Assembly (NCBI GenBank): GCA_963965975.1
Contig: OZ014412.1
Coordinates: 10,769,849 to 10,833,848 of the forward strand
Direction of reading: 5' to 3'
From: Xestospongia bergquistia
Lineage: Eukaryota > Porifera > Demospongiae > Haplosclerida > Petrosiidae
DNA: 64,000 bases
Shown: in pieces, positions 1 through 64,000 of the stretch
How the letters are laid out: each line of letters starts with the position of its first letter
Position numbering within the stretch: position 1 is the stretch's first letter
The notes under the pieces: generated by a model
What the model saw: the letters and a program-made list of their open reading frames with translations, nothing else
Database searches by the model: none
What the model was told of the DNA's origin: nothing
Translations under genes and position numbers: made by a program

Positions 1-1
1 T

Positions 2-1575
2 TTCCACAATGTGATACCGTCTTTAGTTAAAAATCAATTGATTATGTTTTATATATTACCACCTATTAATTTGAGTACATATCTTCTTGAAGTAGTTCTT
101 AGCAATCCAGCTGGACAGTTTGATCATACTATCAATGTATTCTCATTTGGTAAGTTAATGTTATGTTGTATGTGTGTATTATCTCTTGTATGAGACAGGT
201 TTTCTTACTTCTGTTCTCAATATCTCTTCATCACTTGACAACTGTACTACTATTACTATCAGTTGGGATCGTCCTAATGTAGACAGTAGAGTCCAGATAT
301 CTTACTATATACTACTGATATATGATGATATCAACAAGATGTTATTACAAAATATATCTATTAATGGAAATGAATACAAGTATGAAGATCAGGAATTATT
401 TCGTCATCGCCATACATATACCATATATGGTATAAATGAACTGGGTGAAGGAGTACATAAGAACCATACTACCTCTTTTCAAAGAGGTTAGTTAAATATT
501 TTTATGTTTACTTGATGATGTCATTTTAGCTCCAAGATCTGCCAAAGAAAGTACTACATTTACTATTCTGGCCTATCAAAATTATGTAGTTAGCTTGATG
601 TTAAATATACCTGTTAGTCTATGCAATAGTGGTCACTATATGGTTACCATAGTTTATTATAGATTATTCTGGAATGTTCTTCTGAAGCTCCAGAGAATGC
701 TACAGTCACTGTACGTTGTGATGATAAAAGCATTTTTAATAAAACAAATTTGGTGACTTTTGAAACTCAACTTGTGAACATAACCTATAATGTATCAGTT
801 CCTCAACATCAACAATGTACTCTCTCTATTATCTTCAGTAATAATGCTGGAAAGAGTGATCCACTGATGCGTAATTTAAGTAAGCAATGGCTATATAATG
901 ATATACTGGCATAGTTATATTATACAGGTACATATAATGTTATAGATGCCAATTATAGTGTCCAAGGAGATTCTATATGTGTAGAGTGTCAATTTCAATC
1001 TTCTTTATCTGTAAAGTCATGTTATGTTAGTGTGATTGGAATTACTTTAAAGAACAAAATACTTGTTGCAAACAGTCCAAGTGATCACACTGTACAAGGT
1101 TGTATTAATGATCTACCAGCTGATAATTATATGGTATATGTTTATGATGTGGAGAATGATATACCATTAACGTCAATATCACCAGCAATAATATTAAGAA
1201 ATGTACAGGTAGATGCAACTGTATATATACAATCAACTACTATAAGTGAGTTATATTATATATATATGCCCTCACTTATCTTATTCCCATCATATGACAG
1301 TATCTCCTACATTAAATAATACTGTGGGTGCTACAGTGAAAACAGATGGATTATGTAAGTAAATTTATTATGGTAATGACTAATTAATTGTTGATATTTT
1401 AACTCATTAGGGTTTGTAGTTCTTCCTATTGTTATGGTATTTATCATCTTCGTAATACTTCTAGTTGTAGGGATTATTGGATGTTATATAATGAAAAAAA
1501 AAGAAAGGTAATATTAGTTTTTAGCAAATTTGACTTGTACTCTGATACAGCAAGAAAAACAGACTCTGCAGATAA
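2..1575 (+). CDS. FN3-domain type I membrane protein, 3' part (5' end outside window)
   Basis: Last seven exons of a cell-surface protein, read from splice sites and phase: 2-149, 199-486, 530-612 plus 663-879, 928-1245, 1301-1354, 1411-1507 and 1551-1575 (stop TAA). Exon 199-486 encodes a fibronectin type III-like domain (TITISWDRP, then HTYTIYGINELGEG). Exons 530-1245 encode two more beta-sandwich-like segments with paired cysteines and many N-x-S/T sites. Exon 1411-1507 encodes a hydrophobic helix (VVLPIVMVFIIFVILLVVGI) followed by KKKE, so the protein is a type I membrane protein with a tail of under 15 residues. The 613-662 intron is the least certain call: the flanking frames only join if that 50-bp GT-AG piece is removed; otherwise there is a frameshift. 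Ligand and role are unknown; the short tail suggests an adhesion or co-receptor role, which is inference. Confidence 0.72.
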
Positions 1576-1600
1576 GTAGTTCTGTATAGCTATAATTTTA

Positions 1601-1606
1601 AATAAA
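1601..1606 (+). terminator. polyadenylation signal of the FN3 gene
   Basis: AATAAA lies 26 bp after the stop codon of the FN3 membrane protein, the usual distance for a very short 3' UTR in a compact animal genome. Confidence 0.6.
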
Positions 1607-1615
1607 CTTGGAAGA

Positions 1616-2340
1616 CATTGTGTGCTGGAGTTTGTTAATATATTGTAACGGGTGTAGAGTTTGTTAATATATTGTAACTGTGTATTACAACAAACCTTGT
1701 CTGTATGCTATGTTATGTTAATGTATTTACCATATCTTTGACTATTTAGTTGTCAGTTTAGTTCACTTAAGACCTTACCTTTGTCTATTGTCATGCATAC
1801 TGATATGTTAATTAGTGTTAATTAGATTTTATCATACTCGGTCTGTATTTCTTTGTTGTCTGGTTACCTTACTCTTGTTTATTGTTCTTTGTTTTGTACA
1901 CTCTATTTAAGTTCTTCTCAGTGTTTTTTCAAATTATCATTATTATTGTGTTTGTTGTTATAACAATTTAGCTCTCAAGCAGGTACAATATATTTGAAAC
2001 CTCATCAATATAATTGACAGTGGATCACATGATTTGAGAACATAAGACACTCTACACTACGGCCCATGTTAAAACACATCAATTATCTTGTGAATTGTTG
2101 AAAAAATCATTACGTAATTTTATCAAATGGGAAATTTTACTAGCTAAAGGATGTGAGAACAAAAAGGGATGCACAGCATTCTTATTCCAGCTAGCTTACT
2201 AGATCAGATTCACCCCTAGATAAAGGTGGGGAGGGGTTAACCAGTTGGATTAAGCTACCTTCACTAGGAATAATATACATGTAACAACAACTATTAAAAA
2301 TTAAGTTGCAATATACAACAAGTTACTATACATATTATAT
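1616..2340. other. gene-less spacer with a short direct repeat
   Basis: No exon is supported here. A 22-bp sequence (gagtttgttaatatattgta plus ac) occurs twice, at 1628-1649 and 1657-1678. The spacer separates two convergent genes, the + strand FN3 gene and the - strand LRPPRC locus, so it should hold both 3' ends. Confidence 0.6.
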
Positions 2341-3646
2341 AGACATTAATGTCACACTAGTCATGAGCTCCTAAGGTCAGAAACTTCACTACTGCTGCCA
2401 TAAGTTTGAAGTAGCTGAGCTAGCACAGAATAAAATGTTTGATCTGGTTGACTGTCACTTGAAGATTCTAACTCAGTCTTTGTAGCTAGTATACCACCAA
2501 TATCATTGTTATGAGCTACAGAGAGAGAGAGGGAAAGAAGCTGGTATAATATACAACAGTAGTACTTCATTTAAGAGTAATAACTATCAAATTATTAAAA
2601 TATTGTACAGTCTTGATATCTTACCATAAGCCTTAATAAGCTGTACATACAGAGAAGATGGAGACACACCCACTTTTTCTAGTAATGTAATTGACAATTT
2701 AATAATTTCTACCTAAAAGATAATAGACTTATAATATACAGATAATATAGGACTAGTGTCATAGACTATTAGTAAGAATAAAAATACCTTTTTATTAAGA
2801 AATATAGATAATTAATGTCAGTCTATTATAACATGAACAAAGTAGTAGGCATAATGTGTACTTTTAGATCTATAATAACATTCTTTAATTGTCAGAGTCT
2901 GTGTTATTGTGTAGAGATAATCCACTCCCTACTATCTTGTTGTATTCTTTGCAAAGGACTGAATACAGACATGATCCTTACATTTACTTCATTTTAAAAT
3001 GTAATGTTTAGATAACCAGATGATAAAGTCATATAGTTTAATATAAACAAGTTTATGTTCAAGGTTTATATTTTCTTTGAACTAAATTTGAAGTCCAATT
3101 GTTTATAGAGAGTTGTCTTCTTACATACCTTAGCAACTCCTTACTAAGACAAGGAAAAGCAGTGATTAATCCAAGGTCATACAACCATGGCAGGAACCAT
3201 CCTAACCATACAAGATGGCCAGGATAAATCAAGCAACCAAAATATTGATACTTACATACTTCAAGTGACAATCCTACATACACACATGTATTGTATATAT
3301 AAAGATATTGGTGACTATTGTCAGGAACTACTTACATTGCCAACTTTGGCTAGACTTTCAGCAAAGTTAGACACCATTGTAATATCTATGACTCGCTTGT
3401 CATCAGATTTAAAGTAAGTAACGGCTTCTTCTAAATGTCCAGCTCTGAGGACAGGGAGAGAGAGAGAGAGAGATATCTAATAATTTTACCCTTTGAGTGG
3501 CTAAATGATTTACATGTATTGAACTAGTTCAGACTTAATAAAATCAATATACTATTATTAGATTAAGTTCATTAAGTACATGTATTAGTACAATAGAATA
3601 TTAATAACATACTCTACATACATATAACAGGTACTAACCTCAGTAA
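2340..3646. repeat. segmental duplication, outer copy (pairs with 6596-7984)
   Basis: About 1.3 kb is duplicated in the same orientation. Exons, introns and the GA-rich tracts next to the splice acceptors are all shared. Intron differences are small indels, for example an extra stretch near 7540 in the inner copy and a longer GA tract at 6775-6830. This suggests a fairly recent duplication. Confidence 0.85.
2361..3444 (-). pseudogene. second copy of the last three LRPPRC exons (duplicated 3' end)
   Basis: Three exons, 3336-3444, 2625-2712 and 2361-2515, match the terminal LRPPRC exons at 7676-7784, 6916-7003 and 6616-6770 nearly base for base. The order, splice sites and stop codon are the same, and there are only scattered substitutions (for example LLQTYG instead of LLQSYG, and YVQLIK instead of YVPLIK). 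Homology runs from about 2340 to 3646 and stops exactly at the edge of the preceding exon (7983). This copy therefore has no 5' part of its own. It is open and could act as a far alternative 3' end for LRPPRC, or be a non-expressed duplicate. The inner copy has its own stop, so the outer one would be reached only by skipping it. Confidence 0.8.
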
Positions 3647-3664
3647 ATTATTAGCTACCAGAAG

Positions 3665-4180
3665 AGAGTGGTGTTTATTAAACTTCTCAGCATTTTAATC
3701 ACTTATATACTACAGTTAGTGTAAACAGAGAAGCAACAGATGCCTTACCCTTCCAATGTGACTACTGTGCAAACATATGAAGGAAATAAACTACATTGAG
3801 CATACAAATTTAGGAAATTAATTAATTAATTAAGGTAATTAAGGTTAAGAGAATCTTATAACTCTAACAATCAACTTGGCATCAGTATATTATTAACTAC
3901 AAGAACAGAGTGGTGTTTATTAAACTTCTCAGCATTTTAATCACTTATATACTACAGTTAGTGTAAACAGAGAAGCAACAGATGCCTTACCCTTCCAATG
4001 TTACTACTGTGCAAACATATGAAGGAAATAAACTACATTGAGCATACAAATTTAGGAAATTAATTAATTAATTAAGGTAATTAAGGTTAAGAGAATCTTA
4101 TAACTCTAACAATCAACTTGGCATGAGTATATTATTAACTACAAGAACAGAGTGGTGTTTATTAAACTTCTCTGTATTTT
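3665..4180. repeat. 242-bp tandem repeat, about 2.1 copies
   Basis: The start agagtggtgtttattaaact recurs at 3665, 3907 and 4149, a period of 242 bp. The first two units are almost identical and the third is cut off after about 30 bp, where the Cys-rich gene segment begins. No ORF spans the unit. It begins close to the break of the LRPPRC duplication at 3646, so it may have taken part in that rearrangement. Confidence 0.85.
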
Positions 4181-4251
4181 AATTTTGCAATGAAGATGAC
4201 ATTGGAAACCAAACTGTTTTACAGTGTATTAAAATTAGACATCAAAATGTT

Positions 4252-5056
4252 TTAAACATTTTCCAATTGACCAGAAAGAACACAATCAAATGCTGTAAAT
4301 ATGCTATCTTCTTCAATGTATTCTTCATCATCAAGGATTAGAGGAATTTGAAAAAAATAACCACCTCCTGCTCCAGTTTCTTCCACTGTAATTTGCTCGC
4401 AAGCTCGTTTTAGACCTCCCATTTCTTGTATTTTGGTTGCAAATTTGTCCAGTTGACCACCTCGACTTTCTTGATTGGAACCTATGCCAAACCATTCCTT
4501 GCAATATGAACACTTGCAGTTGTCTGCAACAACAAATCCAGATTGTTTTTCCAGCAAACATCCACACTGGCAATTGCCTGCATTTGGTGTGATGACGCAA
4601 TCACAATCTGGAATTGGCATAGGGCCTGAGTAAGAACAATGAGAGCATGAATTTCCTGGAAAGCATTCTGCAGTGGATATCCACAATTTCATTTGACACC
4701 CTTTTTGTAGAAAAAAAATTAATATGTCAATTATGAAAATGGATCTTTTGCAAAATCTTTTTTTGACTTTAGTTGTCAAAGTATGAAATGTGAACGTAAA
4801 GTCCTCTAGTGGACTCTCTACCTTCCTTAGAAGGAATTATTTGCACTGCACGTGCATCAGGATTTTTCAAGTATTCCAAGACGAGTTCTGGTGGCACATC
4901 TTTGGAAACTAACTTCCAAGGACCTAAAACATTTTCTTGGCCAAACTCTCTGCACACAAACATTTGTTTAGATTCAATGAAATAGACATTGTATTGGAAT
5001 TTGTTCATTTTTTTCTTCATATGCAGTTTGACTTCTGACACTGCTGCTGATGCCAT
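4252..5056 (-). CDS. small Cys-rich protein of unknown function, two exons
   Basis: Exon 1 is 4822-5056 and exon 2 is 4252-4700. A GT-AG intron between them (gtagag donor, T-rich acceptor ending acaaaaag) joins the frames in phase. The start chosen is the ATG of MASAAVSEVKLHMKKKMNKF; an upstream in-frame ATG at 5116 would add 20 residues. The product is about 227 residues: a basic N-terminus, a segment with NVYFIESKQMFVCREFG, then a Cys block with about 13 cysteines (spacing such as CDC, CQCGC, CKCSYC) that could bind metal, and an acidic C-terminus ending GQLENV. I do not recognise the family. It sits between the two copies of the LRPPRC 3' end, so it arrived with or after that duplication. 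Codon phase and splice sites support a real gene, but it could also belong to a transposon. Confidence 0.5.
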
Positions 5057-5894
5057 TTTGATGTTACTGATGAACACTGAACTCTCTTGATGATTTATAG
5101 CAAAAGATTGATGCACGTCCTGCTTTTCTTTTGTAATAACTCCTTCTGTGGCTAATTAAATAACCAAGACTGTCACAGTAAAGTAAACAATTTCATTAAG
5201 AAATTAAATTTAATTATTAGCATATAAGAAAAAGGTATTTCTATTGGTGTTTAGGTCATGGTACATTATGATACAGGAAACAGTTCACCTCCAAACAAAA
5301 AATTGAGATACTCTAGGGATCACCTCACATTGAAACAGTTAAGGCCTAAAAATGATTTCTTGTCTACACAATGCTACATAGAGAATGTCCCACTTTGCAT
5401 ATTCTTGTTTTGCCTAAGTTTAAATTAGCACAATTTTGTTTATAGACTAACTTAGTGAAGTTGAGTAATGAATAATTAAACAACAAAATTCTGCATTAAA
5501 GATTGTATAAAATATTCCTTGTTTATATTACTTTTCAACAAACGTGATGATATGTTTTGTTTTTTAGGAAGGGTATGCTACTGTTTCCAATTGCTGCAAT
5601 AAAACCTCAGTAACCATTACTACTATTGTTGATATAAAATAGTTTCAAACCAGCTATGTGTATTAAAATATATAACTTATTAATGGAGAAATATTGTGTA
5701 TTTCAGGTTGGTGCTTGAAGTGTATTTAAACTCAGCACAATTATGAAATTTGAAGAGTTGGCATAACAGGAATTTCTGATACTTAGTAGGTGTAACGCAA
5801 GTAGGCAAGTTAGAGTAGGCAAACGATACCAATCCGTTACATATATGTACACGTATGGGTCTACCGTCTACCGAGTCTCATCATTTCGTGGAAG

Positions 5895-6090
5895 CCAGGT
5901 GGGACAGTCCAATCTTCGAATTCAGGCATATTGCGTGCCATATTATGGCACGCCAAGTAAGTCGACAGTTAGAATCTTAGGTCATACCACATATTTTACA
6001 TTTAACTGGAGTAGGAATCATTATTAAAATTCGTCGATATCGGACTGTCCACTAGTTGGGGTTTCATTATATTTTATTACCCACCTGGAG
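5895..6090. repeat. foldback or MITE-like element with imperfect terminal inverted repeats
   Basis: The left arm gtgggacagtccaatcttcg (from 5899) pairs with gtggacagtccgatatcgac on the other strand (ending 6052). Outside it, ccaggtggg (5896) pairs with cccacctgg (6078). In between is a 21-nt hairpin with the stem gcgtgcca/tggcacgc. The arms are imperfect, so this is probably an old insertion. Confidence 0.45.
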
Positions 6091-6235
6091 GTCTCACTAA
6101 AGATGGCAGCAATCCAGTCAATATCTCACAACTTCGTTCAATAAACAGGGACTACACCTACTTTAAAAAGATTATAACTACTTGTGGTTATTGAAATAAA
6201 CGCAACTTTCCTCATAAGCACGTGTATTCGTTGGC

Positions 6236-6278
6236 GTTGCCGCCCTTTCGCGTTCTCTCCGAACGAAGGGGCGGCAAC
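6236..6278. repeat. GC-rich hairpin
   Basis: gttgccgccctttcg at 6236-6250 pairs with cgaaggggcggcaac at 6264-6278 with one or two mismatches around a 13-nt loop. It is strikingly GC-rich in an AT-rich region. It could be the end of an element or a structured 3' flanking sequence downstream of LRPPRC. Confidence 0.6.
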
Positions 6279-6595
6279 ACTAGACTATGCGTTAGTATAA
6301 TTGTTCACTATCCACTAATTATCATAGTGTTCTTTCTTATTTCAACAACAATATCGACACTGAGACCTCACTAAGATGAAAATAGGATGTCAGTCAGTAT
6401 TCATGCTTTTGTGAATAGATGCGTTAGCTAGTTACCTCTTGACATGAATATCCATAATAAGCTCCTACTTACAATTCTGACATGTGTGAACATGAAAACT
6501 ATAATAGTGGTCAATGTAATATAGGAAACTTCCACTTTCTATAATTACATATAATTGAGTTGTCAAGGTACGTAATTGTCTTTAATACATATAGT

Positions 6596-7984
6596 ATCAT
6601 TTAATATCACACTACTCATGAGCTCCTAAGGTCAGAAACTTCACTACTGCTGCCATAAGATTGAAGTAGTTGAGCTAGCACAGAATAAAATGTTTGATCT
6701 GGTTGACTGTCACTTGAAGATTCTAACTCAGTCTTTGTAGCTAATATACCACCAATATCATTGTTATGAGCTACAGAGAGGGAGGGAGGGAGAGAGAAGG
6801 AGAGAGACAGAGCGGAAGAGAGGGAGAGAAGCTGGTATAATATACAACAGTAGTACTTCATTTAAGAGTGATAACTATCTAATTATAAAAATATTGTACA
6901 GTCTTGATATCTTACCATAGGCCTTAATAAGAGGTACATACAGAGAAGATGGAGACACACCCACTTTTTCTAGTAATGTAATTGACAATTTAATAATTTC
7001 TACCTAAAAGATAATAGACTTATAATATACAGATAATATAGGACTAGTGTTGTAGACTATTAGTAAGAATAAGAATACCTTCTTATTAAGAAATAATAGA
7101 TGATTAATGTCAGTCTATTACAACATGAACAAAGTAGTAGGCATAATGTATACTTTTAGATCTATAATGATATCTTTTGATTGTCTGAGTCTGTGTTATT
7201 ATATAGAGATAATGCAACTGTGATCCCTACTATCTTGTTGCATTCTTTGTAAAGGACTGAATACAGACATAATTCCAACATTTACTTCATTTGAAAGTGT
7301 AATGTTTAGATAACCAGATGATAAAGTCACATAGTTTAATACAAAACTAACAAAAATAGGTTTATGCTCAAGGTTTATATTTTCTTTGAACTAAATTTGC
7401 AGTCCAATTGTTTATAAGAAAGTTGTCTTCTGCAATAGATACATACTTAGCAACTCCATACTAAGACATGGAAAAGCAGTGATAAATCCAAGATCATACA
7501 ACCATGGCAGGAACTATCCTGACCATACAAGATGGCTAGGATGGTTCCTTTTAACCAGCCACAAATCAAGCAACCAAAATAATATTGATACTTACATACT
7601 TCAAGTGACAATCCTACATACACACATGTATTGTATATATAAAGATATTGGTGACCTTTGTCAGGAACTACTTACATTGCCAACTTTGGCTAGACTTTCA
7701 GCAAAGTTAGACACCATTGTAATATCTATGACTCGCTTGTCATCAGATTTAAAGTAAGTAACGGCTTCTTCTAAATGTCCAGCTCTGAGGACAGAGAGAG
7801 AGAGAGAGAGAGAGATATCTAATAATTTTACCCTTTGAGTGGCTAAATGATTTACATGTATTGAACTAGTTCAGACTTAATAACATCAATATACTATTAT
7901 TAGATGTAAGTTCATTAAGTACATGTATTAGTACAATAGAATATTAATAACATACTCTACATTACATATAACAGGTACTAACCT
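6596..7984. repeat. segmental duplication, inner copy (carries the linked LRPPRC 3' end)
   Basis: This is the inner partner of 2340-3646. Its three exons join in phase to the upstream LRPPRC exon at 7983-8216 (FALL|RAGHLEEAV), so this copy is taken as the functional 3' end. Confidence 0.85.
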
Positions 7985-10900
7985 CAACAAAGCAAAGACA
8001 AAGATATGATCTATACTTTTCTGACTGATTCCCATTGAAGGAAGTGACTGTAATACTTTATTAGTCCATTCTCGTTTACCTTCTTTCTCACATTCATTAA
8101 CTAATTGTATACATGTACTTAATTCTGGTAACACATCCTCCTCATCAAAAACAACTACAGCTTCTTCCAAATTATTCTGGTTTAAATATCCATTAATAAG
8201 ACTTGATACCATTGATCTAGAGATAATACACAGTTAAGTACATTACTAAAACAATAGACACTATAAAAGCACAAAAATAAACAAGCTCAGGCATGAGGCT
8301 AACTTTTAAAGTGTTTTTAAACATATCATTATATCCTAATTAAACAAAAATAATTGAGGAGCACTTTCTCAATATGTTCTACCAATATTATGTGTAGATA
8401 TAATTACATAATGTGTATATACTATATATAGTTACATAATATGTACATATAGTTAGAGAGTGTGTACATATAATTACATAAGTTACATAATCAAACACAA
8501 GCGTACCTGTTTATTTTAATGCCACGACTTTTGACTTCTTCAAATAAACTCCTTATACTTGAGACATCACCATGATAAGTGTAACCCTCCATTAATTTGT
8601 GATATGTATAATCAGTAGGGGTCATACCTGCGTCCACTAAAGATTTAAATTCTTCCTGGGCCTCTAAAAGATGCATGTAAAATATACATGTACATGTATT
8701 GCAATGTTGTTTCATATATAGTAATAATAAACTGGTTTATAAAATCATGTTGACCTCTTAGATGGAAAGATTATTAATTTAGGTGATTTGTTAAATAATT
8801 TACATTAGTACAATAAATTGTCTGAATTAATTTCATCTTAAAAACACATACATGTGTTATAACAAATAATGCAGATGTACATAAATATAACTTAGTCTAG
8901 TTTCTTAATGAGCATACAACATCATTCCATAGATTCTATGGTAAATATTATGTCATATTAACTAGACACTTACTATCAATATCTCCTCTTCTACTATAGG
9001 CCTCAATAAAAGCAGTACGAGCTAAACGATTAGGAGCTAACCCCATCTCCTCCATATCACTAGATAATGATAAGATAGACACATGAAAGAAACAAAAAAA
9101 AGACATTTAGTATAATAATCCAATGATATATCAATGTCCTATAATCAATTGATATATCAATGTCCTATAATCTATTGATATATCAATGTCCTATAATCTA
9201 TTGATATATCAATGTCCAATAATCCATTAATTATATAGTGCAAATTTCGTAAACTTTGAAGGCTTCATGGGAGGTGCAAAATTAAACTTGTGAGCTTTTC
9301 TAGTGTAGTGGCATATACTTGTATGAAGTTGTCTTTGATCTATAATGATAACCTTTCGTATTACACAGCAACCCAAGCTTCTTTATTAGACATGGTAGCA
9401 TCTTATCATGACTTCAACTGTAAAGGACACACATTCTTCCATGACTATACTACTATTTCTAAGTTCTCATGTGTGAAAAATAACAGCACATGTGCATGTG
9501 TTCACAGAGGGCGTGGTCAGGCAGTAATAAACATTAAAAAGTTAGAATTTTCAAATTTAGGATTTTGAATATCTCAATAAAATTGTACCAATTGATCATT
9601 TCCTACCATACAGTAATCCATTGATATATTAATGTAATAGCATTTCATGTACCGTATAACATTTTTTTCAGGGGGGGGGGGCAAAATTTTCATGGATGTC
9701 AAAAATTTGGTTGGTTCATGGTGAATATTTTGTGGTCAAGCGATCTAGTCTAAACCACACCCCTTATACAACCACACCATACTCAGCAGCTCTCTTTCCG
9801 ATCATAGACTTCTGTTTAGGAGTGTACTTTGCATATTGGCCTCTCTTTTTGTTGTTCTGTGACTCTATAACAGAGTGAACTTCCGAGTTGGCAGCTGCAA
9901 TAGAAGTTGATGGTACAGATTGTGCTAAAGGACCATAAGGATCAGGTAGGTTGTTCTTTTCCCTATTGAAGTATCGAAATAGGGGCCATATTGAATCTAA
10001 GACTCGCTGATCAACAAAGTGATATAAGGTGCGTGCACCCACGTGTATGCATTAATGGGTGTGCCACATTGCACCTAATTAACTTTCGTGGTTTGTTTCT
10101 CAACCACGAAAACCATGAAAATCCCCCCCCCCCCCCCCCCCGAAAAAACCCGCTATATGGTATTTCTACACTGTGATGTTCAAGAACATTAGCAGTTGGC
10201 ACAGAGTATTTATTGAGGTATGCAACATTTCTATCTGTAGATTCTATATACATTCAATTTTGAATACTGACTCTCAATGTATCATATGATAATATTACAT
10301 ACAATGCTGTTTTCTATTTGCGTACATGTAATTACCTTCTAATATTAAGGGCAGCTGTCAAGTTACCAGAGTTTAGTATAGCTGCTATGAGTTGAGAGTA
10401 GTTAGATGATGAGAAAGTAAATCCAAGTTGTTTTATATTGTTATAATGTTTAATAGCTTGCTTTGTCCTCTATATAAAATAAAGTAACATAAGAAATAAA
10501 ATGGAAAACCAATATGTGTGTAACTGTATGCATATTAACATGTCAATATGAGATAGTAAATATATATATGACAGTTGTAAAAATATACATGATAGAATTA
10601 AATTTAAGAAATTGAGGAAAATATAGTTTAAAACTAACCAAGAATATGGTATATAATATATTATAACTTACCTTAGCTTTAGCCAGAGCAAGTATATAAT
10701 GAGAATATGTTGCACTGTCAATATCTTCACCTTTGCGCTGAATTTACAAATAGAGGTGAAGTCAATAAATTAGAAACCATAATAACAAACCTTCATAGCC
10801 TCAAAGGATGCCACTGCTGAAGCAGGATTGTCTGTTGATGACATCTAATGAAAAGCAGCATATTAATGATCAACATTGTGGTCAGTATATCAAGAGGATT

Positions 10901-13900
10901 ATAATTATAACATTGTTCAATGATTTGGGGGGTACTGTTGCTGCTGTGAAAGATTTTAGCTGAATTTGAAGACAAGAGAGTTGACATAAATTATGGTCCT
11001 GCTCAAAAACATTACTCAGAAGCTTCAATCAGTCACATTCAATTGAAAAGCTTGTAGTGAAAGTAATTGCATTCATTGTTGCTATGAGTGGGTTAATTTT
11101 ATTTCACACTTGGCTCTCAATGTCACATACAACAATAGAATATAAGAGCCGGGCATGCAAAAAGTTAAAAATCATGTGATCAATATTGTGATCATTATAT
11201 CAAACAATCAATGTGCTCATTACCTTAACAATTAATTTATGATGATGATCATTCAACGGTACATCATATGACTGCATGAGCTTAACAAGCTGTGTGTGTG
11301 TGCGTGAGAGAGAGACATAGAGAAAGAGAGAGAACAAGTACACAGGACAACATATAGTAATAAAGTTTAATAAAGTTACCATGTATGATAAATTGATAAT
11401 ACTGTATAAAAAATTTACCTTATGGAAGTCTTTAACATATTTATTGTTACGAAACACACTTAGAACAAGACCATATGTATGAGGATGTATGGGATGGAAA
11501 AACTAAAGACAACATGATCACATGATGCATCTCCTATATGACCTACCTCAGTCTGTTGTTGTAATAATGATTGGATTAGGGCTAGAGTATCTTCAGGAGG
11601 ACATTGGTGAGCAGTTCGACTCACCACTACATGAGTACTATTCTTAAATTCTTCTTCATGTCCACTAGCAAATGGATATAAAGTCAGTAACAATTGACCA
11701 AGAGATTCAGAATGTGGTTTTGATGTAAACATCTGACTCTTTGAAATAGCACTTAGTAATGAAAGGAGAGGTAGAGTCTCTAAAAATAACAATAACAAAA
11801 TGTGATTAGTTACATTCATACAAACATCAAAATATTTGTTCTACAAGAAATATATACTATACCTTTAGTATAAATATAGTATCTTTATACTATACCTTTT
11901 GTATAAAGTGTTTGTATAACTTGACAAAATGTATTGATATCATGATGTCTATAGAGACATAGAAACTCAACAATACTAGACAACCATCCTTCAGTTTTTA
12001 AGATATCCCTCTCCTAATGAAGATATAATACATGTTCTTGTACATATATATGTGAATACTATCTAATAGAATGTTGTACTTACAGATAGACTTTTCAACA
12101 GCACAGCAAAATCATCATTTACAGCTCTTAATGAAAACTGTAATCTACAATGAAATATATAATACATATAGTACATTATAGTACATACAGTATATACATG
12201 TACAGTATATACAATGTACATATATACAGTACATACATCTACAGAACATTTAGTATATACACAGTGGTACATACAGTACATATAGTACATAGAGTACATA
12301 CAGTACATTTAGTATATACAGTATATGCAGTACATACAGTACATTTAGTATATACAGTATATGCAGTACATACAGTACATTTAGTATATACAGTATATGC
12401 AGTACATACAGTACATTTAGTATATACAGTATATGCAGTACATACAGTACATTTAGTATATACAGTACATACAGTACATTTAGTATATACAGTACATACA
12501 GTACATATAGAACATACATACAATGTACATACAATGTATATAGACATTGATGTACATTGCAATAAACTTACATGTATCTATCAATGGGTACATTGAGTTT
12601 ATGACACACAACTAACCAGTTCATTATACCTGTTATATGAACAGAGAACTAATATAATATACAAATATATTATATGTACTTTCAAAGTCTTTCTTGTTAG
12701 CATAGTCAGCTAATGCAGGATAAATATAATGTGGTCGAACTATACAACCCTAACATGTGAGAGAGATGTACATAATGACTGTACAACCCTAACATGTGAG
12801 AGACATGTACATAATGATTGTACAACCCTAACATGTGAGAGACATGTACATAATGACTGTACAACCCTAACATGTGAGAGACATGTACATAATGACTGTA
12901 CAACCCTAACATGTGAGAGACATGTACATAATGATTGTACAACCCTAACATGTGAGAGACATGTACATAATGACTGTACAACCCTAACATGTGAGAGACA
13001 TGTACATAATGATTGTACAACCCTAACATGTGAGAGACATGTACATAATGACTGTACAACCCTAACATGTGAGAGACATGTACATAATGACTGTGTAATT
13101 TAACATGTGGGAGATATAAACAAGAACATAATTATAAAGACCATCCTAAGATTGTTCTGATGGTAATGCTATTGCTATAAGGAACTGGATTGTTGTTAAC
13201 TTTGAAGACAGAGAGAGTTGGCAGAAGTTACAGATCTGTTCAAAGACATGTTCTTGAACTTAGAAGTTTCAATCAGTCACACCCAATTCAAAGTGTTCAC
13301 AGTAAAAATAATAACATTCATTGGTTGCTATGTGTTTTGGCAGTTACTATATGTGGGTTAAGTTTATTTGTTACTCTCAAAAGTCACATACAACAACATA
13401 TTAAAATGATGAAAACAAATATACCAGTATAAATAGTTAACATGTGGTCAAAAACAATCTTAAGACTGCCTAACATGCCATGTGTACCAGACAAAAACAT
13501 GTTCATCAAGCTACAAAGCCACACCCACTCTATGTTACTATGGTAACCTTCTTTGTCAGAAGTACACAATATTAAAATCAATCAATTACCTGTTTTGCCA
13601 TTTCTTCTATTGTAGTTTGTAACTTGTCCCATTCTTTAGTATCAAATAATTGTCTAATAATTGTTTCAAAGAAATCTTTAGTGGAAACATGAATATCAGT
13701 AAATGCACTCAGTGAAGATAGAATATCATCTAAAGATCTACAATAGAAAGACAATATATAATAGTCAGATAATAATTTAAATGATAATAAAATAATTAAA
13801 TTCCTACAATAGTAGTGTATTAAGTAGCTAAAAGAATTAACAAAATAGATTATCATTATCAATAGGAATACTAGCTGTCTGATGTACAGGTCACATGATC

Positions 13901-16900
13901 TATCTATCTTAAGCCTCTATTAATTGTGTGCAGTTGTGCGGATCTGCTCAAACTTTAGCAAATTTAGTGAGTATTGTCTAGAATTTGTATACACTAAAAT
14001 TTTTATCTCACATGTAACATGTTAAATATAAATAATGTGAGTTGGAAAAACTGCTAAAATTAATACAAAATAATTCTGAAAACTTTTTAACTGCTGAATT
14101 AATTAGATACAATTAATAACAGGCTTAAGTTAACTATATGTAGTCAGTTATTGTGATTATAACAATAAATGTTAGGCCAGCTAGCACAGAAATCACTGCA
14201 TTAATAAATACTACACAATGTAAATCTGAGCTGCTTAAAATAAAACAAAAGAAACTAAACAAAAAAAAACTAAACAAAAGAAACTAAACACATACTAGTA
14301 CATTTACAAAACTTTTAACATGCTTACTTATCTGATACAGATATTAGTCTCATAGCAATTTCTCCTGCTCTTATAAGACTAGCTTTAGCTTCTCCTACTA
14401 TCTCCATATTATGAAGACAATGAAGGAGACACACCACACTACTAATATCACCTCGTCCAGCAAAGACTTGAAGTTTTTCAAGGAGATCATTAAACATCCA
14501 ATGTTTATTGCGTATCATATCTAATAACTATAGACAATAGAATATTACATAATACAATGATAATTATACAGGAGTACCTCTGTAATCTTATCAGGATGAC
14601 CACCACGTGACATAGCATCAAGCATATCAATGTACATGTTATGTCCTACAAATATACGATGTCCTCTCATCATTTCAATAGTTTGTTTGATAGCCTCTAT
14701 ATCACCTTGATATGCATACCCTATAGAAAAATAGTAAGAGTCTATTGTTGTTTAATAGAGCTATCTATAATTAATAGAATACTAGTGGGAGGGTGCATTA
14801 ACAAGAGATAGGTACACCTCCTAATAATAAGCCCTCAAACTGAGGACTCAATTCATTAAATCAGGACTGATTTTGTCCAATATGTACTAGTATTATGTAA
14901 TTGTTGAATTTTATATATTAATATATCGATAATTTCTATATATGTAGCTAATACACTGAAGCTACATGTATAAATTTGTATATGTTAAAATTTATAAACA
15001 TGTGTCTTATTATGAGTTAGGGTTCGCCTACTCTGATTTGAATACAATAGTACGTTTTCGCCTACATATACCATAATTCTAATTTAAAAAATATTGCGAT
15101 TTTACAAATTACAATGCAAGAGCTACTGGACCAAAATGGACTGAAACAATCTAAATAATGATGAAAGAGTTCAAGGTAAATGATAATTAAAAAGTGTACA
15201 ATTTAAGAAAAGTAAAGAATAAAGAATTATAAGATTAAAGAATTATAAGTTAATATGTTGAGACATACCTGCTACATAGTCTGATAAAGAGATTACATTA
15301 TTGCTAAATCTTTCTTTGAGTTCCTTAATGTGTTGATCTTTCTCTATAGCTTTCTTTTTCCGACAAGGTGGATGTGCACCTGCTGCAAGCTGCTGTATTG
15401 AAACCTCTATGCTGACATGTTCTCTTTGAAATATCCCAACACATTCAAAGATGTTTGGATCTTTTCAAAGTCAATAGACCTTATGAAATTTAGTTAAGTC
15501 TTTGTGTATTTAACAACGAGATTTAATTAAATTTTTTGAATGTTAATTCAATGAAAATTTCAAACCTTCTATTAATTAGAATTACGGTATCTGTAGGCAA
15601 ACCCGTACTATTGTATCAAATTAGAGTAGGTGAACCCAGAGTAGGTGAATGTGGACGAACCCCTTATTATATTATGTAACAATATAGGTGTACTTTGGAT
15701 GTGTTTGTGGAGAGGGTCAAAAGGTCATGTAATCTGTTTACTAGGACTTAGTAACTCTGGGAAGACATTGCTGTTCAATTGGTACAAAATTATGAAGGCT
15801 ACAACAATATTCCAGCCATTACATGCACATGTACTTGTTTGTACCTGATAGTAATGCGGAGTAAGTTGTTTGTCCAGGTACTAATCCATTCTCTCTCATG
15901 ATATCAAGGAGTTGACAAGCTGACTCCATGTCTCCTGACTCAGCATGACAAGAGATAAGTGATGCATAAATGTGCTCATTAATTGGAATATCATTTGAAC
16001 GGATCTCTTCAAGAAGCTAAAAAAATAGAAATCATTAACAAGAAGACAAAATAGCAACTTCACATGTAGATAAGTAGATACAATATAATATACTTACTTA
16101 ATACATAGAACATGTACATACACCAGTATATGTATAATGTGTTAGCATATATGTGTACATGTACTTACGTCTTTAGCTCCATCCATGTTACCTTGTTGAC
16201 AGTATGCTTGTAACAAAAGGAACAAGGTACCTCTGTTAGGAGATATATCTTCTTCCTATTATATAAGACAACTTACTATCAGGTATAGGATTGTCAGAAA
16301 ATAGTAATATAGTCAGTGTGTACACACAATATATGTGCCAAATTAAATGACAACTAGATTGTATGTGATACATAGTACTTGTGAGTATTTGACTATAAAT
16401 GTTAAAGCTTTTGTCATTGTTTCATCTTTTCAGTATTTATATGTTAAAGTCTTTGACTATCCAACAATTTCAATATCAACTGATTCCAGAAAATATTCTA
16501 GCAACAACAACAATAACAGAAAATGACTCCAAGGGACAAAAAGCAAAATCTTGATCAATCATGAAAAACACCAACATTTAATGAATACTTTAGTCAAGGA
16601 GATGTCATCTGCAAAGTATCAATACATTTATGGTACATGTAAGTACCTGCATTTTTTGAAGGAAGGAGGAAGGCGAGAAAGAGTGACGGTTTCGTAAATA
16701 TACTTGTAACAATGTATTGTATAACATAACAGGAGCTGGTACATCTAAGTCATGTAATAAAGGGGTGTGGTTTTAGTTATCGCTCCACCTACTTTTATCA
16801 CTCATTGTCTTAAACATGTAATCAGCTAATGACACTCTAGTTTGAGGTAGTTCAGAGAGGAGACCAGTTGAACATACTTTAACAAGTTGAACTATTTTAG

Positions 16901-17199
16901 AGTCATCTTTTGAGAAACCATCTATGGCAAATAAAAGGATATAATAAATTATTACATGACAGATTCATTGTTTATTTTTTTAGTATAAAAATACTAGAGT
17001 ATATATTTGTTAATAGACTATAGTATCTTGTTAATATCATTAACCAGTGTCCTTTATATTTAGGTTGTAATTCTTGTTCATTAGTTGGATATGAAGTTGT
17101 TCCAATCTTTGTATATTAGTAGATTTAGATCCTAGGCCTCTGATAACCCGTAAAAGATAAATATTTAACTTATAATATACACAAATCCTTTGGTAATCG

Positions 17200-17259
<60 letters not shown>

Positions 17260-17914
17260 CTAACTAATAGGGGGGTCTGGTTGCTTGATAATAAAAGTAC
17301 AGTTAAATTGAGTTAAAATATGTGATGGAGTCATTACATACAGCTGCTAATATTAACAGACTGTCTCATAAAAGAGTCTAAATCTCTTATATAAATCGAT
17401 GTCTAAGTTAAGACTATGATAATGGAGGGTCATCAAAAAAGACAAAGAGAAAAGCTCTATCATATAATATATAAATGTACATCTTTTTGTTCTAGATTAA
17501 CACACCTCCTATACATTTATATCATGTCCTTCATGATTAATGAGCCATTACCAATGTCCAAGCAAAATAGTCTTTTGTTCATAGGAGAGCATGTCAGTGG
17601 TATAAGACTCCTGCCAGCTTTGATTAACTTAACATCAATTGAAGACAAATACTAATAAAGGTAGTATTGTCAAACACTCATTCTAGTAGTATTACCATCT
17701 TAACTTAACTTTAACATCATTGTATAATACAATTACTAGTACAGTCAGTGTACATGTATGTATATTATACATGTATTATCTTACTCATATAAGCACGGAA
17801 TTCATTCAAAACTTGTCGTTTAGACTGAAGGTCTTGTAGCCATCTACGACTTAAGCCTACTTGCGATAGTCTACATAGTAGAGACTGTCTTAAAAGATGA
17901 CGACTAGCCAACAT
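6616..17914 (-). CDS. LRPPRC: LRPPRC orthologue, mitochondrial PPR-repeat RNA-binding protein
   Basis: In animals LRPPRC binds mitochondrial mRNAs with SLIRP in the matrix, stabilising them and aiding polyadenylation and translation. Exons (- strand): 17785-17914, 17045-about 17168, 16793-16921, 16647-16744, 16169-16255, 15845-16016, 14578-14720, 14328-14527, 13590-13737, 12680-12749, 12572-12629, 12084-12144, 11896-12013, 11547-11779, 11419-11502, 11224-11289, 10791-10844, 10672-10737, 10336-10469, 8974-9059, 8507-8663, 7983-8216, 7676-7784, 6916-7003, 6616-6770. Most junctions agree in phase. The N-terminus MLASRHLLRQSLLCRLSQVG is Arg-rich and acid-free, like a mitochondrial presequence. 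Residues such as YASLISCHAESGDMESA and PGQTTYSALLSGYAYQGDI track the human PPR repeats position for position, as does RPHYIYPALAD. The exon 1/2 junction is uncertain (two donors). An exon or two may be missed in the less conserved middle between 10.3 and 11.2 kb. Confidence 0.9.
9118..9225. repeat. 30-bp minisatellite in an LRPPRC intron
   Basis: About four copies of a unit built on attgatatatcaatgtcc. Another partial unit lies at 9611-9640, which suggests that the sequence between was inserted into the array. Confidence 0.75.
9230..9608. mobile_element. probable insertion within the 30-bp minisatellite, family unknown
   Basis: The minisatellite breaks at taatccatt (about 9221-9229) and resumes with the same taatccatt at 9611. 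This gives a candidate 9-bp target-site duplication around about 380 bp of unrelated sequence. A + strand ORF of 92 codons inside has no recognisable domain. Terminal inverted repeats are not obvious. Confidence 0.4.
9650..10162. mobile_element. non-autonomous TIR element with G-tracts and a transposase-like N-terminal fragment
   Basis: The left end reads taccgtataac, a T-run, a run of 11 G, then attttcatgg. The right end is the reverse complement of taccatatagc, a T-run, about 19 G, then attttcatgg. These are long, clear inverted ends. Inside, on the - strand (9764-10042), is an open frame with KRGQYAKYTPKQKSMIGKRA, a basic helix-rich motif I associate with transposon-encoded proteins; the rest of such a protein is absent. 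It lies in the LRPPRC intron between exons 10336-10469 and 8974-9059. A related element lies at 50016-50415. Confidence 0.65.
12260..12520. repeat. 36-bp minisatellite in an LRPPRC intron
   Basis: Tandem units of 36 bp built from acagtacatttagtatatac and agtatatgcagtacat, about four full units plus shorter variants. Because 36 is a multiple of three, all six frames stay open here and give false ORFs of 90-150 codons rich in Tyr, Val and His. Confidence 0.85.
12735..13110. repeat. 39-bp minisatellite that contains the LRPPRC exon acceptor site
   Basis: Nine units of 39 bp contain acaaccctaacatgtgag. Two alternating variants occur (atgactgt and atgattgt). On the - strand each unit reads ctcacatgttag|ggttgt, which is exactly the 3' splice site and first bases of exon 12680-12749. 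The array therefore starts inside the exon and repeats its acceptor nine times. False ORFs arise because 39 is a multiple of three. Confidence 0.85.
15020..15637. mobile_element. 618-bp TIR element in an LRPPRC intron, with a possible captured exon
   Basis: The first about 65 bp (gggttcgcctactctgattt...) and the last 65 bp are inverted repeats with roughly 90 percent identity. No transposase is encoded. On the - strand, 15269-15382 is an open segment with GAHPPCRKKK, KELKERFSNN and ISLSDYVA. It is bounded by an acceptor-like cag and the donor gtatgt, 114 nt long, with the same phase (1-1) as the host intron. It may be part of a captured gene or simply a chance ORF. Confidence 0.7.
15675..15800 (+). 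pseudogene. stray exon resembling the P-loop of SRP receptor beta
   Basis: In the + strand frame beginning near 15690 the sequence reads HVICLLGLSNSGKTLLF. This fits the Walker A region of SRP receptor beta (human AVLLVGLCDSGKTLLFVRLL) better than that of other small GTPases because of the LLGL-x2-SGKTLLF context. No further exon follows. It lies in an LRPPRC intron, antisense to that gene and 40-150 bp from the TIR element at 15020-15637. It is most likely a transposed gene fragment. Confidence 0.5.
17201..17258. repeat. (TA)n microsatellite
   Basis: Nearly perfect TA dinucleotide run of about 58 bp in the first LRPPRC intron. Shorter runs occur at about 20777-20800 and 32331-32351. Confidence 0.9.
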
Positions 17915-18067
17915 GACTCACTCCACGTGAACCTTCTGCAAGTAGGTGTGGTCACACTCCCAGACGAGGGCCGTTCACATTAAATTAAAAGTATAAATAC
18001 TTTTCATTTAATTCACTACAATTTGTGCTGTGAACTAGTTAAAACAACCAACCTATTTTAACAGTGA

Positions 18068-20480
18068 TTATAGCAACCTTAAAAAGGAATATTGCAGTAT
18101 TAATATTATAATTATAGCTAAAAATGATAGTTTTAAACTAGTGTATAATTTTGTTTGAACACGATTCAATCTCTCTTCCAAGTCTGTAACCTGTCTCAAT
18201 AATGAAGTCTTCTGTTTTTTTAGTTCACTTAATAGAACTTGTAAACGATTTTTTTCTTTATCTGATATACGAGCTAATACACTAATATCATTTTGTGCTT
18301 TCTCCTTTTCTTGTTCCAATCTACGAGCATACCTTTGTGTTTGTTTTATTTTGCCTTCCAATAGATAAGTATTATCTTGTATTTCCTCTTTTTCTTGTTG
18401 TAATGTATGAGCATACAGCAGTGCTTGATCCATTCTTTCTCTTGACACACGAGCATCTGTTTGTGCTTTTTCCTTTTCTTGTTGCAATTGATTAACATTG
18501 TCTTGTGCTTCCTTCTTTTCTTGTTCCAATCTCTGAGTATAACTTTGTGTTTGTTCCATTACTTCTTCCAATAGATAAGTATTAGTTTGTGTTTTATTCT
18601 TTTCTTCCAATACACGAATATCTTGTACTTGCTTCGCCACTTGTTTTCTTAGTGCATTGTTTTCTTTTATCATCTCAAATTGATTTTTCAATGGATGTAG
18701 ACTAGAAACAGCACCTTGAGCACATGTAATAGCATTACTCATAGTAGGTCGCTTCTTAGGATCATTTTCCAGACAAGATTTGGCAAACAAATAGAAAGGG
18801 TTATCATTAGATATTATTGCTGTATATTTGGCTCTTCTATCCCATTCATTAACAAGAATAAAAGTTCCTTTTTGGAAAAAATCAGTACTATGAACATATT
18901 TATCGGAAGGCTTAGGCCATTCATGTGTGAAGACATGGAGAATTAAACAGCCATATGAAAAGACATCTAGCTTATAGTCATAAACTGGATTGTCCTTGAG
19001 AGCTTCAGGAGGCATCACAACAGAATTACCTGGTGCTACAGAAAGCTTTTGATAATTAAAAGTGTCTGCCATTCTAGACACACCTAGGTCAGATATCTTT
19101 GCTACAAAACTAGAGGTCAATAAATATGTTATTGGCTGTGAGATCACGATGGACAATGGGAGGTCTCTTACAATGAAGATAATTGAGACCCTTTGCCACA
19201 TCAAGAAGTATAGAGTATTTGATTTGAAGTGGGAGATCACGATGTGATTCTAAACATTGTGTTAATGACAAAGGAAGATACTCCATTACTAACATAGGTA
19301 GTTGATTATTAGGTCTAGAATGGACACCTATTAACTGGACAATGTTAGGATGACGTTGTTGACTATGACAAGACATTCTTCTTTGAATTTGATTAATGTT
19401 TTTTCCTAAAATGAAGAAAGAAAACTTAACATTTAGGTTCTCCTCCTTCCTGCCCAGCTAGAACTTAAGCAGTCATTTTCACTTTTTAAGGTAACACAGC
19501 TTAGGTTCTTTAATTCTATATAATTATTTATTAGTTTCAAAGAACAATAATACATTTCTTCATGTTGCCATTAATTTTCTGTTTTTACTTATTAAAGTTA
19601 TTACCATTTATATTTGAAACTAATAAATCAAGAAATAGAGAATGACAAGTGAATTGTGAATTAAATGCTTTATGTGATCACATTGTAAGCGTAATTATAG
19701 ATTATTACAAAATTGGGGTTGGAAACAGTACATTTGATCTCATATAATTAAATACTATATAATAATAATAATTTACTTTACATTGATTTGGTACATTGAG
19801 ATATCATAACAGATTAATATGTCATCTGTATATTATCCTTGTTAAAATACATTATACTATAATGTGGGAATATTGGTAGCATAGTAATTGACACATAGTA
19901 TTGACACAATAAGGTAATGGAGAGTTTATAGAAGAGAATAGATTATAGAAAAGGAATGGTACAGTACAGTGGGTTGTTCTTTCTTGAAATACTTAAACAA
20001 CGCCATTACAACACACTTGTATAGTACTACTTTAAAATTTAACATAATAAAATAGTAATCAATAAAACTATAATGGATTAAGCCAATTTCTGGAAAGTAA
20101 ATCACTTTACAAAAAATCTTCAGAATTCAAAGTACTTATACTTCTAGAAATCTAAAGTTGGAGAAAGTTGTATGTCCCAACAATTCCTGTAATAACACTT
20201 CAGTAAAAATGAATTTATTATTTTAGCATGCTATAGTGCTGTGTTGTTTTATTATGTCAACTGTATACATAACAACAGGTGGGCATTTCTACTCATGTTT
20301 ACAATTTTATACCTGTATAATAGCTTCATGTAGGGTCTTTCCAGCACAAATCAGACCACTAACTCTAACCTCATAAACAACACCATAAGCTCCATGACCA
20401 ATGCGTTTCCCTGTCTCCTCTACACTATCCAGTGATAAAGATCGAAGGCGATCTTGAAGATGTTGAAGAGGACGAGACAT
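18068..20480 (-). CDS. protein kinase with coiled coil and C-terminal membrane anchor; frame broken in the catalytic loop
   Basis: Exon 1 (20313-20480) starts MSRPLQHLQDRLRSLSLDSV and holds the Gly-rich loop IGHGAYGVVYEV and a VAIK-like CAGKTLH. The next exon (to about 19405) carries HPNIVQLIGVH, VMEYLPLSL and the catalytic loop HRDLTANN. Then come DLGVSRMAD (DFG variant), MPPEAL (APE), DVFSYGCLILHVF and KRPTM. After the kinase domain about 170 residues form a coiled coil with repeated QRLEQEKE units, ending in a hydrophobic anchor (LSFLAIIIILILQYSFLRLL) and stop. This suggests a membrane-tethered TKL/tyrosine-like kinase. Two oddities: between HRDLTANN and ILLTSSFVAKISDLG the frame shifts by one base near 19125, in a short T-run. 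The exon 1/2 junction also does not agree in phase, so a small exon may be missed in the 900-bp intron. It could be a recent pseudogene or contain sequence errors. Confidence 0.75.
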
Positions 20481-20499
20481 TTTGGGATAGTGTTAAACT

Positions 20500-22560
20500 A
20501 AAATATTGTGACAATAATATTATGTGTCCACATATGCCTGTTATTTGTAGTTGTTAATGGTATAAAGATAAAGTCATAATGCCACTATATCATTCAAATG
20601 ACAGTATATGGTAGCTAAATACTGTAGCTACCTCTTGAAAGGAATTCTATTATTTACCAATTGTCTTCAATAAAACTATTAAAGCTGCACAGTCAAAAAT
20701 ATTTCAGCAAAATCAAGCCACACCTCCAAATATGACAAATATAAAAAGTATTCAAGTGCAGAAGCCTCTCCACCATATATATATATATATATATATATAT
20801 AGTCAACTACTAATACAGGCATATTGGAGCATGCAAATATTATTAATTTAACTGAGGTGCTATTAAAGATACGTTATGCAATGAAGCATTGTATTTTGCA
20901 GTATATATAGCATTCTGCTTAGACTTATCCCTTAATCACTATGCTGTAGGGTATTATAGCCTGACTGACTTCTTTATTGTGAATGAAGTCAGGGTGAACC
21001 TGGGATACAAGAAAGATTTAACACTGAACTATACAATATTGAGCTATCAGACTATATATAAACGGACTAAAACAGTAGCTATGAAAAATGTACAACTGTC
21101 AAGGAATGAGTAAACTCACAGTATACCAAAGATCATAAAAGTCTTTAAAACCTGCTTGAACAGTACTCGTCTACTCAAAGACTCAAAGTATTGTATCCTG
21201 GCACGAAGGGCTAGGAATGTTCCTATCAGAAATTTATGAAATGGGCGTGCGATCATTGATGGACTATGAATAATAAGTATTATGCTACTGAACCACTGAA
21301 AGCTAAGAATGGAGTATTTACTTGAATTCTAAGAGTGGATAATGATAAATTTCCTTAATTTACTGCTACTTGTCAAACCAGCAAATTATTTCCTGAAGTT
21401 GAAGTTGGATTGGAGAATGCAAAATACATATGCAACAGTGGAATCATTGTTTCATAGCCCAGACTATCACAGATACTTGATGTCACATAAAGTAAGTGAT
21501 AGACAACTTTAATAATTTTGCCAATTGTACATTGAATTGTCTGTTGTTTTTCAAGAATGCACAGATAAATTTTGCATTACATGTGTAGTAAAAAACAAAC
21601 GAAGAATTACAAAAAGTTCAACTTCAATTGCTACTAAGGAGTTGTATAAAATATGAATAGTAAGCTATTACATACATTACTGTAATTCATCTTTCCAAAG
21701 AAGTTTCATACATTGGCAGTATAAAAATCAAGTGGATGCTCATGAACTTCTGCTTGGAATTCTTAAGAGTCTAGAAGAATTTGCAAACATTAAGTACTTC
21801 TTTCAAATAATAAATTTAAGAATATTACCATAACCTTTTTACATAGTTCTCAAATAAACATTGGCATTGAGACTGCAGGTGAGTACTAGATTGATATGTT
21901 AGTCATATAAAGCTAATTTAAAAATACAGTTCAATGTGTGCTTGTGTTGAAAATGATAGAAACTTATATCAGTCTCATATTCAAATTGATACATAGGTTT
22001 GTTAAATTGCGGCAGCTTGCTGTGTAAAGTTGTCGTTTGCAAAAATGCAAATAAAGATATTAGTGAAATTTGCAAAGAAAGAGCTTTACTAAATTGTATC
22101 ATCGATTTTCAAGTAAGTTTGAAGGAAAGATATATCCTGGAAACTCCAACACTAATAATTCACATAAGGAGTTAAATAATTTATAAAATTAGGTGACTAT
22201 ATATAGTCACTATTTAAATCAAATATAAGATTTACCTGGAAGACTCCTCAGGCTCTGAAAGATAGTCAGCATGTACATATTACCAAGTCATTAGAAGTCC
22301 ATGATAAAAAGGTGTTGCTGTGAATTGAAGTTATGTGATGATTCAGACACTTATTCATTTTAGGCAATCAGAAAACAAATAACTTTTCCTTCATTATTTT
22401 GCACACTTGCTCTATACCATAAACAGGTCATTTTGTGTCATATCCTTGTACAGCTGTGGGATGGTATGATCATGAGTTTGATGATGTATTGTTAAGTTTA
22501 TGGACGTAATGTCAATATTATGAAATTTCATGTTAGATGATCATGACACCAACAGATCTG
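20500..22560. other. gene-less stretch upstream of the kinase
   Basis: Holds the presumed kinase promoter (next to 20480), an (AT)n run near 20780 and a small hairpin at 20968-20995 (ctgacttc/gaagtcag). The + strand ORF 20889-21113 spans that hairpin and has no recognisable domain. I see no exon pattern. Confidence 0.5.
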
Positions 22561-22568
22561 AGAAATAG

Positions 22569-22992
22569 TCTAGCATTGCTGACCCTTCCTTAAAAGAGGA
22601 AGGGACTGGAGACAAGTGCATATAGGACTCATACAGCAGGAATGTAGATATGTGTGTAGAGCATACATAGATCTGAGTATGTGTTGAGAAAGGGAAAACG
22701 CAACATCAGTGGTGTGATAAGCATTGGATGTGGTGATGGTCTTTCAAATAGAAGCACAGACTATGTTATACTAACTACTACTGCCTAGTATCAAATACTG
22801 CTTTTTTTAAGAGCAGAGTTTCAAGCAGCCTCAACCAGCTATTGTTGACTCATGTGAAATATGTGTTAAGTGAAAGGAGGAGCTTGTAAGTGCATGAACC
22901 ATTTCTGTGGCCTGCAAGATTTTTGTAGGCTATACAAGCCTTATATTCACTTGTCCCTTCCTCTTTTAGCAAAAGGTCAGCAAAGCCAGACT
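22569..22992. mobile_element. MITE family A, copy 1
   Basis: About 425 bp. The left end (tagcattgctgacccttcc, aaaagaggaaggga) mirrors the right end (tcccttcctcttttagc, gtcagcaaagccag). Two other copies, at 25614-26312 and 39856-40293, share ends and body (agcagagttt, aggagcttgtaagtgcatga). No coding capacity. Confidence 0.75.
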
Positions 22993-23559
22993 ACCTGAGA
23001 AATGGAGGTTTAAAAAGACAAAGGGATTAACTATCTGCTTAACAAGTGGTACAAAATAGTAGAAATATATTACGTCACCTACTATGAATGTACCTCACTT
23101 GCACAGATAAAAATATTTTCAGAATTGACATGTGGATTGTACCTGTCAACAGAAATGCTCATTAAACAGTGATGGTATTATTCCATACTCCTTACTTCAA
23201 GACTATATGTACACTAAACAGGTCATCGACTTCAGACTCTTATATCTGTCTTATCAATATCACATGGGCTGAAAAGTAATGAGATGTGACAAAATTTATA
23301 CCTTGTTTATTAATGGTTTCATCTCATCTTATTTGATGAATAGGAAGTTCATAGAAAAAAGATTATGTTGGAAACAGGAAATACCTTTGACTGTACAAAA
23401 TGGGAGAGAAATTCAATCTGTAATAAGTGACAAATAACGTCTGAAGGAAACTTTTATACACTAGCATGTACCATCTCAACAAAACTCATTTGATTGTTGG
23501 ATATATGCAATAATAATAATGTTGTAAGGTTACTATGATGTGTGTTGTTTCCTTTTTAA

Positions 23560-24060
23560 TACAAAATATAGATGGCTCTATGTATTATTAATGTAACCAA
23601 TGCAGACTTCACCCAGGTATAAGCTTTGAAAATCATTAAAATAATGTTAATGTACTTGTACAGAATGATGTACCAAGATTTGTATATATATGAGATCAAA
23701 TTCTTAATCAACATGTGGTGTAAGATATTAAAACTTCAAAAATGAATAAAGCTTTTTGTATTTTATTATGGAACAGAATGAGGATTGATTATATCCACAA
23801 AATGCAGCTCGTGCATGTAGAATTAATGGCAATCCAACTAATGGAAACATTATCAATTGTGGCCTAGAGCCCTTAAAGTGTAAGTTACAATTAATGAGCG
23901 CCTTAATTTGCAATATAATAGCAACCAAAACAACACAAGAAACAACTATCAAAGTCACATTACTAGATGGTAATCTAACTAGAAAAAGTGGTAGCAATGG
24001 TGGTCTACAGGATTCAAACTATGAGTTTCAAAAGGAAAACTGGGATAACACTGCTAAAAA
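23560..24060. repeat. duplicated block shared with 35990-36320 and 38513-38560
   Basis: Colinear similarity to the region upstream of array member 2. Shared sequence includes tgtacttgtacagaatgat, gaaccaaaacaacacaa-like stretches and ggtggtctacag. It shows that the array duplication unit began at least 1 kb upstream of the 5' exon. Short open pieces such as GLQSSN next to gtgagt hint at relics of an older gene; too little remains to name it. Confidence 0.6.
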
Positions 24061-24359
24061 GGACTAGTCATCTACACATAGATAGATGAGCAATACTAAT
24101 GCTGTAATTACGGAAAAATACATCAAAGCAGAAGTGGACTTTCAAGAAAGCTCTTTATTATGAAAAGTCAGGAAGTCTCTACTGTCAGGAGTAACTATCA
24201 CTTTACAAAACAGAGACTAGTATAGCTATGTGAACATTTAACTAGTGTACACAGAATAGAGATGAAATTGAAAACAATGACATTTTGAAAGCAATAAAGG
24301 TGCAATACTATATTTGCAAAGAGGCTAATGTTATAATCTCCCTGTAGAACTAGAATTTA

Positions 24360-24560
24360 AACTTGGAAAACATCTTTCAAAGATGATATGTCATCATCAT
24401 TTTTCAAAGCAACAGAAAATAAAAGGGATGCTGATAAAAATTTTATATGCTATTACTACTGTAACAGAAGTGGATTCTACAATATGAAAGGGACTGGGAA
24501 AGAACAGATGAAAGGTCAAGAGACATCTAGCCTGCAAATAAGCTCAGCAACCCTATCATA
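24360..24560 (+). pseudogene. fragment of a transposon-type zinc-binding domain
   Basis: Open frame with FFKATENKRDADKNF, CYYYCNRSGFYN and KGTGKEQMKGQ. The pattern CNRSGxY...GTGK...K.Q resembles the N-terminal Cys/His domain of MULE-related or ZSWIM/FLYWCH-like proteins. No partner exons are visible. It stops shortly before the 5' exon of array member 1. Confidence 0.4.
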
Positions 24561-24659
24561 TGTATCCCTATTATAGTACTGCTAGGCCATTTTCCTTTTG
24601 AATATACCCGCCATTTTTGTTCGCAGATTCAACCAAGCGGAAGTGATTAATGTATTATG

Positions 24660-24790
24660 AAATTATTAACCCTCGTCGCTCTCTGTGTGGGCGACATACT
24701 TGAACAAGAAGACAACTTCTGACTTGTGGACTATTTTGTAAACTATAATTTCCGTGACTGAAAGTGACTTCAGGTCATATCTGATAATGT
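24660..24790 (+). promoter_or_regulatory. promoter and 5' non-coding exon of Fringe-like member 1
   Basis: A 130-bp block with gtgtgggcgacatacttgaa, ggactattttgtaaacta and actgaaagtgacttcaggtc is conserved upstream of all four array members and ends in a splice donor (gt|gtaagt at 24791). The coding exon begins just after a conserved acceptor (tttaacacag|aattATG). Together these support a non-coding first exon joined across a 3.4-kb intron. The block is the best conserved non-coding sequence in the array, so its 5' part probably holds the core promoter. Confidence 0.6.
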
Positions 24791-25613
24791 GTAAGTTACA
24801 TGTGTACTATTGTTATGTTTGCAACACTGATCATGACTGATAGTTAGACACAACTACATCAGACTATATATATAGTTACAGTTTTCATTTGTAGTTCACA
24901 CACACATATATATTATATATATGATGTTATTTTGGAAAACCACATGTTGTGCTAAAAAATTTCAAATAAATGGTTGTGTATACGCAGTTGCTACGTGGCC
25001 ATTTTGTACAGTCAGTATTTTTAATGAATTTGGTATCCAAATAGTTTAATGAATGGTCTTCCTGGATACCAAGTATGGTATAGACCATTTTTACGAGATT
25101 AATTTAATTAATTGATAGCAATTCTAATGCATATGAAATTAATGATCTTGAGGAAGGTAGAAGTTATGAACAAGGTGTACAGACAGAGACATAATGGTGG
25201 GTTCTTTAAGAATGACTGATGTATCTATGCAATGTCTAGAGGCACTGGGGCAAGAGTGTGTCAGTACAAGCTCATCATAGTATTGAGTGGTCAGAGGATG
25301 CTTTATTATTAGATGATCAAAAGATTAATTTAAATTCCATACTTGTCTACCATTGTTTGCTGTTTTAATTATACTGTGTTTAATTTTTGTGTTTTCACAG
25401 CAATAAGTTTGCTTTATCATCTTTTGAAAAATTTACCTTAACACTTATGAAATTCTGTCTTTCTCTGTTTCATCCTCCACAAAATGGCCATGTAACAGCC
25501 ACATATATCCAACCATTTGTTAGAAATGTTTTAAGCACACCACACATAGTTTTCACAAAGTAGTTCAAACACATGGACACAGACATATATATTATATTAA
25601 TTTTAGTTCAAAA

Positions 25614-26312
25614 CTGGCATTGCTGACACTTTGGTAAGAGAGGAAGGGTTTGGGGATAGGACTTGTACATAAGGAATATGGATGTGGATAGAGTATTCTT
25701 AGACCTGAGCACATGTTAAGAGAGTGAAAACATAACACAACTGTTGTAACATGCATTTGTTGTGGTGTTGATAGAACGTGTTATAATGAAGGCCTTGTAC
25801 AGGAAGGTTATATAGATATGTTTAGTCCAATGTCAATACTACATTGAGTGTCATCAAACATCTACACAATAATATAATACACTTCATGATAAACACCATT
25901 TTAAAATTTTTGAACAGGTTGCTCTCTTTAAGATAAGATTGATGTCATAATTATATCCATTTTATATGAATTTTCTTTATATCATAATTATGTTGTCCTT
26001 ATAATTAAGTTAATATGTATATCGATAATTGATATTATAAAACATAAACATAATAGAAGAACAGACCATCTTTTACTAACTAATACTGCCTTGTGTCATG
26101 TATTTGTTTAAGAGTAGAGTTTTAAATTTCCAGCAGCTTCAAGGACTTTATTAGCAATTCTCAACTCATATGGAATAGGTGTTAAGTGAAAAAGGAGGAG
26201 CTTGTAAGTGCATGAGGCATTTTTGTGGCCTGCAAGATTTTGTAGACTGTAGAAGTCTGATATGTGCTTGTCTGTAGACTTTTCCTCTCTAAGTGAAGTG
26301 TTGATGATGGCA
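25614..26312. mobile_element. MITE family A, copy 2, with extra internal sequence
   Basis: Same ends and body as copy 1, but about 270 bp longer. The extra AT-rich stretch (about 25790-26050) interrupts the shared body and looks like a nested insertion. Confidence 0.65.
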
Positions 26313-27105
26313 TATTAAATCATCACTGATCATTAAGCATAACTTAGAGCAGACAAGTTACAGTTTTCATGTTTTCATTTATACTTCATATATATATAGT
26401 TTTAGTTGAATACTAGTACTGATTGTGAAAATTGGCTGCTTATGTGTATAAGTTGTCCTTGTATTAGCAAATATGGCTGTGGTTTAAGGTCTTATATCAT
26501 CAATGAGAATGTTGTGTTTTTTGTTGTTGTTTTTTTGTCTACATAATATCTATACTTGCTGGGAATATTAAAACTTACACAGGGTCTATTACCATGGCCA
26601 GATCATGTCTAGAGTGTTTGCTATTGTCAAAATATATTAGAAAAGCAGAATGTATATGTGGATATAAATATTGCCAGCCAAAGTTGTTATTTATCCTATA
26701 TACATGATTTGTAGAGAATTGTTGATCTGACTAATTTAATTGTCAAATAATAAAATGTACTGTGTATGATGACAAAATTGACTTTGTTCTGATTAAGTTG
26801 AAAGAAAGCTTGTAGCAAAGCTTATAAGTGATCCTCTTTCTTGTCAAGATATTCTATAATAATATTAAATAAACTATTTGAAATAATTCTCTTTGTTGTT
26901 CTATGACTATGGCCACTACTTTATCTGACCTGGTAATGTACTATATCCCACCCATTAGCTTCTTTAATTAATATACATTTTAGCAACATATGTGTCTTAT
27001 ATGCATTTTGTCATTTCAACCCTGGTGTTTGTCATTATAGTTTTATTTATACAATGAAAGCCCATGCAATACTGAGTTACCACAAAGTCTAGCTAAATAT
27101 ATATA

Positions 27106-27269
27106 AAGCCAACTAGAAGCAAAAGTATTTTCTTGTTCACGACTTCATATGAATTCATGAGCAGGTACTATTTCAATGTACTAACTAAATTAATTCAGTT
27201 AATTTGTATTCATCTCATGCTCATGGTTTTGATAAAATAAAATAATACTTTTTGGTTTCTAGTTGGCTT
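27106..27269. mobile_element. MITE family B, copy 1
   Basis: 164 bp with inverted ends aagccaactagaagcaaaag and its complement (ctttttggtttctagttggc). It is followed inward by a second inverted pair around atgagca/tgctcat. A second copy lies at 40466-40650, and related left ends occur at 52490 and 59667. Too short to encode anything. Confidence 0.7.
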
Positions 27270-28147
27270 AAATTTATATATATATTAAGATAACTCAATA
27301 TTATCCTACATTGTATTGATGAAACTATGGTATCAATGACCTCAGTTGAAATGATAAAATGCTTTTTTAAGTGAGCTAGGTAAGAGCAATGTAAAGTAAT
27401 AAAAACTAACATTTAAAAAGAAGATAACACTCTTCACAGAGGGCCACTAGATAGCAAGAGCCTCATCTATACCTTAGAAGTTATCATAATCATAGTCAAT
27501 GGTAGTCTTATCCCCTGACACTCATTTGCTAATGAGTAAAAGAGTGCTTTCTTGGCATACAGGAAGTATAAAAGCATGTATGGAGGTGTGACTTGATGTT
27601 GTTTTTAATGCGTAGCTTTAACAGAATACCATTTGTAAGTACTTAAATTCCTTTCAAGAGATAACTACATTATTTAGCTACCATATACTGTCAGCTAAAT
27701 GATATGGTGACACTATGACATGAACTTATTACCATTAACAACTACAAAACTCATAATATTATTGTCACAACATTTCACTTGAATTGCACCTCAACTTTTC
27801 TATCTTATTGAGGTTGTTGCTTGAACAAATAATTTTTTTAATAATTTGCTAATCTATTATAATAATGAATAGTCCATAAGCTTAACTGTTGTTTCTCAGT
27901 TTCAATTAGGACACACTAATAGTAAAATGTTTAGTTAGTAAGCCTTAAACGAAGTCTGCTTACTAACGTTATATAGTACAATAATTAATTGCTGAGATAA
28001 TTTTCTAAACTTATCATAAATTTACATAAAAAATTCAGCTATCAAAAAATTTGTACCTTGATGTAATTGTATTATAAAGATTTGATGTCAATACAGATAT
28101 CTTTTGGGAATTAATCTAACTTTAATTCCTTTCTTTAACACAGAATT

Positions 28148-31100
28148 ATGACAATCAAAAGGGCTGTTTTTGTTATAGTAGTAATGGTAACAGTACTGCT
28201 AAGCATTATTTCATACTCTTCATGGTGGCATACACCTTTCCAGTCTGATATCTCTACACTGTCTACTGGTATATTGACTCCAACTAAACACAAAGATTAT
28301 TTTTGTTGTGGACCAGAAGAACTAATTGAAAATAGTAATCTTCCAGTTCGGACATTAAGTAACAATGAGAAAGCAGGCAACAATATTATGATCACTATCA
28401 GAACTACTAAGAAATTTCATCGAAAAAGATTACCAATTTTATATGATACTTGGTTAACTGTAGTAAATGGTAGTAATGTGTTTTTAGTGACTGATGGAGA
28501 AGATGATGAATATCAGGAAAAAAGTAAAAAGTTAGGTAAGTACATAATTTGTGTTACATAATCAAGCAATAATATTGAATGACCACACTAAGATGAAAAT
28601 AGAATGTAATGAAAACTGAATATCTCATAGCAATGACACATTTTAACATTTTGTCAAGTGGTCTAAAAATGCTCTATTTATTTAATTGCTTATTTATGAA
28701 ATTACTTTTAGTTTCATTTTTTGTGGTAATCAATGAGGTAAATTAATTATTTGAAATATGTTTGTGGAATAATTTATGAAATTATTATTTACCATCTTAG
28801 TGAGGTAACTACATGTAATAAATTAGAGAAACATTAAACTTTTAACTAAGCAATTAATGTGATTACTTAACTAAAGGCTATTTTCTTTACAAAATAATTT
28901 ATTCAGGTATCAATTATATTGTTGTCTCTTGCAGACATCATCGTAAGAGGTATGCATATTTCGTTTCATTACATTATTTTAAATTTCATACAAAAGATTG
29001 ACTTTGTGTTGTAAGTCTGGAGAAGAAATGGCATTAATGCACAGACTAGAAAATCAACACTATGAGTAAGTGATTATATGATATATTTGATTTTGACTAT
29101 TATGAGGTGTAATTACTATGAGTGAAAATCAAATATAATTGATATATAATTATTACATACAATGATATTACATAGTTTTGACAGCTGTAGTCAATTTTAA
29201 CACTTAGATTTATTTTCTCTTCAGTTGGTTTTATCATGTGGATGGCAATGTATATGTCATTATGGGCAATTTAGTTAACCTACTATCAGAGATTTCCTAA
29301 AACTAATGCTAGATACATTAGAAAAAACTTTAACTCCTTGGAAAGAGGCTTCTCTCGTAAGTAATAGTCTGTAAACTTATCAGTGGCTCTAAATCTAAAA
29401 TGTCATGAGTATATGATGAGTTATTTCAATAAAAAGGAGTTTGTTTAAAGATAACAATGCTGAAAAGTATACACACTAATTAGGGATACAGTTAACACAT
29501 CACTTCTACAACAATCCTTATAAGTAACTTATTGAAAATATGGTACATTACATTGAAATTTATTGGTTATTACAAAAGATTATTTTTTCTTTTTTAAGTT
29601 GGTTTTGTCATGTGGATGATGATGTTTATGTCATTATGGACAACTTGGTCAAACTGTTATCAAAGATGGATCCTAAAACTGAAGCTAGATATATTGGAAA
29701 AGCTGGAACTAGTTGGAAACATCCTCTTCCAGTAAGCTGTTGTTTTTACATTACTGTAATTATTATACATGTCAGTATTAAAATGAGTAAATTTTATTGC
29801 GAAAATTTATCAAATTTGGTGGATTTATCAATAATGAGATATGGTAGTAGTAGGTGGAACAAGTAGTGAACGTATCGTTCCATAATCTATCTCAGTTATC
29901 AAAGCACCTTACAAATTAATGTTTCAAAAGAAATGATATGCTCTCTTATATAGATATGGTTCTTTAAAAAACATCTTAATATTTGAAGCTATATATAACA
30001 AGTGTCATCAAGTAGTCATTTGTCAACTTTATTTTTGTCAAAATCTATTATATAACTATCAAGTAATATTTTCTCTCATCAAAATTATCTGCTATATGGT
30101 ATAAGGTATTGTTATCAATCTATTCAAAGTTGATATATACTTTATAGTGTGTTAATTATTTAAGTGATGAATATTCTAATTTATCTTTAAAAATTCACAC
30201 TTAAAATTACTATGAGAAAATCTAATTTGCCACATTTTAGAAGTTTTACATTATCAATAATTATTTAATGAATTTTAAAATAATTTTTCACTTATGTGTT
30301 AAAATAAACATGAATGTGTCAAATATTATGTAGACTAAAACCATTATTGTAGTCTTCTTACACAGTTTAATACAGCAAATGCATGGATAAATGTATAAGA
30401 GAATTATTTTCTTGTATATCTGGCCACTCAAGATTATAAAGAGTGTCTAGTTACGTCTCTTTATAAGTGCCTAAGACCTATTGATAATTCACGAGATCTA
30501 TATTCCAATTTCTCATTATAGCTTCGGTTTCCAAATTTTCTTATAAATATAGAGGTCACATATCATGTATTGTAAATACTTAAGCAAGTTCAAATAGTAC
30601 ATGTTAAATATATAAACCACACATCTACCAAAATTTGTCTCCACCAATTATACCAAATAACCTATTCAACTAATTGTATACAATTCAATTTTGTATATTA
30701 ATTAACAAATCATTGTGACATTTCATCTATTCTTCATAGCTTAACAAGAAACAAACATTAATAAAGGTATCACAACATATCTTTATTGACTAGATGTAAC
30801 AGGACTTATGTTGTTTATAATAGGACACGAATCGAACTTATCATTTTGGTGATGGTGCTATGTATTGTTTATCCAGACCTATGTTAATGAAAGTCAAACC
30901 ATGGATAGGGTAAGTATAAAAATGTTTAATTATGTGAAATTGTTAATGTTTGCATTTGTTTAATTATTACACATGCACTTACCTTACAAATCCTTGATTA
31001 TACTGCTTATAAATTAGTTTTGTTTAACTGTTTTAAATATTGATGTTCATAGTACTAAGCATTGTATAGCTTAATCATATAGCTATACAGGGATAGTATA

Positions 31101-33268
31101 GAATTATTATCTGAAATGTCAAACATTGCTAAAATAGAATGTAAAGATTCTAAAGCATTTCATACACCTTTTTCATTCTTCGTTGGTAAGCCATAAGGAC
31201 AGTAGAATCCACTTAGTATTTGTTGTCTTTTTAATATCTGGCATTGTTCATACCAGGCAGTCATATAGTTAATTAGCTGACAATTTACTCAGGGCATGCA
31301 CAAAGATTACATACATCCAATATGCCATCCACTACCAAGATGATTTTTCTTCATAGCAGTCCCAAGTCAACCATTGTGCTTCTAAATTAAACAAAACCCT
31401 GCTAATCTGTTCATATAGCTGTGGTTCCTGTTGCCTTTCAGAAGATTAAGGATCCAAGCATCTTAATAACATCTCTTGGTATAGAAATATACACATTGTC
31501 CTTCCAGTTAAGACTAAAGCAGCAAGCCCCAAAGGCCAATGTTATTACATGGCAAAGCCACCAGTGCTACATAAAATGCAAACTGTAGTCCATCTTACTA
31601 GTAATTTAAACTGTGTTAATAGGGGTGTCCCCAGCACATGCACAAGTCAGCTCAGGTGGCTGGGTAGAGCCACAGCTACAACACTAGAGCCTCTTTATAA
31701 AGTGTATGTCAGGGCTAGAATGCTATCACTACATATAAGTCTGAATTTGCAACTTTTTTATCCACCTTAGTCATTATACCCTTCCATTTACCATCCAAAT
31801 GAGGGTGTGATCTACAGTCTGCTGGGTTCATTCCTTTGCCTTTCTTGTCTGCTGTGGTCAGAAGGTGAAATGAGGCATAACAATCTCATTATGGTAACAA
31901 TTTCTACCAAGACAAAAGAGAAAGGCAGTACATACATAGTTATAATTCAGCATATGTAAGGCTTAGCTTAAGCTCCACCCTCAGATTTGTGTAGCCACTC
32001 CCACACATTGATTTCTCCAAATCCTTACTAGGCTATATGTTTTATCCCTCCAACATATTCTTCATTCTCTTAAAAACTTTACTATATTATTTGTCACATC
32101 CTGTTTACAGTTTACATAAAACTAAAAGGCTTCATAAACCACTTTATTAACACAACAGATTTAACTGGCTTCTATATTGGATACACATAAACCAGTTAAA
32201 GTAGTGATTATGCTCATTATTATGGAGATATATTCCATAAGGGGTGGGGCTCACCCCATGCTATGCTTGCCTCTCTACAACACCCTTCATGCTTTCTTGT
32301 AGTGCACAAACATAGTAAGATTTTCTGGTATATATATATATATATATATATAGTGCCTGTAATCACTGGACTAGAGGACATTTGAAGATTCAATATTTTA
32401 TAATAAAATATTGTATACATCAATTTAATTAACGTATTAATTTCTGTGAACTGAACATACCAATATTTTTGTATTTGAAATGTTCTAGCAGAGTTATAAT
32501 ACAATTTATACAATACTATCTTTAGGATTGGAAGATATGTTTTGTTTGATTTGATATCTTAAATGAAATTAATGGTATACTCTCAGAGACATTCTATACC
32601 AATTTTCACTGTCTTTGTTATAGGAATGGATATACAATGGCTAAAACATGTCGTAAGTCATTAGAGCCAGATGATGTGACAGTTGGACTGACTGTGGGTA
32701 AGACTATGATTTGTTCTTATAATTAAGAAAATCATTGCCACTAGAGAGAGGGTTCTTTTAAATGTTAATTAGTGGGAGGAGTTGACTATAGTGTTGTTCA
32801 ATGAGAATGATTACCTCTATTTTGCAAATAATTTTTTATTGTGCCAACATGAGACTTGGAAAAATCCAGGTGACCTTTCTCTCTCTCTCTCTCTCTCTCT
32901 CTAGAACTATTAGCTAATGGACGGTTAACACGCACAAACTTAATCTATCCACATGGACTATTTTTGTCTCAAGAAAAGGTTGACCAAAGAACTTTAAAGC
33001 AACAGGTAAGACAAGTTATTACAATAAGTACTCTTGACATTGTCTCTTCCTCTTTAGGTTGGATTTGCTTATGGCTGTGGTCAGTTATGCTCTAATAGTG
33101 CCTACAAAAACAATGCAATTAGAGTACCTAATGCAAAATTTCCTTTCAAAGACGACCGGTCAAGGTGCCTTTTGTTTAATTTCAAAGCAACATAATTGAT
33201 CTTGTCATTTTAGGTTTAAATCACTTCACTGTTATCTTCACCCAAGTGCTTCATTGTGTAATAATTAA
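28148..33268 (+). CDS. Fringe-like beta-1,3-glycosyltransferase, array member 1
   Basis: Fringe enzymes add GlcNAc in beta-1,3 linkage to O-fucose on EGF repeats in the Golgi; the acceptor here is unknown. Exons: A 28148-28535, B 28907-28949, C 28997-29065, D 29599-29731, E 30740-30766, F 30824-30909, H 32624-32697, I 32905-33005, J 33058-33164, K 33214-33268. All junctions agree in phase. Exon A gives a short cytosolic tail, one membrane helix (VMVTVLLSIISYSSWW), a stem and IRTTKKFHRKRLPILYDTW, the Fringe signature. Exon D carries the metal-binding HVDDDVYV, F the FGDGAMYCLSRP segment, H PDDVTVG, and K FKSLHCYLHPS, the Fringe C-terminal motif. The stem is shorter than in the other members (the ENKTVN block is missing). 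Exon B reads SCRHHRKR where the other members have SCGHDY. Exon D' and alternative exon G are listed separately. Confidence 0.85.
29225..29356 (+). pseudogene. decayed duplicate of exon D in member 1 (D')
   Basis: It keeps a 3' splice site (cttcag) and a donor (gtaagt) and reads WFYHVDGNVYVIMGNLVNLL, but the HVDDD motif is lost (HVDGN) and an in-frame stop follows. By flanking sequence it occupies the position of exon D in members 3 and 4; the working D exon of member 1 lies 240 bp further on. Confidence 0.75.
31091..31185 (+). other. alternative exon G of member 1, candidate mutually exclusive with exon H
   Basis: A 95-nt open segment has a good acceptor (tatacag) and donor (gtaagc). It enters in phase 2 and leaves in phase 1, exactly like exon H. 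It reads IELLSEMSNIAKIECKDSKA and HTPFSFFV, and its spacing mirrors exon H (MAKTCRKSLEPDDVTVGLTV): AK, then C, then S, then T, ending V before the shared ELLANG. Joining F-G-I keeps the frame; F-G-H does not. It is conserved in member 4. Confidence 0.6.
31250..32330. repeat. intron F-H repeat block shared by members 1, 2 and 3
   Basis: Colinear with 45790-46260 and 55030-55810, with shared stretches such as ggcaaagccaccagt, ttcagcatatgtaaggctta and ggggtggggctcaccccatg. It is longer here than in member 2. It contains no exon; a 73-codon ORF at 31549 lies in it but is not shared. Confidence 0.6.
32879..32904 (+). repeat. (CT)n run forming the polypyrimidine tract of exon I
   Basis: The acceptor of exon I in member 1 is preceded by about 24 bp of pure CT repeat. 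The same position has shorter CT runs in member 2 (46589-46605) and member 3 (56271-56286). Confidence 0.8.
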
Positions 33269-35985
33269 CTAGGAAGTTCTTGATTACATCACATGAATAG
33301 CTTTTTTAAACTTGATTTGAACCACTATTATTTATGTTATTAAACTTTATTTTTTATATATTTTGAAATCACAAAATTGTACTAGGACATAAATGATGTG
33401 AGACACTACTGTGTAATAGTTTGAAATGATCTATCACTATCAATGATACTACCTACTATAAAGTATTTGGCAACAGTACTAATCTAAATTATTTACTGGT
33501 TGACCTGATACTGTACATACGAGTGAGGGAAATTGAACTCATCAATATGAGAGGTATATATAGATACAGTATTCATGTAGCAAGTTTTATGTAGGACTGG
33601 GAGGTTTGTTTCTTTTGTCACAGATACTTCATGCATATGTAATATTGTATATAAAGGAGAATACCTAATAATATATATACAAACAGAAATAACAATGTAA
33701 GGGCAGTCAGACCAACTCAAACAGTACAATAAGTAAGTGCTTGAGTACTAAAAGGGAAGGAACATTCTAGAAGGTTTCACTGCATGAACTAATGTATTTA
33801 CATGAGATTTTTGATCACACATGTCTCATGTGTGAGTTCTAATATATTATACAGCTTTGATAGTATCACATGTGTATCACACATTAAATTAATATTCAAG
33901 ACAGCTGTTTTCATTTATCACATGTATAGGATATATGTATGCAATATATGATAAACCTGTGATGCATTTCATATGTCAATCTATTTGCTTTTATATTGCA
34001 GGTATGATCATGTGTATGGCAAATAATATAAAGCCTTCATTTTCCTATTATATATATCATATTATATAATAATCATACACATCAACTGCAGGTATAATAG
34101 CAGTAAGTTAATAACATTTGGATATTCATTTTACCTGAACAATGTACATAAAATTTTCATTGCATTGCAAAAGCATGCATCACAATATTTTGTATTTAAT
34201 TGTAACATTAGTATAGTTATATAAAATTCTGCCACATAGTTGTAAAACAACACTCGGTAAACCAAGAAAACCTTTCCATATTTATATTATTATTTCTTTT
34301 AAATTGTGATGTCCAATGAGGCACACTGATACACATATGTTTTCTTCATATTGTAATAACATTAAAATTCTTTCATAAAATTTTTATTTATTCCTTCACT
34401 GCTATATATTTTTATCAATTGCATTGATACATTCCTTTTTTCCTATGCTACACATAATGTAACTACACTACACTCTAACCTCATGTATCAATTTTTTAGT
34501 TTAGTATAATAGTTTAGTTCTGTTGTATTGTCTAATTTTTATCTGATCATGTTATATATTTCACTATTATCTATGCATTCTACTTTATTGATAATTATAT
34601 TTTGTTTCTTCCTATAGACTGCTTTTTGTACTATACCACTGACTGACAAAACCAGCCGACAGGAAGCCAAAACGTTTGGTTTCTACTAAAGATTTCTTCT
34701 TAGTGGCATAAACAATATTTGATTGAATTTCAAAAGACATCGACAAAGCAAATATATTATCTTAAGTGATTTGATTCTAATAATTAATATAATAATTATG
34801 ACAAATATCAAATAAAATATAAAATTTTTACTATCAATTATTCTTCTATTCAATTGTTAGTTATAATTAATATTTGAGAGACAGAGAGACTGAAAGAGAA
34901 AGAGAATAAGTATACAATTCTCTTCTTATTAATAACCCTTATCTCTTCCATCTACCATACATGTATATGATGAACAATAACATGTATTGTTTACATTTAC
35001 ATGTACTTAATACTAATAGCAGGGTTGCTCATGTCCTTGGAATATAATAATGTGTAATGGTTTTCCATTTGTACTTCCGAATAGTTAGAACATCCAAAAT
35101 ACATTAAAATTTGATTTAAAGGAAGTATTTATTATGAATTATAGGAATATAAACTAATAGATGGATGAATGGATATATGAATAAAAGGAAATGCTAAAAA
35201 TATCATAAAATGCCGTAGCTATAATTTTAGAAGTACTATATAATTATAAAGAAGTATGTCATGCTGAAAAGGTCCAACAGAACAAACAGCATTATTTCAT
35301 AAATATAATATAATATCACTGTATAAATACCTCAATATCTTTGTCTTTCCTCACAATAATGGTTCTTTGTACCAACTAGTAAAGTGAAATATTCCAACTG
35401 ATTTGACAAATTTGACAAAAAAATGAGAACCTTAAAAATGGTTTGAAGGATCAAAGGTCTAGTAAAGAATCAAATTTCATGAGATGTTAAAGCATGCAAC
35501 CAAATAAGGTTATTTTTAGAATGCCATCAGAAGACTACAGGACAATTAAGAAGATTTTAATGGACATTTGAGTATGTCATATTCTTTTATTTATATAATT
35601 TACATGTGGCTATCCTTATTTAACAAACCATTCAAGGATAAAGTGAATGAGGACATTACAGTGACAGTTACTGCTGAAGCAAAATCTCTATTATATGCTT
35701 CTATCACTGAAATGATAGGTGTGTTCTTATACCTATCTGAATAGATCGATAATTTACACAATAACTAATAGGGGTATATTTTAAACTTTGAGAGTATGTA
35801 TTATATATATCACACATACTTTCAAATTTTAAAAGTCTTTAAAAAAAGACACAACAGAAAGTATGCACAGAAGAAACAGAGAAGAAATGGAATTACAAGC
35901 ATATAATCACTGATATCCTTCATAAAACATTAATATTAGGCATCTATATTAATATAGAACTAGCTGTTAGCATGGCTTCTCTTCT
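33269..35985. other. 3' flank of member 1 and spacer
   Basis: No exon is recognised. Positions 33480-34200 are shared with the 3' flanks of members 2 and 3 (47100-47600, 56770-57330, 58020-58110) and are rich in short inverted repeats around atgtgtgat/atcacacat. Positions 34200-35985 are AT-rich with nothing identifiable. Confidence 0.5.
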
Positions 35986-36320
35986 TAAACATTTTCATTA
36001 AAATTATGTTCATGTACTTGTACAGAATGATATTTTAGATATAAGATTATGTATGAAATTCCCATTCAATATCTGATGTAACATAATAAAACTTCATCAA
36101 AATAATGCATTGTGGAACAAACACAGCTCTTGCCTGTGCAGCGAAAGATGAACCAATCAATGAGAGTGTAAGTTTCAATTGATGGGCACCTTAATTTACC
36201 ATATGATAGAAACCAAAACAACACAAAAAAACAATTATTAAAATCACATTACAAGCTGGTAATCTAACTACAGGAAGTGGTAAAGATGGTGGTCTACAGT
36301 CTTCAAACTGTGAGTTTCAA

Positions 36321-38512
36321 TTAATGTACATGTTATTTGGCATATGATAACAACCATTGTAACACAACCAATAACTAAGGTCTGTTCACGTTCATCTTGT
36401 TGGTAGAAAAATTATCATAACTTTCTAATAACTCGACCAAATTCAAAATTTCAAAGTCAGGTGGTCTCCTGACGACCATTTGATGTCATTTTTATATGAG
36501 TACGACCCACAAGAACAAGATTTGTTGAACTTTCCATAAGCAAAGAATAGGAGATGCCATTGACCACGAGGAATGTGAATTTCGTTAATCAATAAAATGG
36601 CTGCTGCGTGAAGAGAGAATCAGTACGGTAAGAAATACACTCTAACTGTAAAAGTTTAATCATATAGATAGGTGAAATAAATTGAATATAACTATTGTGT
36701 ATGAGAATGAATACAAACAGAAATATTACTGAAATCAGACTTCAATAACAAAAAATTATAAAAGTTATGACAGTGGTAATACATTGTCTAAAAAATCTTG
36801 ATCAAAGTTTTTAAAAACCTCTGTTAAGTTATGCCTTCCATCAGTACATAATGTTTGTGTAGGCTCTGTTATTTTTTGTAGTGCTTCATCTATTAACTGT
36901 CTGTCATCTTTGTCCATCATGTCATCATCAGTGTCATTGTTATCATCATCGTCACTATCATCTTCTCCAAGTTCAATTATAAATTCTTCCTCAATTCTGT
37001 CTTTTTTAAAGTAATCATTTTCTATGTCCACAACATGTCTACAAAAATTCCTCCACATGTCAGTTGTTGTATCCATCAGGTGTAGGCCATTCAATTTCTG
37101 GTAAGTTGTATGTCTTATTATGTTTAGCTACATAGCCTTTCACAGAAGCCAATGTTAACACTGACTATTGGATTGAGTTCACAATGGGCTACTAGTAACC
37201 TTAAAAACTGTATGTTCATGTGTATGTGCTGCTTCATCAGTAAGGTACAAAGGTGCTGGTCTGTGTTGTGTTTTACTTTCTCTAGTAATGTCTTTTAATG
37301 TCCTTGTCATCATATTCTATGTTATGTTCATCTAACCATCTTTAATATCATCTTTTGTTTGCAGTTCTTGGAAGTTTGTCCTTTTGTTTGTTATGGTATG
37401 AAGCATTGTCTAAAACTTTCACAGATGTTGATGGAATGTTTAGAAGTAGCTGTTGTATGTGTAAACCATTGTATAAAGTGTTCTGAGTTCATTTCGTCAT
37501 GATAGGCTGCTGAGTTTGTTTTAGACCTAAAAACCAAACCCAACATCCACTCCAACAACATGAACCACAATCAATCGTTGACCTTTCCCACTTGGCACCT
37601 TCCATCCTCCTTTACCATTGACGTCTACCCAAATATGTTCTTTACAGTGATATGTGTTTACTCATGTTTCGTCAGTATAGATTATTGTCAGGTAGTCATT
37701 TCTTAGTTTATACGTATTGTTTACAAGTATGTATGTCTTTGTTCCAGTAGTTCATATATGTATTGTTTATTATCTCTTTTCTTGTATGAAAACCCCAACT
37801 CTCGCAGAACGTTGTATAGACAAAACCTACCACCTCTGAAAACTCCATCCTCTAAAATAGTAGTCAATGTGGGATATTGTCGTTGTGTGTAAAAGCTATG
37901 AACAGTACATCGTATTACTTCTTTATTAAAAGAGTCTGGATTCACGCGTACCCTAGATGTTGTGTATCATTTAACAGGAGTCAGTAATATACCTTCTCAA
38001 GAAATACATTTGTTATGAATGTTATACACACTTCTTATTGAAACACCTGTAGCCTCTGCTGCAAATTCTACAATTCTCTCTCTCTCTCTTAATTGAGCTT
38101 CCTTTTCTTTTCTCTTACTCAAAGAACTGCCTTACTTTTTCAATAACATATTTGGTTTGTGATGTCAATCTAACCTCCTTCCCAGGCTTCATAGCTACCT
38201 TATGTATAGGCTGTGGCTCTTGATTACTGGAGAAAGATGAGCTGCTTTCTCAATCCATTGCTAGATAAACTATTGCAAATTTTATTAATATTTTATAACT
38301 TAATGTAGATATAATTCTAACTTACAGATTTGCCAAGAAATGTTTTACAAGAAAAGATACTCTACGCACACGCACACACGTGATACGCCTGTCACTTCAA
38401 AGAACATCACCCACCATAAGCATTTTATTTGTGCTACTTACACCCACTACTATAATAGCAGACTGTAGCAAGTTCACATCATAAGCTGGATCAAGACAAA
38501 AGACATAATGTA
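36321..38512 (-). mobile_element. decayed IS630/Tc1-like DDE transposon
   Basis: Bounds come from comparison with 24031: that paralogous stretch runs uninterrupted from gagtttc into aaaaggaaaactgg, whereas here about 2.2 kb intervenes. taatgtaca occurs at both edges (about 36327 and 38505). The transposase remnant on the - strand fills 36774-38258. No matching terminal inverted repeats were found by eye, so the true ends may lie slightly inside. Confidence 0.6.
36774..38258 (-). pseudogene. DDE_3-type transposase, pseudogene
   Basis: In order on the - strand are an N-terminal helix-turn-helix part (KPGKEVRLTSQTKYVIEKVR, FAAEATGVSI), a linker with NPDSFNKEVIRCTVHSFYTQ, the first catalytic Asp in YTDET, WVDVNGKGGWKVPSGKGQ, the second Asp in VLDNASYHNKQ, and the third-acid region around HCELNPI. 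The acidic tail is EEFIIELGEDDSDDDD. The expected Glu after NPI is lost by a frame change, and the Trp after TDET is a stop. Several other stops and frame changes (six or more in all) show it cannot make a full protein. Full-length relatives are about 400-450 residues. Confidence 0.75.
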
Positions 38513-38618
38513 CAAAAGGAAAACTGGAACAAGAACACTAAAAAGACCAGTCAAAATAACGTTCTTCACGTATCTCAACTCCTCCGACTAACTCCATGCT
38601 TCATCGGCTGGATCTAAC

Positions 38619-38671
38619 CATAGATAGTATAGACTACGTAACCTTAGGTTACGTAGTCTATACTATCTATG
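38619..38671. repeat. 53-bp palindromic insertion flanked by a direct repeat
   Basis: 26 bp at 38619-38644 (starting catagatagtatagac) are followed by one base and then by their exact reverse complement at 38646-38671. The direct repeat atctaac lies immediately on both sides (38612-38618 and 38672-38678). A perfect palindrome between short direct repeats looks like a minimal foldback insertion with a 7-bp target duplication. Confidence 0.75.
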
Positions 38672-38774
38672 ATCTAACATTGCCGACAGGATGCTCCGCC
38701 TCTCGTTGATTACTTCCGCGCAACTGTACCACCCAGCAACCCAATCCCCTTTTAGTTATGATAATAGTCTTTCT

Positions 38775-38884
38775 TTGAGTGACCGACATATTTGAATGAC
38801 AAGAAGACAAACTTCTGGACTTGTGGGCTGTTTCGTGAACTATTTCCATGACTGAAAGTGACTGTAGGTCATATCTAATAATCT
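38775..38884 (+). promoter_or_regulatory. 5' non-coding exon of Fringe-like member 2
   Basis: Matches the conserved upstream block of the other members from ggacttgtgggctgtttcgt to the donor (ataatct|gtgagt). Its 5' part is more diverged (gtgaccgacatatttgaatg). Confidence 0.55.
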
Positions 38885-39003
38885 GTGAGTTACTTGTCTA
38901 CTATTGTTGTGTTTACTACACTGATCATGACTGATAGTTAGACATAACCTAGATCATACTAGCTACAGTTTTCATTTGTAGTTCACACGCACATACATCA
39001 CTC

Positions 39004-39851
39004 AATACTCTGTCCGAATGTGAATAACTTTGTTGTTTTACGTGGGGTGGTTCTTGGTGTAACTTCACTCTGATGACATCATCATTAAATGACAGGTAGT
39101 GATGTCATCATATATGATGACATCATCTAAATCCATCACCTACACCCTAAACCAAACCTTATGACACATAGTGATGTCATCATCATAGTACAAGTTACAT
39201 CATCATAGAAGTTACACCAAGAAGGACCCTTTACGTGTGATCGACATGGGACTTGCACCAATCAATTCAGTTTGCAAACACGCATTTTATATATAAACTT
39301 TGGCTCTCTAACACTACTAGAAGGTAGCAAATTATAAAACTCCATTTTCAATGGCATACCTTTGACATACTTCAAATTATACACCTTTGAGGATTTAATA
39401 AATAACAAGTCAGCTATCTGTCACATGGCAATTCAAAATTACAATTCTAATTATATAAACAGATGTTCTAATATAACAATTATTATTATTAAAATAATAA
39501 CCAGGTATTGTCTATTTTGATTTAAGGCAGCTATAAAGCCACCAAGGTTCTGAAATGTTCAAAATCATCAACTAACAGGTGTTATTTCAGAGACCTTGAC
39601 CCCATTTATACCTGTTGAGTTCCTCGAATTGTCATAGACATTCTCCTTTGTTTGTGATCTCAGTCTCTTTCCCTTTGGTATCTTCACAAACACGAGAGAA
39701 AACGTGGTGTGACATCCACGTGAACAAATAATGAATATAATTAAAATGTAGCTAATTGCATATAGTAGGAGAGGAAACACCTCACCTTACATTCCATGTA
39801 TAAACCACCTTTTTAAATATAGGGCTCTTCTCAACTAGGACAGAGTATAGT
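39004..39851. mobile_element. non-autonomous DDE-related TIR element, copy 1, hit by a MITE
   Basis: Pairs with 40671-41430 over its whole length. The right end (gggctcttctcaactaggac, agagta) is the inverted form of the left-end family (tactctgtcc, gttgaga). On the - strand is KGKRLRSQTKENVYDN, resembling the N-terminus of IS630-like transposases, so it derives from a fuller element. The MITE at 39045-39229 lies inside it near the left end. Confidence 0.6.
39045..39229. mobile_element. 185-bp MITE with an 8-bp target-site duplication (hAT-like)
   Basis: Ends gggtggttcttggtgtaact and its complement (agttacaccaagaaggaccc), flanked on both sides by tttacgtg. The uninterrupted site is present in the paralogous element at about 40695-40710 (tttcatgtggtatcgac). 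An 8-bp duplication is typical of hAT elements. The interior repeats gatgtcatcat in both orientations. Confidence 0.85.
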
Positions 39852-39855
39852 ACTA

Positions 39856-40293
39856 GTCTGGTGTTGCCAATCCTTTGCTAAAAGAGGAAGGGTGTAGGGA
39901 CAAACGCATATAGGACTCGTACAGCAGGAATACAGATGTTGATAGATCATTCTTAGACCTGATCACATGTTAAGAGAGTAAAAACACTACACAGCTATCA
40001 TAATATGGACTGGTTGTGGTGATGATCTTTAAAATAAATGAACAGACCAACTTTTACTTACTAGCGTTGCCTCGTGTCAAGTACTGTTTTTAGAGCAGAG
40101 TTTCTAGCAGCTTCAAGGACTTAATTAGACATCATCAACTCACTTGGAATAGGTGTTAGTGAAAAAGAAGGAGCTCATAGATGAATGATGTATTACTGTG
40201 GCCTACAAATTTTTTAGGCTATAGAATTCCTATATGTGCTTGTCCACAAACCCTTCCTCCCTTTCCTCCCTTAGTGAAGTGTTGACAATGCCA
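39856..40293. mobile_element. MITE family A, copy 3
   Basis: Same ends and body as 22569-22992. It begins 4-5 bp after the right end of the element at 39004-39851, so one may have targeted the end of the other. Confidence 0.75.
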
Positions 40294-40465
40294 TACGAGA
40301 TCATGAGTGATTTTCAAATTTATAGCTGTTGGATTTATCCTTGTTAAACTTATAATATTCACATCAAGATATTAATTTATTGTCTCAGCTAAGCTATACT
40401 ATATGACAATTTCATTATGAATCAAAAACATATACCTATATATATATTGGGCCACTACAGGTAAA

Positions 40466-40650
40466 ATTAAAGACTATTTTAAGGTATTGGAAGCAAAAGT
40501 ATTTTCTTGCTCATGAATTCATATGAACTCATGAACAAATACTATTTCAACTAAACTAACCTAGTTTTAGTTTAGTTGAAATAGTGTCCATCTCATGCTT
40601 ATGGTTTCAATTAACTAAAAATATGTATTTTGGCTTCTAGTTGGCTTAAA
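40466..40650. mobile_element. MITE family B, copy 2
   Basis: Shares gaagcaaaagtattttcttg, the atgaattcatatgaa core and the right end ggcttctagttggctta with copy 1 (27106-27269). An inner palindrome (tttcaactaaac/gtttagttgaaa) is added here. Confidence 0.65.
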
Positions 40651-40670
40651 CTTACACATATTCAATTATA

Positions 40671-41430
40671 CTCTGTCCATGTTGAGACATGTGAATAACT
40701 TTGCTGTTTCATGTGGTATCGACAAGGGACTTGCACCAATTGATTCAGCTTGCAAATGTGCATTTTATATATAAAATTTGGCTCTCAAGTGCCATGAGAA
40801 AGTAGCAAACTATAAAAATCCATATATTTGTAATGGCATACCTTTGACATACTTCAAATTGCACACCTTTGAGGATTTAATAAATATCAATTTTCCCCTT
40901 GAGAAGTCAGTCATCTGTCACGTGAAAATTGTAAATTACAATTTATGAGCAGATGTTCTATTATAACAATTATTATTATTAAAATAATAACCAGGTATTG
41001 TCTTTTGCGATTGAAGGCAGCTATAAAGCCACCAAGGTTCTGAAAAAACCTTTTAACAAAGAAGGAAAACTGAGAATGCCTAATAGAGGTAGTAGATTTT
41101 CCATCTGATGGCTTCACGATCAAAATCATCAACTAACAGGCGTCATTTCAGAGATCTTGAGTCCATTTACACCTGCTGAGTTCTTCAAATAGTCATAGAC
41201 ACTCGCAACAACCTCTTTTCTATGTGATCTTAGTCTCTTTCTCTTAGGCATTTTCAAACACGAGAGAAAACATGGTGTGTTTGCATGACATGCAAATAAT
41301 GAATACACTTAAAATTTACTTCAGCGCTAATTGCTTTTAATAGGAGAGGGAATACCTCACCTTACATTCCATGTATAAAACACCTTTTTTAATGAAGGGC
41401 TCTTCTCAACTCGGACAGAGTATAGACTAT
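40671..41430. mobile_element. non-autonomous DDE-related TIR element, copy 2
   Basis: Colinear with 39004-39851 but without the MITE. It has the same internal order, including caccaaggttctgaaa, and on the - strand a basic transposase-like N-terminus (KRKRLRSHRKE). It keeps a longer stretch (FDREAIRWKIYYLY) that is shortened in copy 1. The ends have tactctgtcc and ggacagagta. Confidence 0.65.
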
Positions 41431-42728
41431 ATAGTTTGGCTTTGTGGTAATGGAATATATACTTGGCCTACATTGTATTGATGAAACTATAGTAACAATT
41501 ACCTTGGTTGAAATGATAAAATGCTTTCTTAAGTGAGCTAGGAAAGATGAGTGTCTAAGGCAGTAAGGCTAATAAAACTAATGTTAGAAAGTGAACATGA
41601 CACTCTTCACACAAACTGTATCCCACCCATTAATTTTTTAATTATACACTTTAGCAACCTATGTGTTAAATTAGTCTATATCAATATAGTCTACACGATA
41701 TATGTCCCTAAATTCATATCAATGACCATGCCTACCGGTGCTGTATCAATTATTGTATAGCATACTAATATGCTAATATAATGTTGGTAATTTTGGTCTG
41801 CCAGCTTTTGACACATAAGATTATATTTACATTTTTTGCTCTACAACTAGCATCTACAACTTTAAACATTGGTGTTACATTAATATCTTTAAAAGATTAG
41901 AACATTTAAATATTTCATTACTTAACATAAATGGTTTGCAGATATCATGTAAGTTCAGCCATAGCTCCTCTGCAATGATAACAGCACCATGTGACAAAAA
42001 TGCAAAGGCATGGGGAAATTTCTCCTGACATTTTCCACCTTTTTTGAGCTTTTCAATTGAAAATTTTTTTAGAAAGATACTGTCATGTTTCTCTTTAGGT
42101 GTTTATGTTTGTTACCATTTTTCTGATTATTAATAGAATTGTCATGAGAAATATCGTCAGTGAGAGTTTTTGAGCAGCTAAATTGGAGTTGGCTTTGTTT
42201 TAATTGAATTATAGTTTAAATTACAAAACTCATAATATTATTATCACAATATTTCAGTTAAATCGCACCTCAACTTTTCTATTTTAGTGAGGTCTGTCAA
42301 CATTGTTGCTTGAAAACATTTTATTTATAATAATTTACTTATTATTATAATAATAAATAGTCTATAAGCTTTAATAGTTGTTTTTCAGTTTCAATTAGGA
42401 CACATTAATAGTAAAATGTTTAGTTTGTAAGCCTTAAATGAAGTCTGCTTACTAATATCATTTAGTACAATAACTAATTTCTGAGATAATTTTCTAAAAT
42501 TATCATGAACTTACATATCACTTCTGTTGTGAAGAACTGGTCTTCTCTATCATTCAACAGACCATTATTAATTATGTATCCTAACTTTTCATTGATGGAA
42601 GTAGACCTCAAAAATTTAAGCTTTCACAAAATTTGTATCCTTGTGGTAATTGTGTGACAAAGATTAATGTCAAAACAAGTATCTTTGGGAATTAATTTAA
42701 TTTTAATTACTTTCTTTAACACAGAATT

Positions 42729-45700
42729 ATGATCATGACAAGGACATTTAAAGCTGTTTCGATTATAGTAGTAACTGTAACAGTACTGCTAATCATTATT
42801 TCATACTCATCATGGTGGCATGAGGACATGGTATTATTATCAGTATCATCATTAAATAATATTAAGACTACAAACGAAACAAAATCAACAGTTGAAAACA
42901 AAATTGTTAATATTATTAGATCTACTCCTTCTCCGACTGTTTCCACTTTCCAGTCTGATATCCCTACACTGTCTACTGGTACATTGACTCCAACTAAACA
43001 CAAAGATTATTTTTGTTGTGGACCAGAAGAACTAATTGAAAATAGTAATCTTCCAGTTCGGACATTAAATAACAATGAGAAAGCAGGCAACAATATAATG
43101 ATCACTATCAGAACTACTAAGAAATTTCATCGAAAAAGATTACCAATTTTATATGATACTTGGTTAACTGTAGTAAATGGTAGTAATGTGTTTTTAGTGA
43201 CTGATGGAGAAGATGATGAATATCGGGAAAAAAGTAAAAAGTTAGGTAAGTACGTTATTTGTGTCATTATTGTTACATAATCAAGTAATAATGTCGACAG
43301 AATTTACTAGGATCAGAATGAAATTGAATATCTCATAGCAATGACACATTTTCACACTTTGTCAAGTGGTCTAGAAATGGTCTATTATTTAATTGCTTAT
43401 TAATGAAATTTATTTTTTGAAATAATCAATTAGTTTAATTATTTAAGTTATATTTGTGAGAGAGATTTTAAGAATTTTTTTCCATCTTAGTGAGGTAACT
43501 ACATGTAATAAATTAGAGAAACATTAAACTTTTAACTAAACATTTAATATTGTTATTTAACTAAAGGCTTTTTCTTTACAAATAATTTTATTTAGGTATC
43601 AATTATATTGTCGTCTCTTGTGGACATGATTATAAGAGGTATGCATATTTTGTTTTATTGCATTATTTTAAATTTCATACACAAGATGGAGTTTGTGTTG
43701 TAAGTCTGGAGAAGAAATGGCATTAATGCACAGACCAGAAAATCAACACTATGAGTAAGTGATTATATGATATATTTGATTTTAACTATTATGAGGTGAA
43801 ATTACTATAGGCTAAAATAAAAATTAATAAATTATTATTACATGCAATGCTATTACATAAATCAAACTATTGGTTTGACAGCTGTACTCAATTAACGCTT
43901 AGAATTGTTTTCTTGTTCAGTTTTTGTCATGTGGATGATAATATTTATGTCATCATGAACAATTTGGTTAACCTATTATCAAAGATGGATCCTAAACTTG
44001 AGGCTAGATACATTGGGAAATTTTAACTTCATGATAAAAGCCTTATGATGTCACAAGAATACAATAAGTCATTTCAATGAAAAGGAGTAATAACAATGCC
44101 AAAAAGTACATAAGCTAATTAGGGATACAGTTAACACATCACTTCTACACAACAATCCTTACAAGTAATTTATTGAAAATATGGTACATTACATTGAAAT
44201 ATATTGGTTATTAGAAAAGGTTATTTTTTTCTTTTTTAAGTTGGTTTTGTCATGTGGATGATGATGTTTATGTCATTATGGACAACTTGGTCAAAATGTT
44301 ATCAAAGATGGATCCTAAAACTGAAGCTAGATATATTGGAAGATCTGGAACATACTGGAAACATCCTCGTCCAGTAAGTTGTTGTTTATATAGTAATGTA
44401 AGTATAATGCATGTCAATATTATAATGGAGTATATTTGGCCAGGGGGAAAATAATCAAATTTGGTGAGTTGTATTTCATTTGCCAAATATTTATTAATAA
44501 TTTATTGAAATGTGGTATTAGTAGGTGGAGCAAGTAGTGAACATATGTTTCCATAATCTATCTCAGATGTCAAAGCACCTTACAATAAATAATATTTAAG
44601 CCTCCCTATGTGGATATGGTCCTTTCAAAAAACATCTTACTTTTGAAGCTATAACAATTGTCATCAAGTAGTCATTCATTAAATTTATTTTCACCAAATA
44701 TATTTAATAACTCTCAGCCAATATTTTCTCTTGTCCAAATTATCTGTTATAAGGTACTATTATCAATCTATTCAAAGTTGATATATACTTTATAGTGTGT
44801 TAATTATTTAAGTGATGAATATTCTAATTTATCTTTAAATGAATACTCAAATTTACTTTTAAAATCCACATTTTAAAAGTTTTATATTATAAATTTAATA
44901 AGTTATTTTCATTTATGTGCCAAGATAAATGTGAATGTGTCAAAACATTATGCAGATTAAAACCCTTACCATGTCTTCTTACACATGTTCAATACAATAT
45001 GTGGCATACATAGATATACAAGAGAATCATTTCCTGTATATCTAACCACTCAAGACTATAGAATGTGTCCAGTCATGTCTTTTACAAGTAACTGATGCTT
45101 ATCGATATTCATGAGATCTACATTCCAATTTCTCACTATAGCTTTGGTACCCAAGACTTTCTTATAAACTTTGAAATCATATTTCATGTATCATAAACAC
45201 TTCAGCAAGTTCATCTAGTACATGTTAAAATAATAAATCAAACTTCCAACAAAATTTGTCCCCAAAAATTAAATGAAATAACTTGTTCTTCACTAATCAT
45301 GAAAATTATGACTTACAAATTTTACCAACTAACTGTATTGATATATATAATTAATACATTACATCTGATCTATTGGTTTCTGCTGACTTTAACAAATTGA
45401 AAATGGGAAATAAATAGACACACAAATTAGGAATTTTACTAAAATTGAAACAGAACATGTAAAGATGTTCTACTAATTGTGTACAATTCAATTTTGTATA
45501 TTAATTAATAAATTATTATGATGTTTGGTCTCTTCTTTGTAGCTTGACAAGAAACAAACATTACTGAAGGTATCATATATGTTTATTGACTAGATGTAAG
45601 AAGAGCTATGTTGTTATAATAGGACACAAGCCGAACTTACCATTTTGGTGTTGGTGCTATGTATTGTTTATCCAGACCTATGTTAATGAAAGTCAAACCA

Positions 45701-46966
45701 TGGTTAGGGTAAGTATTAAAAGTTTAATTATGTGAAATTGTTAATTTTTGTATTTGTTTAATTATTGCATATGCATGATTCATACTCTCATCTTTTTTTT
45801 CCATGGGCATAAGGATGAAATTAGGTATAATAACCTCATTATATATGGTAATAATTTCCCTCCAAAAGAAATGGACATCTATACATTTACAATTATAATT
45901 CAGCATAGGCAGAGCTTAGTTTAAACTCCACCCTTAGCCTTCTGTGGCCACTCACACACACTGATTTTTTCAAATCCTTCTAGTGGATGTGTTTGGCAGG
46001 GTCTCTTTGTTCATCATCCTTTTAAAAACTTCATTTGCCACATTGTGTTTACAGTTTACAGAAAAACCACTTTATTTATATAACAGTTGTAATCTTAATT
46101 TGGCTTCCATATTGAAACATTATAAACCAGTAAAAGTACTGATTATACTCGTGTATTATGGGGAAATGTTGAACAAGGGGTGAGGCTCACCCTATGCTCT
46201 GGTTCCCACATGCATTCCCATAGTGCTCACACATAGTCAAGATTTTCTGGCAAGTATATACTACACCTATAATCACTGAAATTATTAGTATACTTTCAGA
46301 GACATTCCATGGTAATTTCTACTGTCTTTATTATAGGAATGGACCTACAATGGCTAAAACATGTAATATGTCACTAGAGCCAGAGGATGTGACAGTTGGA
46401 CTGACTGTGGGTAAGACTATGATTTATTCTTATAATTAAATAAATCCTTAGCACTAGAGATCGGTTCCTTTAAATGTTATTTAATAGGAGGAGGTGACTA
46501 CAATATTATTCCATTAGAAATTTTACCTCTATTTTGTAAAATGTTTTTATTGTGCCTGCATAAGACTTAGAGAAAATTCAAGTGTTCTTTCTCTCTCTCT
46601 CTCTAGAACTACTAGCCAATGGACGGTTAATACGCACACATTTAATCTATCCACATGGACTAATTTTGTCTCGAGAAAAGGTTGACCAAAGAACTTTAAA
46701 GCAACAGGTAAGACAAGTTATTACAATAAGTGCTCTTGACATTGTCTCTTCCTCTTTAGGTTGCATTTGCTTATGGCTGTGGTCAGTTATGTTTTGTGCC
46801 AGCCTACAAAAACAATGCAATTAGAGCACCTAATACAAAATTTCCTTTCAAAGACGACCGGTCAAGGTGCCTTTGTTTAATTTCAAAGTAATGTAATTGA
46901 TCTTGTCATTTTAGGTTTAAATCACTTCACTGTTATCTTCACCCAAGTGCTTCAATGTGTAAATAA
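42729..46966 (+). CDS. Fringe-like beta-1,3-glycosyltransferase, array member 2
   Basis: Exons: A 42729-43245, B 43596-43638, C 43686-43754, D 44241-44373, E 45543-45569, F 45623-45708, H 46337-46410, I 46607-46707, J 46760-46866, K 46915-46966. All are in phase, giving about 400 residues. The N-terminus MIMTRTFKAVSIIVVTVTVL is a signal anchor. The stem holds Asn/Ser/Thr-rich sequence (NETKSTVENKIVN), and IRTTKKFHRKRL and DGEDDEY follow. Exon B keeps SCGHDY, C LCCKSGEEMALMHRPENQ, D HVDDDVYV, H PEDVTVGLTV, and K FKSLHCYLHPSASMCK. FGVGAMYCLSRP has Val where the other members have Asp, at a position next to the usual GGAG-like turn of Fringe. There is no alternative exon G; its intron is shortened. 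The coding start follows the conserved acceptor tttaacacag. Confidence 0.86.
43921..44026 (+). pseudogene. decaying duplicate of exon D in member 2 (D')
   Basis: A splice acceptor (tgttcag) leads into FCHVDDNIYVIMNNLVNLLS and KMDPKLEARYIGKF followed by a stop. The first Trp codon and the donor site are missing and the third Asp of DDD is Asn. By flanking sequence it is the counterpart of the working D exon of members 3 and 4. It is less decayed than the one in member 1. Confidence 0.75.
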
Positions 46967-47600
46967 TTATAAAGTTCTTGATTACATTACTTCAATAATT
47001 TATTTTAATTTAATTTGAACTACCATTATTTATGTTTTCAAGCTTGTATTATTATATTTTTAAAAATCCTAAAATTGTACTAGGTCATAGATCATACAAA
47101 CTGTGCAACACTGCAATATAATAGTTTTGAAATTGCATTGACATACAGCGGAAGGAATTGAGGTCATCAGTAAGAGAGATATATATGGAAACGGTATTCA
47201 TGTGTTAAGAATTATGCAAGACTTGGAGTTTGTTTCTTGAGTTGCATAGACTTTATGTAATATTGTGTACAAAGGAGAATACTTAATAGACAAGCAAAAA
47301 TAACAATGATGAGGGCAGTCAGACCAACTCAAACAGTACAACAAATAAGTATAGTTAAGTACAAAAAGCAAATGAACAGTCTAGAAAGTTGCTATGCATG
47401 AATTAATGTATTTACTTTAAACTTACCTGTGATTTATGATCACACTTGTGTCATATATGAGAATTAATATATGATTTAGGTTTGATAGTATAATATATGC
47501 ATCACAAATTAATATAGAAGACACTTGTTTTCATTTACTACATATACATATCATAAATGTATACAATATATATATAATACACTTGTGATGCATAATACAG
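46967..47600. other. 3' flank of member 2
   Basis: No exon. Shared with the flanks of members 1 and 3; rich in short inverted repeats (tttgatcac, atatgtgat). It ends abruptly in a fragment of another array copy at 47601. Confidence 0.55.
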
Positions 47601-48915
47601 GATAATGATGTTTATGTCATCATGGACAATTTGGTTAACCCATTATCAAAGATGGATCCTAAAACTGAAGCTAGATACATTGGAAAATCTAACTGGAAAC
47701 AACATCTGTCAGTAAGTTGTTGTTTATATATTACTATAACTACAATGCAAATCATGCAGTTATTATAATTACAATGGTATATTTAGCAGGGAAAAAATTA
47801 TCAGGGCTGCATTTTATTTCAAAAAGTTTATCCTCTAATATTTTATTGAGATATGGTATTAGTAGGTGGAGCGATTAGTGACTATATATTTCCATAATCT
47901 ATCTCAGTTATCATGGCACTGTACAAAATTATTTTTTCAAATGAAATAATATTCTTCTCTATATGGATATGGTCCTTTTAAAAAACATCTTAACATTTGA
48001 AGCTATAGCAGTTGATATCAAGTAGTCATTCACAAAATTTATTTTCATCAAATCTATTTATAACTATCAACTAATATTTTCTCTCATCAAAATTATCTGA
48101 TATTTGGTATAAGGTACAATTATCATTCTATAGTAAGTTGATATTTGCTTTATAATGGTTAATTATTTGAGCGATGAATATTCTAATTACCTCTCAATTC
48201 ACGCTTAAAATTATTACAAGAAACTCTAATTTGCCACAATTTAGAAGTTCTACATTATAAATTTACTGAATTTTCATTTATGTGCCAAGATAAACGTGAA
48301 TGTGTCAAAACATTATGCAGATTAAAACTCTTCCCATGTCTTCTTATACATGTTCAATACAATATGTGCATATTGTATTGAACATGTCTAAGAAGACATG
48401 GTAAGAATGATCGATATACAGAAGAATTATTTTCCTGTATATCTGGCCACATAAGACTATAGAATGTGGCCAGTCATGTTTCTTTACAAGTGTCTGAGGT
48501 CTATCGATAAGTTAAGTTCAAATTTCTCACTATACCTTGTAGGTATCCTGTAAACATAGAAGCCACACATCAGCAAATTCAACTCTATACATATAGTACA
48601 TAAGAAATAATTATACCACACCCACACCATAATTTATCTCCAACAATTATACAAAACAATGAAATCGTGACAATTAAATTATGACTCTTAAATTTTACCA
48701 ACTATACAGTATATATAATTAATACATTACATATGAGCTACTGATTACTGCTGATTTAACCAAATTGAAGGTGGGAAATAAATAGACACACAAATTACGA
48801 ATTTTATATTGCTAAAATTTAAGTAGGATTTATTAAGAAGTTCCATTAATAGTGTACAATTCAATTTTATATATTAATTAACAAATCATTGTGACCTTTG
48901 ATCTCTTCTTCATAA
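47601..48915 (+). pseudogene. fragment of a further Fringe-like copy: exon D and the D-E intron
   Basis: Exon D here (47601-47711) starts inside the DDD motif (DNDVYVIMDNLVNPLSKMDP) and ends with an intact donor. The following 1.2 kb is closest to the D-E intron of member 4 (61953-63130), including a shared 68-bp palindrome. It stops just before exon E, at the junction with an inverted piece of 3' flank. No other exons follow, so it is an isolated fragment. Confidence 0.75.
48334..48401. repeat. 68-bp near-perfect palindrome in the D-E intron fragment
   Basis: catgttcaatacaatatg meets its inverted copy catattgtattgaacatg, extended on both sides by ccatgtcttcttata/tctaagaagacatgg. One mismatched pair lies away from the centre. 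An identical structure occurs in member 4 (62578-62645). Member 2 has only the left arm at about 44980-45005. Confidence 0.85.
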
Positions 48916-49505
48916 ATTAATTATTACAATAAATTTATGATGTTGATGAAGGTTTAGGTACATTATTTAGGTAAAATGAATATCTCAATGTTATTAACTT
49001 ACTGCTACATTTATGACCATACCTGTGATTGATGTGTATGTTTGTTATATGATATGATGTCATAGGTAAAGTGAAGATTTTATACTATTTGCAATACCTT
49101 TGCTGATCATTACTGTATTATGCGTCACAAGCATATATTGTATACATTTTTGATATATATGTGATAAATGAAAACAGGTGGCTTGTATATTAATTTGTGA
49201 TACAATATCAAACCTATATCACATATTAACATTCACATATGAGATAAAATTGTGATCAAAAATCACACATAAAGTAAATACATTAATTCATACATTGCAA
49301 CCTTCTAGAATGTTTATTTGCTTTTTGTACTTCCATACATGCTGTTGGTCTGACTTCCCTTGTCATTGTTATTTTGCTTGTCTATTATTAAGTATTTTCC
49401 CTTGTATACAATAAAGTCTATGCAACTCAAGAAACAAACTCCAAGTCTTGCATATAATTCTTAACATTTTGTATGATATATGACCTAGTACAATTTTAGG
49501 ATTTT
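48915..49505 (-). repeat. inverted copy of the array 3' flank
   Basis: Reads as the reverse complement of about 56770-57330. For example, gacatcatatcatataacaa and agcatgtatggaagtaca occur there on the + strand and here on the - strand. It is joined directly to the exon D fragment on its left. Confidence 0.75.
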
Positions 49506-49562
49506 AAAAAATATAATAATATATGTTTGAAACTATTCTGTAATTGATGTAATCTAACTTAC

Positions 49563-49952
49563 ATTGTACATGGATATCTGTAAGTACTCCCACAGATGAG
49601 TTCGTTACAGTTGTAGTATTACCTTGATTACATTCATCTTCACTACCAGAAGTGTGCAGAACCTGTTAACAAAAGAAATGATTAATATATTATGAGATAT
49701 TTATATACATTGCACATAAATTGGCTACACTATAACTAGGCCCTATCCCCTACACTTTTAAACCTTTAACTAAACCTTAAACTGATAGCAAACTTGGTCA
49801 TGAGAGGAATAATGTATACATGTAAATACCTTTGTCAACTTCAACAAGAGTGACCTCTTGATTGCTTTTCCAATGAACTATCAGGTCTTTCAATACTTGT
49901 AATTGACGATCAAAATGGACATGTAATGCTCCACTAGCAACAGAAGCCAGCT
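49563..49952 (-). CDS. two exon-like segments of an unknown protein, truncated
   Basis: Segment 49830-49952 reads ELASVASGALHVHFDRQLQV then LKDLIVHWKSNQEVTLVEVD. Segment 49563-49662 reads VLHTSGSEDECNQGNTTTVT then NSSVGVLTDIHVQ. Both have GT donors and AG acceptors on the - strand, but their phases do not fit each other, so at least one boundary is wrong or the gene is broken. Downstream sequence is cut off by the inverted repeat at 49505. They may be the remainder of the ZSWIM-like gene that starts at 50765. Confidence 0.35.
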
Positions 49953-50015
49953 CTACGGTATACGGTACTTTTCATGTTGACTAAGCTTACTTTTTCTCTT
50001 CAAACTTAATTCAAC

Positions 50016-50415
50016 TACCGTAAGGGTACAAATTTTCGAGGGTTTAAATTTTCGTGTTTATTTAAAATTTTGCTTTATTATTTAAATTTCGTGGGTATTA
50101 ACTTTCGTGTTTAGTGGGTGTGAAGTATTAATTAATGGGTGTGGTATCAGACATGTGCTGTGAACACAAGTGTGATTTTCGTGAAGTATGGTTAGCTATT
50201 CCTATGAATCCATGGTGAGAGGTTACCATATATACAAGAAAATCTGGGAGACAGTTGACGGAGAAGTACTTCATTGTAAAAGAGAAAGAAGTAACTTATA
50301 GGATCCCTTTGTGTCATTGTGTGTGGGTGGGATAAAAGTTAACTTTCGTGATAAAACAACAACCCACGAATACAGGGAAATTAAATCCCCCACGAAAATT
50401 TATACCCTTATGGTA
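50016..50415. mobile_element. 400-bp TIR element related to 9650-10162
   Basis: The left end taccgtaagggtacaaattt, then tcgagggtttaaattttcgtg, mirrors the right end (cacgaaaatttatacccttat, ggta). Inner inverted pieces contain aactttcgtg and cacgaaagtt. No coding sequence. It splits the ZSWIM-like fragment from the downstream exon-like segments. Confidence 0.75.
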
Positions 50416-50424
50416 TATCAAAAG

Positions 50425-50765
50425 ATGGTTCAACTGATGAGCTAGTGAATAGCTTTTGAGTAGCTCTGTAGTATGCATATGTCCACCGTCACGTTTAATT
50501 GTACTGTGAATAAAAATCATTATCATCAGCAGATGTGACAATTGCCCTTACCAAGTTGATCCCCCTTTCCTGTAGCCTTGAAGGACTGCCCTCCATACAG
50601 TAGTACTTTATCTCGTAATATTTTAGTTCAGGCTTGAGTTATTTTTCCGACCTTTTCTTTGCAGCCATAATAGTTCTGGTGTCTCGTTTCCAAAATTCCA
50701 CAAAGTTTACTGATTTATAATCGTTCAGTTTGGTCTCCAGTTCTGTTAAAAGATAGAGCCATTCT
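50425..50765 (-). pseudogene. ZSWIM-like (MULE-derived) N-terminal domain, broken
   Basis: On the - strand the sequence reads TELETKLNDYKSVNFVEFW, KRDTRTIMAAKKRSEK, a stop, LKPELKYYEIKYYCMEG and, after a frame change, IKRDGGHMHTTELL. The motif FVEFWKRDxRTIxAAKKR followed by xPELKYYEIKY and a Cys is the conserved start of the ZSWIM1/3-type family, which I relate to MULE transposases. An in-frame stop and a frame change suggest a pseudogene. Confidence 0.6.
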
Positions 50766-50782
50766 CAATCACGTGCACCAAT

Positions 50783-50795
50783 GTTGCTAGGCAAC
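50783..50795. promoter_or_regulatory. palindromic RFX X-box motif
   Basis: gttgctaggcaac is an ideal palindromic X-box (bound by RFX factors). CCAAT and cacgtg lie within 20 bp. It sits just upstream of the - strand ZSWIM-like fragment and about 250 bp upstream of the member 3 5' exon on the + strand. A function is inference only. Confidence 0.45.
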
Positions 50796-50857
50796 GGTCA
50801 AATTTAACCCTTTATTCACTGTTACCGGTAACGTACATAATTCACGTACAGCGTACA

Positions 50858-51160
50858 TAATTCACTACAATAGTTTCATTATTTTATTGTGCAGAATTGA
50901 AAACTCTAATTTTAGCCATTTTCCATTATTACAATGTAATAAGCTGATATATACAAAACATACAAGCACATGTTCATATTTGGTTGAACGTTGTTTCACA
51001 TTCATAAAATAAACAACTCAATAATAATATTGAAAGGTTATATAACCTTCGTCGATTTCTGCGTGGGCGACGTACTTGAACGACGAGAAGACTACCTTGT
51101 GGGCTATTTTGTAAACTATTTCTGTGACTGAAAGTGACTTCAGGTCATATTTGATAATCT
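50858..51160 (+). promoter_or_regulatory. promoter and 5' non-coding exon of Fringe-like member 3
   Basis: Shares about 300 bp with the region before member 4 (58160-58462), from aatagtttcattattttatt through gcgtgggcgacgtacttgaa to the donor (ataatct|gtgagt at 51161). Members 1 and 2 share only the last about 110-130 bp. Confidence 0.6.
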
Positions 51161-52782
51161 GTGAGTTACATTTCTAGTATTGTTGTCTTTGCTACACTGA
51201 TCATGACTGATATAGTTGGACACAACTACAACAAACTATATAGTTACAGTTTTAGTTCAATACTAGTACTGATTGTACATATGAAAAGGATATGATCACA
51301 TTACAATTGTATTGAAATCATGCAACACAGCTCTGGAGAGCAGCTACTATGGCTGGTTAATTTAATTGTTTTTGTATGCCTATATCTGTGAACAAACAGG
51401 GACTATGGCCAGATCATGTCTGTAGTGTTCTACTCTTGTCAATATTGGAAAAGCAGAATGTGTATATGTACATGTGTTTAGTTATAGTTAAAACGGATGA
51501 CCTGCTTCATCAGGTACTGGTGAATGGTGTATTTTGGGTTTATGTCGAGATCATCCTATACAGATGTGGTCCATATCTTTACAATCATGCTGTAGTATTA
51601 TTTATACTGCCAAAACCTGTTTATTTATTCTATATTTACATAGTTTGTAGTGAATTGTTGTAGCAAATTGTTGACATGTTTAATACTAATTCAATTGTCA
51701 AATAATGTATTGTATATGATGAAAAATATTGACTTTGTCTTTATCATGTTAAAAGAAGCTTGTAACAAAACTTATAAATGATCCTCTTTCTTGTCAAGAG
51801 ATTTCAAATAGTATATTAGTATTAAATATACTATATTTGAAATAATTCTCTTTCTTGTTGTATGACTATAGCTACTGTTTTATATGACCTGGTGATGTAC
51901 TATATATCCCACCCATTAATTGTTTAATTATACACTTTGACAACATTTGTTTTATGTTAGTCTATTAATATTGGTGATTACTAACAAATACGTTGTTGAA
52001 ATGTTTAAAATTATATAAGATTGTTGTATGTTGCAGGAAAGATAAAGAATATGATAGCTACACTGCTGAGATCATTATCTGAAATTCTGTATGTACATAT
52101 GATAAACTCAATACAGGTCTATGTCTCAATTAATTCCAAATGTAACTGCTAGAGTACAGGATAATTACTCTATAGGACAATTTGAAATCCACATTGCTAC
52201 AGGATAATTGTGCAATAGACTACATGACTACAGGACAATCTCAATATAAACTAAAACATGACTTAGGTCACTTCAGGTAGATCTGAAGACTATTTAGATA
52301 TTGGAATTAGAGTATATAAATCAAAGACGTCAAATGAAATGTAAATGAACAGTAAAAACTCGGTTTGAGGTAATATTTATAAAAGCATTTTGTTATTTCA
52401 AAACCTATGTGTTAATTACTAGTTTCAATTATACACTGAAAGCCCATTCAATACTGTGTTACTACAAAGTCTAACTTAATATGTATAAATCCAACTAGAG
52501 GCAAAAGTGTTCTCTTACTTATGAGTATGACTTCATTTCAAGCTTGAATTCAATAAAGGTAGCATTTATTACAAGCTACTCTATGGAGTTTACTAGCCTA
52601 TTCTTGTCACTCAACAGTCATTATTAATTAAGTAGGCGACTTCTGTGATGGAAGTAATCCACAAAAATTTAAGACTTCACAAGATTTGTACTCTTGTGGT
52701 AATTGTGTCATAAAGATTAATGTCAAAACAGATATCTTTTGGGAATTAATTTAACTTTAATTACTTTCTTTAACAGAGAATT

Positions 52783-55700
52783 ATGATCATTAAAAAGGCT
52801 GTTTCCATTATAGTAGTAACTGTAACAGTACTACTAATGATTATTTCATACTCATCATGGTGGCATGAGGACATTGTATTATTATTGGCATCATCATTGA
52901 ATAATGTTAAGACTGTAAATGAAACAAAGTCAACAGTTGAAAACAAAACTGTTAATGTTATAACATCTAGTCCTTCTCCAAAATTGGCTAAAACAAAACA
53001 CAAAGATTATTTTTGTTGTGGACCAGAAGAACTAATTGAAAATAGTAATCTTCCAGTTTGGACATTAAGTAACAATGAGAAAGCAGGCAACAATATTATG
53101 ATCACTATCAGAACTACTAAGAAATTTCATCAAAAGAGATTACCAATCTTATATGATACTTGGTTAACTGTAGTAAATGGTAGTAATGTGTTTTTAGTGA
53201 CTGATGGAGAAGATGATGAATATCAGGAAAAAAATAAAAAGTTAGGTAAGTACATTATTGTTATATGATCAAGCAATATTATTGAAAGAACTCACTAAGA
53301 TTGAAAATAAAAACTGAATATCTCATAACAATGACACATTTTAACATTTTGTCAAGTTGTCTAGAAATGGTCTATTTATTTAATTGTTTATTTATGACAT
53401 TATTTTAGTTTTAATTTTTTGAGGTAATCAACAAGATAAATTAATTATTTAATTATATTTGTGAGATAAGTTATGAAATCATTTTCTATTTTAGTAAGGT
53501 ATGGAATATTGAACTTTATAAGTTAACTAATTAATATGCTAATTTAGTAAAAACTTATTTCCTTTACAAATGAATTATTTAGGCATCAATTATATTGTTG
53601 TCTCTTGTGGACATGATTATTGGAGGTATGCATATTTCATTTCATTACATTATTTTAAATTTCATACACCAGATGGAATTTATGTTGTAAGTCTGGAGAA
53701 GAAATGGCATTAATGCACAGACCAGAAAATCAACACTATGAGTAAGTGATTATATGATATATTTGATTTTAACTATTATGAGGTGTGATTATTATAGGCT
53801 AAAATAAAAATTAATAAATTATTATTACATGCAATGCTATTACATAAATCAAACTATTGGTTTGACAGCTGTACTCAATTAACACTTAGAATTATTTCTT
53901 GTTCAGTTGGTTTTGTCATGTGGATGATGATGTTTATGTCATCATGGAGAATTTGATTACCCTATTATCAAAGATGGATCCTAAAACTGAAGCTAGATAT
54001 ATTGGAAGAGCTGGAAGTAGTTGGAAGCAACCATGTTTAGTAAGTTTATTTATATATTACTGTAAGTATAATACATATCAGTTATCATAATTATAATGGA
54101 ATATTTAGCAGTGAAAAAATTATCAAATTTGGTAGGTTGCATTTTATTTGCCAAAAGTATATCCTCTAATATTATATTGAGATGAGGTATCAGTTGGTGG
54201 AGCAAGTAGTGACTATATATTTCCATAATCTATCTCAGATATCATGGCACTGTACAATTTGTCCAGTCATGTCTCTTTACAAGTGCCTGAGGCGTATCGA
54301 TAACTTCTTAGACTAAATTCAAATATATCAGCTCAGGTATCCCAGATTGTGTTATAAATATTGAATCACATCTCAGCAAGTTTAACTAGTACATGTGAAA
54401 TAATTAAACCACACCCCCACAAAAAATTGTCTCCAACAATTATACACAATAGCTTGTTCTTCAGTGTTAATAAAAATAATGACTCTCAAATTTTACCAAT
54501 TATATGGTATTTATAATTAATAGATTATGTCTGAGGTATTGGTTACTGCTGGCTTAACAACCAAGTTGAAGGTTGGAAATAAATAGACCCAGAAATTAGG
54601 AAATTTATTTTGCTAAACTTAAGCCACATATGCTAATTATTGTACAAATAACGCTCCTTAACCTAACTTACTACTAACTTTACCAAATTGAAGGTGGGAA
54701 ATAAATAGACCCACAAATTAGGAATTTACTAAAATTAAAGCAGAATATGTAAAGAAGTTCCACTAATTGTGTGCAATTCAATTTTCTATATAAATTAACA
54801 ATTCATTATGATATTTGATATCTTCTTCACAGCTTGCCAAGGAACAAACATTACTGAAGGTATTATTAACATATGATTATTAAGAAGATGTAACAGGACG
54901 TATGTGTTTTATAACAGGATACAAATCAAACCTATCATTATGGTGATGGTGCTATGTATTGTTTATCCAGACCTATGTTAATGAAAGTCAAACCATGGTT
55001 AGGGTAAGTAGTAGAAAGATTAGATTATCAGATGGCAAAGCCACCAGTATTGCAAAAAATGCAAACCACAGTCCTTCTTACTATTATATTAAAATGAGTT
55101 AATAACAGAGTCTCCAGCATACTTACAAGGCAGCTTAGGTGGCTATGCAGAAAGATGCAATATTAGAGCCCTCCTACAAAGCCTATGGCCAGTTTAGCTA
55201 GCGTGCTGTCATTACATAAGAGTCTGAATATGCAACTCTCTCATCCACCTTAGTTAGTCATTATACTCTTCCACCTGCCCTCTAAATGGAGGGTGTGATC
55301 TCAGTGTGCAGGGTTCATTCTTGTGTCTTTGTTTACTGTGAAAACGAAGGTGAAACGAGGCATAGCAACCTCATTATGATAGCAATTTCTCAAAAGACAA
55401 TAGGGAAAGGCTACACTTACATTATTATAATTCAGCATAGGCAGATCTTAGCTTAAGCTCCACCCCCAGACTTCTGTGCCAACCTCACGCTCTGATTTTT
55501 CCAAACAATTATTTACTATGGTATATGTTTGAGCCCTCCGGCATTCTATTCTCTTAAAACATTACTCTATTATTTGCCACACCAGTTTTCATAAAACTTG
55601 AATGTAGCCACACATACCACTGTATTAACACAACAGTTATATCTTTAACTAGCTTCTATGTCACACATAAACTAGTTAAATTACTGATTATACTCATCAT

Positions 55701-56651
55701 TATGGGAAATGGTGTAAAGGGGTGGGGCTCACCCCATGCTATGCTTACCATACAACAACACCCCTCATATATTCTTGAAATGCACACATATAGGCAAGAT
55801 TTCTTGGTATGGATATGCTATGTGTAATCACTTGACTAGAGGACAATTGAACTTATACTCAACATTTCATTAAAAAATATTGAATTGTAAACTTATAGAT
55901 ATCAATGTTTTTGTATTTGAAAAAGATTTAGTAGAGTTGTAACACAATATACCTAGCACTATTCATTAAGACTGAAATATATGTTCTGTTTGGTTTGATA
56001 TCTTAATTGACATTAATGATATACTTTCAGAGATATTATGTAATAATTTTCAATGTCTTTGTTATAGGAATGGACCTACAATGGCTAAAACATGTAATAT
56101 GTCACTAGAGCCAGAGGATGTGACAGTTGGACTGACTGTGGGTAAGACTATGGTTTATTCATACAATTAAATAAATTATTTCCAATAGAGAAGTTGCCTC
56201 TAAATATTAATTAATGGGAGGTGACTATAATGTTATACTATGATAATGATTACTTCTATAATCCAGGCGATCTCTCTCTCTCTCTAGAACTATTAGCCAA
56301 TGGACAGTTAACACGCACAAGCTTAATCTATCCACATGGACTAACTTTGTCTCGAGAAAAGGTTGACCAAAGAACTTTAAAGCAACAGGTAAGACAAGTT
56401 ATTACAATAAGTACTCTTGACATTGTCTCTTCCTCTTTAGGTTGGATTTGCTTATGGCTGTGGTCATTCGTGCTTTCTCAGAGCTTCCAAAAATAATGCA
56501 ATTAGAGTACCTAATGCAAAATTTCCTTCCAAAGATGACCAGTCAAGGTGCCTTTTGTTTAATTTCTAAGTATTGTAACTGATTGTGTCATTTTAGGTTT
56601 AAATCACTTCACTGTTATCTTCACCCAAGTGCTTCATTGTGTAATAATTAA
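52783..56651 (+). CDS. Fringe-like beta-1,3-glycosyltransferase, array member 3
   Basis: Exons: A 52783-53245, B 53583-53625, C 53673-53741, D 53907-54039, E 54833-54859, F 54918-55003, H 56068-56141, I 56288-56388, J 56441-56547, K 56597-56651. Junctions are in phase. Membrane anchor KAVSIIVVTVTVLLMIISYS; the stem lacks the STFQSDIS piece found in members 1, 2 and 4. Catalytic parts are IRTTKKFHQKRLPILYDTW, DGEDDEY, HVDDDVYVIMENL, YGDGAMYCLSRP, PEDVTVGLTV and FKSLHCYLHPSASLCNN. Exon D is single and lies in the original position; D' is absent. Exon G is missing: the F-H intron jumps from its first 25 bp straight into the shared repeat block. Exon J (CGHSCFLRASKNN) is the most diverged. Confidence 0.86.
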
Positions 56652-56769
56652 TTATAAAGTTTCTGATTACATTACTTGAATAGCTTATTAATCTAATGTG
56701 AACCATAATGTTTTCAAACTATATATTATTATATTTTTGAAAATCCTAAAATTGTACTAGGTCATATAT

Positions 56770-57330
56770 CATACAAAATGTTAAGAATTATGCAAGACTT
56801 GGAGTTTGTTTCTTGAGTTGCATAGACTTTATTGTATACAAGGGAAAATACTTAACAATAGACAAGCAAAAATAACAATGACAAGGGAAGTCAGACCAAC
56901 AGCATGTATGGAAGTACAAAAAGCAAACAAACATTCTAGAAGGTTGCAATGTATGAATTAATGTATTTACTTTGTGTGATTTTTGATCACAATTTTATCT
57001 CATATGTGAATGTTAATATGTGATATAGGTTTGATATAGTATCACAAATTAATATACAAGCCACCTGTTTTCAGTTTTCATTTATCACATATATATCAAA
57101 AATGTATACAATATATGTTTGTGACACATAATACAGGTATGATCAGCAAAGGTATGGCAAATAGTATAAAATCTTCACTTTACCTATGACATCATATCAT
57201 ATAACAAACATACACATCAATCACAGGTGTGGTCATAAATGTAGCAGTAAGTTAATAACACTGGGATATTCATTTTACCTAAATAATGTACCTAAACCTT
57301 CATCAACATCATAAATTTATTGTAATTTTT
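56770..57330 (+). repeat. array 3' flank, forward copy (inverted partner at 48915-49505)
   Basis: Contains actttgtgtgatttttgatc and tatcacatatatatcaaaaa, and is nearly the reverse complement of 48915-49505. The two copies are 7.3 kb apart and face each other around member 3. Confidence 0.75.
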
Positions 57331-57511
57331 AAATATTAATATAGTTATATTTATATTAAATCCTGCAACATTGTTGTACAATGGGAGGAGTTGACTATGT
57401 TATTTGTTATTCCATGAGAATGATTATCTTTATTTTGCAAATGATTTTGATTGTGGCAACAACAGACTTGAAAAAAATCCAGATGATCTTTTTTCTCTCT
57501 TTCTTCTCTAG

Positions 57512-57870
57512 AACAAATTAGCCAATGGATGGTTAATACACAGCTACTTAATCTATCCACATGGACTAAGTTTGTCTCTAGAAAAGGTTGACCAAAGAAC
57601 TTTAAAGCAACAAGTAAGATAAGTTATTATAATGAGTACTCTTGATGTTGTTCCTTCCTCTTAATGTTGGATTTGTTTATGGCTGTGGTCAGTTATACTT
57701 TGCAAATTCCTACAGAAAGAATGCAATTAGAGTACCTAATGCAAAATTTCTTTTCAAAGACAACCAGTTAAGATGCCTTTTGTTTAATTTCAAAGTAAGG
57801 TCATTGATTTTGTCAATTAGGTTTTATTCACTATTATCTTCACTCAAGTTGCAAAATATTTCAAAATAAT
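57512..57870 (+). pseudogene. decayed exons I, J and K of a further Fringe-like copy
   Basis: Similar to exons I-J-K of members 1-3, including IYPHGLSLSLEKVDQRTLKQ, FVYGCGQLYF and NAIRVPNAKF. Exon I has a one-base frame change near its start, the exon I donor is aagtaag instead of caggtaag, the exon J acceptor ag has become aa, and exon K has lost its conserved HCYLHPS reading. It directly follows member 3 and its flank. Confidence 0.8.
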
Positions 57871-58159
57871 TTTATGCATCAATTTTTATATTTCCAAAGT
57901 GATAATATTATATTTTTGGAAATCATAAAATTTTACTAGGCTATGCATAGATCAAACAAAATTATTTCATTTCCTTTAATCTCTATTTATGATATTATCC
58001 ACATTAAAGTATGTATTATTAGTCTAAATTATTTACTGGCTATTTCTTGACCTGACATTGTACATACAACTGTAGGAAATTGAGCTCATCAGTACAAGAG
58101 GTATGTAGGTGTGGTCAAACCAAAGAAATGATTTTTTATTACCTGGCAGTGTGAAGCAA

Positions 58160-58462
58160 ACACAATAGTTTCATTATTTTATTGTGCGGAATTGAAAACT
58201 CTAATTTTAGCCATTTTCCATTATCACAATGTAATAAGCTGATATATTCAAAGCATACAAGCGCATGTGCACATCTGGTTGAACGTTGTTTTACATTCAT
58301 AAAATAAACAAGTCAATAATAATATTGAAAGGTTATATAACCTTCGTCAATCTCTGTGTGGGCGACGTACTTGAACACGAGAAGACTACCTTCTGGACTT
58401 GTGGGCTATTTTGTAAACTATTTCCATGACTGAAAGTGACTGTAGGTCATATCTAATAATCT
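58160..58462 (+). promoter_or_regulatory. promoter and 5' non-coding exon of Fringe-like member 4
   Basis: Counterpart of 50858-51160. It contains gtgtgggcgacgtacttgaa, ggacttgtgggctattttgt and ends at the donor (aataatct|gtgagt at 58463). Confidence 0.6.
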
Positions 58463-60605
58463 GTGAGTTACTTGTCTACTATTGTTGTCTTTACTACACT
58501 GATAATGACTGATAGTTAGACACATCATCAACGAGAATCTTGTATTTTTGGTGTTGTTTTCTGTATGCCTATATCTGTGGACAAACAAGGTCTATTACTA
58601 TGTCTGTGTCTGTAGTGTTCTGCTTTTGTCAACATTAGAAAAGCAGAATGTGTATATGTACATGCGTTTAGTTATAGTTAAAAGGGATGACCTGCTTCAT
58701 CAGGTGAATGTTGTATTTTGGGTTCATATTGAGATCATCCTATACTGATGTTGTCTATATCTTAATGATCATCCTGTAGTATTATCTATACTGCCAAAAC
58801 CTGTTTATTTATCCTATATGTACATAATTTGTAGTGAATTGTTGACATGTTTAATACTAATTCAATTATCAAATAATGAAATGTATTGTATATGATGACA
58901 AATATTGACTTTGTTTTTATTATGTTAAAAGAAGCCTGTAACAAAACTTATAACTGGTCCTCTTTCTTGTCAAGATGTTCTATATTAATATTAAATAAAC
59001 TATTTGAAATAATTTTCTTTGTTGTTGTATAACTATATATGGCCACTGACCTGTTGTTGTACTATACCCCACCCATCAATTGTTTAAATATACACTTTGA
59101 CAACATTTGTGTTATGTTAGTCTATTAATATTGGTGATTACTAACACATATGTTGTTAAAGTGTTTAAAATTATATAGGATTGTTGTATGTTGCAGGAAA
59201 GATAAAGAATATGATAGCTACACTGCTGAGATCATTATCTGAAATTCTGAATGTATATTTGATAAACTCAATACAGGACTATGTCCCTATTGATTCCAAA
59301 TGTAACTGCTAGAGTACAGAATAATTACTCTACAAATAGCTCTAGGACAAATTGAAAACCACATTGCTACAGGATAATTGTGCAATAGACCAGATGAGTA
59401 GAGGACAATCTCAATATAAACCAAAAACATGACTTACATATACCAGGCCACTTCAGGTGGATCTGAAAACTATTTAGATATTGGAACTAGAGTATATATA
59501 AGTCAAAGAGATCAAATGAAATGTAAATGAACAGTGAAAACTCAGTTTGAGGTAATATTTGTAAAAGCATTTTGTTATTTCAACCTATGTGTTAATTACT
59601 AGTTTCAATTATACAATGAAAGCCCATTCAATACTGTGTTACCACAAGGTCTAGCTTAATATTTATAAATCCAACTAGAGGCAAAAGTGTTCTCTTACTC
59701 GTGAGTATCACTTCATTTCAAGCCATGAATAGATTTTATTTCATATGAACTAACTTTGTTTGTTCAGTTAGAATATATGCCTATGGTTTCAATTATTGGT
59801 CAATAAACTACAAATATTGCTTGCATAGTTTTGTCACCTTGATATTTGTGATATTTATCATTGTTCTGAAGAACAACAAAGCAAGAAAAGAGATTTTGCA
59901 GATCATTTAGTCTTTAAAATGTCTTTCTTTTAGTTTTGAGCAAATAATATACATTCCAGTGGTGTTAAATATACACTGTAGAAAGTGATTGGCCAATATA
60001 ATTATGGTTTTATGGATTGGATGATACAAATTATTATAAAGCTATAGAACTAATATTATTTCCTTTAAACACATAAAACCATTATTATTTTATAAACTGT
60101 TAAATCTACAAGACAATTGTAATAACAACTCTGTGAGTTTTCCTTTCAGTTTACATCATGTTATCTTTTAATGATATATTGGTTAAATCAACCAATCAGT
60201 TTTTATAGTGATAGGACCTCACATGAAAGTAATTACTTGATTGGTCAGCAGAAATGCCTACTGGCTGAAATTTTTGGTGACAAGAAAGTGTTCAATGTGT
60301 GCCATAACCCATTCTCTGCTTTAGCAAGTAACTGTATGGGGAGGAGACTAAGTTAATCGGTGTGCATGGTAGGGAATTCAATAGAGGTAGCATTTATTAC
60401 AAGCTACTCCATGGAGTTTACTAGCCTATTCTTGTCACTCAACAGCAGTTATTAATTAAGTATGCGACTTTTCTGTGATGGAAGTATTCCCCAAAAATTT
60501 AAGACTTCACAAGATTTGTACTCTTGTGGTAATTGAGTCATAAAGATTAATGTCAAAAAAGATATCTTTTGGGAATTAATTTAATTTTAATTACTTTCTT
60601 TATCA
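58463..60605 (+). other. first intron of member 4
   Basis: Positions 58570-59720 are shared with the first intron of member 3 (51370-52540). Positions 59720-60370 are not shared and hold a 61-codon ORF at 60171 without a recognisable domain. Positions 60370-60600 again match the sequence before members 2 and 3. No exon supported. Confidence 0.5.
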
Positions 60606-60612
60606 CAGAATT

Positions 60613-63600
60613 ATGATCATCAAAAGAGCTTTTAAAGCTGTTTCCATTATAATAGTAACTGTAACAGTACTCCTAATCATTATTTCATACTCATCATGGT
60701 GCCATGAGGACATGGTATTATTATCAGCATCATCATTAAATAATGTTAAGACTGTAAATGAAACAAAATCAAATGTTGAAAACAAAACTGTTAATGTTAC
60801 AAGTCCTTCTCTAACTGTTTCCACTTTCCAGTCTGATATCTCTACACTGTCTACTGGTACATTGACACCAACAAAACACAAAGATTATTTTTGTTGTGGA
60901 CCAGAAGAACTAATTGAAAATAGTAATCTTCCAGTTCGAACATTAAGTGACACTGAGAAAGCAGGCAACAATATAATGATAACTATTAGAACTACTAAGA
61001 AATTTCATCAAAAGAGATTACCAATTTTATATGATACTTGGTTAACTGTAGTAAATGGTAGTAATGTGTTTTTAGTGACTGACGGAGAAGATGATGAATA
61101 TCGGGAAAAAAATAAAAAGTTAGGTAAGTACACTATTTTGAATTAAGATTTATGTCATTATTGTTACATGATCAAGTAATAATATTGACAGACCTCACTA
61201 GAATGAAAATGAAAACTGAACATCTCATAACAATGACACATTTTTACACTTGTCAAGTTGTCTAGAAAATGCTCTATTTATTTAATTGTTTATTTATGAA
61301 ATTAATTTCACTTTCATGTTTTTGAGATAATAAGTTTAATTGTTTAGATTATTTTTGTAGGAAAATTTACAAAACTACTATATTTCCTATTTTAGTGATG
61401 TATCTACCTGTATTAAATCATAGGAACATAGAACTTTAAATTAAAGAATTTATATGTTTATTTAACTAAAGGCCATTTCCTTTACAAATAAATTTATTTA
61501 GGCATCAATTATATTGTTGTCTCTTGTGGTCATGATTATTGGAGGTATGCATATTTCATTTCATTACATTATTTTAAATTTCATACACCAGATGGAGTTT
61601 ATGTTGTAAGTCTGGAGAAGAAATGGCATTAATGCACAGACCAGAAAATCAACACTATGAGTAAGTGATTATATGATATATTTGATTTTAACTATTATGA
61701 GGTGTGATTACTATGGTGTAAAATAAAATTGATAAATTATTATTACATGCAATGCTATTACATAAATCAAACTGTTAGTTTGGCAGTTGTGCTCAATTAA
61801 CACTTAGAATTATTTTCTTGTTCAGTTGGTTTTGTCATGTGGATGATGATGTTTATGTCATCATGGAGAATTTGATTACCCTATTATCAAAGATGGATCC
61901 TAAAACTGAAGCTAGATACATTGGAAAATCTATTTGGAAACAACCTGTGTCAGTAAGTTGTTGTTTATATATTACTGTAACTATAATGAAAATCAGTTAT
62001 TATAATTATGATGACATATTTAGCAGTGAAAAATTATCAAATTTGGTGGGCTGCATTTTTTTTTTCAAAAAGTTTATCCTCTAATATTTTATTGAGATAT
62101 GGTATTAGTACGTGGATCGATTAGTGACTATATATTTCCATAATCTATCTCAGTTATCATGGCACTGTACAAAATTATTTTTTCAAAAGAAATAATAGTC
62201 TTCTCTATATGGATATGGTCCTTTTAAAATATCTTAACATTTGAAGCTATAGCAATTGCCATCAACTAGTCATTCACCAAATCTATTTTCATCAAATCTA
62301 TTTATAAATATCAACCAATATTTACTCTAATCAAAGCTATTTGCTATATGGTATAAGGTAGTATTATCATTCTATTGTAAGTTGATATTTGCTTTATAAT
62401 GGTTAATTAGTCAAGCAATGAATATTTTAATTACCTCTCAAATCAGGCTTAAAATTATTACAAGAAAATCTAACTTGCCACATTTTAGAAGTTCTACATT
62501 ATAAATTTACTGAATTTTCATTTATGTGCCAAGATAAACGTGAATGTGTCAAAACATTATGCAGATTAAAACTCTTCCCGTGTCTTCTTATACATGTTCA
62601 ATACAATATGTGCATATTGTATTGAACATGTCTAAGAAGACATGGTAAGAGTGATTGATATACAGAAGAATTATTTTCCTGTATATCTGGCCATATAAGA
62701 CTATAGAATGTGTCCAGTCATGTTTCTTTACAAGTGTCTAAGGTCTATCGATAAGTTATCAGACTAAGTTCAAATTTCTCAGCTTAGGTATCCTGTAAAC
62801 ATAGAAGCCACATATCAGCAAGTTCAACTAGTACGTATGAAATAATTAAACCACACCCACACTATAATTATCTCCAACAATTATACAAAACAATGAAATC
62901 ATGAAAATTATGACTTTAAAATATTACCAACTATACAGTATATATAATTAATACATACATATGAGCTGCTGATTACTGCTGATGTAACCAAATTGAAGGT
63001 GGGAAATAAATAGACACACAAATTAGGAATTTTATGTTGCTAAAATTTAAGCAGTAAGAAGTTCCATTAATAGTGTACAATTCAGTTATATATATTAATT
63101 AACAAATCATTGTGACCTTTGATCTCTTCTTCGTAGCTTAACAAGAGACAAACATTACTAAAGGTATTATAACATATCTTTATTGACTAGATATAACAAG
63201 ACTTATGTTGTCTATAATAGGACACAAGTCAAACTTACTATTTTGGTGATGGTGCTATGTATTGTTTATCAAGACCTATGTTAATGAAAGTCAAACCATG
63301 GTTAGGGTAAGTACTAGAAAGTTTAATTATATGAAATTGTTAATGTTTGCATCTGTTTAATTATTACACATGCACTTGCCTTGTAAACTCGCTTATAACT
63401 TAGTTTTGTTTAATTGTTTTAAATATTGATGCTTATAGTACTAAGTACTATAGAGCTTAATCATATAGCTATATATAGGGATAGGGATTGTATAGAATTA
63501 TTATCTGAAATGTCAAACATTGCTAAAATAGAATGTAAAGACTCTGAAGCATTTCACACACCTTTTACAATCTTTGTTGGTAAGTCGATCACAAAGAAAG

Positions 63601-63972
63601 CAATATCCACTTTGCATTTGTTATCTTTTTAATATCTAGCATTCTTTATATGCCTTCAGAAGATGTAATCATTGGACTAGAGGACAATTAGACTTACATT
63701 CAATGTTTTATAATATACTACTGCATTGTAACCTATAGATATCAATATTTTTGTATTTGAAAATTTTTTAAAAGAGTTACAACACAATATATCCAACACT
63801 ATTCTTTAAGACTATAATATAAGATTTGATATTTTAAATAAAATTATTGGTGTACTCTCAGAGACATTCTATACTAATTTTCACTCTCTTTATTGTAGAA
63901 ATGGACCTACAATGGCTGAAACATGTAATATGTCACAAGAGCCAGATGATGTGACAGTTGGACTCACTGTGG
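60613..63972 (+). CDS. Fringe-like beta-1,3-glycosyltransferase, array member 4 (3' end outside window)
   Basis: Exons seen: A 60613-61123, B 61502-61544, C 61592-61660, D 61826-61952, E 63137-63163, F 63221-63306, H 63899-63972; exons I-K should follow beyond the window. Membrane anchor KAVSIIIVTVTVLLIIISYS, longest stem with NETKSNVENKTVNVTSPS, then IRTTKKFHQKRLPILYDTW, DGEDDEYREKNKK, SCGHDYWRWSLCCKSGEEM, HVDDDVYVIMENL, FGDGAMYCLSRP and PDDVTVGLTV. Exon D is two codons shorter than in the other members (GKSIWKQPVS). The alternative exon G is present at 63479-63579. The D-E intron contains the 68-bp palindrome. Acceptor and donor sites are all canonical. Confidence 0.84.
62578..62645. repeat. 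68-bp near-perfect palindrome in the D-E intron of member 4
   Basis: Same structure as 48334-48401 with one further substitution (cccgtgtctt instead of cccatgtctt). It lies in the same intron position. Confidence 0.85.
63479..63579 (+). other. alternative exon G of member 4, candidate mutually exclusive with exon H
   Basis: 101 nt, acceptor tatatag and donor gtaagt, phase 2 in and 1 out like exon H. It reads DRDCIELLSEMSNIAKIECK, then DSEAFHTPFTIFV. Compared with member 1 it has six extra bases (two codons) near the start, and changes within the shared part that keep the frame open. A long open segment with both splice sites kept in two diverged copies argues for use. Confidence 0.6.
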
Positions 63973-64000
63973 GTGAGACTATACATTATTCTTATAATCA

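Follow-up and report, generated by a model that had tools for sequence, protein, structure and literature searches.

Does the intron that precedes the catalytic-base exon of a Fringe-like glycosyltransferase gene contain a second coding exon, here called G, that can take the place of the catalytic exon, H, and what kind of protein would result from such an exchange? The question is raised by the last of four Fringe-like genes, m1 to m4, which lie in tandem on the plus strand of a 64,000-nt stretch of DNA that we refer to as the window. The genes, and the exons on which the argument turns, are as follows.

m1, 28148..33268, plus strand: complete gene with exons A-K; the forms with H and with G are both open
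m2, 42729..46969, plus strand: reads through; exon G not found
m3, 52783..56651, plus strand: complete CDS; exon G not found
m4, 60613 to past the window end (64000), plus strand: cut after exon H
m1 exon H, 32624..32697, plus strand
m1 exon I, 32905..33005, plus strand: downstream partner common to G and H
m4 exon A, 60613..61123, plus strand: start codon, membrane segment (by eye) and start of the transferase domain
m4 exon D, 61826..61952, plus strand: DDD motif
m4 exon F, 63221..63306, plus strand: Gly-loop segment; upstream partner common to G and H
m4 exon H, 63899..63972, plus strand: 74 nt, encoding PDDVTVG, the xED motif with the catalytic base

Ten coding exons (A-F and H-K) are common to the three complete members, m1-m3, and encode 385 residues in m3. 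The stop codon of m2 lies one codon earlier than in m1 and m3, and exon A of m1 (28148-28535) has 388 nt against 511 in m4, so that it is 123 nt shorter with the frame kept. Elsewhere the window holds a protein kinase gene on the minus strand at 18068-19457 (two overlapping open frames with Pfam matches to Pkinase and PK_Tyr_Ser-Thr, followed by a tail that is coiled-coil-like by eye) and, at 12144-13131, long repetitive stretches that are open in several frames on both strands.

The assignment of these genes to the Fringe family rests on the two proteins that were scanned with Pfam, for which PF02434 (Fringe, GT31) gives 145 bits for the H form of m1 and 139.5 bits for m3 at a cut-off of 21. 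In the PDB the m3 protein has one sequence match only with an E of 0.001 or less, that to 2j0a, mouse Manic Fringe (E 2.2e-33); in the alignment of its H form to MFNG the DDD metal site, the Gly loop and the xED catalytic-base motif are all present. In m3 the PEDVTVG segment of exon H lies opposite PDDCTVG in the mouse enzyme, and the homologous segment of m4 is PDDVTVG. According to the available part of PMC7948508, inverting enzymes of the same fold have their catalytic base in the xED motif; the accessible text of PMC8233153 names D232 as the catalytic base of Manic Fringe and describes a complete loss of activity in B3GLCT D421A, the equivalent of MFNG D232. Fringe has been reported from the sponge Amphimedon and not from Trichoplax, as far as the available portion of PMC2770060 goes. 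A genome-contig scan of collections that are, by their description, made up of prokaryotes, viruses, plasmids and metagenomes returned no relatives of the m3 protein (nine pattern matches, none confirmed). Because exon H holds the catalytic base, a product in which F is joined through G to I would be expected to be inactive.

The candidate exon itself is found in the F-H intron of two of the four genes:

m4 exon G, 63485..63579, plus strand: 95 nt, AG before and GTAAGT after, open in the phase of F, homologous to 31091-31185; DCIELLSEMSNIAKIECKDSEAFHTPFTIFV
m1 exon G, 31091..31185, plus strand: CAG acceptor and GTAAGC donor, 7 differences in 95 with no gap; DSIELLSEMSNIAKIECKDSKAFHTPFSFFV

The m1 homologue occupies the same F-H intron, has the same phases and contains no stop, and with this intact copy the feature is better supported than was stated when it was first proposed. 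In m4 there are two in-phase acceptors, 6 nt apart. The original prediction had taken the upstream one, which gives an exon of 101 nt (63479-63579); that start is indeed in phase, but the start that matches the m1 homologue is 63485.

The phases themselves were correctly predicted: exon F leaves in phase 2, G and H both enter in phase 2 and leave in phase 1, both being open, and exon I of m1-m3 enters in phase 1. That either exon can join F to I is borne out by a full reading in m1, where F-G-I-J-K runs for 367 aa to the normal stop with no internal stop, against 360 aa for the H form; exon I of m4 lies beyond the window, so that the G-I join there rests on analogy with m1-m3. The two exons also proved incompatible with one another, as had been claimed, since F-G-H meets three stops within H in m1 and one in m4, and a direct F-I join in m1 loses the frame and runs into a stop. 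The reading frame is the only thing that excludes G from H among the features examined, the two exons being separated by 319 nt in m4 and 1438 nt in m1. A further candidate, in which G would be joined in frame to an H extended at its 5' side (start 63862, 37 nt upstream), was rejected: its phase fits both m4 and m1, and its acceptor is very weak (-7.9 and -9.0) and occurs also where G is absent.

It had further been noted that G is without the P(E/D)DVTVG segment, and this holds for m4 G. The hypothetical G form of m1 scores 121.9 bits against the Fringe domain even though it is without xED, compared with 145 for the H form; its DDD (exon D), its Gly loop (exon F) and the exons that follow G are retained.

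Since G and H joined together bring a premature stop, this splicing pattern may be read just as naturally as that of a poison exon. G would then be a cassette exon whose inclusion shifts the frame, so that the stops in H, three in m1 and one in m4, send the mRNA to decay and less active Fringe is made from that copy. In m1 the stop of F-G-H is premature and lies upstream of the last junction, as it does in poison exons; in m4 the stop falls in that gene's own H. Inclusion of G would suffice for such a mechanism, and H would not have to be skipped in coordination with it. G combines a strong donor with a weak acceptor (see below), as would suit an exon of low inclusion. On the other hand, the open frame in both copies, the low dN/dS, the coding-like codons and a length that equals that of H modulo 3 would all be superfluous in a poison exon, and we regard this explanation as rather unlikely.

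How strongly, then, has G been conserved? The comparison of m1 with m4 shows 7 differences over the 95 gap-free positions of the exon and 364 over 2032 intron positions (one-sided Fisher 0.003). With its two flanking introns together as the reference the same test gives 0.02, and with the adjacent F-G intron alone (20 differences in 170) the difference is not significant (p 0.18). None of 245 non-exon windows, which overlap, are 95 nt long with at least 85 aligned positions and were drawn from the introns and from the stretch just upstream of exon A, matches the identity of G, and 11 of the 245 are gap-free; gap-free survival of 95 nt would be expected in about 15% of cases. However, the short introns B-C (3 differences in 47) and E-F (5 in 57) are gap-free and about as conserved as G between m1 and m4, from which it follows that conservation near exons is here not peculiar to coding sequence.

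The original prediction had named the dN/dS of G between members as a check. The m1-m4 comparison yields 4 non-synonymous and 3 synonymous changes, and the resulting value of 0.29 is near that of exon F (0.28), with C at 0.57 and H at 1.63, the correct frame having been taken for G, C, F and H only. Taken alone, the dN/dS of G is not significant, because four or fewer residue changes come out of 26% of the neutral simulations in which 7 changes were made. An open frame likewise survives neutral change in 78% of simulations with 7 changes and in 56% with 17.

Of 2682 intron frames of 95 nt, 276 (about 10%) are open. The codon score of m4 G (2.8) is above all 276 of these and that of m1 G (-2.0) is exceeded by 8% of them, in a comparison whose intron windows are overlapping ones; the intron reference of the score was taken from them too, which favours low scores for intron frames. 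True exons score -2.1 to 4.0 (C, F and J) or 3.4 to 10.4 (H and I). The GC content of the two copies of G, 29.5 and 27.4%, is intron-like.

The splice sites of G are of unequal quality. Its donor ranks among the best 2% of the GTs in the window, while the share of window AGs that score as well as its acceptor is 43% for 63479, 86% for 63485 and 57% for m1. The acceptor at 63485 has -10.0, less than any true acceptor obtained when its own exon was left out (the minimum being -9.2); these leave-one-exon-out scores discriminate poorly, true exon B having -2.7, 0.2, -7.4 and -9.2. The pyrimidine content of the G acceptors is 0.50, 0.39 and 0.56, compared with 0.50-1.0 in true exons, and the acceptor of H is stronger than that of G, with 2.6 in m4 and -0.8 in m1. 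Seven candidates in the m1-m4 introns are conserved and in phase, three of them in intron F-H, and all seven, G among them, failed a joint threshold for the two splice sites, G on account of its acceptor at 63485. A scan of the six pairwise alignments of the four genes on both strands, for a conserved AG...GT interval of 40-200 nt that is open in any frame and has a strong donor in both copies, gave a single locus on the plus strand, namely G (four overlapping entries with a common donor), and one 41-nt candidate (m1-m3) on the minus strand; with a donor threshold (8.0) chosen slightly under the scores of G itself (8.2 and 8.8), these counts are descriptive.

Much of this evidence is open to another explanation, that G is a neutral relic or a chance exon-like intron stretch, never or no longer spliced in, which two copies happen to retain. 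The weak acceptor, the intron-like GC, the absence of G from m2 and m3, the lack of a significant difference from the adjacent intron, the equal conservation of other non-coding blocks and the tenth or so of intron frames of this length that are open in any case all speak for it. What a relic accounts for less readily is that two diverged copies hold the frame, the phases, the AG dinucleotide and the strong GT together, and that the six pairwise scans gave no other locus on the plus strand that is open and has a strong donor, if at a threshold near the scores of G itself. Furthermore, all five dead exon copies that were examined have frameshifts or lost splice sites, and G has none; these copies (75 to 89% identity to the exon compared, flanks included) are more diverged than the two copies of G, so that the comparison is not a matched one. 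We consider the relic a possible explanation, open to doubt.

Broken exons are found at several places in the array. A decayed second exon D lies upstream of the intact D both in m1 (29225-29357, with a 2-nt deletion and DGN instead of DDD) and in m2 (43918-44050, with a 4-nt loss at the acceptor and the donor lost), which suggests that the metal-site exon underwent tandem duplication in the past. Downstream of m3, at 57496-57849, are orphan broken exons I and J, with a frameshift in I and both acceptor and donor of J lost, and a short K-like piece at 57827-57849 lies outside the five dead copies examined. Between m2 and m3, at 47600-48949, there is an orphan with part of exon D and the D-E intron, one 172-nt stretch of which is 97% identical to m4.

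The history of G within the array can be read from its distribution. By comparison with m1, G was sought in the F-H stretch of m2 and m3 and not found; the gaps at this place have edges that differ between m3 and m2 (about 111-718 and 154-1031 of the F-H stretch). A tree of exons A-F and H groups the genes as ((m1,m2),(m3,m4)) with a bootstrap of 100 and 19 sites in favour, against 6 and 5 for the other groupings, exon D alone contributing 10 sites to the m1-m2/m3-m4 grouping, and G is thus present in one member of each pair. The simplest reading of this tree and of the differing deletion edges is that G was ancestral to the array and was deleted twice; the sequences suggest, in other words, that the common ancestor of the four copies had G and that it was lost on two occasions. 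Later exchange between m1 and m4 by gene conversion may instead be the source of the common G. Sites common to m1 and m4 against m2 and m3 number none in F, one in F+66 and one in H, segments that show no such exchange; both informative sites of the nearby exon E (2/2), however, group m1 with m4.

As to the origin of G, the loose alignment with H that had been claimed did not hold up, the 31 residues of G being no more similar to H than shuffled G in any of eight comparisons (p 0.27 to 0.98). Duplication of H as the source of G was therefore rejected for want of similarity above the shuffles, though with only 31 residues a very old duplication may have occurred. We also rejected a repeat insertion carrying G, as blastn within the window found a single near full-length relative, that of m1 in the homologous place, and otherwise short weak matches.

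G could also be an alternative last exon, with transcription ending in the intron and the protein stopping soon after G to give a truncated enzyme. Reading on through the donor of G adds 3 residues in m1 and 17 in m4 before a stop is met, and AATAAA or ATTAAA motifs lie downstream at 63837 in m4 and at 31386 and 32402 in m1. Yet such motifs are to be expected frequently in AT-rich DNA and their places do not match, the read-through tails of m1 and m4 are unlike one another, and a strong GTAAG donor is retained in both copies, so that we think this explanation very improbable. Among splicing events in Amphimedon, the available part of PMC4432959 gives intron retention as dominant (45.0%), alternative terminal exons at 22.1%, which is to the credit of a last exon, and exon skipping at 1.8%; this rarity of skipping lowers the prior for a swap of G for H if the animal is likewise a sponge.

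Of the explanations considered, we favour that in which G is an alternative coding exon, kept apart from H by the reading frame and yielding an inactive Fringe, and we put it forward tentatively, as possible and short of probable, with the relic and the poison exon as near competitors. In such a mechanism, G would be an old exon of the ancestor of the array, since lost from two of its four copies. Where mRNAs use G and skip H, F would be joined to I in frame to give a full-length protein, which would keep the metal-binding DDD and the Gly loop and be deprived of the xED segment with its catalytic base; the frame would enforce the exclusion, F-G-H leading to a premature stop. The protein, if it folds, would be an inactive and perhaps substrate-binding Fringe that might act as a decoy.

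Against this reading it counts that H, which has the better acceptor, would need to be skipped, and also that G is absent from two of four members and has a weak acceptor and intron-like GC; in its favour, the G of both m1 and m4 keeps its splice dinucleotides and phases. Jointly the tests modestly favour G as an exon, no single one of them proving it. A mutually exclusive G/H pair is possible on the evidence of the sequence, and the original prediction is supported in part: its phases, its open frame and its loss of the catalytic segment stand, and are joined by a second copy and a divergence like that of exon F, while the likeness of G to H does not. The bolder proposal that the swap toggles tandem copies between an active transferase and a dead form that binds donor and substrate, which would make of it a Fringe antagonist that predates the duplication of the array, we think unlikely.

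If G is used, splicing that includes or omits the catalytic base of Fringe could serve to tune glycosylation in the Notch pathway of this animal. The locus would then provide an example of a coordinated internal exon swap, or of regulated unproductive splicing, in a possibly early-branching animal.

Several known systems resemble the arrangement described here. UGTs are a glycosyltransferase family unrelated to Fringe. Inactive splice forms of UGT2B enzymes are described in the available part of a review (PMC13416403); the inactive human forms arise by a swap of first exons with their own promoters, whereas here the exon concerned is internal and lies at the catalytic base. With poison exons, which act through unproductive splicing, G has in common that its joining to H brings a premature stop, and it differs from them in having an open frame of its own in both paralogues that carry it, with coding-like codons in m4 at least. 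Like the classic mutually exclusive tandem exon pairs, G and H have the same entry and exit phases and together break the frame; the classic pairs are duplicated homologous exons, whereas G is not like H above chance. Homology of mutually exclusive exons is usual, not required. No report of a Fringe with such an exon swap was found in the literature searched, which was covered in part by titles and the beginnings of abstracts. The closest relative remains Fringe itself (GT31, O-fucosylpeptide beta-1,3-N-acetylglucosaminyltransferase; mouse Manic Fringe 2j0a/2j0b), to which these genes correspond in the Fringe domain over the catalytic region, with its DDD and PED motifs, and from which they differ in being four tandem copies, two of which have a candidate spare exon, G, beside the exon of the catalytic base.
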